Assembly (NCBI GenBank): GCA_030248065.1
Contig: JASAMV010002806.1
Span: 19,487-83,486, forward strand
Source of the DNA: Rhynchonema sp. JSB1_4
Lineage: Eukaryota > Nematoda > Chromadorea > Monhysterida > Xyalidae
Direction: 5' to 3'
DNA: 64,000 nucleotides
This document shows, piece after piece, positions 1-64,000 of this stretch (the stretch's first letter is position 1; every line of letters begins with the position of its first letter). The position numbers and the translations under genes were made by a program. The notes beneath the pieces are model-generated. The model had not been told where the DNA came from. It saw nothing but the letters and a program-made list of their open reading frames with translations, and searched no databases.

Positions 1-460
1 TGCAATATCAATCACAAAACGTTCCGAGGATTCGAGCGATCGCAACCCGAAGACCCCATGCTCATTCACCACTGCGAGGGCTTGACCTGTGACCTCGTAC
101 GTTCGTCAAAGGACCGCATCTACACATACATATTCCATACCGAACGTGAACGCGCCTGGCACGAGTTTTCGCAGGTGCAATTTTTTGGAGGGTTTTACTT
201 TTTTCTATTTTTTTTGATATAAATATACTGTAGTTACTAATGTCGTGACTTTGGTTGACTTGCATCTTTTCTCTTCTATTCATTTTTAGGCATTGATGGA
301 AGACGTGAATGTGACGAAACGAGGTGCAATTCTGTTCTTCAAGGAGCGAACGTTGGATCGAATCTTCTACGATCGAATTGAACCAATTATCAAGTTCATG
401 GAGAAGCACTACCGCAAGACAATCATGGAAATCGAAAATCACGAACGAAAAAAGGGTTAG
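1..460 (+). CDS. 3' end of an orphan gene, last two exons
   Basis: The reading frame is open from the first base to a GT donor after base 174 and resumes after an AG acceptor at 289 in the same phase. It ends at a TAG at 458-460. The 114 visible residues are charged and hydrophilic, with a lysine/glutamate-rich end (the last residues are HERKKG) and no membrane segment or recognisable motif. The intron is 115 bp, AT-rich, with a pyrimidine-rich 3' end. The gene is truncated by the window edge, so its start and length are unknown. It converges on the minus-strand gene ending at 555, leaving only about 95 bp between stops. I do not recognise the family. Exon pairing is supported by phase and by protein-like sequence on both sides of the intron. 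Confidence 0.6.
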
Positions 461-554
461 CTCAAAAAATTATATAATTCATGTATAAAGGCATAGATCG
501 TATAAATAGGACTAAAAACAGAAATTATCATCAATATTTCACTATTCTTACGAT

Positions 555-2017
555 TTACACCATCATCAAGTCACGTTGGTGCTGCTGCTGCGCGTGCATC
601 ATGCGTTGTCTATACATCACCAGTTTGACGTAAATCCAATTTATCATCGGTGCAATCACAAAGTATTTCAGCAGACTCAGGATTTGGTCGATAGCCACAC
701 TGACCGCCACGTCGTTGATATCCAGCCGCTGCTGAAATGTGGATAAGAAGAGTGTTTTCTCATATCTGTAAATATTCGCATTTTTGTACATATTTTTTAC
801 TGGCAATCAGCTGCATCGGACACACATTGTTAGCTCTGCATTGTGCCAGTCATGTCATGCTAAAGTTCTGCTGTGTTGGACACATTTTTTTAGGTTTTAG
901 TTGCGTAGGACATTTATTAGTTAGTTTTTGTTGCAACACATTAGTACAAGAAAAGCTGTGCAAGCGGACATCAACTAGTGAGTCAGCATGAAGCAGACAG
1001 AATTATGGACACACACAGACACACACACACAGCACAAAAGTGTTACCCAAAATGTGCCATTAGTTGGTTCATCATCATCATCATCATCATGATGTCCGTG
1101 TGCAGTAGTAGTTGTTGTTGTTGTCGTTGCTGTTGGTGTGCCGACGTATGCGAGTCCTTTTATCTTGACTGTCATGTTTTCAGCTAAACTGGTGCCCCGA
1201 TTTTCAAGATCGTCGACCCGAAGTTGCACCTTTTCGTACAAATTGTACAGTTGGTTTGTCCGATTTTGCATGCGTGATTGTTCATTGTTCATGTTACCCA
1301 TACCAGTTGACTGACGTTGGCCGAGTGCTTGTAGTGCAGTGTCAAATGTGTTCATCTGCTTGGCAACTTTTTGATAGAAATCATCCAACTTTGCACACGT
1401 GTCACACTGGTCTGGTTGGGCTGACTTTAAAAAAAAATTTTTTTCTACACAGTGTAAAAAGAACCCTTTCTTTGTTAATAGAAAAAACCCCGTCTGTTTT
1501 TATCACTTACATCGCCAATGTCGCCCGTAGTTGTAGTGGTGCTCGTTGCTTGCGTTGTGCTCATCGCCTCCAGCGGAACATCTCGGTTTGTTGACACATG
1601 CGATTGGCGCACATCGTTCGGCACACTAGTTTGCTGCAAGAGTTTCACACTTGTTTATTTTTGTAATTTTAATTTTTTAAACAAAGTGTCAGCTTACAAC
1701 ATGTTTTTCTTTGTTTACCTTAAATCAAGAATAAAATGAAGGAAAAAAACCTGTTGAGGCACTGCTGGGGCACACTCAATTTGTATGCTGGACGCAGCCG
1801 GAAACAATTCGCGGACGCGTTGTTCAGGCACGCATCCCTTTACGTGCACGCCGAGAATGTTGTGTTCCTTTCGTGTTGCGCTTTCATCGCCGGGCACACT
1901 GTTGCATTCGGCTGTCGCTAAGTAGTCATTGCAAGTGCAGTGATAGTCACACACCGATTTCAGCACACCAGCTTGGCACACACCGATTATGAGCAGCAGG
2001 CAAAAAATTTTCGACAT
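555..2017 (-). CDS. secreted/type I membrane protein, four exons, function unknown
   Basis: Four phase-0 exons: 2017-1751, 1633-1511, 1424-1047 and 731-555, giving about 314 aa. The first two introns have good GT-AG borders (donors gttttttt and gtaagt). Residues 1-16 (MSKIFCLLLIIGVCQA) are a typical signal peptide. A cysteine cluster follows with C-x3-C-x-C-x8-C spacing, resembling the N-terminal cap of leucine-rich-repeat proteins, though no LRRs follow. Residues 90-130 are Thr/Ser-rich. Residues about 143-215 look like a coiled coil after a CDTC motif. A Thr-run and an acidic HDDD stretch come next. Residues about 273-294 form one hydrophobic membrane segment, with a short basic/Gln-rich tail. 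The third donor (gtaaca at 1046) is chosen for phase and could be earlier. The function is not recognised, but the layout suggests a single-pass surface protein with a stalk. Confidence 0.6.
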
Positions 2018-2425
2018 ATTGCGAATTGCGAATATTTAATGCGCCGAGTTCTAGAAAAATAAATTTTTGTTTTTCGCTTCAATCACAGTTCTTCATAAAC
2101 TGCAGTGTGGCACTCAGTGCATGTGTGTTTTTTTCTGAATCGTGCAACATTAATCTTGTTTTCATTATCTAAGCATACATAACACCCTGCGCCCCGCTTG
2201 TCTCTGCCAGCCTGCGCTGTGAAAAAAAACAGTGGCACAACAAAAACAACAACAACGCCAGCCAGCCACTGTGTGTATGCATATTTGTCTGCGCATAGGC
2301 ATGCATAGCTCCATCATGTACCAGCGTATCTGCCCAACCAACATACGTGCATACGTAACGCGTACATTACATACATACCTTGCATGCCGCAGATTTTTTT
2401 AAAATTGCAGCATTCATCAGACATA
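2018..2425. promoter_or_regulatory. divergent intergenic region between two orphan genes
   Basis: About 400 bp separate the minus-strand start at 2017 from the plus-strand ATG at 2426. The sequence holds CAACAA and TGCATAC-like short repeats and an AT-rich patch just upstream of the minus-strand gene. No clear TATA box can be assigned. I treat it as the probable bidirectional promoter because nothing else is visible in it. Confidence 0.3.
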
Positions 2426-2579
2426 ATGTTGCATCCTGATCATCCACAGTTCACAGTTGTTCGTCAATCGGTGATGAGCAGGATGATTCGTGCCTACAAT
2501 GTGACCGGCGAAGCACCTTTTGTGTCTCGTGAAGCTGGCCGTTTGGGTATGGTTACACTTACCTGTATACTATGCATGC

Positions 2580-2612
<33 letters not shown>

Positions 2613-3362
2613 TGTATAGCACTTGCAATCGCATTTACAGGAATAAAGGCACTGGTCTACATTCTCACAGCGTACGCTACGAATCTGCAAACTGTGACCA
2701 ACGAGCCGGTGCACGAGCAGATTTCATGTTGGTATTGAAAATGATCAGTGTTAAGGGCTTTTTTAAAAAAAACTTTTTTGTACCAAATACATTACCTGAT
2801 ACAGGGATCATTACCATTGAGCAATTTCTCACCCATACTGTGTCGGCTTGGCAACGTACCAATGTGATTCCGCGCGAACGTTTCACCGAAGTGCTGTTGG
2901 TCCTGTTGGGGGTCGTGTTCGGTCACGACCCCATCTACCGCATTCTGACACCGAATCAACTGGCCATCATGCAAACCAAATCGTGGTGGCCCCACTTTCA
3001 ACGCTCGTCCTATGGCCGACTGATGATGCACCCGCCGGCAATTTCCACCGGTTACCGGACTTTCTGGGTTTTTTTCTACTTGTGTAAAACGTGAATAATG
3101 AAAATAGATCTTTTGTGTGGCCTTTTTTCATAAGCCCTCCGTTCTGTGTCCATTTCCGAGTCGCCACCACCGCCAACTACATCAAATGCCGAATCGGTTA
3201 CTGCGCATGTATGCACTTTTTTTGCACGTATAAATGTGTTTGTACATACGTAAAAAAATGAACATCTTTGTTTTTATTCAGCGTCAGGGATGGTTTCAAC
3301 GTGTGTGCGCTCTGATTCGACGTCGCCGTGATGTCACCAACTCGCGCGAACGTCTCGTGTGA
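2426..3362 (+). CDS. orphan five-exon gene
   Basis: The model has exons 2426-2546, 2641-2727, 2805-3050, 3135-3208 and 3282-3362. The phases close exactly (609 nt, 202 aa plus stop). The start is the ATG at 2426, just downstream of an AG that could end a 5' UTR intron. The first intron contains an (ATGT)n microsatellite at about 2584-2618. The second donor is weak (gttggt) but is the only one that keeps exon 3 open. Exon 3 encodes the best-defined part, a helical segment with WWPHFQ near its end. Exon 4 is Ser/Pro/Thr-rich (PPPP) and the last exon is basic (IRRRRD). No signal peptide or known motif is visible. The gene is transcribed away from the membrane-protein gene at 555-2017. The family is unknown. 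Confidence 0.45.
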
Positions 3363-3471
3363 TATGTGACTGCATGTGACTTCTTCTCTGTAGGTTCAGT
3401 CGCCGGTCCTTAAACAGCCGTGAAAAATCATGCTGCTTTTTTCATACATTAACCCTTCGCAGTCTCCGATT

Positions 3472-4300
3472 TTATCTTTGTTCGTCGTTCATTGTTGTCT
3501 CCAGGATTATGCACTTAGCGAACCGGTCGCACAAATGCAATGCACGTAATAATAATAATTCGTAAAGAACACGTAACGCAAACACGAAAAATAATCTCAT
3601 ATTCGTCAACGTATACATAGTGGAAGCACCAAGAGGTTCCAGTTCGGGTTCCAGTGCGCAGCACGAGCCTGAAAAACGAGAGCTATAACCAATGTTACTG
3701 TTAAAATGTACAACCAATGTACAAGCACAACCAGTGTTACTGCGCACACCGCTATGTATATATGCATCTATGTATGTAATGTATGTACATAGTAACCCAC
3801 TGGGTTACTGTAGGTTCGTCACGCCCACTCGGGACATCGGCGCTCCTCCCCCGCCTTTTACATAACCAGCCAATGACATCTTCGTCGGGGGTAGACCGAT
3901 TTGTGATGGGGAGATAGCGCGCGATTGCGACTCGGAAAAAATGGTCAATTTGAGCTAGTTTTGACTGTAGTAGCGCCTCCCTATCATGTGCAGCAGTGAT
4001 GAGCGGTTGTAGTTGGTTTGAAATTTGCTCGAAAATTTCCGTCTCATACTGGAATGCATTCGTATTTGTGAGTCTACCGAGATGTGCCGGCCACTTAGTC
4101 ATCAGGGTGTCATTGATTTTGTAGATGACATTCGAAATCTTGATTCTCTGGACATCAATTTGCGTGCGAATGTTGGTCAGATCTACGCGCTGCTGTGCCA
4201 GAGGCAAGTGCGGGTCAGGAATTGGGACATTCGCAATATTTGATTGATCGACTTCCTCAATGTATGAATTGAGGGAATTTGCGTCGATTTGCAATGCACT
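3472..4300 (-). CDS. coiled-coil protein with C-terminal hydrophobic segment, 5' exon(s) not seen
   Basis: Exon 4300-3862 follows an AG acceptor (attaaag). It is joined to exon 3668-3472 (acceptor tttttcag) through a GT donor at 3861, and the phases match (636 nt, 211 aa plus stop). The first exon is heptad-rich, with long stretches of Leu, Ile, Asn and Gln, and probably forms helices. The second exon carries a hydrophobic stretch with several Leu in a row (ELLLLRALHL) that could be a membrane anchor, then a polar tail. No ATG is placed near 4300 in frame, so at least one upstream exon is missing. A piece of LTR element lies immediately upstream (4303-5091) and may sit in the preceding intron. 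I do not recognise the protein. Confidence 0.45.
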
Positions 4301-4302
4301 CT

Positions 4303-5091
4303 TTAATACCGAGAAAAGCACAGAATTAAGCGTCAGAAAGGAAAGAGTAAACTCAGATTAGCACGTTCAAGATCGGAATCGATTGCACACCGTGAAGTCG
4401 AAGGTCGCGCGGGAGTCGTCTGTGATCCCAGGGATGCCAAAAATGTAGTAGACTTCTTTGGTGTTCGTGTGTTGGTCGGTATTGTCGCAAAGGTTGTCGT
4501 TGCGGTTGTGTGGTGTCTTGCGTTGCTCTCTTGTTGGTGTTTGACTTGTCTTGTAAGGAAAGCAGAGCCACGGAGCCAAAGTGGTTGGTGTGGCAAGTTT
4601 ACGTCAACGTCGTAGGTAAGGACCCGCCAAGAAAAAACACGAGAGTTCAGTAGAGTCGAAATCTTAGAAGTGACAAAGTCAGAGCAGGAAGCAACGGCAA
4701 AACAAACAGGAAAGACAACAGAAAGCAAACATCTAATTACACGCGGCAAAGTTGCCCCAAAAGGGGGCGCACAAGAACAGACCAAAGGGGGCGCAATTAG
4801 TAGTTTACACAAGCACCAAGCAAGCACAAGCGGCATCCGCTATAGGTGTACAAAGGTATGGGCACACACTAATGCGAGAATACTAACATAGCATACTGAT
4901 GCCAGAAAAGTCAGAAAATAGTCAACATTTTCTACACCCCTTACTTTAGAAGAAAGTAGGCATAATAACAAAAGAAGCAGAATACAAAGAATACAAGACA
5001 ATAACTCGCATCAAGATAAAAACATGGTGACGCAAAAAATACAAAGGCAGCACACTCCCACCAACAGCAAAATGCAAGCAATATGGTGTCG
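4303..5091 (-). mobile_element. fragment of composite-LTR retroelement: 3' part of LTR plus primer-binding site and leader
   Basis: Read on the minus strand, bases 4936-4444 match the 3' 497 bp of the large LTRs at 32071-33562 and 36347-37831. They start TGTAGAAAATG and end GTCTACTACA. The bases just upstream (5091-4937) match the stretch that precedes that point in both large LTRs, including a near copy of the purine tract. Directly after the LTR end comes TTTTTGGCATCCC, the same primer-binding-site start as at 33563. The SGNH coding part of the LTR is absent here. This third copy supports the reading that this region is the inner part of one long LTR rather than a separate short LTR, because it is followed by a primer-binding site yet preceded by a PPT-like tract. 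Confidence 0.7.
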
Positions 5092-6076
5092 CCAAAAAGC
5101 GTAAAACATTACGATAATCAAGAATCAGTTTCTTCTCTAATAACTTATCCAGAGTGTTATCCGAGCCAGCTCATGTTATATTCTACTTTTCGGGTCCGTT
5201 TGGTGCAATCCAACATTCAACTTTCGTCAAAAGTTTATCGTCGTTTTCTCCAACATCAACTAAGGGGTGCATGTGAGGCTTGAGGGGATAAATGGGTTCT
5301 ATTATTTTTCTGTATTTTTGTAAGCAATCATCCAAATGCCAATTTAATAGCTGTTCTAAGTTTTGGAGTTTTAAGTTTTTGTTCTAAGCTAATAGTTTCG
5401 CTAAGATTAAAAATTATGTTCGTGCCTTTATTGTGTGTGCCTTTACTAAATCGCATTTTCTTAAAAATTTCAGTGCATTTTTGTATTCGGCATTATTTTC
5501 ATTGTATTCGGCATTATTGTCACTAATAAGGCGCCTAAATTTTATGTTTTTATTTAGGATTTGTGCCAGTTGCTGACTTTGCTGTGTAATTGTAGTGTCG
5601 TAATTTCCTTAATTTTTCTCTTATCTAGGCTTTTATGTTGACACAAGTGTCAACATTCCCTAAAACCGTGGATAGTGTAACAGCCACCTTTAGTACGCCA
5701 GTACTGTAACCCTATTATTATTTTTAGTAGGCATATTTGCGTGTGCGAACACGCCACCGTATGTTTTGACGTGATGCTTCTGACGTTATTTCACTCTGGT
5801 TTCGTGTAGTTTTAGCCAGCTACCAGTTCAGTTACCCACCCGGCTCTTTGTGTGATTTTCACAGTTTTTGTATCCTGATTTTGTATTGGTTTTCATCACA
5901 ATATTTTAGTCTGACCTACATAAAACTATAATATGGTTCGTAACTCGCACTTTCTTAAATAATAGAGTTAGGTAACGAAATGCATTAAGTAACAAAACAT
6001 GGTACCCTAAAGTAACTCGTTAACAGTTCTTCAGTCTTGGGGTTCTATTTTGGGTTACTTCTTTCTATTTTCAGAC
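5092..6076. other. intergenic, no gene recognised
   Basis: The stretch is AT-rich and contains short homopolymer runs. It has a near-palindrome around 5640 (tgttgacacaagtgtcaaca), which could be the end of an old repeat. I see no open frame with protein-like composition. The last bases (tttctattttcag at 6062-6074) look like a splice acceptor two bases before the ATG of the next gene. Confidence 0.4.
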
Positions 6077-6514
6077 ATGCAGTTAACGAACTTGATTTTC
6101 GCTGACGAGGCTGCGGCCGTTCACGCGTTTTTGGAAGAGAAGATCAATAAGGAAATCGCAAAGGTGAATCAAGTATACGTCGAACGCATTGCCGAGTCAT
6201 TGGCTGCCGCCATTGGTGCGATGAGCCATGAGCTGTGCTCTGGTTGCCAAGTCAAGGCTCCAGCCTACGAGCACGTATGCATCGGCCCACCATCCGAGTA
6301 CGTCAAGCAATTTGAGTAGCAGTTGGGCGAGCGCCTGGAGTCTGATCTGGAAGCCTTTCACGACCAACTGTCCGGTATGGACAACATTGGCTATCGAGCT
6401 CAGACCACGTGGATGAATGAGAATCAGTGGGTCAACGACTTTGTTGCCAACAATGTTGGACTGGTCGGCTCGTACATGGATGAACATTACCCTCATTGTG
6501 TGAAATCCTTGTGA
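6077..6514 (+). pseudogene. orphan gene with one in-frame TAG
   Basis: An ATG at 6077 directly follows a splice-acceptor-like tract. The frame runs 80 codons to a TAG at 6317-6319, then stays open and protein-like in the same frame for 64 more codons to TGA at 6512-6514. The first half contains a possible metal-binding pattern, C-x2-C-x8-H-x-C (CSGC...HVC), near residues 58-72. The acidic-helical second half shows no motif. The interrupting codon could be a C-to-T change of a Gln codon. The next gene downstream has the same kind of lesion. The protein family is not recognised. With a single premature stop the gene is probably a young pseudogene, but readthrough cannot be judged from sequence alone. 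Confidence 0.5.
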
Positions 6515-6779
6515 TTCATGTTGTTGCTTGTTCGTTTTAAGGTTTTTGTTTTGTTGAAAACGAGAAAAGAAGAAAAAAAGAGAAAAGAAAATGACCCAAT
6601 CAGCGCCACGTGCTGACCAATCAGCGAAGTGACATGCATCGCGAATCTGCAAGCAGCTATATATTGGATAGTTTGCCTTAAATTAATCTGTTGTCCGATT
6701 ACCAGGTCTTGAAATAAGCTGATAAAACTTAAAATGCTCGAAAAGAGCGAAGCCTTGACGAAAAGTTTCATTGATGCGT

Positions 6780-6987
6780 TGTCGTGACGATATTTGTGCA
6801 TGTTTATGTTGTGTCTGACAAGAGTGCGCGGGCCTAGAAAACCCACGTATTGATAACGGAGAGTGAATGCTTATAATGTGTGACTTTGCGTTGCTTGTTC
6901 AGTTGCAGTGCAGTTGGATTTACGGAACGGAATGAATAAAGTAGTAGTAGAAAGCCAACGGTGAATAAGAGTCTTTTCGTCACTATA
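6780..6987 (+). repeat. left LTR of the 6780-7910 element
   Basis: 208 bp, TGTCGTGACG...CGTCACTATA. It is repeated with only a few differences at 7703-7910. Confidence 0.88.
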
Positions 6988-7702
6988 TTCTGGCATAACC
7001 CTGTCGCGTCGAGTCGAATCCGAGTGCGAAAGAAGTCCAATGTCATGTCCCCTGGTCGTGCAGCCACTTGTTGTGTGAGCTGGCACAAAATTTTGAGCAA
7101 AAGATGATTGTGTGCACATTTTGTGACGTGCACTGCAAATTTATGGCCACGTGTGCGCACAGCAAGCGAATATTCAAGTGTGAAATTCAGTGATGGAATT
7201 CAACGTCGTCGTGTGACATTCAATTCGTGTTGGCAACGTCGCTCACTTCTCAAGGGGGAGGAGGAGCATAGTCGTCCACTGCATGCAGTCCCGGAGGGTA
7301 GTCGCACCTCCAGTACAACCCTTCAACACCAACAAGTCGAACATCAACTCCAATAGCCTTTCAATCACTCCAAACGATCAACAATAGTCGAAGTCGATGG
7401 CTACGAACTGCAACGAACAGCAACAAACGACGAACGAGGGTGAAGCGAACAGACGAGACTCCCCAAACGCGTATGCAGTCACCGACAGGCTGTCTAACGT
7501 TGAGGACAAGGCCGGACCGAGGACAGTTGGGAGGGCCACAGATGGATTCATGCCTGATGGTCACTCAAGGTGACACTGAGCCGATTGGACTGGAATTGTG
7601 ACACATTCATCATTTGAGCGAGATTTATTTGAACGTAGTGATGATTCATTTGAGATAGAATTTTGAGGCAGATTCATTTATTGAGCTTCTTGAGGGGGAG
7701 AA

Positions 7703-7910
7703 TGTCGTGACGATATTTGTGCATGTTTATGTTGTGTCTGACAAGAGTGCGCGGGCCTAGAAAACCCACGTACTGATAACGGAATGTGAATGCTTATAAT
7801 GTGTGACTTTGCGTTGCTTGTTCAGTTGCAGTGCAGTTGGATTTACGGAACGGAATGAATAAAGTAGTAGTAGAAAGCAAACAGTGAATAACAGTCTTTT
7901 CGTCACTATA
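7703..7910 (+). repeat. right LTR of the 6780-7910 element
   Basis: 208 bp copy of the left LTR. It is preceded by a polypurine tract and followed by the TGCGT target duplication. Confidence 0.88.
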
Positions 7911-8480
7911 TGCGTGCCAGCGCGGGCTGACCGCCTGGGTTCGTAAGCGGCTGCGCAACAGCATCTCGTCCCGCTACAACTACATTGATGACGAAGATCC
8001 CAAGCTGTTCTCCTAGTCCCCCAAGTTCGACGGCCGCGACAACTTTGACCGGGTCACTGCCTACAATCGCGCCGCCGAGCACGGTCTGCAATGCGGTCCT
8101 CACAACAGCTATTGGTACATTCCATCTGATGTCGTCTTCCGTCGTGGAGGTTCGATCGAAAAGGTATGAAAAGTTACGAATTGTCTTTATAGATGATAAC
8201 TGTGATGTTGCAGGTCTACAAAACCTGGGCCGAGTGTCTGCCGTTGAATCGGGACGACATAAGAGCCACCGACGTCATGATGTTCCAGGCCGAGAATCCG
8301 TTTGAGAAAATTGATGGTGCGTGGCAAGAAGATCTGAAGGCATTCTTGTGTGACAATGAGTTGATGCATGAACTTGAATTGAGAATAAACCCGTTGATGT
8401 TGTTTGGTTCAGTGGTCTGTGTTTGGTGTACAAACAATAAGGGGCTTCGAGTCTCACATGATAATAGATCCACGGTCTGA

Positions 8481-10419
8481 CGGAGATCTGATAAATTTTG
8501 TTCTGATGTGTCTTTTTTGCCGCTCACAGTATTCAGCAAAACGCACCCAGGTTAAATAACGCACAATAAACAACGCACAATAAATGACGCACGATAAGTG
8601 ACGTATGAAAAAAAATGATGATGCATGAAATAAAAAAGTGAAGCTCAAAAGGGGCAAACTACGCTGTGCTTTGGGGATTACGCATATATCGTTTTTACTG
8701 GTGTGATAACGTAACCCACCGTACCCAGGATACCGTAACCCGGCTGCCGTAACCCACCAGTACATCTTAACCACAAACACATACAGTGCAACCAAAACCT
8801 GCATTTGCCTTGCAACCAAAATTACCAAGCCGGGGAGGGCGCTACCAAAATTGTCGCACTTTTTCATGGGACAGTGTGATACGGCCCCAATCCACGAAAA
8901 CCACACCTTAGGCTTAGGCTTACGCCTAAACACCACATTAGAGTCCGACCAGTGCAGAACACACCGTTTCAGGACATTATCCCCTTGCAACCAAAATTAC
9001 CGCGCCGGCGAGGGTGCAACCAAAACGCCCGTCCCATACTACTCATGGGTACCAGAAATAATACATACATGCTTATCAGTTGGGCACCATGCTGTGCCAT
9101 GGTGAGTGTATATTGCACTGGTACCGTATATTGGGTACATTGCGTATTTGGTTTCCGTAGGTACATTGGGTATCATGTATGTTGGGTACCGTAGTTGCAT
9201 TGGGTACCTTGTATGTTGGGTACCATGGGTACTTTGTTTTGTAACAGCAGCTTTGTATGTGTCACCACAGTCTGACGGAGTAAAATAATCTATGTGTCAG
9301 CAAGGGGTAAAATAATAGTAAGTACCCGGCTATACCCACGCATGTTGGACATAGTTTTTGGCTGTGCTGACCAAACAGCTGCGTGGATATCGTCGTAGGT
9401 CGTACTAGAATCATAAATAAATCGGACGTATAAAGTCGCGTCGTAGCTCACGTCATCAACAATAAATAATCGGACGTTGAATCACAATTAGCGAGATCGG
9501 ATTTGGTGAAAATAACGAAACAGCACTTTTTTAACGGCCACTTTCGAAACGTTTCGGTCACGCTCAGTTTCATTTCGGTTAACAGCTCTGTCTGTCGTTC
9601 ATTTGCCCTGAGAAACTTCGCACAGCTTCTGAGCATGAAGACAATCTCGAAAAAATCACAAGTTATCGATCGGGCCGACAACTTTGCAGTTTTCGGTCGG
9701 GTTCGTCTCGGCCGCGGTTAGAAATTTTGTTAGAAAAGCCATGTCAGAAATTATTTGAGGAATTTGGCTAGGGTCCCCGGACCAGGCGCTTCCTGAGTAG
9801 GTAGGCACAAGTGTTACTGCTCGTCGAACTCGATCAGCTATGTGCACAGTAGCAGCAGATGGGGATGACTCTCCCTAACGGTTCTTCATTATTGAACGAA
9901 AATTTGAGGAAGTTTGTGCGAGCCGCTCCCTTGTAGCAGCCGCCCTATCTTTCCAGCAGGAACGTACTCTGTCCAAAATCTCTTTAAAGCACTAGAATCC
10001 CCGCAGACAAAGATCGATATGTAAGATCGATCTAGCGAACCTCTCTTTTGTCCACAAAAAAATTTACTGGGAGGCACCTTCTAAGTCAGTACACACGCAA
10101 AACCTCGCCGCCTTTGAAATCAACACACTTGTTGAACGATTTAGGCGACGCAATTGCCCCACTTTCGGCTCGACTTTTTATTCTTTTTATTTGTTTTTAT
10201 TTTATTATTTATTTTTATTTTTATTCGGCCCGAAACGACGCCAACCCGATCACGGGAGTCGTTCGGATGTCGCAGCTGACCAACACGCGGCCAAACGAAC
10301 GAAATACCTCACTGAAAAAGATCTTAGCCAAAGAAAGATGAGAAAGAGGAGAAGATCAATAACAAAAAGGAAACCGATAAAAATGAACAAGTTAGACAAA
10401 TTGACTGCAATTATTGGGG
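8481..10419. other. 1.9 kb without recognisable genes
   Basis: No frame here has convincing protein-like composition. Notable content is limited to short imperfect repeats: ACGCACAATAAA-like units near 8555-8600, CCGTAACCC-like units near 8715-8760, and a cluster of TTGGGTACC/GGTACC units at about 9110-9240. A T-rich tract lies at 10170-10225. This looks like decayed repeat sequence. Confidence 0.4.
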
Positions 10420-10750
10420 TGTTTGTCTGATGTTCCAGAGACTGGTTGCATGCGACGTCCAAGTCTGGGGCCGGAACACCGTCCGTTGTGTTTCAAACTG
10501 AGTGAAGGAAGTTTGCTAACAGGTCAGCTTGAGCCTTGCTGTCTGAAGCAAGCTGTCCATCATCAGCCTGGATGGGCGGCATGGCACCAGTCTGGGAGTC
10601 ACGGTGACCAGTCAGAGCTTTGATGTTTCGCCAGGACTCAGCAGGCTTAGGCATGCCCGAGCAGTTGTTTGCAGCGAACTCTGCTTTCGATACCCGAATT
10701 TCTTTCCTCACGCGCTTGCGCAATTGAAAGAATTTCGAGTTGTGAGAGCG
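10420..10750 (-). mobile_element. LINE fragment, region upstream of the reverse transcriptase
   Basis: The minus-strand frame at 10723-10493 encodes a segment ending LLANFLHSV. It closely parallels the segment ending LLATYFHSV in the LINE copy at 31860-32042, including a preceding Asp/Gly-Leu-Ser-Asp block. Both precede the RT domain of CR1/jockey-like ORF2 proteins. The frame is interrupted right after this block. It represents a related but diverged LINE, not a copy of the array members. Confidence 0.55.
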
Positions 10751-10984
10751 ATCGCCAGTGGCTTTGTAATTTGTTAAGTAATGTTTAATAAATAAGAATA
10801 GCTAAAACAACAGGGAAGCGCTATCGGCGCTCACGGTGAGACGATAACAAATCTGAAGACACTCAAACTGACTCTAACTGAACAGAACTGAACTGAATTG
10901 AACTGATCTGAATTACCGTAGCCCGTTCTCTTTGATTAGAAAGGACACGACAAGCTTGGAATGGTTGCGGAGGAGTGGAATGGG

Positions 10985-11455
10985 GTATAACAATAAGGGC
11001 CTTGGGTCACCAGAATGAGCACCAGCAAAGCAAGACTAAACAAAGCACAACAGTAACAAGCAACAACCGTTTTTTGGAGAAATACACTCTAAACTAGCTT
11101 AAGAACTACACTAAAATAGGAAATAATCACTATCACGAGACCACAACTGAATAAAACTGAAACGAACGAGGAAACCCAAAACAAGCCACGCCACGAGAAA
11201 GCTTACACTAGTTTTCCGACGCAATAAAAACTAATTCAAGAGATATCGCATAATCACATTTTTGCATTTTTACATTCACAGTCAGCTGCGGAGGGACCGG
11301 CTGTTCAGTTCATCCAGTGATAAAGCGTAGACCAGGAGCGCGTGGATCACAACCCCATCCAGCCTGAGACCGGCAAGTCAAACCATTTTGCAAACTTCTT
11401 TGCAATCTTCTTTATTTAGCTTTCAGAGGTGGCGATTCGATGAAGAGGAGATTGA
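10985..11455. repeat. LINE-array flank, copy 1
   Basis: This sequence is repeated almost exactly at 14405-14863 and 29681-30144, in each case directly before an (AGT)n tract and a minus-strand LINE. In the fuller copies it continues into the 13893/28798/38560 block. Read on the minus strand it is the 5' region of the next LINE in a head-to-tail array. No coding frame is evident. Confidence 0.7.
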
Positions 11456-13892
11456 GTAGTAGTAGTAGTAGTAGTACTTTTATTTCGTTTCAGACACGAA
11501 AAGGGTAAACATCAACAACCGCTCGAGGCATGGCAGTAACGATGAATACCTGGTTTTTACAATTTAGCGGCACCAATTACATAAAGAGTTGGAGTACATT
11601 TGCATGAATATAATAATTCAATAATAATGTAATAATGTAATATTGACAACGTTACACAACTGACACACACAATAATATTTACGCGCCACACCACAACACG
11701 ATATGAACATTATGCAATTTCGACTTTTCTTTCACATACAGTACATCTTCATCGCTGGACACCCATTTACAAAATTTTGAAAATTTTGACACTACAATAT
11801 CAGCAGGCAAACAGTTGTACACATTGAACATCAATACAAGAGGTGAAGAGCACAAGACAGAATATTTGCATCTGGGTACCGTAACAGCACGGGAATGATT
11901 GGAACGAGAACTTTTGCGATTTGACACAGTAGTTTTCAGTACAATAAAACCAACAGGAAAATGACGGAAACCACAGACATACATGTGCATCAACTTCATA
12001 CGCCTAGAGAAAACAATTGAGCTGTTAGCACGAACACCAAACAAATCAAGTAGGGTAGTAATCAACAGCACGATTCCAATTTCAGAGAAACAGACGAATA
12101 GAATACTTTTGAGTTCGCTCAAACAAGTCACGATCACGATTATGGGTGGGATATACGGCTTCAAAGGCATACAAGAGAACAGATTGCCACAATGTAACAT
12201 AGAAGTATCGACGAACATTCCATGAAACATCACGAAGCAACACACGATTTAAATATCCAGCATTACGTTTCACTCAAGCGCAACTAATAGTTGCGTGATC
12301 AGACATATCAAATTTGGAATCAATATCAGCAAAAGATATTTATGAGATTGCACAACAGTGACAGGCTCGGCATTGACAGTAATAGTGGGAGCAATCAGAA
12401 GTGGACTGAACTGAGTGAAATGATGGATAACCAGTGCCAACTTGAAACCACTCGGCCAAACGCCTGTTCTTACGATACGGTTCATCCAGAGCTGACAAAC
12501 CGGGAGCGATCGCCTGCGTACCTTCTTTCAGCATTTGCTAGGCGGTCGGTGCACGGGTCAAACATAACGTCCGTGCTGGGCACCACCGGGTCACCATTGG
12601 TGTTCCAGATAGGGCTCGCGCGGGAAATTTTTTCCGGCGGAATTTCGCGGGAGGGAGGGAAATTTGCGGGAAATTTCCCGTTCCCGTTTCCCGGGAAATA
12701 TTTTCGATAGTGCCATTTCCCCCGGGAAACACTGCCTGAAAATTCCCGCGGGAAATTTCCCGCGGGAAATCGGCCATTTCCCGCTTTTTCCCGTCCTTCG
12801 ACCATTTCCCGCGCAGGAATTCCAGTCAGTAATTCCCGTGAAGTTTCCCGCGGGAAACGGGAAATCGAAACGACCATATCATCTTTTGTTGGCTTTTCAT
12901 CATTAATATTTTTTGGAAATAGACTTTTTGTCTCTTTCAGCCCTGTTCAGGAGGATCAGGACCCTGAGCAATTTACTTAGACTGCTATTTTCAACTTACA
13001 ATTAGCGGCTCAGGCACTGAACTGATCAATCAGCAATTCACAGATTTAATGGCAGTGTGTGTATCCAGAATGCTCGCTTGAACGTGTCTCAGCATGAGCA
13101 GGCCTGAACTCTTGGCAAATACTCTTACAGTTGTTGTTCGTCCTCCAAAGGGCAACTTGACCTTTACTTTTACATTGCCAGTTTACATCAACAAACAACA
13201 GGAATTGTCGTCCACTTTTTAAAACATCTAAAGGAACGCTTATAGCGGCCAGCCATTTCATTAGTAACTTCTCAAACCAAAAAATTGGGGCGGGAACTTT
13301 ACGGGAAATATCTGTTTTCCGCGGGAAATTCCTATTTTCAGCGAGAAATTTAAGGGAAATTCCTGTTTTGCGAGGGAAATCTGCGGGAAATATCGCCATT
13401 TCCCGCGGGAAATTTCCCGTTTTCCCGCATTTCCCGCGGGAAATTTCCCGTCCTTCAAATAGGCATTTTCCCGCAATTTCCCGTCCTTCAAAATTCTGAA
13501 AACCATTTCCCGCGATATTTCCCGTCCTTCAAAATTCCAAACTTCCATTTCCCGCAAGAAGTCCCGGACCCTTGGGGAAAACGGGAAATTTCCCCAACTT
13601 TTCCCGTCCTTCAAAAAAAATTTCCCGCGCGAGCCCTAGTTCCAGACACTGTGGAAGTAGGTTGCAAGCAGCTCAACTTTACCCTGACTGTCAGCAACCA
13701 ACTCACCATCAGCAGTCTGGAGTGGCGGCAACTCAGACGCCAGTTTGCCCGTGTAGTCATAAAAACTATGGCAGAGCTGTTTGGGATTACTGAGATTTGT
13801 GATGTTTGAACGCAAATACCCAGCCTGTGCCTTTCTGACTTCATTTCGGACAGTCCGGCGCAGGTTGTAGTAGTGTGTTCAAAAGGTGGTCA
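11456..13892 (-). mobile_element. CR1/jockey-like LINE copy 1, 5'-truncated, split by hAT
   Basis: The LINE runs on the minus strand from 13892 to 13647 and, past the hAT insertion, from 12609 to 11456. It ends in AATAAAAGT(ACT)n. It encodes decayed RT C-terminal sequence (SHKYL, then a one-base-class frameshift). The same lesion (atatcagcaaaagatatt) occurs in copies 2 and 4, while copy 3 has caccaagatatt and stays open across it. The RT-upstream block near 12490 reads EPYRKNRRLAEW. The copy is not functional. Family assignment rests on block order and the microsatellite tail. Confidence 0.75.
12610..13638. mobile_element. non-autonomous hAT-type transposon, copy 1 (1029 bp)
   Basis: The termini are inverted repeats beginning TAGGGCTCGCGCGGGAAA. 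The 8-bp target duplication GTTCCAGA lies at 12602-12609 and 13639-13646; 8 bp is the hAT signature length. LINE copy 3 has the unoccupied site at 31866-31873. The subterminal 270-350 bp at each end consist of GGGAAA/TTTCCCG repeats in many inverted combinations, likely binding sites for a transposase. The central 400 bp is non-repetitive and has no recognisable transposase. The left half of a second copy has been lost at 16288. Confidence 0.85.
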
Positions 13893-14863
13893 GCCAAAAA
13901 CTGCCCGAAACGAAAAAAAATGAGCGCTAAAGCAAAAAATAGTGGCATTTTTCTTCCATAACGTGTGGTAAGTGCATATAAAGCACTGACGACACGAAAA
14001 CAATACCAAACAATGGTCAATGAGTACCAACAGTAGTCAGGTACACACACGTACACTTCCCCCACGTGGTGAGTGTGCAATCGTGTGGCTTTGTGACACT
14101 CAAGACGGCAAATTTGGGTGAAACTATTGCCTCTTGGTACACGACCAATGCAAATATGTGACAAACAGTGTAAATGTAGAGTGAATATCAAACCGAATCA
14201 CTGCTTTCGGGTCTGTTGCATGCAATATGCAACTTTTGAAACGAATTTTTTTTAATTTTTCTTAATGAAAAATTTTTTTTAAAAACCACCAGCCAGCAGG
14301 CGGCAGTGGATCATTGCAGTGTTGTTTGGCTGAGTCAGTTGCTAAATTGGGGGTGTTTCCGGTCTGCGCTCGACGGGACTGAGTGCGGCAGCGATTCTGT
14401 GGGATGTTCTTGGGTCACCAAAATGAGCATTAGCAAAGCAAGACTAAACAAAGCTAAACAAAGCACAACAGTAACAAACAACAACCGTTTTTTGGAGAAA
14501 TACACTCTAAACTAGCTTAAGAACTACACTAAAATAGGAAATAATCACTATCACGAGACCACAACTGAATAAAACTGAAACAAACGAGGAAACCCAAAAC
14601 AAGCCACTCCACGAGAAACCTTCGCTGGTTTAATAAAAACTAATTCAAGAGATATCGCACAACCACATTTTTGCATTTTTACATTCACAGTCAGCTGCGG
14701 AGGTACCGGCAGTTCAGTTCATCCAGTGATAAAGCGTAGACCAGGAGCGCGTGGATCACAACCCCATCCAGCCCGAGACCGACAAGTCAAACCCTTTTGC
14801 AAACTTCTTTGCAATCTTATCTAGCTTTTAGAGGAGGCGAATCGATGAAGAGAAGATTGAGTA
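13893..14863. repeat. LINE-array 5' region, copy 2 (truncated)
   Basis: Bases 13893-14404 match 29165-29680 and 38945-39450, and 14405-14863 match the flank at 10985. About 360 bp present at 28798-29164 are missing here. Read on the minus strand it lies between the (ACT)n tail of copy 2 and the body of copy 1. No open frame with protein-like content is present. Confidence 0.7.
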
Positions 14864-16592
14864 CTAGTAGTAGTAGTAGTAGTAGTAGTACTTTTATTTC
14901 GTTTCAGACATGAAAAGGGTAAACATCAACAACCGCTCGAGGCGTGGCAGTAACGATGAATACCTAGGTTTTTACAATTTAGCCGGCACCAATTACATAA
15001 AGAGTTGGAGTACATTTGCATGAATACAATAATTCAATCTTATAATAATGACAACGTTACACAACTGACACACACAATAATATTTACGCGCCACACCACA
15101 ACACGATCTGAACAGTCTGCAATTTCGACTTTTCTTTCACATACAGTACACCTTCATCGCTGGACACCCATTTACAAAATTTGGAAAATTTTGACACAAC
15201 AATATCAGCAGGCAAACAGCTGTACACATTGGACATCAATACAAGAGGTAAAGAGGACAAGACAGAATATTTGCATCTGGGTACCGTAACAGCACGGTAA
15301 TGATTGGAACGAGAACTTTTGCGATTTGACACAGTAGTTTTCAGTACAATAAAGCCAACAGGAAAATGACGGAAACCACAGACATACATGTGCATCAACT
15401 TCATACGCCTAGAGAAAACAATTGAGCTGTTAGCACGAACACCAAACAAATCAAGTAGGGTAGTAATCAACAGCACGATTCCAATTTCAGAGAAACAGAC
15501 GAATAGAATACTTTTGAGTTCGCTCAAACAAGTCACGATCACGATTATGGGTGGGATATACGGCTTCAAAGGCATACAAGAGAACAGATTGCAACAATGT
15601 AACATAGAAGTATCGACGAACATTCAATGATACATCACGAAGCAACACACGATTTAAATATCCAGCATTACGTTTCACTCAAGCGCAAGTAATAGTAGCG
15701 TGATCAGACATATCAAATTTGGAATCAATATCAGCAAAAGATATTTATGAGATTGCACAACAGTGACAGGCTCGGCATTGACAGTAATAGTGGGAGCAAT
15801 CAGAAGTGGACTGGACTGAGTGAAATGATGGATTTTGGTTTTGTTGGGATTGATTGTGAGTAGCTTTGATGAGAAATGCTCGGTGATTGAGTTCACGTCT
15901 GCCTGCCCTCAATTTCAGTTTTGGAGAGGAATTAGCGTACGCACCATATAATTGAGGACCAAGCACAGAACCCTGAGCAACACCAGAAAGAACAGGCAAA
16001 GCCCGAGAATGACGCGAACCTACACTGACAATTTGAGAGCGATCTGTTTTAGAACTTATGTTTCTATTCCATAATCATGAGCAAAACAAAGATGGAAGCA
16101 GAAATGGAATGAATATTACTACAGATTGGGAGTTTAGCGATAGGACGGTAGTCGGATGGTTTGCACATGGTTACTTTGGCATTGGAGTAACCAGTGCCAA
16201 CTTGAAACCACTCGGCCAAACGCCTGTTCTTACGATGCGGTTCATCCAGAGCTGACAAACCGGGAGCGATCGCCTGGGTACCTTCTTCAGCAATTCACAG
16301 ATTTAATGGCAGTGTGTGTAACCAGAATGCTCGCTTGAACGTGTCTCAGCATGAGCAGACCTCAACTCTTGGCAAATACTCTTACAGTTGTTGTTCGTCC
16401 TCCAAAGGGCAACTTGACCTTTACTTTTACATTGCCAGTTTACATCAACAAACAACAGGAATTGTCGTCCACTTTTTAAAACATCTAAAGGAACGCTTAT
16501 AGCGGCCAGCCATTTCATTAGTAACTTCTCAAACCAAAAAATTGGGGCGGGAACTTTACGGGAAATATCTGTTTTCCGCGGGAAATTCCTAT

Positions 16593-17236
16593 TGTGATCT
16601 GCTGCCGTCCTAGGGAGCTCGTCGACGGGGCAGATGCACTTGAGCACGCCACCTTCTGTCACTCGCCAGACAGTCAGAAACGCGCCCGGACCAACAAGAG
16701 TCACGCCAAAGTAACCGTCTCAGCGCGCGAGTCAGCCCTGGACCAAAATCCACACGCCTCGCGATGGCAACTCGGACGGCGCGGCTTGATCCTGGTGACA
16801 ATCCAGTCACCCGCTTTCCTGCAATGAAATGAAGCAAGCAAACGGTCTCAGGCAGGCAAGCACAAAAACCGACAAGACAAGCCCAGCAATCTAGCTGGCT
16901 GTTTCGCTTCCACGTATTGCACGAAAAGCACCCCGAAGTCGACTTCGACAGCACGTTTTACGCTATATAACGAATAACGGAAATAAATGAATAAAGGATA
17001 GAATTAACGGCAATAATAATATCAATATCCAATAAAATATCGCGACTCCAAAACGTCTCCGACGAAACACGAAATTACACTGAATTACGAGAAGAGAGAA
17101 GAGAGAAACGGCGATAAAGTCCATCGCTGAGCCATCCATTTGAATTTCCATGCTCAGTCACAGTCAACACACTCGCAGACGACTCTCACAGTCTGTTTTG
17201 ACGACGATGTGAAGACGGCATATGTCCAATGTCACA
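16593..17236 (-). repeat. 3' LTR of the Ty3-like element
   Basis: 644 bp, TGTGAT...GTCACA in plus orientation. On the minus strand it is immediately preceded by the polypurine tract. It lacks 18 bp (near 17100) present in the other LTR. Confidence 0.92.
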
Positions 17237-17527
17237 TCTCCCCGCACCAGTTGCTTCAAATGCCCTCATTTGATCGATGTTGAATGAAGAAGAATAGAAG
17301 CTGTTCGTGTCCACCCGGCCATAGTTGGAGTAGGCCTTGAAGAAACCGTCGAACGAATAGGGATCGCAGATGGCAACGACGACGAATTGAATAGCACACC
17401 AGCGATGAAGACAGATTGAATTGAATAGAGTTGTCGTGTGGATATAGCAGTCAGGATACGGGTTTTCACCAGTCACCGAAGTGGGTTTCACCGTACCCTG
17501 CCGAAGCAAGAGGTGTGGGTTACTCAC
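17186..17527 (-). CDS. possible frameshift extension of the giant ORF
   Basis: This minus-strand frame overlaps the giant ORF's stop and is open for about 113 codons. It crosses the polypurine tract and ends about 50 bp inside the 3' LTR. Its composition is protein-like (many Tyr, Phe, Asn; C-ending codons like the ORF upstream), with a hydrophobic stretch CAIQFVVVAICD. The last codons of the giant ORF contain U UUG GGG (17533-17527), which has the X XXY YYZ form of a -1 slippery heptamer, directly before the UGA. Slippage would join the two frames. Alternatives are a plain frameshift mutation, or use of GTGAGT at the same place as a splice donor. Confidence 0.4.
   Translation of the reverse strand: MSNPHLLLRQGTVKPTSVTGENPYPDCYIHTTTLFNSICLHRWCAIQFVVVAICDPYSFDGFFKAYSNYGRVDTNSFYSSSFNIDQMRAFEATGAGRCDIGHMPSSHRRQNRL
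17237..17250 (-). other. polypurine tract
   Basis: The minus-strand sequence GGTGCGGGGAGA directly abuts the TGTGACATT start of the 3' LTR, the expected place for plus-strand priming. Confidence 0.75.
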
Positions 17528-20500
17528 CCCAAATCCCAGACGAACACCCGCAGGTGATACACCGCTCGTACCGGTTTAAGTCCTGACAGATAATAGAGCA
17601 GCTGCAAGCCCATAGGCGCAGGCTGATCCACGATGGAGACGGTTTCGGCAGCGAAGGTGGACGGCAAGCTGGGTAGACGACCAGCCAACCCCTCGAAGGT
17701 TGTCACCTCAGGTGAAGAAGCCCTGTCCGGTGACCACCAGAACATCACGACACCAGCGTCGTCGACACCATGTCCATTGGTCTCATAGAACTCGTCAATC
17801 CATGCCTCCAGCTCCTCCAGGTCACCGATCGGTTTCGGGCTGAGCATGAACGTCAGATGATGATTGCGCTGTCGCAGCTCAATCATCATGTCCACAATGC
17901 GGGTCAACGCAATGCGGCATTCGACCATTTTCGACGTCCAGACTCCCTGGAAACGGCCCGTATACACCTGATACCACATGTTGCCCATGTGTGCATGTCT
18001 GGCAGGTGCACCAATCGCATTTTGGTACTGTTGGATCGTGCCCTGGAACTGGCTGGGCTCAATGACCTCACGCGTGGCATCATCCAGCATGGGTTCATAG
18101 CATTGCGGATTGCAACATTCGTCCTCCTGAGTCTCATCATTCCAGTACACGTCAGCCGTGCAACGTTCACAGCACTTGATGACATGGAACACGACCCAGG
18201 GTACGACGGGCATGTCGTACAGATTCATTTTCACGCCGGTGTTTGGCGCCATCGTCGGGTATTTGGCCATGTTGAGCTGCTCTTGCAAAGTCAGCTTGTT
18301 CCAACCCGACACGCGTTCTTTGGCACTCAAGCCATCTTTGTCCGGGTTCAACTGAACAGCGAATTGTGAGTACGGACGGCCCTCATAGTGGCCATGTGTC
18401 AAGCCCCGTGACAATGGGTCAATCAGGTTGTACTCATCCATCACTCGAATGTAGATTTGTGATCGCGGTTTCAGAAATTTGAGGGACACGCGATATTCGG
18501 GTTTGAGTGCAGGATCGTACCAGACCACATCATCAGGCGTCTGTGCATAGGTCTCCTCATGCAAGGCCTCAAATCCGTCTGAGTCTGAGCGGATTTCACC
18601 AGAGCCCTGCGATGGTGGTTCGTTCACAGAATCCACGTCTTCGGCCTCAGTCTGTTGCAACGGTGAGGCCTCCGGCTCTTCCATAGCCAGCTCACCACCG
18701 TGCACCGGTTCGTCACCGATCATTCTGCGCTGAGCCTCAAACGTGCGCAGCTGTTGGTAACTGCGTTGCAACATGTTCACAGTTTCTTGTGGCTCGCAAT
18801 TCATCAAGTCACCAGCTGACTGCAGCAGCTTGTAAGCCACGGTCGTGTCATCTTCGGCCTGTGCGCGCACTATCGTTTGGTATCGCTTGCCACACAGCGA
18901 AATCACTTGCTTAGCCCAATCACGGACTGGCGGACTAGCATGATTCAGCAAGTCGACAATGGTCTGATATGAGGTCGGCACGCCCGGCGGCAAAGCAAAT
19001 GCCTGGGCCATGTGCATGCCGATCAAGCAGTCAGCATGTGCCTCAATGTTCGATTGAGTTGGTCGGCCAAATATGGTCGGCGTGTTTGGTGCCGACAACG
19101 GATCAGTCAACGGCATGGGCTTCAGCCGATGTTTCATGGCAGTGATTTGCGCGTTCAGAATATCACACAGGCGCAACATCTCTTCGCCTTCAGCCTGCCA
19201 AATTTCCTTGTCCACAGCCTGGGCCATCATGAACACCAAGTACAGATGGTACAGGGTCACTTCTGAACCCGCTGGCTCTGCGGACTGACTGACACGTTCA
19301 ATCAACGTGCGGGCTTTGTCGACCCAAGCCTTGACGTCCTGTTTTGACTGCGGGATATCGTCCCATTTCAACTTGAACTGTTCGAACGTGACGAGTCCGA
19401 ACTCGCTTTCGCGCTGTGGCATTGTCTGACGTGCCTTGCGCAACCGTTCAGCACACGAATCAGCAGCCTGATCATCAGGTTCAGCTGTCGTGAACACGAC
19501 CTCACCAGCGTCGGTTTTGTTCACCAGAGCCTGCGCCATCTTGCGCACCGAATAAGCGCTCAAGCCACAGGTCGGCTCGTTCTGTTCATGCCGAATGGAA
19601 TTGTCGGCCAACGCCAGTGCGGCTTGCAGCGAACTGCCAAGCTCCTCCAGTGAACCCAGTGGCAACCTGGGCGAGTCACCAGTGTATCGTGGTGGCCAAT
19701 CTGTCTGACGATTGAACTGATATGCCGGCAGATTTTTCAAGTGACCGGCCAAATGCATGTAGATAGTGCACACGGCCACGCGTTTCGACTCCTCAGTCTT
19801 AGCCGGCATACTCATGTAGCCGCGCGACAGTGGATTGTGGAGCCGTTTGTGATGACCATAACGCAGGTCATGCAGCACAAAGAAGGCAAAATTCAGTTCC
19901 TTCAAGTCAGCGTCAGTGACCACTTTCTGATGCACTGCACCACCGGTCTTTTTGTACCATTTCGCGGGCACTTTGGTACGTGTCTGATTGTACCTCAAAC
20001 GGAACAACTTGCGTTCCTCATCCTGATCAGACACCGAATCCTGCTTGCTCGTCGGCACACAGTCCTTCAGCAGACGTGGCTTTTTCATGTGCAACAGATG
20101 CACATTGCCGACACTTTGGGGAACCACAGTCTGGTTGTCATATTTCAGTGCCAATGTTGCATAGGCCAACTGCACAGTTGTGGTGTATCGCTCACCACTC
20201 AGAAACGGCAGTTTGGACGTCTCCATGTAGTCACTCATGGCATCTGACGCCAGTATCACGGACATGTGCTGTGTGTGTTCGATCGGTTTCATGAAATCGA
20301 TCTCGGGAACACCAAACTCAACCCGATCGTTCGTGATGGCAGCCGTACGTTTGCTTTCAAGCATGGCTGGTTGTTCATTCAATCGGTCTGCAGCCGACGC
20401 CAGCACATATGCATTGCCACTCACAAGCGGCACATTGATTTCGGGATCAATCTCGAACCCGGTCCACATGTGCATTTTGTACTCCTGCGCCTGATCCGAA

Positions 20501-23448
20501 GAACAGAGCGCCACAGCCACGTGATTGCACACCAGTTGTGTGTAATTCGAATTGTCAGACGTGGCGAAGTACATGACCGGTGTACTGTCAAACGGTTCGG
20601 TCAGACCTTGCGAGTCAATCGCAATGTATGGGGACCGAAATTCCTCCACCGGTGCACCACTTCGGTACAATGAGCGCTTGTACACGTTCGGCTTCATCAC
20701 ATTCATGTACAGCGGGCCAGCCAATCTCGACTCGGCCGCATGGTTGAGCAAGGCGAAACAGGCCATCGGGTCCCGTTCGCCTGCGGTGTTCAGGCTGTTC
20801 TCCACGCCCACCGTGCTGATGGGCTGCATCAGTTCACAACACACATGCACGCTGCGCAGATAATATTGCAGCATCAGATCACCAGCCTCCAGCAACAACG
20901 CTGTGGTAGGCACTTTTGATGGGTCCCTGGTGCCCATGACTGCGGTGCTGATCTTAGCACCAGCCAAATTGCAGAATTCACGGCCCACTTCGACAATACG
21001 CAGCTCAACCTGCTGTCGATCCAGTGGCTTGTTTGTGGCCGTCATTTCGTCTGTCAGGATTTTGGAGAACGATTTTGCACAGTGCAACACTGTGGCCAGC
21101 ACCAAGTCGACAGGTGCCTCGTTCTCGCGCCACGCGATTGGTTGTTGTTTCAGATCTTGTTTGAAATCATCACGTGCGTTCAGCAGCACATCAGGCGCTT
21201 CAACGCCATTCATGCACGTGAGTGGATTGGTCAAGCGTCCACTTTCAACGAACTGCAGCATGGTTTGCAGCGAACCACGCAAAGGACGCATAATTTCGTC
21301 ATCGTACCGTTTCGGGTCACACACAGCAAGCACGTACATGCAATCAATGCCCTCTTGCACGTCTTGTGCGGCATACCAGTACTTGCACTGTGTGGATTCG
21401 TCGTTCAAATTGCCCATGTGCATACGGTCCAGCCAGCCAGCATGGTACATGTCTGCACCTGGCACCTCACCGGCCGTATAGGCAAAATCACACGGTTTGT
21501 TCTCAAGATACGTGCTGCTCGTATAGCGACGCATCTTGTCTTTCTGGGCCTTCATCGTGTGGCTGTCACGCAAAATATGCAATGTGCCCAATGTCATCAT
21601 CTGGTGCGATGGGCCACCATGTTCCTCATTCATGCTCATGGACATTGGCAATTTGCGCGAATCAAACACGATCGCGGACATGTCACAGCCAAATGCGCGA
21701 GCAAACGCAACCTGATCACCGTGTTTGCGATTGCGACGGTCCTGATCATGGGTACCGTGCATGTAGAACACGCCCGCGTTCTGCAGGTCATTCACCGACG
21801 GATCGTCACAAAACAGCTGCTTGAACTCATCACACGGTTCGTCTGAGCCGGGTTTGTTCACACAACCCGCTTCAATGATCCACACGACACCTGTGAAGAA
21901 TGCCACCTGCAGCAGCACCAGAATGTCGTAGTCACACCATTCCTCTGTCGTGGTGTGAATCACCTCGTGTGTGGTCCAGTAGGGCAGCACGCCCCACTTC
22001 TCCATGCACATGTGCATGAGCAGCTCGTTCGCACTTTTGGTCTTCTTTTTCAGTGCCGTGAAGAAGCTCGTATCGAAATCTGTGGACTGGAAGTGATCGA
22101 ATTCAGCATCGATCATGGCACCTCCCAGCATGCGACGAGCACGCATGGCGATCTTTGTGAACTCCACAAAATGGTCATATGAGTCCACCACAATGACCTG
22201 TTTGATCACGCCCAGTGGCCTACGTGCGGCCAACATGCACTGATACCAGCTCATGATCAGATTATACATCATCGTGATCTTGGCTGATGTATTCTGGGCA
22301 CGCGCACCATATTCCAGCGTGACAATGCCCTTCAAGGCAGTCACCATGTATTTGTGCGTGTTTTGAATGCCGATGTAACTGGCGGCCTGTTCCATCTTGT
22401 GCAGCACTGCCTGCAGCACTTCAGTCGACAATTCACGAGCCGTACACGCCAAGTACAGCACTCGTGTGTTTTCGAACATTTTGGCCATGCCCCGATATGA
22501 ATTTGGCACAGCGCACGGCTCATTGGTGTTTGCTGCATTGCACGCACCATCCCAGCCTGTGCGCATCGGGTCCAACATAGCCATATGGTGGTTCGGCATT
22601 CGTTTGTTGACCGAGATCACACCCGGTTTCATGGCATCGAACCAACCGATTTTATTGTTCTTGGCATCACGGCCGAAGAAACCCTTCGTGGCCACGGTCA
22701 TGTGGTCCACCTGTCGCAAATCGGTGTTCTTTTCACGTTCAATTTCACTGAACGGCACTGGCAGCATGTGCCCGGTCGACAGGGCCTCCTGACGCTCCTC
22801 ATAGCGCCGGCTGATGTTCAAACCGTCAACCGGTTTGTGGCGTTGTGCGCGTCCAAACAGGTCCACCTGACCAATGTGCAACACCTTGCACAAACGACGC
22901 AAGCGCAGCAACGGGCTGCCAGCAAACACGCCCCGCAACCAGTCACTGTGGATGCGGTCGGGCTGTTTGTCGTTCACCATCACCATCGGTCGATTCAGTG
23001 GATCCGGGTCCCAAAAATTCACCTCTGAGGACCCAGGGGCCCGGTCCATCCTGCGGTACTGTTCCAGTTTCAGGCCCAGTCGGTGCAACGGCTCACCTCT
23101 GAGCGTCACAGTGCCTTGTGGTGTCTGGAATTTCATCACACCAGCACCTTGCGAGTTAGCAACACTCGCGTCTGGGGCAGGTTCATGTGCCCCGGCACTG
23201 GGATCCGGCACCGTTTCCATCTGGGTATCGGTGCCCTCACTGGCACCTGCAGTCGTACTGGAACCTGTCGTCACCGGGTCGGTGTGGGTGACGGACTCTC
23301 CGGCAGCAGCCTGCATCTGCTCCTGAGTCTCATAGATGTCAACCTCGTCACCACCGCCCAACAAAGCCTCTTCTTGCTCTGCAGTCAACCCCGTCTCACC
23401 TGGATCTGCTCGTTTTCGGGACTGCGATCTTCGGCCCCGTTTGCTCAT
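17524..23448 (-). CDS. giant uninterrupted ORF, 1974 aa, unknown function, carried by a Ty3-like element
   Basis: A single 5925-bp frame runs from ATG at 23448 to TGA at 17524-17526. The N-terminus is basic (MSKRGRRSQSRKRA), followed by a Gln/Thr/Ala/Pro/Glu-rich low-complexity region to about residue 105. A long globular region rich in Met, His and Cys follows, without membrane segments. Residues about 1580-1641 are an acidic Ser/Glu/Asp linker. The C-terminal domain contains a probable zinc site, CERC with CNPQC about 16 residues later, near residues 1760-1783. I recognise no gag, envelope, polymerase or enzyme motif. The ORF occupies the position where env lies in some LTR elements. Its GC-rich codon use resembles the pol ORF of the same element rather than the surrounding LINEs, suggesting long co-residence. 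An intact frame this long implies recent activity or selection. A capsid-like protein captured from a large RNA virus is one untested idea; a relocated structural gene of the element is another. Confidence 0.85.
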   Translation of the reverse strand: MSKRGRRSQSRKRADPGETGLTAEQEEALLGGGDEVDIYETQEQMQAAAGESVTHTDPVTTGSSTTAGASEGTDTQMETVPDPSAGAHEPAPDASVANSQGAGVMKFQTPQGTVTLRGEPLHRLGLKLEQYRRMDRAPGSSEVNFWDPDPLNRPMVMVNDKQPDRIHSDWLRGVFAGSPLLRLRRLCKVLHIGQVDLFGRAQRHKPVDGLNISRRYEERQEALSTGHMLPVPFSEIEREKNTDLRQVDHMTVATKGFFGRDAKNNKIGWFDAMKPGVISVNKRMPNHHMAMLDPMRTGWDGACNAANTNEPCAVPNSYRGMAKMFENTRVLYLACTARELSTEVLQAVLHKMEQAASYIGIQNTHKYMVTALKGIVTLEYGARAQNTSAKITMMYNLIMSWYQCMLAARRPLGVIKQVIVVDSYDHFVEFTKIAMRARRMLGGAMIDAEFDHFQSTDFDTSFFTALKKKTKSANELLMHMCMEKWGVLPYWTTHEVIHTTTEEWCDYDILVLLQVAFFTGVVWIIEAGCVNKPGSDEPCDEFKQLFCDDPSVNDLQNAGVFYMHGTHDQDRRNRKHGDQVAFARAFGCDMSAIVFDSRKLPMSMSMNEEHGGPSHQMMTLGTLHILRDSHTMKAQKDKMRRYTSSTYLENKPCDFAYTAGEVPGADMYHAGWLDRMHMGNLNDESTQCKYWYAAQDVQEGIDCMYVLAVCDPKRYDDEIMRPLRGSLQTMLQFVESGRLTNPLTCMNGVEAPDVLLNARDDFKQDLKQQPIAWRENEAPVDLVLATVLHCAKSFSKILTDEMTATNKPLDRQQVELRIVEVGREFCNLAGAKISTAVMGTRDPSKVPTTALLLEAGDLMLQYYLRSVHVCCELMQPISTVGVENSLNTAGERDPMACFALLNHAAESRLAGPLYMNVMKPNVYKRSLYRSGAPVEEFRSPYIAIDSQGLTEPFDSTPVMYFATSDNSNYTQLVCNHVAVALCSSDQAQEYKMHMWTGFEIDPEINVPLVSGNAYVLASAADRLNEQPAMLESKRTAAITNDRVEFGVPEIDFMKPIEHTQHMSVILASDAMSDYMETSKLPFLSGERYTTTVQLAYATLALKYDNQTVVPQSVGNVHLLHMKKPRLLKDCVPTSKQDSVSDQDEERKLFRLRYNQTRTKVPAKWYKKTGGAVHQKVVTDADLKELNFAFFVLHDLRYGHHKRLHNPLSRGYMSMPAKTEESKRVAVCTIYMHLAGHLKNLPAYQFNRQTDWPPRYTGDSPRLPLGSLEELGSSLQAALALADNSIRHEQNEPTCGLSAYSVRKMAQALVNKTDAGEVVFTTAEPDDQAADSCAERLRKARQTMPQRESEFGLVTFEQFKLKWDDIPQSKQDVKAWVDKARTLIERVSQSAEPAGSEVTLYHLYLVFMMAQAVDKEIWQAEGEEMLRLCDILNAQITAMKHRLKPMPLTDPLSAPNTPTIFGRPTQSNIEAHADCLIGMHMAQAFALPPGVPTSYQTIVDLLNHASPPVRDWAKQVISLCGKRYQTIVRAQAEDDTTVAYKLLQSAGDLMNCEPQETVNMLQRSYQQLRTFEAQRRMIGDEPVHGGELAMEEPEASPLQQTEAEDVDSVNEPPSQGSGEIRSDSDGFEALHEETYAQTPDDVVWYDPALKPEYRVSLKFLKPRSQIYIRVMDEYNLIDPLSRGLTHGHYEGRPYSQFAVQLNPDKDGLSAKERVSGWNKLTLQEQLNMAKYPTMAPNTGVKMNLYDMPVVPWVVFHVIKCCERCTADVYWNDETQEDECCNPQCYEPMLDDATREVIEPSQFQGTIQQYQNAIGAPARHAHMGNMWYQVYTGRFQGVWTSKMVECRIALTRIVDMMIELRQRNHHLTFMLSPKPIGDLEELEAWIDEFYETNGHGVDDAGVVMFWWSPDRASSPEVTTFEGLAGRLPSLPSTFAAETVSIVDQPAPMGLQLLYYLSGLKPVRAVYHLRVFVWDLG

Positions 23449-24665
23449 CTCGGCCTTGTCACTTGCTGTCCAACGATGTTGTTGTTCCTCACAGCACTTG
23501 ACGTCACAAAATCGAATGCAATTAATGATAGCAGCAATCGAAAATTTGACTCTGAAAAGTGGAGTGAACCATCACTTTGCGCTCTCACGCACAAACATCA
23601 CAACAAAGCAAAACGCGCGAGCGAACAGTGTGGGCTGCCGCATCCATTTTCACAAGCCGCCTCGACCGGCATAATGGCTTTAAAGTGCTCCCCGCACAAC
23701 AGCGTCAGCCTCACACCGCATGAGCGAGCTGCAAGCCAAATTCACGGTCGTTCTCAACAGGAACGCCCCTTTTTGGCCTCAAAATGTGGAACTGCAACAG
23801 TGCAGCCGTCAGTGGCCACAGACAGAACAAATGACTGGGTGCCTCAGTGACACAGACTGCCAGGCCCCGGGGGTCGATCGCCCCCCAGGGTCTTTTCGAC
23901 CTGGCCCTAGGCAAAACACGCCCAGAAATGGTATTCCGCCCATTTTCACAGACTGCCACAGCTGAATTAGCTGTTTTCCTCACAGTTTTGAGCCAAAACA
24001 TAGGCAAAACGTTCGGGCCGGAGTGGCCAACTCCCGGCTTTTTGGGGTTTTCGACCTCGCACGTCTGCGGAAACGAAAAATCAGAGCAAAACTCAGCTCC
24101 CCCCCAGTTGCGCAACACCAACGCAACATTTTCACAGACGTTTGCGGCATTTCAGTGGCATCGGCCCACCTCTCCCTGCGATCCAGCGGGATTCCTGCGA
24201 TCTAAAACGTTATTGCAAATGAAATGAGAAAAACAAAATGCGAAACGAAAAGGAATTTCGTCTCCCTTTTTCGCAGAATTTCTCTTTCTTTGTTTTGCAA
24301 TTTACGGTCCACGGACCGTAAAGTCTCGTTTCGGTGCGTCACTTTCCATGCGTCTGGGGTCACCACACCTGCAGTGGGGATAACGCATTCGCACATGCAA
24401 ACAAAACATGGCGCACGTAAGCGCCAACAAAACGGAACTAAAACAGCGGTTAGTTCAACGTAAAAGGCTCGTTTCGACAGAGCCAACACAAAATTTAACG
24501 AAAATAAAAGACACAGCCCGAGCAAAGGGCTGGTCAACATAAAATCACGTGATAAACTCAACGAAATAAAGTCAAACTCAAACATAACGTATAAAATAAT
24601 AAAATTATAAGCAAAATAAAGTGTGTACTATATACAATATGTACAATTTTGCTCCTCCGTCAGAG
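23449..24665 (-). other. 1.2-kb stretch between integrase and giant ORF
   Basis: No frame here looks coding on the element's strand. It includes a hairpin-prone GGGGGTCGATCGCCCCCC near 23875. An AG preceded by a pyrimidine tract (cacttttcag, minus strand, near 23570) could serve as splice acceptor for a subgenomic giant-ORF message. AATAAA-type motifs occur near 24590. The leader has a matching donor-like GTGAGG at about 27494. Splicing is inferred only from these short motifs. Confidence 0.35.
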
Positions 24666-25403
24666 TTACTGCTCCGACGCGTCCGTGCCCCGCAAGTTGT
24701 AGCGCGCATTCGACTTTCTGCCGCTTTTCACAACTTGCTTCAGCTGAAACTTCTGCGTTTCGGGCACATACACAACCGAGTGACCAGTCCACACCTGTTC
24801 ATGCGAAATCTCGTCGGCACAACGCGAGATTTTATCGAGATTCACTGTGAATCGCTGGGTATCACCCTCATCCAGCCGATACACCTCGATCGTGTTGTTT
24901 CTGAACACGCGCGTCACCATGAACGGACCGGTGTGACTGCGAGCGAACTTGTAGTCCTCGCCTTTGGCCACTTTCGGGTCATACACCCAGACCCGTTCAC
25001 CAACCACAATCGGTTTCAATTTCGCCTCGGCTTTGGCGCTCATTCGTTTGTGCCTGAGCTCGACTTTGTCCAGTCCGAGCTGCACTTCGCGGTAGATTTC
25101 GGGAATCGAGCGCACCATTCGGGTCACATAGTCCGGATTGTCATTGTACTTCTGCAGTACACATTCGTCAAACACCGTGTTGGCCGGCAGACGCATCGGT
25201 CGACCATGCTCGACGAAGAACGGACTCAGACCGGTGCTCACTTGTGGCACGGCATTGTAGTACAGAAGCACCATCGGCAGCACTTCGTCCCAGTCGCTGT
25301 TGCCAGGCGGCAGCGCGCGCGCCAGCATGTTGATAATCGTCTGATTGGCTCGTTCGACAAACCATTGACTGGGGTGGTATGTAGTCGTCACGTTGTGTTT
25401 CAC
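24666..25403 (-). pseudogene. integrase C-terminal part, frameshifted from pol
   Basis: The frame continues the integrase after a frame break at about 25400. It contains the third catalytic residue region (WFVERANQTI, Glu of the DD-E triad) and an HPSQ block. It also has the GPY/F-type domain (HTGPFMVTRV) and ends in the Arg-Tyr-Asn-Leu-Arg motif common at Ty3/gypsy pol C-termini. The break is caused by a few extra bases between the second and third catalytic residues. The lesion would block integrase function in this copy unless bypassed. Confidence 0.85.
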
Positions 25404-27478
25404 TTAACATTGATACCCTCGTGCAGTTTGCCAGTGAACTGTGCGCCCTGATCTGTGACGCACACGCGCGGCACGCCGTGTTCACGAATGTACTGGATGT
25501 ACATGTCAATCACGGTCTCAGCGGCCATGTCCGGCATCGGATAGGCGTTCACGTACTTCGAAAACGCATCAACCAGGACCAGCAGATAGACATTGCCCCT
25601 TGACGTCATCGGCTTCAACGTCAGAATGTCCATGTGCACTCGTTCGCTCGGCGCGAACGTTCGTTCCAACGAACCAATCGGCGGTTTCAGCCGTCGATGC
25701 TGACCCGACACAGTGGCACAGTCAAAACACGATGCGTAGTGTTTGGACGCGTCCTTTAGCATTCCCAGCCAATGGAACTCGCGCCTCAGCCACATGGTCA
25801 TTTTGTCGACGCCGAAATGACCACCCAGTTCATGCACCTCCTTCAGCAGGTCCTTTTGCTTGCTTTTCGGCACACACAACTGCACTCGACCACCTTTGTC
25901 ATACACGTGCCGAATGATACTCGTGTCGTCCACGAAATATTCACCGAAATGTTTTTCGATGTATTTGTCAAATTCGGTTTCCGGCTCGGGCAGCGGTTTC
26001 AACGGATGCTCCAGCTTGAGCTTCAACCGCGCCAAGAATTCATCGCCGGCTTGTTGTTCGATGATCTTGTCACGAACATCGGTACTGACCTCTTCGGTCG
26101 TTTTGCCGGTCAGCTCGACGTGCATCTCATTCGCGTCAGGCACGTCATCGTTCTCCGGGATCGTCGTCAGCGACGGTGCCTGTTTTATGCGACGTCGACG
26201 CATGCCGACTTTCATCACCGTGACGTTCTCGCATTCGTCACGCAATTGTCTGAGGTCCGCCTCTTTCGTGATCGGCAGACAGTCACCATCAGACGCGCAG
26301 TCACAGCGCACTTTGTTCACGTGCGCCACGAGTTCACCCTCGTTTTCGGCCTCGTCAAACAGCTCATCGACGTCAAACTCGATGTCGTCATCGTCAAACT
26401 CGTCGTTCGACCAATAATCCGAGTCACAGTCAGACTCGTCAGCAGCACACGAGTTCACAGCCACGTCAGCCGGCTCGGCAGTGTTCTTTTCCTGCCATTC
26501 GATCGCTTGCTGTTCGGACTCTTTGATCATGCGATCGATCTCGTTCCGGAACCAGTTGGCACGATCGATCTTGTCTTTCGGATCGTGCAGGTCTTTCGGA
26601 ATGCGGCTGAGGCAGTCGGGCACATGATTGCCACGACCGGGCGTGTACACCACTTTTGGGTTCATCATCGCGATGCTGGTGACCCACTTTTCGACACGCT
26701 TGTTGCCTCGCATGCGCTGATTCATGCAATCTTGCATGGCAACATGGTCAGTCACGACCAAAATGTCGTGTCCACGCAGATAATTGTCGAACTTGTCCAG
26801 AGCCCACTTGATGGCCAGACATTCGAGTTCGGTCGCGCTGTAATTCGACTCAGCGGCGTTGGTGGCGCGTGATGCATAGGCCACCGGATGCAGCTTGTCA
26901 TCCGAGCCGATCTGTTCGAGCACGGCACCCAAACCAGCCGAACTGGCATCCGTGCGCACCACCCATGGTTTATCCATGTCGGGATAGACCAGCATGACGT
27001 GTTCACTCGTCAATCTGCGCTTCAACTCATTGAACGCTTCATCCTGCTGCTTGGACCAGCGGAATTGTTCATCGACCTTCATCAGTCGGTTCAGCGGCGA
27101 TGCGATCTTCGAGCAGCCGGGAATGAACTGTCGATAAAAGCCGACCATTCCCATGAAGCGACGCACGCCCTGCTTGTTCACCGGCGGCTTCATGTCACAA
27201 ATTGCCGCCACTTTGTCCGGATTCGGGCGAATGCCCTCGGCGTCCAACACGAAGCCCAAATATTTGACTTCGGACTGCAGGAAGTTGCACTTCTTCGGCT
27301 GCATCAGCAAGCCGGCCTCTTCCAACCGTTCAAACACGCGTTTCAGCACTTCCATGTGCTCCTCGACAGTCTGGGTCGCGGTTTGTGTGACTTTTACCGA
27401 AGGTTTGGCCTCAAACCGACACTCTCTGTGAACCAGCGCAACGTGGCCCACAAGGAATATACGCACAAATGTACGCAA
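25400..27478 (-). pseudogene. Ty3/gypsy pol lacking the RT catalytic core
   Basis: The frame begins without an ATG at the RT thumb (VKYLGFVLDAEGI, VRRFMGMVGFYRQFI). RNase H follows, with catalytic-site blocks VVRTDAS, ATELECLAIKWAL and LVVTDH. An acidic spacer comes next, then the integrase HHCC zinc finger (HELGGHFG...CFDC) and the core with Asp residues in VHMDIL and VTDQGAQFTG. Sequence upstream of the thumb is missing: only about 100 bp separate it from the primer-binding site, so gag, protease and the YxDD-bearing palm have been deleted. The frame then shifts at 25400. No autonomous activity is possible from this copy. Confidence 0.9.
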
Positions 27479-27494
27479 ATCAACTTGCCCTCAC

Positions 27495-27574
27495 CTCCCC
27501 CTCTCAGAAGGTCTGACCCCAGACCGGCTCCTTGGCCGTAACTGCGGGTTGGTTCACTTGTCGGGCTCACCACT
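27495..27574 (-). other. primer-binding site and leader of the Ty3-like element
   Basis: On the minus strand the LTR end (ATCACA) is followed by AG and then TGGTGAGCCCGACAAG, a primer-binding site starting with the TGG expected to pair with a tRNA CCA end. About 45 bp further lies a near-palindrome (ggtctgaccccagacc in plus orientation, 27515-27530). The same leader, with the palindrome restored to full symmetry, recurs in the tRNA-bearing miniature elements at 45747-50769. A donor-like GTGAGG sits at the end of the leader. Confidence 0.75.
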
Positions 27575-28236
27575 TGTGATCTGCTGCCGTCCTAGGGAGC
27601 TCGTCGACGGGGCAGATGCACTTGAGCACGCCACCTTCTGTCACTCGCCAGACAGTCAGAAACGCGCCCGGACCAACAAGAGTCACGCCAAAGTAACCGT
27701 CTCAGCGCGATAGTCAGCCCTGGACCAAAATCCACACGCCTCGCGATGGCAACTCGGACGGCGCGGCTTGATCCTGGTGACAATCCAGTCACCCGCTTTC
27801 CTGCAATGAAATGAAGCAAGCAAACGGTCTCAGGCAGGCAAGCACAAAAACCGACAAGACAAGCCCAGCAATCTAGCTGGCTGTTTCGCTTCCACGTATT
27901 GCACGAAAAGCACCCCGAAGTCGACATCGACAGCACGTTTTACGCTATATAACGAATAACGGAAATAAAGGAATAAAGGATAGAATTAACGGCAATAATA
28001 ATATCAATATCCAATAAAATATCGCGACTCCAAAACGTCTCCGACGAAACACGAAATTACACTGAATTACGAGAAGAGAGAATTTACGATTTAGAAGAGA
28101 AAAGGAAACGGCGATAAAGTCCATCGCTGAGCCATCCATTTGCATTTCCATGCTCAGTCACAGTCAACACACTCGCAGACGACTCTCACAGTCTGTTTTG
28201 ACGACGATGTGAAGACGGCATATGTCCAATGTCACA
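27575..28236 (-). repeat. 5' LTR of the Ty3-like element
   Basis: 662 bp, TGTGAT...GTCACA in plus orientation, flanked outside by CTAT. It contains a TATATA-like motif (cgctatataacg) and is nearly identical to the LTR at 16593. Confidence 0.92.
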
Positions 28237-28797
28237 CTATTTTCAGCGAGAAATTTAAGGGAAATTCCTGTTTTGCGAGGGAAATCTGCGGGAAATATCG
28301 CCATTTCCCGCGGGAAATTTCCCGTTTTCCCGCATTTCCCGCGGGAAATTTCCCGTCCTTCAAATAGGCCTTTTCCCGCAATTTCCCGTCCTTCAAAATT
28401 CTGGAAACCATTTCCCGCGATATTTCCCGTCCTTCAAAATTCCAAACTTCCATTTCCCGCAAGAAGTCCCGGACCCATGGGGAAAACGGGAAATTTCCCC
28501 AACTTTTCCCGTCCTTCAAAAAACATTTCCCGCGCGAGCCCTAGTTCCAGACACTGTGGAAGTAGGTTGCAAGCAGCTCAGCTTTACCCTGACTGTCAGC
28601 AACCAACTCACCATCAGCAGTCTGGAGTGGCGGCAACTCAGACGCCAGTTTGCCCGTGTAGTCATAAAAACTATGACAGAGCTGTTTGGGATTACTGAGA
28701 TTTGTGATGTTTGAACGCAAATACCCAGCCTGTGCCTTTCTGACTTCATTTCGGACAGTCCGGCGCAGGTTGTAGTAGTGTGTTCAAAAGGTGGTCT

Positions 28798-30144
28798 CAA
28801 AAGCAGGAAACAAAAAAAGAAGCGACCAACAAAAGTGAAAGTTTCCCCAAAAAACTACCTGGTTAACGTGAAAAAGTAACTACAGCTGATAGAGGAATAT
28901 TTTTTTACATTGGTATACCACAAAATTTTACGAAAACAGACACAGAACAGGACCAAAGGATCAAAACAGAAAAAAACAAAAAATCAAACACGCGCGCCCC
29001 GTTGAAACGTTACGAATAAGTGGAGAAGAAACAAAGGAGAGCAAAGGAACCGCACAAGGTCGCGTGTAGCTGTCAGATTTAGGCAGCAGCAGTGGTTAAT
29101 AAAAAAAGTTTTTTATTCACATCCCATTTTTTTAAAAAAATTCTTTTTAAATTTTTTTTATTCCAGCCAAAAACTGCCCGAAACGAAAAAAATGAGCGCT
29201 AAAGCAAAAAATAGTGGCATTTTTCTTCCATAACGTGTGGTAAGTGCATATAAAGCACTGACGACACGAAAACAATACCAAACAATGGTCAATGAGTACC
29301 AACAGTAGTCAGGTACACGCACGTACACTTCCCCACGTGGTGTGTGTGCAATCGTGTGGCTTTGTGACACTCAATACGGCAAATTTGGGTGAAACTATTG
29401 CCTCTTGGTACACGACCAATGCAAATATGTGACAAACAGTGTAAATGTAGAGTGAATATCAAACCGAATCACTGCTTTCGGTTCTGTTGCATCCAATATG
29501 CAACTTTTGAAACGAATTTTTTTTAATTTTTCTTAATGAAAATTTTTTTTTAAAAACCACTAGCCAGCAGGCGGCAGTGGATCATTGCAGTGTTGTTTGG
29601 CTGAGTCAGTTGCTAAATTGGGGGTGTTTCCGGTCTGCGTTCGACGGGACTGAGTGCGGCAGCGATTCTGTGGGATGTTCTTGGGTTACCAGAATGAGCA
29701 CTAGCAAAGCAAGACTAAACAAAGCTAAACAAAGCATAGCAGTAACAAACAACAACCGTGTTTTTGGAGAAATACACTCTAAACTAGCTTAAGAACTACA
29801 CTAAAATAGGAAATAATCACTATCACGAGACCACAACTGAATAAAACTGAAACAAACGAGGAAACCCAAAACAAGCCACTCCACGAGAAAGCTTACGCTG
29901 GTTTTCCGACGCAATAAAAACTAATTCAAGAGATATCGCACAACCACATTTTTGCATTTTTACATTCACAGTCAGCTGCGGAGGGACCGGCAGTTCAGTT
30001 CATTCAGTGATAAAGCGTAGACCAGGAGCGCGTGGATCACAACCCCATCCAGCCTGAGACCGACAAGTCAAACCCTTTTGCAAACTTCTTTGCAATCTTA
30101 TCTAGCTTTTAGAGGAGGCGAATCGATGAAGAGAAGATTGAGTA
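28798..30144. repeat. LINE-array 5' region, copy 3 (fullest)
   Basis: Bases 28798-29680 match 38560-39450 and 29165-29680 match 13893-14404. Bases 29681-30144 match the flank at 10985 and 14405. On the minus strand it joins the tail of LINE copy 3 to the body of copy 2, as in a head-to-tail array. It contains poly-T/A hairpin-like stretches near 29100-29160 and 29515-29560 and no convincing frame. Confidence 0.7.
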
Positions 30145-30145
30145 C

Positions 30146-30180
<35 letters not shown>

Positions 30181-32060
30181 CTTTTATTTCGTTTCAGACA
30201 TGAAAAGGGTAAACATCAACAACCGCTCGAGGCGTGGCAGTAACGATGAATACCTAGGTTTTTACAATTTAGCCGGCACCAATTACATAAAGAGTTGGAG
30301 TACATTTGCATGAATACAATAATTCAATCTTATAATAATGACAACGTTACACAACTGACACACACAATAATATTTACGCGCCACACCACAACACGATCTG
30401 AACAGTATGCAATTTCGACTTTTCTTTCACATACAGTACACCTTCATCGCTGGACACCCATTTACAAAATTTGGAAAATTTTGACACAACAATATCAGCA
30501 GGCAAACAGCTGTACACATTGGACATCAATACAAGAGGTAAAGAGGACAAGACAGAATATTTGCATCTGGGTACCGTAACAGCACGGTAATGATTGGAAC
30601 GAGAACTTTTGCGATTTGACACAATAGTTTTCAGTACAATAAAGCCAACAGGAAAATGACGGAAACCACAGACATACATGTGCATCAACTTCATACGCCT
30701 TGAGAAAACAATTGAGCTGTTAGCACGAACACCAAACAAATAAAGTAGGGTAGTAATCAACAGCACGATTCCAATTTCCGAGAAACAGACGAATAGAATA
30801 CTTTTGAGTTCGCTCAAACAGGTCACGATCACGATTATGGGTGGGATATACGGCTTCAATGGCATACAAGAGAACATATTGCAACAATGTAACATAGAAG
30901 TATCGACGAACATTCAATGAAACATCACGAAGCAACACACGATTTAAATATCCAGCATTACGTTTCACTCAAAGGCAAGTAATAGTAGCGTGATCAGACA
31001 TATCAAATTTGGAATCAATATCAGCACCAAGATATTTATGAGATTGCACAACAGTGACAGGCTCGGCATTGACAGTAATAGTGGGAGCAGTCAGAAGTGG
31101 ACTGGACCGAGTGAAATGATGGATTTTGGTTTTGTTGGGATTGATTGTAAGTAGTTTTGATGAGAAATGCTCGGCGATTGAGTTCACGTCTGCCTGCCCT
31201 CAATTTCAGTTTTGGAGCGGAATTAGCATCCGCACCAGATAATTGAGGACCAAGCACAGAACCCTGAGCAACACCAGAAAGAACAGGCAAAGCCCGATAA
31301 TGACACGAACCTACACAGACAATTTGAGAGCGATCTGTCAAATAGGATTTCAGTAGTTTTACGAGAGAGTCAGGTACACCATATTCATCAGGCAAACATT
31401 GCAACAACAACTAATGGGGTGTTTTGTCAAAAGCATTCGCAATGTCGAAATACACAGCAGTGACATGTCCTGATTCATTGAGGCCTTTCGTGACAATCGT
31501 GTTGAAACACATCAGCGCGTCCGTGGTGGAGCAACTGCACACGGAAACCGAATTGGAAGTCTGAGATGTTGGCTGTGATGCAGGGCTAGAGCAGAGATTT
31601 GACATGTTTTTTCGGCTATTTTACAACAGATTGAGAGTTTAGCGGTAGGACGGCAGTCGGGTGGTTTGCACATGGTTACTTTGGCATTGGAGTAACCAGT
31701 GCCAACTTGAAACCACTCGGCCAAACGCCTGTTCTTACGATACGGTTCACCAGAGCTGCCAAACCGGGAGCGATCGCCTGGGCTCCTTCTTGCAGCATTC
31801 GCTAGGCGGTCGGTGCACGGGTTAAACATAACGTCCGTGCTGGGCACCACCGGGTCACCATTGGTGTTCCAGACACTGTGGAAGTAGGTTGCAAGCAGCT
31901 CAGCTTTACCCTGACTGTCAGCAACCAACTCACCATCAGCAGTCTGGAGTGGCGGCAACTCAGACGCCAGTTTGCCCGTGTAGTCATGAAAACTATGCCA
32001 GAGCTGTTTGGGATTACTGAGATTTGTGATGTTTGAAAGCAAATACCCAGCCTGTGCCTT
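30145..32060 (-). mobile_element. LINE copy 3, RT region and 3' end
   Basis: The (AGT)n tail lies at 30145-30181. Going upstream on the minus strand are the RT thumb and C-terminal part (open across the site that is frameshifted in copies 1, 2 and 4), GVAQGSVLGPQL, motif A (TAVYFDIANAFDK) near 31420-31460, and the RT-entry blocks near 31730. The FADD segment is missing as in copy 2. The copy carries the empty hAT site GTTCCAGA at 31866-31873. It is cut at 32060 by the composite-LTR element; its endonuclease part lies beyond at 37832. Confidence 0.78.
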
Positions 32061-32070
32061 AAGTAGGGAG

Positions 32071-33562
32071 TGTAGGAAATTTCTGCCATTAGTAATTTCC
32101 TAGTGAATTGTTTGCCCCATGTGCCAATACTTTGGGGGTGACTTTGTGTGCGGCACGCCACTTTGTGTCGCTAATTATCTAATTGTTCTGATTTCCTTTC
32201 CCCCGATTGGGGCTTTCGCAAACATCCTGTTCTGTACCTATATAATCTGTGCTCTTTCTTTAATTCTTTAGTTGTACCGTTTGTGACTTTGCTTTACCAC
32301 TAACCATGACAATAAACTTACAAAACCTACAACGAGACGACTGTATGAATCCTAAGCAACAAACAACAGGACATTTTTTTTGGTGGCGATTCGCGTGTCA
32401 CTGCCGAGCGAGTGCCGTCGTCTGTTTACGATGACTCTGTTGCGGTTCTGGCGCAGTCCGGTGCGACAACGCGTGAACTCATCGCCAGGGTGGACACGAT
32501 GCACTCTAGGTTTAGGCCTAGGCAAGGCTACGTGTTGTGTGTTGGTGTGAACGATGTGACAAATGGCAACACCATCCAATCACTCATTCATTCTCTCCAA
32601 AAATTGGTTGCTGTTTGTCGCATGCGTAGCCCAAATCTCAAAATCGGTCTCGTGCCATTACCAGTGATCAATTCTGACACCCAACTGTACAATAGGTACA
32701 ATGACATGATCATTGACTCATTCCGTAGGGATCGCGACGTCTTCATACCTCGGGGTCCTTATAGGAGTGACAATGTTGACAATAGGTACAATGACAACAA
32801 TGACCAAAATTCTCTCTGACATTGGTGTGCTCATGGGTATGTCCATTGTGAAGACATAAATTTTGTCATGTATTTTTTCACTCACTTGTGTTTGTTGTGT
32901 ACCCCTTTCTGGCGACACCTTAAAGCTCACATTTTGCTGTTGGTGGGAGTGTGCTGACTTTTTTATGTTTGGGTCACCATGTTTTTATCTTGGTGCGAGT
33001 TATTGTCTTGTATTTTTTCATTCTGCTTCTTTGGTATTATGCCTACTTTCTTCTAAAGTAGGGAGTGTAGAAAATGTTGACTATTTTCTGACTTTTCTGG
33101 CATCAGTATGCCATGTTAGTATTCTAGCATTAGTGTGTGCCCATGCCTTTGTACACCTATAGCGGATGCCGCTTGTGCTTGCTTGGGGCTTGTGTAAACT
33201 ACTAATTGCGCCCCCTTTGGTCTCTTCTTGTGCGCCCCCTTTTGGGGCAACTTTGCCGCGTGTAATTAGATGTTTGCTTTCTGTTGTCTTTCCTGTTTGG
33301 GCGTCTTGCCGTTGCTTCCTGCTCTGACTTTGTCACTTCTAAGATTTCGACTCTACTGAACTCTCGTGTATTTTCTTGGCGTGTCCTTACCTACGACGTT
33401 GACGTAAACTTGCTACACCAACCACTTTGGCTCCGTGGCTCTACTTTCCTTACAAGACAAGTCATACACCAACAAGAGAGCAACGCAAGACACCACATAA
33501 CCGCAACGACAACCTTTGCGACAATACCGACCAACACACGAACACCAAAGAAGTCTACTACA
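32071..33562 (+). repeat. left composite LTR (SGNH copy 1)
   Basis: It consists of a 261-bp first segment (32071-32331, TGTAGG...CCTACA), a leader with an ATG, the SGNH ORF, a trailer ending in aaagtagggag, and a 497-bp last segment (33066-33562, TGTAGAAAATG...CTACTACA). The inner aaagtagggag/TGTAG looks like a second PPT-LTR boundary, so the LTR may have arisen by fusion of two LTR types. Confidence 0.72.
32345..32868 (+). pseudogene. SGNH/GDSL-type hydrolase ORF inside the LTR, copy 1
   Basis: The frame contains block I Gly-Asp-Ser (GDSR at 32385-32396). Near the middle lies GVNDVTNG, the block III Gly-x-Asn-Asp of SGNH esterases, with a following KIGLVPLP strand. Block V should give Asp-x-x-His. 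At that point this copy has DNV followed by a short inserted stretch copied from an upstream motif (aataggtacaatgac), so the His is lost and the frame shifts. The nearest upstream ATG (32345, beginning MNPKQQTTG) is out of frame with GDS because the intervening T run has 8 bases. Esterase domains are known in CR1-type ORF1 proteins, but here the gene lies inside an LTR. Confidence 0.7.
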
Positions 33563-33584
33563 TTTTTGGCATCCCCTGCGGGAG
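33563..33584 (+). other. primer-binding site of the composite-LTR element
   Basis: TTTTTGGCATCCCCTGCGGG follows the LTR end. The same start (TTTTTGGCATCCC) follows the LTR fragment on the minus strand at 4443. TGGCAT also starts the candidate sites of the two miniature elements at 6991 and 56665, suggesting one shared primer tRNA ending in ATGCCA. Confidence 0.6.
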
Positions 33585-34297
33585 AGCCGTTCTCGTCATC
33601 AGGCCTTGGATTCATCGTTGACTCTCATCTTCAACTGTCCGCCCGCAACCAAAGGCTGTTGCTGCCGAAAGGCCCCACAAGAGGGCGCCCGGTGCAGTAA
33701 GTCCTCACGACAGGCAACCACGGTCGAAAGTCGCGGCAAACGTGATCCCGTACACCAGGATAGGAGCAATTGGCCGGGGACAGGTCCCCACCGCGGCAAC
33801 GGACTACTCGGTCGATGTGCGTCACGTCGTCTCGCCATCCGCATCTTCACATCGGTCAACTCCTGGGGGTCGGACATTTCCCCAGTCAAACTCTGCCGTT
33901 CAAGGCATCACAATTCGCAACTCCGTTCACCGATTCAAGGCGTCTCATCACTCATATCGATTCAATCGCTCAATCCAATCCATCGCGCTCGGTTGGCCAC
34001 ATGAACAAATTCGGGTCTGCCGAAGAAGCAGCCGAATCAACAAGTCGCCGTGCAAGGCGCATCAAGTCCCCAGCAGAGGGCAAAAGTCGCCGTGGAGGCG
34101 CAATTGGGTCGAAGCCCACAAAATTGGCCGAGAAAAAGCGAACTAGAATGTTGTGAATCATGATTACATATGGTGGCCGATATGTTTTCTAGCAAATTCT
34201 AGGGAATTGTATTTGAGCCTTTGCGATTACATTTTTATTGAGCTTAGAAACCTCAAATGAGTATCTTTGAGTCGCGGTGGGAGTGTTTACTTTCTGT
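33585..34297 (+). other. degraded gag-position region
   Basis: About 700 bp of Arg/Ser/Pro-rich frames lie between the primer-binding site and the internal LTR segment (for example the 134- and 128-codon frames near 33742-34156). There is no retroviral zinc knuckle or capsid motif I can recognise. The position suggests the remnant of a structural gene. The last 60 bp (ending ctttctgttaagtagggag) match the sequence before the right LTR and are a polypurine tract. Confidence 0.35.
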
Positions 34298-34308
34298 TAA
34301 GTAGGGAG

Positions 34309-34615
34309 TGTAGGAAATTTCTGCCATTAGTAATTTCCTAGTGAATTGTTTGCCCCATGTACCAATACTTTGGGGGTGACTTTGTGTGCGGCACGCCACT
34401 TTGTGTCGCTAATTATCTAATTGTTCTGATTTCCTTTCCCCCGATTGGGGCTTTCGCAAACATCCTGTTCTGTACCTATATAATCTGTGCTCTTTCTTTA
34501 ATTCTTTAGTTGTACCGTTTGTGACTTTGCTTTACCACTAACCATGACAATAAACTTACAAAACCTACAACGAGCGACTGTATGAATCCTAAGCAACAAA
34601 CAACAGGACATTTTT
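34309..34615 (+). repeat. internal copy of the LTR first segment plus leader
   Basis: The 261 bp at 34309-34569 match 32071-32331 and 36347-36607. They are followed by the same ATG-containing leader (ATGAATCCTAAGCAACAAAC). The junction after the leader's T run differs: here envelope sequence follows, whereas SGNH sequence follows in the other two copies. Confidence 0.85.
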
Positions 34616-34627
34616 CCCTTCTTCATC

Positions 34628-36379
34628 GTGAGTTGTACCACCACTGGTGCTCAGGTGTTTTATGACGCACACATCGCAAAGATACAAGTGTGTGCCGATG
34701 AGATCTGTCAAACGTTTGACGAAATCACGTCTCACAAGCCGCTCGAAGTGGAATTTCCACTGGACGTGCAATTATTCCGTCACAACGTCAGCGTCAGTAT
34801 GTGGCATCACGGCCACAAAGTCTACGAATCGACACAAGTGTGCCAGCCGCAACCAATCTGTGCTCAAATTAAATGCACGTTCTGTCTGCTGATGCTCACC
34901 AATCCGCAATGTTATCCGCATCAAGTGGTGATTCTACTGATCGCAACCGCATCAATTATGGTGCTCATTCTCACATTGATTATAATTACATCCATCAAGC
35001 TGACAAAGCTGTGTTGGATTCGCTACAAGAGCAAACAGTCCGATGGCCAGAACTATGCTGAAACCATGGAAATGTATTCGCTGAACTGCAGGACAGTGCA
35101 CTACAAACGCACTACATATGCTCAGCCCAGTCGGCGAGTCACCTTTCTGGTGATCGTGTGTTCTCTGCTGCTGGCATTGCCCAATGCCGAGAGCTGTTTC
35201 GACTAAACAACACTGACTGCCAACCAGGATGTGTGCAAGTTAGCAGCAGACGGCATAAAAACGTGTGAAATCAACGAGGCGACACGAATTTTGCTGCCAC
35301 CAAATTCGCAGTCCTCATGTTTGCTCATGCAGTCCGACAGCGGTGAGCCATTGGGTTCACTGAACATCGCAACCATGGCCATCAAACTGCGATGCAAAAA
35401 GAGCAGCAGTTATTTCATTCGCAGCTACGAAATGCATGTCAAGTCAGTGAGACGCTGTCCAGGAGCTGGTTCATGCACCAAGACAATCTGCGAGGAAACG
35501 ACTATCAAATCTAAAATTGACGAGCTCAGTGATGTCCAAAACACCTCTGGACTCACATTTTGCGAGAACGGACCCTCCTGTTGGGAAAATTCCTGCTTTC
35601 TTTGCACCCCAGCATGTGTGTTCTACAAAACGTATGTTCAACCAACCAGTACTACGGTATTCGAAGTGTTCCGCTGTGTCGAATACGAGTACGTCGTGCT
35701 CATCAGAGCAACACTTCACGAACATGATTACCAAGAAACGATCGAACTGGCGTTGTCACCCGCTGTGCCATATACATGGAACAACATCACGTTCACGGTT
35801 GCTTCAATCACTCAGCCCACCATGCCCATACCAGCCTCTACTTTCGTCACCGACGGCAAAAGAGTCGCTAATGTGGAGCAAAGTAGTGGACGTGGTCAGC
35901 CAGTCGCTGGTGAACTCGGTGACGTGCAGTGTGGCACATACGAGCAAGCCAGGGAACTGGACTGCTACTTGGCATCAGACTTGTGTCAATGTCAACAAGG
36001 GATGTCCAAAGTGGACTGTATTCACGATTCGAAAGAGCATTTCGACATCAATGGCACTTTGGCCTACATACCAGCTGAACGAATGAATGTTGTCAACAAC
36101 CACTTGAGCATACAGTCCAATGATTATGGTGGTTTTGACTTCTCACATCTTGTGGGCACGTTTGCCGAAAAATGGTACACCACTATCATTGCTGTCTTTG
36201 TGGGTATCATTGGTGTGATTATCATTCTGAAGTTGATTCTGCTCATCATTGAATGCATGGTCAACATACTCACACTGATATTCACACGAACACATGTTGA
36301 AATTGTGATTGAACTGTATTCTCGCTACTTTCTGTTAAGTAGGGAGTGTAGGAAATTTCTGCCATTAGTAATTTCCTAG
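34628..36379 (+). pseudogene. phlebovirus-type envelope glycoprotein (Gn C-terminus plus Gc), truncated
   Basis: One frame with a single internal TAA at 35204-35206. The first part is a Cys-rich luminal end (CTFCLLML), a membrane segment (VVILLIATASIMVLILTLII), a cytoplasmic stretch and a second hydrophobic signal-like segment ending at SCFD. This is the arrangement between Gn and Gc in phlebovirus-like precursors. The second part is a class II fusion-protein-like ectodomain with many Cys pairs (SCWENSCFLCTPACVFYK and QCQQG). It ends in a long membrane anchor (IIAVFVGIIGVIIILKLILL) and a tail that runs into the right LTR. The N-terminal part of Gn is missing, because the frame starts at the recombination junction. 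Endogenous retroelement envelopes of this class are known from nematode BEL/Pao elements. With a nonsense codon and truncation it is inactive. Confidence 0.8.
36337..36346 (+). other. polypurine tract before the right composite LTR
   Basis: aagtagggag directly precedes TGTAGGAAAT. The same tract occurs at 32061-32070 and 34299-34308. Confidence 0.6.
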
Positions 36380-37831
36380 TGAATTGTTTGCCCCATGTGC
36401 CAATACTTTGGGGGTGACTTTGTGTGCGGCACGCCACTTTGTGTCGCTAATTATCTAATTGTTCTGATTTCCTTTCCCCCGATTGGGGCTTTCGCAAACA
36501 TCCTGTTCTGTACCTATATAATCTGTGCTCTTTCTTTAATTCTTTAGTTGTACCGTTTGTGACTTTGCTTTACCACTAACCATGACAATAAACTTACAAA
36601 ACCTACAACGAGACGACTGTATGAATCCTAAGCAACAAACAACAGGACATTTTTTTTTTGGTGGCGATTGTCACTGCCGAGCGAGTGCCGTCGTCTGTTT
36701 ACGATGACTCTGTTGCGGTTCTGGCGCAGTCCGGTGCGACAACGCGTGAACTCATCGCCAGGGTGGACACGATGCACTCTAGGTTTAGGCCTAGACAAGG
36801 CTACATGTTGTGTGTTGGTGTGAACGATGTGACAAATGGCAACACCATCCAATCACTCATTCATTCTCTCCAAAAATTGGTTGCTGTTTGTCGCATGCGT
36901 AGCCCAAATCTCAAAATCGGTCTCGTGCCATTACCAGTGATCAATTCTGACACCCAACTGTACAATAGGTACAATGACATGATCATTGACTCATTCCGTA
37001 GGGATCGCGACGTCTTCATACCTCGGGGTCCTTATAGGAGTGACAATGTTCACTTTACAACCAAAACAATGACCAAAATTCTCTCTGACATTGGTGTGCT
37101 CATGGGTATGTCCATTGTGAAGACATAAATTTTGTCATGTATTTTTTCACTCACTTGTGTTTGTTGTGTACCCCTTTCTGGCGACACCTTAAAGCTCACA
37201 TTTTGCTGTTGGTGGGAGTGTGCTGACTTTTTTATGTTTGGGTCACCATGTTTTTATCTTGGTGCGAGTTATTGTCTTGTATTTTTTCATTCTGCTTCTT
37301 TGGTATTATGCCTACTTTCTTCTAAAGTAGGGAGTGTAGAAAATGTTGACTATTTTCTGACTTTTCTGGCATCAGTATGCCATGTTAGTATTCTAGCATT
37401 AGTGTGTGCCCATGCCTTTGTACACCTATAGCGGATGCCGCTTGTGCTTGCTTGGGGCTTGTGTAAACCACTAATTGCGCCCCCTTTGGTCTCTTCTTGT
37501 GCGCCCCCTTTTGGGGCAACTTTGCCGCGTGTAATTAGATGTTTGCTTTCTGTTGTCTTTCCTGTTTGGGCGTCTTGCCGTTGCTTCCTGCTCTGACTTT
37601 GTCACTTCTAAGATTTCGACTCTACTGAACTCTCGTGTATTTTCTTGGCGTGTCCTTACCTACGACGTTGACGTAAACTTGCTACACCAACCACTTTGGC
37701 TCCGTGGCTCTGCTTTCCTTACAAGACAAGTCATACACCAACAAGAGAGCAACGCAAGACACCACATAACCGCAACGACAACCTTTGCAACAATACCGAC
37801 CAACACACGAACACCAAAGAAGTCTACTACA
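36347..37831 (+). repeat. right composite LTR (SGNH copy 2)
   Basis: It has the same order of segments as the left LTR and is nearly identical outside two small regions of the SGNH ORF and the T run, which is 10 bases here against 8. Confidence 0.72.
36619..37128 (+). pseudogene. SGNH/GDSL-type hydrolase ORF inside the LTR, copy 2
   Basis: This copy has the same sequence as copy 1 but with the opposite damage. The block V Asp-x-x-His (DNVHF) and the C-terminal helix are intact up to a stop at 37126. The five bases that encode the catalytic Ser region are deleted just after Gly-Asp (gattgtcac instead of gattcgcgtgtcac), shifting the frame. With 10 T's the leader ATG at 36621 is in frame with the Gly-Gly-Asp start, unlike copy 1. 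Neither copy in this element can be active as it stands. Confidence 0.68.
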
Positions 37832-38349
37832 ACATCTATCAGTCTACCGTTGTGGGTGGGTTGGGATACTGCTTGTGTTAGACCATAGACAGAGAGTGGA
37901 ATAGATAGTTTGGTGAATTCCGGCTTGAGGGCACAGAGATTCACATAACCACAAACGGACAAAATGACAAACTTTCGTGATAGATTGCCCAGAACGTTGG
38001 TCAGCTCGTCCACAAAAATCGTCCGGTTTGCATCTTGCCTCCGACCTGTACACCACCACCGCAGCGCACGAATGATTGCCAACTTGGTACGAGATCGCGA
38101 TGAGTTCGGTGCCATTTGGGAGCGGTGGAGTGACTATTCGATACGGATTGAGCTCGCGCTTGACGTACGCACCGACCCCACCGCCGTTCTCGTTTCAATT
38201 TGCAGTGAATAGATGGTAGCCGTTGACATTGAAATTACCAGGCGTTTTGTCCGAAATTTTGAGTTCTTGGATTGCGAATATGTCCGGTTGTTCGGCATTT
38301 AGACGGGCAGCAACAAGGGAATACTTGCCGCAAATTGAATTGATGATGC
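37832..38349 (-). mobile_element. LINE APE-type endonuclease fragment (5' part of copy 3)
   Basis: The minus-strand translation contains QPDIFAIQELKISDKT, then GGGVGAYVKRELNP and TQAVSQPTHNGRLIDV. These match the order of the AP-endonuclease domain at the N-terminus of LINE ORF2 (Asp-Ile-...-Gln-Glu block, Gly-Gly-Gly-Val, and the C-terminal Pro-Thr...Leu-Ile-Asp block). An in-frame TGA precedes the GGGVG block. The fragment is cut at the LIDV block by the composite-LTR element. About 150 residues between this point and the LINE sequence resuming at 32060 are missing. Confidence 0.72.
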
Positions 38350-39470
38350 ATGATTAAATTGCCAGAAGAACCATTTGGCACACGGCACACACACAAATAC
38401 GCCATAACAGTAATAGGAACACAATGGGAACACATGAATTACGCATCATTATATCAGACAGTCACATCACGAAAGCATGAAGAATGGTTTTGTAGCAGGT
38501 ATACTGTAAGTAACCAAGAGCAAGAGGGAAACAAGATGGCTGACAATACAAAGACAAAAGGCGGTCTCAAAAGCAGGAAGCAAAAAAAGAAGCGACCAAC
38601 AAAAGTGAAAGTTCCCCAAAAAAACTACCTGGTTAACGTGAAAAAGTAACTACAGCTGATAGAGGAATATTTTTTTACATTGGTACACCACAAAATTTTA
38701 CGAAAACAGACACAGAACAGGGCCAAACGGATCAAAACAGAAAAAAACAAAAAAATTCAAACCCGAGCGCCCCGTTGAAACGTTACGAATTGAGGTGGAG
38801 AAGAAGCAAAAGGAGAGCAAAGGAACCGCACAAGGTCGCGTGTAGCTGTCAGATTTAGGCAGCAGCAGTGGTTAATAAAAAAATTTTTTTTCAAACCCCT
38901 TTTTTTTAAAAATTTCTTTTTAACTCAAAATCTTTTTTATTCCAGCCAAAAACTGCCCGAAACGAAAAAAAATGAGCGCTAAAGCAAAAAATAGTGGCAT
39001 TTTTCTTCCATAACGTGTGGTAAGTGCACATAAAGCACTGACGACACGAAAACAATACTAAACAATGGTCAATGAGTACCAACAGCAGTCAGGTACACAC
39101 ACGTATGCTTCCCCCACGTGGTGTGGGTGCAATCGCGTGGCTTTGTGACACTCAAGACGGCAAATTTGGGTGAAACTATTGCCTCTTGGTACACGACCAA
39201 TGCAAATATGTGACAAACAGTGTAAATATAGAGTGAATATGAAGCCGAATCACTGCTTTCGGGTCTGTTGCATGCAATATACAAGTTTTGAAACGATTTT
39301 TTTTTATTTTTCTTAATGAAATTTTTTTTAAAAAAACCACTGGCCAGCAGGCGGCAGTGGATCATTGCAGTGTTGTTTGGCTGAGTCAGTTGCTAAATTG
39401 GGGGTGTTGCCGGTCTGCGCTCGACGGGACTGAGTGCGGCAGCAATTCTGTGGGAGTGGATTGGTCAGTT
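38350..39470. repeat. LINE-array 5' region, outermost copy
   Basis: Bases 38560-39450 match 28798-29680. Bases 38350-38560 are unique in the window and, on the minus strand, precede the endonuclease. A plus-strand frame of 99 codons (38350-38649, Lys/Gln-rich) is antisense to the LINE and probably spurious. The array ends near 39455, where similarity stops. Confidence 0.6.
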
Positions 39471-39904
39471 TTGCTCCCACACGATCACAGTCTTAATAAT
39501 CATTGAAATCACTACACATCCTCGTGTGGGTTCCACTAAAGTTAATGCGTTCTTCGACTACGAAACAGTCAATATTCCTTAAACTTTGGTAGACGCCTTG
39601 TTCCCCGTTTTTCATTCGCCGTAGCAACAGTCAATAATTCCTATAGAAACCTTTCTACATCGAGAATAATTCCACTAACCCTGTAACGACAGCAATAGTC
39701 GCCAGCGATTGGCGGCTCGATGCGCAATTTCGTACATAGTGACCCTTCTGTTAGCGCTACGTAGATCCCATCTCAACGGGTTTGCTGGTCTTCTCGGATG
39801 AACCAAGAATGCAACACGTTGATCGATTCGGTATTCGCTGAATACAAAATTCCACAGGGAAATTCTTTAAATTTGCGCAAAGTTACTCAGGTTTACGCTT
39901 CTAC
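39471..39904. other. no gene or repeat recognised
   Basis: The sequence is unique within the window, without protein-like frames, inverted ends or RNA-gene features that I can identify. Confidence 0.35.
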
Positions 39905-40331
39905 GGGCGGCCTCTCATAAAACTTGGAAATAGGAAATCTTTTACGTGTTAAAACCATTTTTAAGGAAATTTGAGACGAAACTGGGAAATATAAGACAGG
40001 AAATGTTTCCTATTTTCTTATTGTTTTCGAAACTAGGAAATAGAAAACAGGAAATGTTTGACACAATCAGCGGAACTAACGGCAACGCAGCTCAACAAAA
40101 TGTTTTGATGGAGTTGCGTGAATGTGCACAATGCATGCTTTAAGAGTAGGCTTGTCTATGGTGTCGGGACACGGTGACAAAATTTCCTATTTCCTATTTC
40201 CTAGTTTCGAAAATACTACCAGGAAATAGGATATTATATTTCCCATTTCCTGATTCCTATTTTGAAACTTGGAAACAGGAAACAGGAAATATTTCCTACT
40301 TCCTATTTCCTAGTTTTACTAAGGCCGCCCT
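39905..40331. mobile_element. non-autonomous DNA transposon with GGGCGGCCT ends (427 bp)
   Basis: The left end GGGCGGCCTCTCATAAAACT and the inverted right end (aaggccgccct) form terminal inverted repeats. They are followed inward by GGAAATAGGAAA/TTTCCTATTTCC subterminal repeats on both sides. The design parallels the hAT element at 12610 (G-rich terminus plus GGGAAA repeats). No target duplication could be fixed. There is no coding capacity. Confidence 0.6.
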
Positions 40332-41271
40332 AACGTAAAAGATAGGAGCGCATGAACCGACATAAACCATTCATCCGCGTGAAACTGAGTAAAACGACAA
40401 AAAAAAGCTTTTTCGCAAATCTGATCGAATCAAATTGCGGCCGTGTGTTGACATTTTGCGAAAAATTTGTTGTGGTCTTATGGTTAGCCACTGGGGTTAG
40501 CCCTGACAAGGGCAGTTAGGTAGGGTTAATCGCCTGGTGGGGCGCTGTGCGACGTTTCGACAGCGGATCCTGTGAGTCTAACGCTTTATCCGTTCGACTA
40601 TCGAGGTGACAATTATAATGATCTTAAAGTGCTATATATACCTAAGACTACCAGGTTCATGTGTTATAACTTTATCAGTTGTAACACGTGTTGCTGCCTG
40701 ATCTTTGCAAATTTCACGGGGACGTGTGCTTAACCGTGAGCTATTAAGGCGAGTCCTTGATTCAGCTAGGTGGCCTGGTGTTTAGCCATCTGCTGTTTCC
40801 CATTGAGCGCATAGGTGGTAGCTGGGCCTGGCGATGTTTGTGATGCCCTCCTTCTTCATCTCCAAGACTTCCCTGGTCTTTCTCTTGAATTTGAGGTTAT
40901 CACGTAAACATGCAAGTCAGTGGAAAAGTTCGTTTTAGTGTAGGACGATTGTCTCGGGTACTTTTGGTAAACATTTTTAGATGGCAATCTCCAAAATCTC
41001 GGACTTTTTCATCAAACCCTCACATGGTATCAAGGTGTATCAGGGTGATACCATACATACGTAGGAAGGTAAACGGTTCCCACACTTACGTAGGTGCTTT
41101 CATGTCACCCAACACACGTAGGTAAGTATAAGTACGTTACCTGAACGGATTGTAGCGTTAAAAGTCCTATCAAAGAAGTATTTTTATCTGTACATCATTT
41201 CGACAACCCCGGACCCAGACAGGGTGACTCAGACAGATTAGCGACCGGCGCGCGCGCGTCGCGGCGATGTC
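40332..41271. other. intergenic, possible tRNA-derived remnant, otherwise nothing
   Basis: A minus-strand stretch near 40610-40545 (tagtcgaacggataaagcg) resembles a tRNA D-arm/A box but does not fold into a complete tRNA. The rest shows no gene-like frame. Confidence 0.3.
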
Positions 41272-41405
41272 CCTTTGTGCAGATAGGCGGCACTGCATAT
41301 GCTTTAACTGTGTGCAGACAGCCGGCACTGCATGCGCATATGATTTACCTGTGGGCAGACAGCCGGCACTGCATATGCTTTTCCCGTGTGCACACAGCCG
41401 GCACG
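41272..41405. repeat. short minisatellite, about 42-bp units
   Basis: Three to four imperfect copies of a unit containing CAGACAGCCGGCACTGCATA. One further unit is repeated at 55381-55410 beside a duplicate of the next gene. Confidence 0.6.
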
Positions 41406-41481
41406 CGCGTTTGGCTACGGCATACCGCGAAAAACAAACGATGCACACACACAACGGAGCAGAGCTTGCGCACACATATGT

Positions 41482-41835
41482 TTAAAGCAGGCGAACTTGC
41501 CAAAACAAGTCACTAGCTGCATGAGTTTGTAAACGGCCGCCATAACATCGAACCGGACGCACATTTATGTCCACACCAGGCCGTGACTGAGTAACCAAGT
41601 GATTCAGTGCGTCCGTCAGATCAGATTCCAAATCTTCCACAGACCCACATGTGCAATCGTACAATTGAACTTCATCGGCACCCCACACCGAGACCACCAA
41701 GTAAGCCGCCCGACTGCTGTACTCCATCACTTCACCCAACATCCACCGCACACAAGATGTATTGCCTGCGCAGATGCGTTTTTCGCCTGAACGTTCCAGA
41801 GTGCACACGAGGACAAGAGGGCGTGCATCAGCCAT
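41482..41835 (-). CDS. possible small gene, 117 aa
   Basis: An ATG at 41835 starts a 117-codon frame (MADARPLVLVCTLERSGE...) with balanced composition and several Cys. A TATA-like tatatac lies about 10-20 bp upstream. The 3' half and flanks recur at 55500-55675, where the first half is deleted. This shows the sequence belongs to a duplicated segment. No family is recognised. It may be a gene or part of a repeat. Confidence 0.35.
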   Translation of the reverse strand: MADARPLVLVCTLERSGEKRICAGNTSCVRWMLGEVMEYSSRAAYLVVSVWGADEVQLYDCTCGSVEDLESDLTDALNHLVTQSRPGVDINVRPVRCYGGRLQTHAASDLFWQVRLL

Positions 41836-41959
41836 GATAAGTATATACTGAATGGGCCGCGAAAAAAAAAACAGACAAACCGGGCGGAGCTTAACGCGTC
41901 TATGGTTCATACCGCAGGTGCACACGCAGATCATTTGATCGCCACACAAGCATGGCACA

Positions 41960-42240
41960 GCGATTCAAGCAATGTTTGACAAGTTTGATGTTTGAAAAAT
42001 CTGCAAATCAATTCAAACATCAAACTTGTCTTCAAACATAAGAGATCAAATGTGTCAAACATCAAACTTGTCAAATCAGACATCAAACTTGTCAAATCAA
42101 ACATCAAACTTGTCAAATCAAACATCAAACATGGTGAATCAAACATCAAATGTGTATTCAAATATGCAAATCAAACATCAAACTTTCCTCTAATAGAATC
42201 AAACCTGTCAAATATTGCATACTTTTCCAAATATAGCTCG
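41960..42240. repeat. 21-bp minisatellite (CAAACTTGTCAAATCAAACAT)
   Basis: About a dozen imperfect units are built from TCAAACATCAAACTTG. The block and its right flank recur in inverted orientation at 51590-52020, including the flank reading gacgcagaaaaatactc. Confidence 0.8.
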
Positions 42241-42254
42241 CATATGGAGTATTT

Positions 42255-42932
42255 TTCTGCGTCAATCCCGTGTTTGTGGGCCGCTACCGGTGGGACAACA
42301 AGTATCGACACCCTTATGTGAGGCTTTGGTCTAGGCCGGTAGAGCAACCTTTGGCGTTGCATTTGACAGGTAAACGACCTGAGGTTTTTGTTTTAAAATT
42401 TGTTTCTTTGGATTATTTGAGTTACTTGATTAGCAGAACCAATTTAGCTAAATGACCTTTGTTCGCGGTCCCACCAGCTTTTCTACATGCGTCATGCAAG
42501 CAAACTAAGTTGGTGACAGTAACCTGCTTCAAGACTGCTTTGCGCATTTCCGAGAAAACACGTGAGGAAACAAAATTTTAACGCGATAACAAGATCGCTT
42601 ATGCTTTCGAATGTAATGCAAAAGGTTTCCTAGTGCCTAGTGCTTGGATGGCACCCTGTATGTACAGCGCCAGAAAGCTCCGCACCTACTGTATGTATCA
42701 CCGCATTCAGCGTCAGAAATGGTCTGTTCTGGAATGCAGTTTACTTATCCCTCTGGTGAGGCTTTTTGGTCGTGCGCACTTTTTGTTCACAGTTGATCCA
42801 CAGCGACAGGCCCCTATATCCAGTCGCTGCAACCCGTGGCATACTGCTCACACTCAGATGCAGGTGCGCAGGCAAGGCATCTGTGTAGACCTGTTATCGC
42901 GCAACGCGACCACACTCGGTAAAGTTATGTGA
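42255..42932 (+). CDS. possible two-exon coding segment, unknown
   Basis: A frame from about 42260 (MFVGRYRWDNKYRH...) ends at a GT donor in ttgacag|gtaaac near 42370. A second frame, 42633-42932, opens after an AG near 42624 and is basic and Cys/Arg-rich. The joining phase was not verified, and the first exon overlaps the flank of the minisatellite that is also found at 51600. Support is weak. Confidence 0.22.
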
Positions 42933-43072
42933 GCCGTAGCACGGTCATGTCGAGGACAGCTTGGGTTTCTAAAAACAGAGGTAACCTATTCTCACTTCTT
43001 TTAATTCGAGTATGCGATCCTTGAATATACAAATCCTGCTTTAAATCCTGAAAATAAGACGGAAATATACCC

Positions 43073-43247
43073 TAAGGCCGCCCTCAGACAAACGCGAAAA
43101 GTTTTTCAGCGTAGTCATCATCCACAGCGCGCGCCAAACAGCGTCTGAAACATTTTGTTTGAGCATCACTGTTGTTTAGGCCCTTGGTTAAGGAGTTGCT
43201 GTTGTGCTGAACATTTCGCTTTTCGCGTTTGCCTGAGGGCGGCCTAA
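43073..43247. mobile_element. small palindromic MITE
   Basis: Inverted ends AGGCCGCCCTCAG...CTGAGGGCGGCCT are extended inward (ACAAACGCGAAAAG against CTTTTCGCGTTTG). Total length is about 175 bp. It shares the GGGCGGCCT core with the 39905 element and is probably the same family. Confidence 0.65.
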
Positions 43248-43437
43248 GGGCATAAAATAATGAAATGCAACAACTGCATAAAAGTTCGATATCAGAAAAG
43301 TTTTGGTCTTGAATTCCGCACTCCAGCAGAAGAGCAGTCGTTAGCGCTCGTTCAGCTGTAGCACATCAAAATGAGCCAATCAGCGTCGAGCCAACGTCGC
43401 AAACGAACCCAGCGCTGAATTGTTTACATTAATGTGT

Positions 43438-43610
43438 TGTCGACTTGCGACCACCAAACAATGTTCCTGAGAGGACTCGAACCTCCGACCTCACAACCGG
43501 TCAGGCGCAATATCCTGAGCTACAGGAACGAGCTCAGTGGCCGCACTAGCCACATCATAAACCGAACGATACGCAGCGCGCACACACAATTCTCTCCTCG
43601 TGTAACGTTA
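43438..43610 (-). repeat. LTR-like repeat bearing a tRNA-like sequence, copy 1
   Basis: Bases 43438-43610 and 59304-59479 are copies of one repeat (TGTCGACTTGCGACC...ACG). Each contains a minus-strand tRNA-like sequence, here 43529-43463 (67 nt). The acceptor arms GTTCCTG/CAGGAAC pair fully, the T stem GGAGG/CCTCT with loop TTCGAGT pairs, and there is a perfect B box (GGTTCGAGTCC). The D arm is partly decayed and no standard anticodon stem forms. No flanking target duplication is evident. The organisation matches the LTRs of the concatemer at 48114. Confidence 0.55.
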
Positions 43611-44559
43611 CGCTGCAGGGACAATGCCACATAAGCACAGCGTATAATATTCTCGGGGGCCTTAAAACGCGGTGTGTGTCTATTCGCCAGACCACAGTTT
43701 TACAGCCAAAGAAATGCTTTGATAGTGACCCGCGAGCCGCACCCGCAAGTGCGGCCATGTTGATGCGGTAGCGGGTCTCGGACATATGTAGAATTTTTTC
43801 CAGACTCGCAGCCCGCACCCGTGCAAATTGATCGCGCCCTTATTCAGCATATTGAAAACACGCAAATAAAAGTGGTCCGCACCTGGGTTTTCAATATGAT
43901 GAATAACGACTGCTCTTCTATTACAGTGACTGCTCTTCGAATTAAAGTCCCAAACTTTTGTAGTATCGAACTTTTATTTAGTTTCATCAGGTTGCATATT
44001 CTTGTTGTATCGCCTTAAGGCCTTTCCGTCTTGTATCAATAGTTTTTATATCGTGAAAGGCTGTGCTTCACGACAACCCAACAAGATGCAAGATATCGTT
44101 CAAAGCAAAACAGATAATGGCCTTCGCCGCCTAAAATTCATTAATTATGGAAAAGCAAAAAAATCAGTGCGCCCCTCAGAGTTTGAGCCCTCGACCTTTT
44201 TGTTTTGACCAATGCGCATTAGACCATTTGGACACAGCAACGTCGCACTTTTGTATTAAAGCAGTCTTATCATTATGCAATGAACTGTTTTACATCACGA
44301 CGCGTATTACAGCATTGCCTGTTGTGCTGGCTGGCAGCCCTGCAACTTTGTGTATATGTATATACTTTGAATGCAATGGGGAAATAGAGCATCGTCGAAA
44401 GTACCAGAAAAAAAGGTTTTTAAATTTTTTAACCCATGGCTAGCTGCGTGACAGGCCTAAAAATCCATTAAATTGCCGCTAAATTAGGTGGTTACATTCA
44501 TCGCCAGAATTGTGACACATAAAGGCTACAGATTGTATCGGATTCGAAACAAAAAATGA
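43611..44559. other. intergenic; possible tRNA-like remnant, no gene
   Basis: Near 44230-44165 (minus) a tgtccaaatggtctaatgcg followed by gggctcaaactc resembles spaced A and B boxes, as in tRNA-derived repeats. It does not fold into a full tRNA. No convincing frames were found. Confidence 0.3.
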
Positions 44560-45560
44560 GAGAAACGCCTGAATAAATCTGCGCGTGAGTCCTTAACTTC
44601 TAACGTCGTGTCGTCAACCAGAATGGGACCTTGATTTCGGAATGAAAGAAAATTTGCGTTTTGACTACTGTTTGCAGGTTTTTGGACTGCGAGAGCAAAG
44701 AATCCTGAATAAATCTGCACGTGAGTATTTTATACTTTAAACTCGTGTCGGCAACATGAATGCGACCTGGATTTCGGTATTTGAAACAAATTTGCGTTTA
44801 CAAAACTATTTGCTTGTTTTTGGACTGCGAGAGCAAAGAATCCTGAATAAATCTGCGCGTGAGTCCTTAACTTCTGACGTCGTGTCGTCAACCAGAATGG
44901 GACCTGGATTTCGGAATGAAAGAAATCTTGCGTATTGATAACTGTTTGCTTGTTTTTGGACTGCGAGAGCAAAGTATCCTGAATAAATCTGCACGTGAGT
45001 AGTTAACTTCAAACTTCGTGCCGGCAACCTGACTGGGACCTAGATTTCGGTATGGGAGATAATTTGCGTTTTTGGGACCGTTTGCTTGTTTTTAGACTGC
45101 GAGAGCAAAGAATCCTGAATAAATCTGCACGTGAGTATTAAACTTTAAACTCGTGTCGGCAACCAGAATACGACCTGGATTTCGGTATTTGAAACAAATT
45201 TGCGTTTACGAAACTATTTGCTTGTTTTTTGGACTGCGAGAGCAAAGAATCCTGAATAAATCTGCGCGTGAGTAGTTAACTTCAAACTTCGTGTCTGCAA
45301 CCTGAATGGGACATGGAGTTCGGCATGGGAAAAAATCTGCGTTTTGTTGATTATTTGCTTGTTTTTGGACTGCGAGAGCAAAGAATCCTGAAAAAATCTG
45401 CACGTGTGTATTAAACTTCAAACTTTGTGTCGGCAGCCTGAATGGGACCTGGATTTCGGTATGGGAAAAATTTGCGTTTTGTAAACTATTTGTTTATTTT
45501 GGACTGCGAGAGCAAAGAGTCCTGAATAAGCCTGCACGTGAGTCTTTAAAGGGGGCCTTT
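44560..45560. repeat. minisatellite block 1, units of about 136 bp
   Basis: Seven imperfect units each contain gactgcgagagcaaag and cctgaataaatctgcacgtg. Unit length varies between about 133 and 143 bp. Both strands give short open frames that repeat with the units and are not genes. The block ends with ggggg...ccccc (45549-45575) and a 160-bp segment that recurs after block 2. Confidence 0.85.
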
Positions 45561-45746
45561 CGCATTTCAAACCCCCTTCAAACTAGGCATGAAATTGGAC
45601 AATGGTCAGTGCGTCATAAAGGTCAAACGCACAGAGGTCTGCGACCAGGAGATGCACTTGGAGAGAAACATCCGGGAACAAATTCGCATCCGCAAGAAAC
45701 ATCCAGGAACAAAGATAAAAAACGCTCATCAACTACCTGAGGGCGC

Positions 45747-46285
45747 TCTTTCTGAAGGTCTGACCTCAGACCGGCTCCTTGGCCGTGACTGCGGGTTGGT
45801 TCATACCAGTCAAGCTCACCAATTGTAACTCTGAGCCGCCACACCAAACGTATGCTCCCGGAGGGACTCGAACCTCCGACCTCCCAGCCACCAGGCCTGG
45901 ACAGCCAATTTCTCTACCAACTGAGCAACGGGAACGTGGTCTGGCTGCGGTTCAAAGTTGCACTTATACCCATGCAACCGTGCAGACACACAATGCTTTG
46001 CACGCCACACGCTACACGTTGTGTTGGCTAGCAGACTTCCAGTCCACACATCCTCCCATTCACGGAAGGTTTGACCTCAAACCTGCGGGTTTCCACCCGA
46101 CTTTCTCCGAACCAGCGCCCTCTGTCGTGTCCCTCACGCAGGTACTTGCGACCCAATCCTGAACACGGCAGGATTGGCCCTGCGCACTTCCCTTTCCACA
46201 GGCAAGCACTCGCGGGGGTTGACCCACAAGGGGCCAACCGCTCGCACCTCGTGTCCCACTCCACCAGGATTGTCGCTGCGCACTT
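45747..46285 (-). mobile_element. tRNA-bearing miniature LTR unit, isolated copy
   Basis: It contains the leader (ggtctgacctcagacc...gtcaagctcaccaa), a 227-bp LTR at 45824-46050 with the 82-nt tRNA-like sequence 45854-45935, the PPT complement (tcctcccattcacgg), and part of the interior. At 46285 it breaks into the 136-bp minisatellite. Confidence 0.7.
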
Positions 46286-47640
46286 CCCTGAATGCGACCT
46301 GGATTTCGGTATTTGAAAAAATGTGCGTTTACCAAACTATTTGCTTGTTTTTGGACTGCGAGAGCAAAGAATCCTGAATAAATCTGCGCGTGAGTCCTTA
46401 ACTTCTGACGTCGTGTCGTCAACCAGAATGGGACCTGGATTTCGGAATGAAAGAAAACTTGCGTATTGATAACTGTTTGCTTGTTTTTGGACTGCGAGAG
46501 CAAAGAATCCTGAATAAATCTGCACATGAGTAGTTAACTTCAAACTTCGCTTCTGCAACCTGAATGGGACCTGGAATTCGGTATGGGAGATAATTTGCGT
46601 TTTTGGGACCGTTTGCTTGTTTTTAGACTGCGAGAGCAAAGAATCCTGAATAAATCTGCACGTGAGTATTAAACTTTAAACTCGTGTCGGCAACCTGAAT
46701 ACGACCTGGATATCGGTATTTGAAACAAATTTGCGTTTACAAAGCTATTTGCTTGTTTTTTGGACTGCGAGAGCAAAGAATCCTGAATAAATCTGCACGT
46801 GAGTATTAAACTTTAAACTCGTGTCGGCAACCTGAATACGACCTGGATTTCGGTATTTGAAACAAATTTGCGTTTACAAAGCTATTTGCTTGTTTTTTGG
46901 ACTGCGAGAGCAAAGAATCCTGAATAAATCTGCACGTGAGTAGTTAACTTGAAACTTCGTGCCGGCAACCTGACTGGGACCTAGATTTCGGTATGGGAGA
47001 TAATTTGCGTTTTTGGGACCGTTTGCTTGTTTTTAGACTGCGAGAGCAAAGAATCCTGAATCAATCTGCACGTGAGTATTAAACTTTAAACTTGTGTGGG
47101 CAACCTGAATACGACCTGGATTTCGGTATTTGAAACAAATTTGCGTTTACAAAGCTATTTGCTTGTTTTTTGGACTGCGAGAGCAAAGAATCCTGAATAA
47201 ATCTGCACGTGAGTATTAAACTTCAAACTTCGTGTCGGCAACCTGAATGAGACCTGAATTTCGGTATGGGAGATAATTTGCGTTTTTGAGACTGTTTGCT
47301 TGTTTTTGGACTGCGAGAGCAAAGAATCCTGAATAAATCTGCACGTGAGTAGTTAACTTCAAACTTCGTGTCTGCAACCTGAATGGGACATGGAGTTCGG
47401 CATGGGAAAAAAATCTGCGTTTTGTTGATTATTTGCTTGTTTTTGGACTGCGAGAGCAAAGAATCCTGAAAAAATCTGCACGTGTGTATTAAACTTCAAA
47501 CTTTGTGTCGGCAACCTGAATGGGATCTGGACTTCGGTATGGGAAAAATTTGCGTTTTGTAAACTATTTGTTTATTTTGGACTGCGAGAGCAAAGAGTCC
47601 TGAATAAGCCTGCACGTGAGTCTTTAAAGGGGGCCTTTCG
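46286..47640. repeat. minisatellite block 2, units of about 136 bp
   Basis: About ten units of the same family as block 1. Block 2 and its 3' segment (47585-47826) repeat the end of block 1 (45505-45747), so a segment of about 2 kb was duplicated. Confidence 0.85.
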
Positions 47641-47826
47641 CATTTCAAACCCCCTTCAAACTAGGCATGTAATTGGACCAAGGTCAGTGCGTCATAAAGG
47701 TCAAACGCACAGAGGTCTGCGACCAGGAGATGCACTTGGAGAGAAACATCCGGGAACAAATTCGCATCCGCAAGAAACATCCAGGAACAAAGATAAAAAA
47801 CGCTCATCAACTACCTGAGGGCGCTC

Positions 47827-48113
47827 TGTGAACTCTGAGCCGCCACACCAAACGTATGCTCCCGGAAAGACTCGAACCTCCGACCTCCCAGCCACCAGGC
47901 CTGGACAGCCAGTTTCTCTACCAACCGAGCTACGGTCGCTGCGCACTTCCCTTTCCACAGGCAAGCACTCGCGGGGGTTGACCCACAAGGGGCTAACCGC
48001 TCGCACCTCGTGTTCCACACGATAGCGCCACTTCCCTCTTTCAGAAGGTCTAACCTCAGACCGGCTCCTTGGCCGTGACTGCGGGTTGGTTCATACCAGT
48101 CAAGCTCACCAAT
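47827..48113 (-). mobile_element. tRNA-bearing miniature LTR unit with internal deletion
   Basis: The LTR starts at 47827 and runs into the tRNA-like sequence. It then jumps at gagctacgg|tcgctgcg (about 47933) directly to the interior, losing the LTR end. The interior then leads into the first complete unit of the concatemer. Confidence 0.65.
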
Positions 48114-50769
48114 TGTAACTCTGAGTCGCCACACCAAACGTATGCTCCCGGAGGGACTCGAACCTCCGACCTCCCAGCCACCAGGCCTGGACAGCCAATT
48201 TCTCTACCAACCGAGCTACGGGAACGTGGTCTGGCTGCGGTTCAAAGTTGCACTTATACCCATGCAACCGTGCAGACACACAATGCTTTGCACGCCACAC
48301 GCTACACGTTGCGTTGGCTAGCAGACTTCCAGTCCACACATCCTCCCATTCACGGAAGGTTTGAGCTCAAACCTGCGGGTTTCCACCCGACTTTCTCCGA
48401 ACCAGCGCTCTCGGTCGTGTCCCTCACGCAGGTACTTGCGACCCAATCCTGAACAATGCAGGATTGGCCCTGCGCACTTCCCTTTCCACAGGCAAGCACT
48501 CGCGGGGGTTGACCCACAAGGGGCTAACCGCTCGCACCTCGTGTCCCACACGATAGCGCCACCTCCCTCTTTCTGAAGGTCTGACCTCAGACCGGCTCCT
48601 TGGCCGTGACTGGGGGTTGGTTCATACCAGTCAAGCTCACCAATTGTGAACTCTGAGCCGCCACACCAAACGTATGCTCCCGGAGAGACTCGAATCTCCG
48701 ACCTCCCAGCCACCAGGCCTGGACAGCCAGTTTCTCTACCAACCGAGCTACGGGAACGTGGTCTGGCTGCGGTTCAAAGTGCACTTATACCCATGCCACC
48801 GTGCAGACACACGATGCTTTGCACGCCACACGCAACACGTTGCGTTGGCTAGCAGACCTCCAGTCCACACATCCTCCCATTCACGGAAGGGTAGACCTCA
48901 AACCTGCGGGTTTCCACCCGACTCTCTCCGAACCAGCGCTCTCGGTCGTGTCCCTCACGCAGGCACTTGCGACCCAACCCTGAACACGGCAGGATTGTCG
49001 CTGCGCACTTCCCTTTCCACAGGCAAGCACTCGCGGGGGTTGACCCACAAGGGGCTAACCGCTCGCACCTCGTGTCCCACACGATAGCGCCACCTCCCTC
49101 TTTCTGAAGGTCTGACCTCAGACCGGCTCCTTGGCCGTGACTGGGGGTTGGTTCATACCAGTCAAGCTCACCAATTATGAACTCTGAGCCGCCACACCAA
49201 ACGTATGCTCCCGGAGGGACTCGGAAGTCCGACCTCCCAGCCACCAGGCCTGGACAGCCAGTTTCTCTACCAACCGAGCTACGGGAACGTGGTCTGGCTG
49301 CGGTTCAAAGTTGCACTTATACCCATGCAACCGTGCAGACACATGATGCTTTGCACGCCACACGCAACACGTTGCGTTGGCTAGCAGACCTCCAGCCACA
49401 CATCCTCCCATTCACGGAAGGGTAGACCTCAAACCTGCGGGTTTCCACCCGACTTTCTCCGAACCAGCGCTCTCGGTCGTGTCCCTCACGCAGGCACTTG
49501 CGACCCAACCCTGAACACGGCAGGATTGTCGCTGCGCACTTCCCTTTCCACAGGCAATCACTCGCGGGGGTTGACCCACAAGGGGCTAACCGCTCGCACC
49601 TCGTGTCCCACACGATAGCGCCACCTCCCTCTTTCAGAAGGTCTGACCTCAGACCGGCTCCTTGGCCGTGACTGGGGGTTGGTTCATACCAGTCAAGCTC
49701 ACCAATTGTGAACTCTGAGCCGCCACACCAAACGTGTGCTCCCGGAGGGACTCGGAAGTCCGACCTCCCAGCCACCAGGCCTGGACAACCAGTTTCTCCA
49801 CCAACCGAGCTACGGGAACGTGGTCTGGCTGCGGTTCAAAGTTGCACTTATACCCATGCAACCGTGCAGACACATGATGCTTTGCACGCCACACGCAACA
49901 CGTTGCGTTGGCTAGCAGACCTCCAGCCACACATCCTCCCATTCACGGAAGGGTTGACCTCAAACCTGCGGGTTTCCACCCGACTTTCTCCGAACCAGCG
50001 CTCTCGGTCGTGTCCCTCACGCAGGCACTTGCGACCCAACCCTGAACACGGCAGGATTGTCGCTGCGCACTTCCCTTTCCACAGGCAATCACTCGCGGGG
50101 GTTGACCCACAAGGGGCTAACCGCTCGCACCTCGTGTCCCACACGATAGCGCCACCTCCCTCTTTCAGAAGGTCTGACCTCAGACCGGCTCCTTGGCCGT
50201 GACTGGGGGTTGGTTCATACCAGTCAAGCTCACCAATTGTGAACTCTGAGCCGCCACACCAAACGTGTGCTCCCGGAGGGACTCGAACCTCCGACCTCCC
50301 AGCCACCAGGCCTGGACAACCAGTTTCTCCACCAACCGAGCTACGGGAACGTGGTCTGGCTGCGGTTCAAAGTTGCACTTATACCCATGCAACCGTGCAG
50401 ACACACAATGCTTTGCACGCCACACGCAACACGTTGCGTTGGCTAGCAGACTTCCAGTCCACACATCCTCCCATTCACGGAAGGTTAGACCTCAAACCTG
50501 CGGGTTTCCACCCGACTTTCACCGAGCCAGCGCTCTCGGTCGTGTCCCTCACGCAGGCACTTGCGACCCAACTCTGAATACGGCAGGATTGTCGCTGCGC
50601 ACTTCCCTTTCCACAGGCAAGCACTCGCGGGGTTTGACCCACAAGGGGCTAACCGCTCGCACCTCGTGTCCGACACGATAGCGCCACCTCCCTCTTTCAG
50701 AAGGTCTGATCTCAGACCGGCTCCTTGGCCGTGACTGCGGGTTGGTTCATACCAGTCAAGCTCACCAAT
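48114..50769 (-). mobile_element. concatemer of five miniature LTR elements, 531-bp period
   Basis: Units start at 48114, 48645, 49176, 49707 and 50238, spaced exactly 531 bp. Each has a 227-bp LTR-like part (in plus orientation TGTGAACTC...CCACACA) and a 304-bp interior. On the minus strand the interior starts with TGGTGAGCTTGACTGG, a primer-binding-site candidate two bases after the LTR end. It ends with the purine-rich GAATGGGAGGA directly before the next LTR. The units therefore read LTR-interior-LTR-interior, as in tandem LTR elements sharing LTRs. There is no coding capacity; the apparent frames are by-products of GC-rich repeats. The interior leader matches that of the Ty3-like element at 27508-27574. 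Confidence 0.7.
48144..48225 (-). other. tRNA-like sequence inside the LTR (representative of the concatemer)
   Basis: 82 nt on the minus strand. The acceptor arms GTTCCCG/CGGGAGC pair over 7 bp with one G-T. An A box (TAGCTCGGTTGG) and a perfect B box (GGTTCGAGTCC) lie at tRNA spacing. The middle (CCAGGCCTGG) is longer than in class I tRNAs and forms hairpins but no regular anticodon arm. Equivalents lie at 45854-45935, 48676-48757, 49207-49288, 49738-49819 and 50269-50350. It probably acts as an internal Pol III promoter or is a relic; it is unlikely to be a functional tRNA. Confidence 0.6.
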
Positions 50770-50770
50770 T

Positions 50771-50787
50771 GGGGGGGGGGGGGGGGG
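50771..50787. repeat. poly-G tract (17 G)
   Basis: An uninterrupted G run abuts the broken end of the last concatemer unit, whose next LTR is missing. It could be a real junction tract or a sequencing/assembly weak point. Confidence 0.9.
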
Positions 50788-50805
50788 TTGCCAACCACAA
50801 CGGTT

Positions 50806-51197
50806 AGGTATTGGTCGCACAACGACTGTATAAGAATCAACCCAAACATTTTCCTGAATGGTAAAGCACTTCTCGCTGCAGATCACCAGCATTCTATTTA
50901 TATATTTTTTTGAAACATTTATACGGATATTGGTCGCGCAATAACTTTATAAGAGTCCATCCAAAAGTTTTCCTGAATGGTGAAGCATGTCTCGCTGCGC
51001 ATCACCTGGTGTCCATTTATATTTTTTCCAGGACATTTTCAACGGTAATATGCTCACTGTGTTCAAGCAACTCGACAGTGATATCGGCAAAAAAAATGTT
51101 TTGGGCAAAATATAAATAGAACGTTGGTGATCTGCAGCGAGACGTGCTTTACCATTCAGCAACATTTTTGGATAGGTTCTTATATGCGACCAATACC
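50806..51197. mobile_element. foldback/MITE-like element
   Basis: Inverted arms of about 90 bp start GGTATTGGTCGCA at 50806 and end TGCGACCAATACC at 51197. A third, direct copy of the arm lies at about 50925-51020. There is no coding frame. Confidence 0.7.
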
Positions 51198-51575
51198 CTG
51201 CACCAACCCCGAAGGGGGCATGGGGCTGGCTAGGTTCTTTGCACAAACCCCAAATGGTACCCTGGACCACGATATTTGGCTTTTTATGGGTAAGAAATGA
51301 GTGTTTTTTACCTCAAATACCTAAAAAATTATGCAATCCGCGCAAAAACATTCATATAATGGTAATATTTCGGTCAAAATAACTATAAAGAACCACTTGC
51401 CCTACGCTGCAGCAAAATTACGTGTAAAACACACTTTTTTTCACCTGCACCAGGGGTAGGTGCCCTGCCACCACTCCACGTTTACCCTAAAATAATTGTC
51501 AATACTCTCAAACGGTCTGAGTTAAGTGCAACAAATACTCCCTACGGGTGAATGTATCAATATTTGGCAGGTTTG
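51198..51575. other. no gene recognised
   Basis: AT-rich unique sequence with no protein-like frame or inverted ends. Confidence 0.35.
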
Positions 51576-52020
51576 ATTCTACCTGAGGAAAGTTTCCCAT
51601 CGGTAGCGGCCAACAAACACGGGATTGACGCAGAAAAATACTCTATATACGAGCTATATTTAGAAAAGTATGCAATATTTGACAGTTTTGATTTGAGGAA
51701 AGTTTGATGTTTGATTTGCATATTTGTAGACACATTTGATGCTTGATTCACCAAGTTTGATGTTTGATTTGACAAGTTTGATGTTTGATTCGACAAGTTT
51801 GATGTTTGATTTGACAAGTTTGATGTTTGACACATTTGATTTTTGATGTTTGAAGACAAGTTTGATATTTGACATGTTTGATGTTTGACATGTTTGAGTC
51901 ATTTGACACACGTAAAAGATAGGCAAAAAGAGTCATTTGAAAAAAATCAAACATTGCTATGCTTATACACTACTGTCAAACTTGGAAATCAAACATTGCT
52001 CCAAAATCAAACATTGCTTG
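51576..52020. repeat. inverted copy of the 21-bp minisatellite block
   Basis: TTTGATGTTTGATTTGACAAG units match the complement of 41960-42240. The flank (cggtagcggcc...gggattgacgcag) also matches in inverted order. The number and phase of units differ. Confidence 0.8.
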
Positions 52021-52503
52021 AATCGCTGTGTGGACACCAATTTGGCAAATGCGCTACGTAAAACATTGCGTACATTCATCGTAACGCTTGTCGATCCACT
52101 GCTTGTTGTTATATTTCTGGAATCCCATGAACAACTAACATATCAAGCGGAGTACATCTTTGCGGTACTGATAATTCTTTGAAATATTAAAAAACCGGGC
52201 ACTTTGAGCATGCAAGATAATTACAGGGTGATACAAGAGCGGACAAAGCCTATCGATTAAACTCTACCTTTCCTAAACGGACAAATGAAACGTTCTATTT
52301 GCTCATCACTGCGTTTCGCGCCACACCAAACAAGCTGCTCGCCGAACACATTTTGTCATGCACACAAGAAGGAATCACACTTACGGGACTGCAATTGTCC
52401 GAAAATTGCCCAAGTGGCAGCAAGTGAAAGCAAGGTCAGGTGAGGATTAAATTACAGCCGCTGCCCTTCAGATTTGGGAACTATACAGGTGCACCCCAAA
52501 CTT

Positions 52504-53077
52504 ATGACCAAACATTCGCATTTTGCCAATCCCCAAGTCGGTGCTATGCAAAACGAACACTGCTGTGAAACAATTTCAAGTCCTATTCGTGCGTTGTTGG
52601 TTCCAAAAGCTCTCATCAACGAAACTCCCACGTGGCCGGAAGCTGACTTGTCTGTGTATCAGCTGTCCAAAGACCAATCTTCGGGCAACTCTCTGCAGTT
52701 TCAACAAGAATACACATTCCACAAAGTGTTGACTCACGGATTTCATTGTTTTGCGCCCACGGAGCGTGACTACTGGCTCTTGGTCACAGAGCATCAGGCC
52801 ATCCTTCGTCGCCCGTTCGATCTCAGTGGGGCTTACGTTGATCGGTGGGTTGAACTACCGTATTAAAAGATCTTGGTCCTTGCATGAAGAAAAATCGTCT
52901 GGTATACGAAGAAAAATGGTCCTTCTGGAACATAATAAAAAAGATTTCAGCGTTCTCGAGTTGACTGCCGACGATTTCCCTGTGCGCGTTTATTGCTATC
53001 TGCTTCGAAACGCCAACTCGCTGGTCTATCCGTGGCTCAGCAGAGAGATCTGTCTCGAAGACCTGCCGCAGTATTGA
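52504..53077 (+). CDS. two-exon gene of unknown function
   Basis: Exon 1 (52504-52844) and exon 2 (52951-53077) join across a 106-bp GT-AG intron with matching phase (155 aa plus stop). The exon frame is also open upstream to an AG at 52488, so a further 5' exon may exist; the ATG at 52504 is the first in frame. The protein is soluble-looking, with a conserved-looking core (ERDYWLLVTEHQAIL) and a C-terminal Leu/Tyr-rich segment ending LEDLPQY. An AATAAA (about 53132) follows 55 bp after the stop, a fitting poly(A) signal. I do not recognise the family. The splice phase, composition and poly(A) signal make it one of the better host-gene candidates here. Confidence 0.6.
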
Positions 53078-53129
53078 ATGACAAGCACCCCTCAAACATA
53101 CCTGCCGCGAATCGTGCAACAACTTATTG

Positions 53130-53138
53130 GCAATAAAC
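53130..53138 (+). terminator. poly(A) signal of the 52504 gene
   Basis: caataaaca lies 55 bp downstream of the stop codon, the usual distance for cleavage and polyadenylation. Confidence 0.45.
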
Positions 53139-53139
53139 A

Positions 53140-54272
<1,133 letters not shown>

Positions 54273-55380
54273 CACTTCATTTCGTTTCAGACACGAAAAG
54301 GGTAAGCATCAGCAACCGCTCGAGGCGTGACAGTAACGATGAATACCTCGGGTTTTACAATTTAGCCGGCACCAATTACATAAAGAGTTGGAGTACATTT
54401 GCATGAATATAATAATTCAATATTATAATAATGACAACGTTACACAACTGACACACACAAAAATGTTTACGCGTTACACCACAACACGATCTGAACATTA
54501 TGCAATTTCGACTTTTCTTTCACATACAGTACACCTTCATTGTTGGACACCCATTTACAAAATTTAGAAAATTTGGACATAACAACATCAGCAGGCAAAC
54601 AGTTGTACACATTAACATCAATACAAGAGGTGAAGAGGACACGACAGAATATTTGCATCTGGGTACCGTAACAGCACGGGAATGATTGGAACGAGAACTT
54701 TTGCGATTTGACACAGTAGTTTTCAGCACAATAAAGCCAACATGAAAAAGATGGAAACCACAGACATACATGTGCATCAATTTCATACGCCTAGAGAAAA
54801 CAATTGAGCTGATAGCACGAACACCAAACAAATCAAGCAGGGCAGTATAATCAACATCACGATTCCAATTTCCGAGAAACAGACGAATACAATGCTTTTG
54901 AGTTCGCTCAAACAAGTCACGATCACGATTATGGGTGGGATATACGGCTTCAATGGCATACAAGAGAACAGATTGCAACAATGTAACATAGAAGTATCGA
55001 CGAACATTCAATGAAACATCACGAAGCAACACACGATTCAAATATCCAGCATTACGTTTCACTCGAGCGCAAGTAATAGTAGCGTGATCAGACATATCAA
55101 ATTTGGAATCAATATCAGCAAAAGATATTTATGAGATTGCACAACAGTGACAGGCTCGGCATTGACAGTAATAGTGGGATCAGTCAGAAGTGGACTCGAC
55201 TGAGTGAAATGATGGATTTTGGTTTTGTTGGGGTTGATTGTGAGTAGTTTTGATGAGAAATGCTCGGTGATTGAGTTCACGTCTGCCTGCAAGGGAGCAC
55301 AGCATTGGTCGGTACGCATGACATGAATCAAAACAAGATCATCGGCAAACAATACAATTTCAGTGCAATCACAGAACTTG
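54273..55380 (-). mobile_element. LINE copy 4, RT C-terminal half
   Basis: This is the only copy retaining the RT catalytic motif: CTEIVLFADDLVLIH, with FADD encoded at 55338-55349. Downstream come the thumb (NPNKTKIHHF), the shared frameshift after SHKYL, and the frame from SDHATITC. It is 5'-truncated at about 55380, where it joins a duplicate of the 41390 segment. The frameshift makes it inactive. Confidence 0.8.
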
Positions 55381-55735
55381 CCTATGCTTTGTCTGTGTGC
55401 ACACAGCCGGCACGCGCGTTTGGCTACGGCATACCGCGAAAAACAAACGATGCACATATACAACGGAGCAGAGCTTGTGCACACATATGTTTAAAGCAGG
55501 CGAACTTGCCAAAACAAGTCACTAGCTACATGAGTTTGTAAACGGCCGCCATAACATCGAACCGGACGCACATTTATGTCCACACCAGGCCGTGACTGAG
55601 TAACCAAGTGATTCAGTGCGTCCGTCAGTTCAGATTCCAAATCTTCCACTGACCCACATGTGCAATCTTACAATTGAAAAAAAACAGACTGACCGGGCGG
55701 AGCTTAACTCGTCTACGGTTCATACGAAGCCGTCA
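55381..55735 (-). repeat. duplicate of the 41390-41905 segment, deleted inside
   Basis: It matches 41390-41680 and 41865-41905. The part encoding the N-terminal half of the 117-aa frame is missing, so any gene is broken here. Confidence 0.75.
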
Positions 55736-55831
55736 GCGTCGTTAGATGAAGAATCAGATCATTTTTCCTGAATGGTTGGGAATCACTTTGATCGAATAGT
55801 TGATATTGGACGTATAATTTCGATAGGAGCT

Positions 55832-56438
55832 CTAACTTGGATTTCTGGGATTTTCAACTACGCAGGAAAGAGTACCAGCAGCCATTTGCCCTCTAGCAAC
55901 ACGGAATGCCGCACCTAACTGCGGTGCTGCTGCCCCCCAATCCATAGTTGTATTCAGGATCTGATCAGCAGGAGAATCAGGAATAGTTTGATTATTGGTG
56001 TGTGTGTTTGTTGCACTAGCCGCAGCGAGAGGTGACGTGGAAGTGGATACTACTTGTGTTTTTGATTTTGTTTTGGAGGATGTTTGAGGCTCTGGGTCAC
56101 TATCGGTATGTGAATCTCTGTGAAATCCGGCGTCTGTCGTTAAGTGACGGAGTTGATAACGGAGTTCCCTATTCTCTTTAGTCCGGGCGGTCAATTCGTC
56201 ATAAGCCTTTTTTAATTGGTGATTCAAGCTACGGAGCTCTTCGCGCTGCGTGGACATACGCTGGAGGCGTGCAATGCCTACATCGATACGAGCCTTGCTG
56301 GATTTGTAAAGGAAAATATGAAAACGGATGATATTAGGAGGATACAAGGATTACTTACCAAGGGATCGATAGTCCAGGCAAATCGATGGGCTGGCGGATC
56401 GATCGTTATTCGTTCGAGCACGAAAACTTGGGCTGACT
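55832..56438 (-). CDS. coiled-coil protein, exon(s) in the left palindrome arm
   Basis: A minus-strand exon up to about 56297 encodes a leucine-heptad coiled coil (REELRSLNHQLKKAYDEL and NRELRYQLRHL), then a Ser/Thr/Asn-rich tail, to a stop at 55832. A GTAAGT donor at 56358 and an AG near 56298 define a 61-bp intron; the exact acceptor is uncertain (CAG or CAAG, the latter restoring phase). The upstream exon meets the miniature LTR element at 56439. A nearly identical copy lies in the right arm. A bZIP-like factor is possible, but no clear basic region precedes the zipper. Confidence 0.4.
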
Positions 56439-56443
56439 GTTGT

Positions 56444-57533
56444 TGTAGCGGATGAGATCCACTAACAGTAACAACCAGGCAGTCATGTGATGTTTGGACT
56501 TGCGTTGCATGTTAGATTGGAATGTGTGTGCGCACTGCTAACCCAGCTTATATTGTGTAATCTTTCATGTACTAGTCAGTTGTGTCAGTTTGCTTTCTCC
56601 GTAACATCAAGAGTAAACGTAATAGAGCTACGAACGGTTGATGCTCATCTTCGCATTTTCGACATGGCATCCTAGGCAACCGTCGATTCCGCGACCATCG
56701 AATTGGACAGAACTCCATCCGGACACTCGAAACGCGGACTCAGGCATCATCGTTCGAAGGGGACGAAGTCTGCTGAACAACTCCTGAAGGCCCGATCAAC
56801 CTTCAGTACAACTCTTCACCACCGGTCACTGCTCGGACAACAATCACTCTCGAACACTCGGCAACCTTTCGCAATAGACTCAGTCGCACAAACGAAGATC
56901 AACGAACACACTCGACGCCACCCACCAGCCTCGGCGTGGCACTTCGCCACATCATTTCCTTTCGTTCTGCTCTGCAACGGGTGCAGCAGAACTTCGGTCA
57001 ATCTCAAATCGCCGCACGCTGTCGTCTGTGAGCGGTCACAACGATGGTTCGGAGGACAACTGCTGCATCGATGAACGAACCTGTTGATTCTCAAGGCGAA
57101 GCCGTTTTGCCCTTTGTCGGAATAGGGGCACGGCCCGGCGGACACTAGCTGGTTGGGACAATAGTGATTCGCGGAAATATTGAGCTTTTGAAATAACAAA
57201 CTTGATTATCACTGTTATATTGAGCATGTGTTTCATATTGAGTTCACATCATTTGTGCTTTCGATGTGGTCTGCCCACACGGGTGAGGCATGATACTTTA
57301 TTCGGGCGGAGGTGTAGCGGATGAGATCCACTAACAGTAACAACCAGGCAGTCATGTGATGTTTTGACTTGCGTTGCATGTTAGATTGGAATGTGTGTGC
57401 GCACTGCTAACCCAGCTTATATTGTGTAATCTTTCATGTACTAGTCAGTTGTGTCAGTTTGCTTTCTCCGTAACATCAAGAGTAAACGTAATAGAGCTAC
57501 GAACGGTTGATGCTCATGTTCGCATTTTCGACA
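56444..57533 (+). mobile_element. miniature LTR retrotransposon in the left arm (1090 bp)
   Basis: LTRs at 56444-56664 and 57313-57533 (221 bp, TGTAGCGG...TTCGACA). The 5-bp duplication GTTGT lies at 56439-56443 and 57534-57538. A primer-binding site (TGGCATCCTAGGC) follows the left LTR directly, and a purine tract (ttcgggcggagg) precedes the right one. The interior has no gag or pol. Confidence 0.88.
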
Positions 57534-57639
57534 GTTGTCTTGGTTGCACGTGGGTCCGAAACGATAGGTTAAAAATAATTGGTGAAGAGCGCAATGCTGC
57601 AAAGTCGACAGAAATGCACCTAGATGCACCTATATTTTA

Positions 57640-57835
57640 CACACGCGCACAGAATCTAGGTGCGTTTAGGCGTCGCTGCTTGTAGATTCAGAAATTAGAT
57701 GCGTTTAGGCGGTTTTGCCGCGTGCGCTCAGAATCTAGGTGCATTTAGGCAGTTTGGCAGCGCGCCATTGAAATCTAGATGCGTTTAGGCAATTTGGCTG
57801 CCCGCGCCTAAAATCTAGGTTCTGCTGCGCATACA
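57640..57835. repeat. short tandem repeat, about 50-bp units
   Basis: Four imperfect units contain AATCTAGGTGCGTTTAGGC. They are mirrored in the right arm at about 62190-62385. Confidence 0.7.
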
Positions 57836-58589
57836 TGTCCCGCGCGCTTGATAGGATATAATTTGTCCTTGGTGTGGTGTGTTGGAGCGAATAAGGTTAT
57901 TTTGACACAACTGGTCACGTTCTAGATAACCGCAGTGCTCTAAGTATTTGTGTTTTTACTGGTTTGGTTTATTTTGTGAGCAAAAGTTAAGAGAAATAAA
58001 GTTTATATTATTGTGCTATATTATTGTGCTATGTGCTGACGAGCGGGGGGCACAACGTCACGCAGATGGTCTCGAATACCCAGCGAAACCAAGGCGTAGA
58101 CAGGACTCCAAATTAATTTTTTTAAATAATTTGCTAAATGCAACAGTCACACAATGCTCTCGCATCTTTTTATACAACAGACTCATGCAACCGTGGAAGA
58201 AAATCCCAGCAATAGTTAACACTGATGTGGATGAGAAATATAAACTTAAACTAGACTATAAACCGTCAGAGAAATACTCTTGCAACATTGTGCAAGGGGT
58301 TAGATTCAAACCAGAGACGGCCAGAAATGCTGTGGGCCCGCAAAAAAGCGACCACCAAGGTACCTACTGATGGTTTGAGCCAGCAGTTTTATAATCGCTG
58401 TCTCCGCACGAGCTTGCATGAATTTATTGGCACGAAAGCACACATTGATGCGCCAGACCTTTTGCCACTATAAAACAGGTGCAAATATAAAATGCAACCA
58501 CAAAATAACTTAGAAACACGAGCAAAAGACATGAAAAGTAAAGTAATGCATCACCAACCGAAACAGACACGTGTAAGCAAACAACAAGT

Positions 58590-59300
58590 TCGTGCACCAA
58601 AAAATGTGTTCGGTTTGTTTCTGAAGCGATCTGGTGCCCCATATAGTCCAAATCACCACTTTAGGTACCGTACCACCTATGTACATTACATAACCAAGCG
58701 AAACAGATCCGCATAAGCGAACAACAAGCTCGTGCACCCAAAAAGGTGATGTTCTGTTGGTGCCCCATACAGTCCAAATCACCACTTTAGATACCGTACC
58801 ACCTACATACATGACTAAGCCAAGCAGATCCGAATAAGCAAGCAACAAGCTCGTGCACCCAAAAAGGTGGTTTTCGGTTGGTGCCCCATACAGTCCAAAT
58901 CACCACTTTAGATACCGTACCACCTACATACATGACTAAGCCAAGCAGATCCGAATAAGCAAGCAACAAGCTCGTGCACCCAAAAAGGTGGTTTTCGGTT
59001 GGTGCCCCATACAGTCCAAATCACCACTTTAGATACTGTACCACCTATGTACATACATGACCAACCCAAGCAGATCCGCATAAGCAAGCAACAAGCTCGT
59101 GCACCCAAAAAGGTGGTGTTCGGTTGGTGCCCCATACAGTCCAAATCACCACTTTAGATACCGTACCACCTATGTACATACATGACCAAGCCAAACAGAT
59201 CCGCATAAGCAAGCAACAAGCTCGTGCACCCAAAAAGGTGGTGTTCGGTTGGTGCCCCCTACAGTCCAAATCACCACTTTAGATACCGTACCACCTATAT
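58590..59300. repeat. tandem repeat, 121-125-bp units (about five)
   Basis: Units contain ctcgtgcacccaaaaaggtgg and ccaaatcaccactttagata. They straddle the inner end of the left arm. The right arm's inner end has only about two units, inverted. Confidence 0.85.
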
Positions 59301-59303
59301 GAC

Positions 59304-59479
59304 TGTCGACTTGCGACCACCAAACAATGTTCCTGAGATGACTCGAACCTCCGACCTCCCAACCGGTCAGGCGCTCTATCCAACTGAGCTACAGGAACGA
59401 GCTCAGTGGCCGCACTAACCACATCATAAACCGAACGATACACAGCGCGCACACACAATTCTCTCCTCGTATAACGTCA
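59304..59479 (-). repeat. LTR-like repeat bearing a tRNA-like sequence, copy 2
   Basis: The minus-strand tRNA-like sequence 59398-59329 (70 nt) has a perfect A box (TAGCTCAGTTGG), a D stem GCTC/GAGC, paired acceptor arms GTTCCTG/CAGGAAC, and a B box with one change (GGTTCGAGTCA). The anticodon region is about three bases short and does not fold. The surrounding repeat matches 43438-43610. Confidence 0.58.
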
Positions 59480-59606
59480 GTCTCTCTCTGCTCTGCTGTG
59501 AATTTTTCACCTCTCTGCTGCTCAAAAATACGTCCACTTGTTCAGTCTCTCTCTGCTCTGCTGTGAATTTTTCACCTCTCTGCTGCTCAAAAATACGTCC
59601 ACTTGT
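59477..59606. repeat. 65-bp direct duplication
   Basis: Two consecutive copies of tcagtctctctctgctctgc...cacttgt. Confidence 0.9.
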
Positions 59607-59762
59607 TCCGACATGTACGTTGATCAATATTTCGCATTGTTTGATTGAAGTTACATCAATCTGAAGCTGAAATTCTGCTTATTCTTTTCACAAATCGCCA
59701 TCAAAATTCATTCAATCAACGCGTCAAAACCTCAAAAATTCAATTTCGACTTTCGACGCTGG

Positions 59763-61192
59763 TTGGCGAGCACCATCTGTGTCAACCAACAGTCACTGAT
59801 TCCGGTGCCGAACAACACAGTGATCAACAGGAGAACCGAGCACAAGTGTGAACAGTGTGGTGCGAGAGGGACATTTTACTTTACACTCCTGGTCTTGCCT
59901 TGCCTGCTTTGTTTTGTGCTGTGCAGTGTTTTTCCTGCCTGCCTGCACGTGTACCTGCATCGACACGTACCATACCTACATAGTGGGGTTATAGGCACTG
60001 TCTCAACTCCCATATCCACAATGTACGCACAGATTGGGTTCACCAACTACCCATTGGTATACACGCCGTTCGGGCTATACGCCCTGGTGCCCATGTATGG
60101 CAGATTACCCGTATCAAACACTCAAATATCTCAGTATCGACCGATGCCGACGACAACAACCGGTGTGTCAATGCCGATCACGTATTGCGCTACTGATCAA
60201 AACAATCGTTCAATCGAACAAACATGGTCATGTGATGTTGTCACCCAACCAAATAATCAAAATGACATGAATCAAAACGGAGACGGTAAGTGGTCTGTTC
60301 ATTACAAAAATGGCAGCAATAGGCATAAGAATAGACATGGCAGAAATGTGACTCACAAAGCTTGTGTTGAACGCAGAATGACCAAAACACGTCGTAAACG
60401 CGACCAAACGTCGGTCAAGTCACAAAATGGCAAATCTGCCAAAGGAACTGATGTTTCAGACGGTTTGCTTAGCACACTGGTGCGGCCTGTCGAAAAATCG
60501 ATGTGTTCAAATTTGAAATCAAATGAAACAGCTCAAAATGCTGCCAATAGTGATAAAAACTCTGACGGTTTGCTTAGCACACTGGTGCGGCCCGTAGAAA
60601 AGCATCTGCACTCAAAACTGATGTCAAATGACGATGCTATTGATGATACCACACATTGTGATAAAGTGTCGGGTGGATTTGCAAGCACACTGGTGCTACC
60701 CACCAGAGAGCAACTGTGCTCCAAGCTCACTGGAGGTGGTGTGAATTTAAGACAAACGGCAATTGTGCCGCGCACACTGGTGCGATCCGCAGTTGGAAGC
60801 CGTGAATCTGTGAATCCCAATGACCCTGTACCGAATTATCGTGCATCTGTGAATGCCAATGACACTGTACCGAATTATCGTGCATCTGTGAATGCCAATA
60901 ACACTGTGCCGAACTATCGTGCATCTGTGAATGCCAATGAAACTGTATCGAATTATCGTGCATCTGTGAATGCCAATGACACTGTGTACCGAATTGTCGT
61001 GCATCTGTGAATGAAAATATTACTGTGCCGAATTATCGTGCATCTGTGAATGCCAATGACACTGTACCGAATTATCGTGCATCTGTGAATGCCAATAACA
61101 CTGTGCCGAACTATCGTGCATCTGTGAATGCCAATGAAACTGTATCGAATTATCGTGCATCTGTGAATGCCAATGACACTGTGTCACAATGA
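59763..61192 (+). CDS. repeat-rich protein in the palindrome spacer, frameshifted near the 3' end
   Basis: The frame is open from before 59763 to a stop at 61008-61010. The first in-frame ATG is at 60021, but a Cys motif and a strongly hydrophobic stretch (LLVLPCLLCFVLCSVFPA) upstream suggest a 5' exon with a signal or anchor segment. The middle has basic stretches (RRMTKTRRKRD) and three copies of a block starting DGLLSTLVRPVEK. The end consists of 39-bp repeats encoding SVNANDTVPNYRA-type units. Five units are followed by a small insertion that shifts the frame and truncates it. A second set of five units continues in another frame to 61192. The two sets repeat the same order of variants, so the array was duplicated as a block. 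The function is unknown. Confidence 0.45.
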
Positions 61193-62490
61193 TACTGCTA
61201 ATGACACAATATGTATGTAGGTGGTACGGTACCTAAAGTGGTGATTTGGACTATATGGGGCACCAGCAGAACATCAACTTTGTGGGTTCACGAGCTTGTT
61301 GTTCGCTTATGCGGATCTGTTTCGCTTGGTTATGTAATATACATAGGTGGTACGGTACCTAAAGTGGTGATTTGGACTATATGGGGCACCAGATCGCTTC
61401 AGAAACAAACCGAACACATTTTTTGGTGCACGAACTTGTTGTTTGCTTACACGTGTCTGTTTCGGTTGGTGATGCATTACTTTACTTTTCATGTCTTTTG
61501 CTCGTGTTTCTAAGTTATTTTGTGGTTGCATTTTATATTTGCACCTGTTTTATAGTGGCAAAAGGTCTGGCGCATCAATGTGTGCTTTCGTGCCAATAAA
61601 TTCATGCAAGCTCGTGCGGAGACAGCGATTATAAAACTGCTGGCTCAAACCATCAGTAGGTACCTTGGTGGTCGCTTTTTTGCGGGCCCACAGCATTTCT
61701 GGCCGTCTCTGGTTTGAATCTAACCCCTTGCACAATGTTGCAAGAGTATTTTCTCTGACGGTTTATAGTCTAGTTTAAGTTTATATTTCTCATCCACATC
61801 AGTGTTAACTATTGCTGGGATTTTCTTCCACGGTTGCATGAGTCTGTTGTATAAAAAGATGCGAGAGCATTGTGTGACTGTTGCATTTAGCAAATTATTT
61901 AAAAAAATTAATTTGGAGTCCTGTCTACGCCTTGGTTTCGCTGGGTATTCGAGACCATCTGCGTGACGTTGTGCCCCCCGCTCGTCAGCACATAGCACAA
62001 TAATATAGCACAATAATATAAACTTTATTTCTCTTAACTTTTGCTCACAAAATAAACCAAACCAGTAAAAACACAAATACTTAGAGCACTGCGGTTATCT
62101 AGAACGTGACCAGTTGTGTCAAAATAACCTTATTCGCTCCAACACACCACACCAAGGACAAATTATATCCTATCAAGCGCGCGGGACATGTATGCGCAGC
62201 AGAACCTAGATTTTAGGCGCGGGCAGCCAAATTGCCTAAACGCATCTAGATTTCAATGGCGCGCTGCCAAACTGCCTAAATGCACCTAGATTCTGAGCGC
62301 ACGCGGCAAAACCGCCTAAACGCATCTAATTTCTGAATCTACAAGCAGCGACGCCTAAACGCACCTAGATTCTGTGCGCGTGTGTAAAATATAGGTGCAT
62401 CTAGGTGCATTTCTGTCGACTTTGCAGCATTGCGCTCTTCACCAATTATTTTTAACCTATCGTTTCGGACCCACGTGCAACCAAGACAAC

Positions 62491-63579
62491 TGTCGAAAAT
62501 GCGAACATGAGCATCAACCGTTCGTAGCTCTATTACGTTTACTCTTGATGTTACGGAGAAAGCAAACTGACACAACTGACTAGTACATGAAAGATTACAC
62601 AATATAAGCTGGGTTAGCAGTGCGCACACCATTCCAATCTAACATGCAACGCAAGTCAAAACATCACATGACTGCCTGGTTGTTACTGTTAGTGGATCTC
62701 ATCCGCTACACCTCCGCCCGAATAAAGTATCATGCCTCACCCGTGTGGGCAGACCACATCGAAAGCACAAATGATGTGAACTCAATATGAAACACATGCT
62801 CAATATAACAGTGATAATCAAGTTTGTTATTTCAAAAGCTCAATATTTCCGCGAATCACTATTGTCCCAACCAGCTAGTGTCCGCCGGGCCGTGCCCCTA
62901 TTCCGACAAAGGGCAAAACGGCTTCGCCTTGAGAATCAACAGGTTCGTTCATCGATGCAGCAGTTGTCCTCCGAACCATCGTTGTGACCGCTCACAGACG
63001 ACAGCGTGCGGCGATTTGAGATTGACCGAAGTTCTGCTGCACCCGTTGCAGAGCAGAACGAAAGGAAATGATGTGGCGAAGTGCCACGCCGAGGCTGGTG
63101 GGTGGCGTCGAGTGTGTTCGTTGATCTTCGTTTGTGCGACTGAGTCTATTGCGAAAGGTTGCCGAGTGTTCGAGAGTGATTGTTGTCCGAGCAGTGACCG
63201 GTGGTGAAGAGTTGTACTGAAGGTTGATCGGGCCTTCAGGAGTTGTTCAGCAGACTTCGTCCCCTTCGAACGATGATGCCTGAGTCCGCGTTTCGAGTGT
63301 CCGGATGGAGTTCTGTCCAATTCGATGGTCGCGGAATCGACGGTTGCCTAGGATGCCATGTCGAAAATGCGAAGATGAGCATCAACCGTTCGTAGCTCTA
63401 TTACGTTTACTCTTGATGTTACGGAGAAAGCAAACTGACACAACTGACTAGTACATGAAAGATTACACAATATAAGCTGGGTTAGCAGTGCGCACACACA
63501 TTCCAATCTAACATGCAACGCAAGTCCAAACATCACATGACTGCCTGGTTGTTACTGTTAGTGATACTCATCCGCTACA
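62491..63579 (-). mobile_element. miniature LTR retrotransposon in the right arm
   Basis: Mirror copy of 56444-57533 with the same duplication (ACAAC at 62486-62490 and 63580-63584). It was therefore inserted before the palindrome formed, or was copied with it. Confidence 0.88.
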
Positions 63580-63584
63580 ACAAC

Positions 63585-64000
63585 AGTCAGCCCAAGTTTT
63601 CGTGCTCGAACGAATAACGATCGATCCGCCAGCCCATCGATTTGCCTGGACTATCGATCCCTTGGTAAGTAATCCTTGTATCCCTCCTAATATCATCCGT
63701 TTTCATATTTTCCTTTACAAATCCAGCAAGGCTCGTATCGATGTAGGCATTGCACGCCTCCAGCGTATGTCCACGCAGCGCGAAGAGCTCCGTAGCTTGA
63801 ATCACCAATTAAAAAAGGCTTATGACGAATTGACCGCCCGGACTAAAGAGAATAGGGAACTCCGTTATCAACTCCGTCACTTAACGACAGACGCCGGATT
63901 TCACAAGATTCACATACCGATAGTGACCCAGAGCCTCAAACATCCTCCAAAACAAAATCAAAAACACAAGTAGTATATCCACTTCCACGTCACCTCTCGC
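63585..64000 (+). pseudogene. right-arm copy of the coiled-coil gene, cut by window end
   Basis: Same exon-intron-exon sequence as 55832-56438 in inverted orientation. A one-base insertion lies in the intron (gtatccctcc). A two-base difference after the coiled coil (acaagattc against acagagattc) shifts the frame, so this copy is probably not functional. Confidence 0.4.

Follow-up and report, generated by a model that had tools for sequence, protein, structure and literature searches.

What does the open reading frame of 1974 codons encode that follows pol in a Ty3-like element of the nematode Rhynchonema sp. JSB1_4, and is it a gene of the element itself? The window, i.e. the entire 64,000-nucleotide stretch of contig JASAMV010002806.1 that was analysed, contains the frame (ORF3; 17524..23448, minus strand), which is a C-terminally truncated copy of a family protein of ~2,360 codons.

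Borders and condition of the window copy

The whole element lies on the minus strand, and the limits given for it in the earlier note proved correct. The 3' LTR (16593..17236, minus strand) and the 5' LTR (27575..28236, minus strand), both named in the sense of the element, have the termini TGTGAC...ATCACA, and the insertion is flanked by CTAT target site duplications at 16589..16592 and 28237..28240. The unoccupied paralogous site described previously is also present, carrying a single CTAT at 13332-13335. TG...CA ends combined with a short target duplication are as in a Ty3/gypsy LTR retrotransposon. A purine-rich tract adjoining the 3' LTR (17237..17248, minus strand) would from its sequence serve as the PPT, and a candidate primer binding site, TGGTGAGCCCGACAAG, adjoins the 5' LTR (27557..27572, minus strand). 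The LTR pair differs by 8 substitutions over 645 aligned columns, with a further 18 gap columns (K2P 0.0125).

The description of the element as carrying an intact frame requires correction on several counts. Relative to the related copy C1532, about 5,356 bp are absent at a deletion junction with 10 filler bases (27380..27391, minus strand), corresponding to gag, the protease region and most of RT, which is missing up to the catalytic YLDD; this loss had gone unmentioned. The rest of pol (25400..27379, minus strand) comprises the RT tail after YLDD, RNase H, and the integrase H2C2 motif and core up to a frameshift near 25403, and the C-terminal part of the integrase follows in another frame (24666..25403, minus strand). 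The domain order is RT, RNase H, integrase, and the best PDB match is Ty3 pol; both hold likewise for the pol of relative L020. A 1.2-kb spacer, which relatives share at 83-93% identity, connects integrase to ORF3 (23449..24665, minus strand). ORF3 is in turn truncated by a deletion of ~2 kb at about 17766. Because of this loss, the last ~80 codons of the frame (17524..17765, minus strand) are read from DNA that in fuller copies lies past the 3' end of ORF3; across a gap of about 1,972 bp, 239 bases there match copy C217 at 96.7%. Splicing was rejected as the source of the two deletions, since GT...AG borders were not seen at either junction and the 5' junction contains the 10 filler bases. 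The window copy, devoid of gag, protease, the RT catalytic core and the ORF3 tail, is a non-autonomous remnant.

Residence of ORF3 in the element family

The open frame is real: of 200 base shuffles of the element interior, none produced a frame of more than 298 codons. The reported similarity in codon use between ORF3 and pol was also reproduced (RSCU r = 0.85; GC3 of 0.63 for ORF3 and 0.68-0.69 for pol). A search of the 204-Mb host genome revealed many relatives of the element, from several copies of which the family layout was pieced together, giving an assembled length of about 19 kb. A search for SL1 RNA gave no match in the host genome, nor in any of the control genomes. In fuller copies a single gag-pol frame follows the first LTR, and the 1.2-kb spacer leads from it to an ORF3 of 2,360-2,410 codons, after which comes the second LTR. 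In the gag of relative L020 CCHC knuckles were found, and a Retrotrans_gag match fell below its cut-off; no protease family was listed in the domain scan of the same gag-pol.

The proposal that ORF3 is resident in the family, i.e. that it recurs after integrase in other copies and evolves with dN/dS below 1, is borne out by linkage as well as by selection. All 14 contigs matching both pol and ORF3 have ORF3 after integrase, on the same strand with pol upstream, and in 13 of these the two are separated by 0.48-2.54 kb. Where the four longest copies of subfamily A overlap, dN/dS is 0.053-0.125, and ORF3 is under strong purifying selection. Neither copies lacking the frame nor a match to a host gene came up in the searches that were run. 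An origin of the frame as an assembly or chance artefact, or as a host gene picked up in a single insertion, would agree with there being one ORF3 copy in the window; this explanation is refuted by the other copies, given 12 loci with stop-free frames of at least 2,000 codons, the low dN/dS and the consistent linkage to pol, and its probability is practically negligible.

The ORF3 sequences read fall into five subfamilies, with identities as low as ~20%, and further subfamilies appear as matches. The C-terminal cysteine cluster reported earlier is present (CERC...CCNPQC, residues 1760-1784; 18097..18171, minus strand) and is partly conserved in subfamily B; the true C-terminus of the family protein is, however, missing from the window copy. 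Fuller copies of subfamilies A and B show this end, where a CCHC-like knuckle is conserved and the tail is rich in RG/RS.

A predicted DEDDy exonuclease domain

Database searches identified no significant homologue of ORF3 among 5.8 billion proteins, using either the single sequence or a profile of subfamilies A and B (E ≤ 1), and no significant match in Pfam, PHROGs, PDB (sequence and profile) or viral contigs; these searches were limited by words or filters, and the absence of a match is not proof. Matches to UGGT (E 0.36), RBM3 (E 0.045), three PHROGs (E 0.067-0.41) and the Pfam families SR-25 and Neuromodulin_N were discarded as weak and chance-like, as was a YscD Bon-like domain in C1 and C2 (E 0.0005-0.002), which lay below its cut-off. 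The curated Pfam profile PF01612 (DNA_pol_A_exo1) does not match ORF3, which is therefore not placed in this family, and a direct PF01612 search of the host genome gave eight matches, none of them at ORF3 loci.

The alignments of the five subfamilies point to a cryptic domain. Residues D447, E449, D578, Y692 and D696 are among those invariant in alignments A6 and A8, and their pattern constitutes the layout of a DEDDy-type exonuclease, with a predicted domain at residues 411-706 (21331..22218, minus strand). Features of the DEDDy superfamily are recognisable in the ExoI motif D447-x-E449 (22102..22110, minus strand), located after a hydrophobic strand, and in the ExoIII motif Y692-x3-D696 (21361..21375, minus strand). 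In hhalign comparisons with an RNase D-like profile, for which column shuffles and one reversed profile served as control, the ExoI segment was aligned to D28/E30 and ExoIII to YAAAD155 of RNase D, whereas ExoII was not recovered. The placement of ExoII at D578 (21715..21717, minus strand) is the least sure of the motifs, being invariant in A6 and A8 and shifted in A7; the latter alignment was left unused because of this shift, and alignments A4 and A5 were made but likewise not used.

Structure modelling was performed on two sequences, ahead of the C-terminal half of the protein. For the window sequence, modelled at pLDDT 44.8, Foldseek gave no sensible match. Subfamily D was modelled because its motifs looked most canonical, i.e. 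it was picked after they had been seen; its model, also of low confidence (pLDDT 40.0), had EXD2 as best structural match, and EXD2, Nibbler/MUT-7, WRN, RNase D and Rrp6 as the best matches overall. ORF3 has the same order and identity of active-site motifs as these cellular DEDDy enzymes. It differs from them in its longer motif spacing and in the embedding of the domain in a giant element protein, and the PDB profile search gave no significant sequence match between ORF3 and the cellular enzymes. The statement that the frame has no membrane segment was too strong, as residues 509-527 reach a Kyte-Doolittle mean of 2.2; this strongest hydrophobic stretch lies at neither end of window ORF3, and is predicted to form the strand pair after ExoI if the exonuclease fold is adopted.

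In combination, these observations make it probable that the frame of 1974 codons represents a shortened version of the giant third ORF in a Ty3-type family, with a central domain predicted to have a DEDDy 3'-5' exonuclease fold and likely to trim the 3' ends of RNA or cDNA within the element's own ribonucleoprotein. The predicted exonuclease would be catalytically active, and the tail present in fuller copies could bind nucleic acid and carry the enzyme to element RNA, all of which may help the element replicate. A more far-reaching version is doubtful, and is offered tentatively: that a Ty3 superfamily carries its own giant RNA-processing enzyme of 2,400 residues, in which a gag-like zinc knuckle and an RS/RG tail accompany a MUT-7/Nibbler/EXD2-like exonuclease, and that this enzyme might act in the nucleus against host small-RNA silencing, a kind of counter-defence not known in retrotransposons, or in maturation of element RNA.

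Alternative functions and known systems

The DEDD fold could instead act as an RNA-binding scaffold without catalysis. Maelstrom and EXD1 are inactive DEDD derivatives that retain RNA binding, as cited in PMC5408684, and the motif spacings of ORF3 are long (131 and 118 residues, versus 57 and 70 in E. coli RNase D). However, none of the five subfamilies read departs from the acidic residues or from the tyrosine of ExoIII, a constancy not expected of decayed enzymes, and a purely scaffolding role appears unlikely. Still less probable is a factor unrelated to nucleases that exports unspliced element RNA from the nucleus, like CERV of the C. elegans LTR retrotransposon Cer1, which according to the account of Sun et al. 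(2023, PMC10309623) acts in, and is required for, nuclear export of genomic RNA. The two share a location after pol, an unusual, non-envelope character, a cysteine cluster (a cysteine-rich loop in CERV), the lack of recognisable homologues, and a gag-pol frame uninterrupted by a stop. By the same description, with which ORF3 was contrasted, CERV is a protein of 517 aa with a predicted three-domain (H-M-G) layout, whose spliced mRNA of five exons has exons in common with gag, whereas ORF3 is a single frame of ~2,360 codons with exonuclease-like motifs in its conserved core.

In gypsy-type retroviruses, env sits at the position of ORF3. This location, the large size and the lack of a homologue would fit the capture of a viral structural gene (capsid or envelope), as the earlier note had suggested, and another element with a phlebovirus-type glycoprotein lies in the window. 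Against this, none of the Pfam, PHROG, PDB and viral-contig searches returned a significant match (best PHROG E 0.067, best PDB E 0.36). The nuclease layout of the invariant residues and the RG/RS-rich tail also speak against a structural gene, which is very improbable; a nuclease domain is what the evidence favours. As to envelope features, window ORF3 has no Pfam match and its strongest hydrophobic stretch is not terminal.

The closest known kind, compared by description, appears to be the DEDDy exonuclease ORF3 of the bdelloid rotifer LTR retrotransposons Juno and Vesta (Rodriguez, Kenefick and Arkhipova 2017, PMC5408684). Among the open-licence papers searched, it is in bdelloid rotifers, in that study, that LTR elements are described with a DEDDy exonuclease as third ORF, and one further paper concerns DEDDy exonuclease and LTR-element terms (PMC5718144). 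As described in PMC5408684, the bdelloid ORF likewise follows pol, has been interpreted as a DEDDy exonuclease resembling RNase D, occurs in several families, and was detected through remote-homology methods, as here. The nematode ORF3 differs in its ~2,400 codons, which add ~2,000 residues, and in its CCHC-like knuckle and RG/RS-rich tail. It also keeps DEDD, where the bdelloid elements have a DEED variant, and no dUTPase is listed in the one gag-pol scanned (L020), as opposed to a dUTPase in three of four bdelloid lineages; on these two grounds the family is not filed among Juno/Vesta members. According to the discussion of PMC5408684, the extra ORFs of the bdelloid elements did not depart significantly from neutrality, the variation having been measured, according to the section title, on env- and GDSL-like ORFs; the dN/dS of 0.05-0.13 for ORF3 contrasts with this.

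ORF3 is a very different case from the bdelloid ORFs, in another genome and at four to five times the size of CERV; it is old enough for its subfamilies to have diverged to about 20% identity, and selection has clearly maintained it. Its size, age and constraint turn the benefit of an exonuclease to a retrotransposon into a testable question. By this example, ordinary enzymes that profile searches miss may lie concealed in large orphan ORFs of elements. An RNA-directed enzyme domain has likewise been acquired by orchid Ty3/gypsy elements, which, as described in PMC9289625, carry a different enzyme, an m6A demethylase domain, in a plant host.

Borders and losses of the window element

The interval 16589-28240 holds a single LTR element on the minus strand, with LTRs at 16593-17236 and 27575-28236 that start with TGTGAC, end with ATCACA and differ by 8 substitutions over 645 columns, with 18 gap columns (K2P 0.0125). 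Next to the 5' LTR, on its downstream side, lies a candidate PBS, and a purine tract stands before the 3' LTR. CTAT flanks both outer LTR ends and is present once, without the element, in the empty paralogous repeat at 13332; the three lines of border evidence in the earlier note (LTR termini, target duplication, unoccupied site) were all seen.

The pol frame (25400-27478) begins within the last quarter of RT, the Pfam RVT_1 match being confined to positions 160-204 of 205. Compared with the copy on contig C1532, about 5.36 kb is absent, comprising the end of the leader, gag, the protease region and RT through YLDD inclusive; the joint contains 10 filler bases. A frameshift near 25403 breaks integrase, and the giant third ORF (ORF3, 17524-23448, minus strand) is cut at ~17766, beyond which 239 bases match C217 sequence located ~2 kb further on, past the ORF3 stop. 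On account of these losses of gag, the protease region and most of RT, the integrase frameshift and the ORF3 cut, the window copy is a defective derivative of its family. The 1974-codon ORF, previously described as intact, is truncated and stays open by chance.

Family copies, linkage to pol and selection

The host assembly (204 Mb, 5,747 contigs, the window lying within C1705) gave at least 29 matches to the window ORF3 protein, with 24 of 175 candidates scored. Three close copies (96-97% identity) match window residues 1-1903 and then continue, in frames of 2,401, 2,406 and 2,157 codons, the last ending at a contig end; counted from the ATG equivalent to that of the window, close copies encode 2,360 and 2,361 residues. 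Stop-to-stop frames of at least 2,000 codons surround the match at 12 loci, window included. C1532 and C3381 read 5' LTR, one-frame gag-pol (2,543 and 2,640 codons stop to stop, respectively), 1.2-kb spacer and ORF3 to the contig end; the C1532 gag-pol contains RT, RNase H, integrase and CCHC knuckles, and the post-PBS leader was matched in this copy only. C217 and C3362 supply ORF3, ~1.1 kb and the 3' LTR, while C437 carries an ORF3 piece flanked by two LTRs. The full element, at ~19 kb, is a sum across different copies, no complete one being found among those read.

Two further observations concern these contigs. The gag-pol start of C3381 (locus L024) has an extra CCHC-like knuckle (CIMCKQPGHEVKNCP) near the gag N-terminus, separate from the two Pfam-matched knuckles of the C1532 (L020) gag-pol. 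C217:91226-102101, at a contig end, holds a head-to-head pair of ORF3 copies that no pol match separates, possibly a rearrangement or an assembly effect.

ORF3 falls into subfamilies, of which five were read in sequence: A, which includes the window copy, B (C2778, 2,410 codons, 33% identical to A across 1,934 residues), C1 (C4847), C2 (C4053) and D (C4265). C1 and C2 share 67% identity with each other; the other subfamilies show 20-42% identity to the window across the core. A 284-residue B core gave 42 matches at E ≤ 1 in the host assembly, including new groups at 23-29% identity, and these groups were confirmed when 766 aa of C2 served as query, with 61 matches at E ≤ 0.01.

The RNase H-to-integrase part of A pol gave at least 83 matches (60 of 261 candidates scored). 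With multiple matches per contig collapsed, 51 contigs had pol and 59 had ORF3, counts that cover all but the last 15 pol-search matches and some weak or duplicate ORF3 matches. The earlier note had regarded ORF3 as a resident gene of the family, and the genome search bears this out: on all 14 contigs with both, ORF3 recurs downstream of pol on the same strand. The distance, taken to the first match rather than the ORF start, is 0.48-2.54 kb in 13 of the 14 and 10 kb in C2149. These contigs span A, B, C1, C2 and one C-like group, and not D or further groups. Other, more divergent pol families of Ty3-like type (26-32% identity) lie on C631, C3942, C5611, C5345 and others, contigs on which no ORF3 relative was matched.

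Likewise, the Nei-Gojobori dN/dS of ORF3 was below 1 in every pair compared, as the earlier note had anticipated for a family gene: 0.077 for C217/C3362, 0.055 for C217/C3381, 0.053 for C3362/C3381, 0.113-0.125 for the window against these three, and 0.149-0.215 in comparisons with C1532, which covered 364 codons of its N-terminal part. The pol values were 0.057-0.068. Since copies decay neutrally after insertion, an even lower ratio probably holds in the active lineage. Alignment codons 300-900, which contain the predicted nuclease, have the fewest non-synonymous changes (per 300 codons, 0 and 2 for window/C3362, 0 and 0 for C217/C3362); the N-terminal 300 codons and the part beyond 1,500 have the most.

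A predicted nuclease core and its possible role

Searches with the ORF3 sequence against proteins, Pfam, PHROGs, PDB and viral contigs gave no significant match. An alignment of six sequences from five subfamilies contains 36 invariant columns, among them D447-x-E449 (GFDMEHD and GWDAEMD in other subfamilies), D578 (in GDQVAFARAFG; TDERAYWDCFG), F586-G587, D596 and Y692-x3-D696 (YAAQD; YAASDALYITD). We took this layout to be that of ExoI, ExoII and ExoIII, the motifs of a DEDDy 3'-5' exonuclease, and tested it afterwards. With hhalign against a profile built from E. coli RNase D plus eight relatives carried on plasmids (two annotated as exonuclease/polymerase), the ExoI segment, together with the strand and helix before it, and then the ExoIII segment were recovered in order, landing on the catalytic residues. 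The top score was equalled in 1 of 200 column shuffles and the chain in none of 200; with the profile reversed, the score was 15.8. Comparison with the RNase D profile did not bring out ExoII itself, and the first run gave a third, weak alignment over the FG...D block that follows it. In a column-order shuffle the pattern, which had been defined after being seen, was found once in 20,000.

Elsewhere in the protein, the N-terminal 130 residues are variable, residues 760-1,900 received no domain assignment, and a C-terminal block (A residue 1921 to ~2018 in fuller copies) is 45-54% identical between A and B. Inside it, fuller A and B copies carry a CCHC-like knuckle, C-x2-C-x3-H-x2/4-C (CAVCAHSHTKC, CAVCMHNHTAEKC), followed by RG-rich or RS-rich low-complexity sequence. 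Judged by sequence, knuckle and tail appear to resemble nucleic-acid-binding parts.

The element itself would encode a predicted exonuclease, which tail and knuckle may bring to element RNA or reverse-transcription intermediates and which would there digest 3' ends. Such digestion could serve genomic RNA maturation or the clearing of abortive ends, or could be an attack on host small RNAs. Cellular relatives act in comparable settings, Nibbler and MUT-7 belonging to small-RNA pathways and Rrp6 to the exosome. Rodriguez et al. 2017 (PMC5408684) treat mut-7, Maelstrom, EXD1 and Rrp6 and describe DEDDy ORF3s carried by bdelloid LTR elements and shared with Athena elements. A studied non-env third ORF is CERV, the protein encoded downstream of pol in Cer1, as described by Sun et al. 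2023 (PMC10309623). Literature searches restricted to open-licence PMC papers turned up no giant DEDDy ORF.

Other features of the window

A phlebovirus-type glycoprotein element (32059-37831) is flanked by 1.5-kb direct repeats (32059-33562 and 36335-37831, 98.6% identical). Its Gc fusion domain spans 35231-36376 (E 1.9e-72), and a Gn-like frame at 34586-35206 matches weakly, short of the cut-off (E 3.5e-4). A GDSL-like hydrolase frame lies within the first repeat (32349-32816, E 6.6e-10). Two large tandem arrays occupy 44568-50771, with units of ~137 bp (44568-47628) and ~531 bp (47935-50771) as sized from self-match offsets. A long trinucleotide repeat at 53801-54406 has several open frames (poly-V, poly-S, poly-L, poly-T, poly-Y). 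Minus-strand tRNA-family matches lie at 59328-59398 and, barely above cut-off, 43462-43529. A 2.8-kb inverted repeat (56025-58812 and 61211-64000, 99.5% identity) reaches the window end and may represent a palindrome or stem from the assembly.
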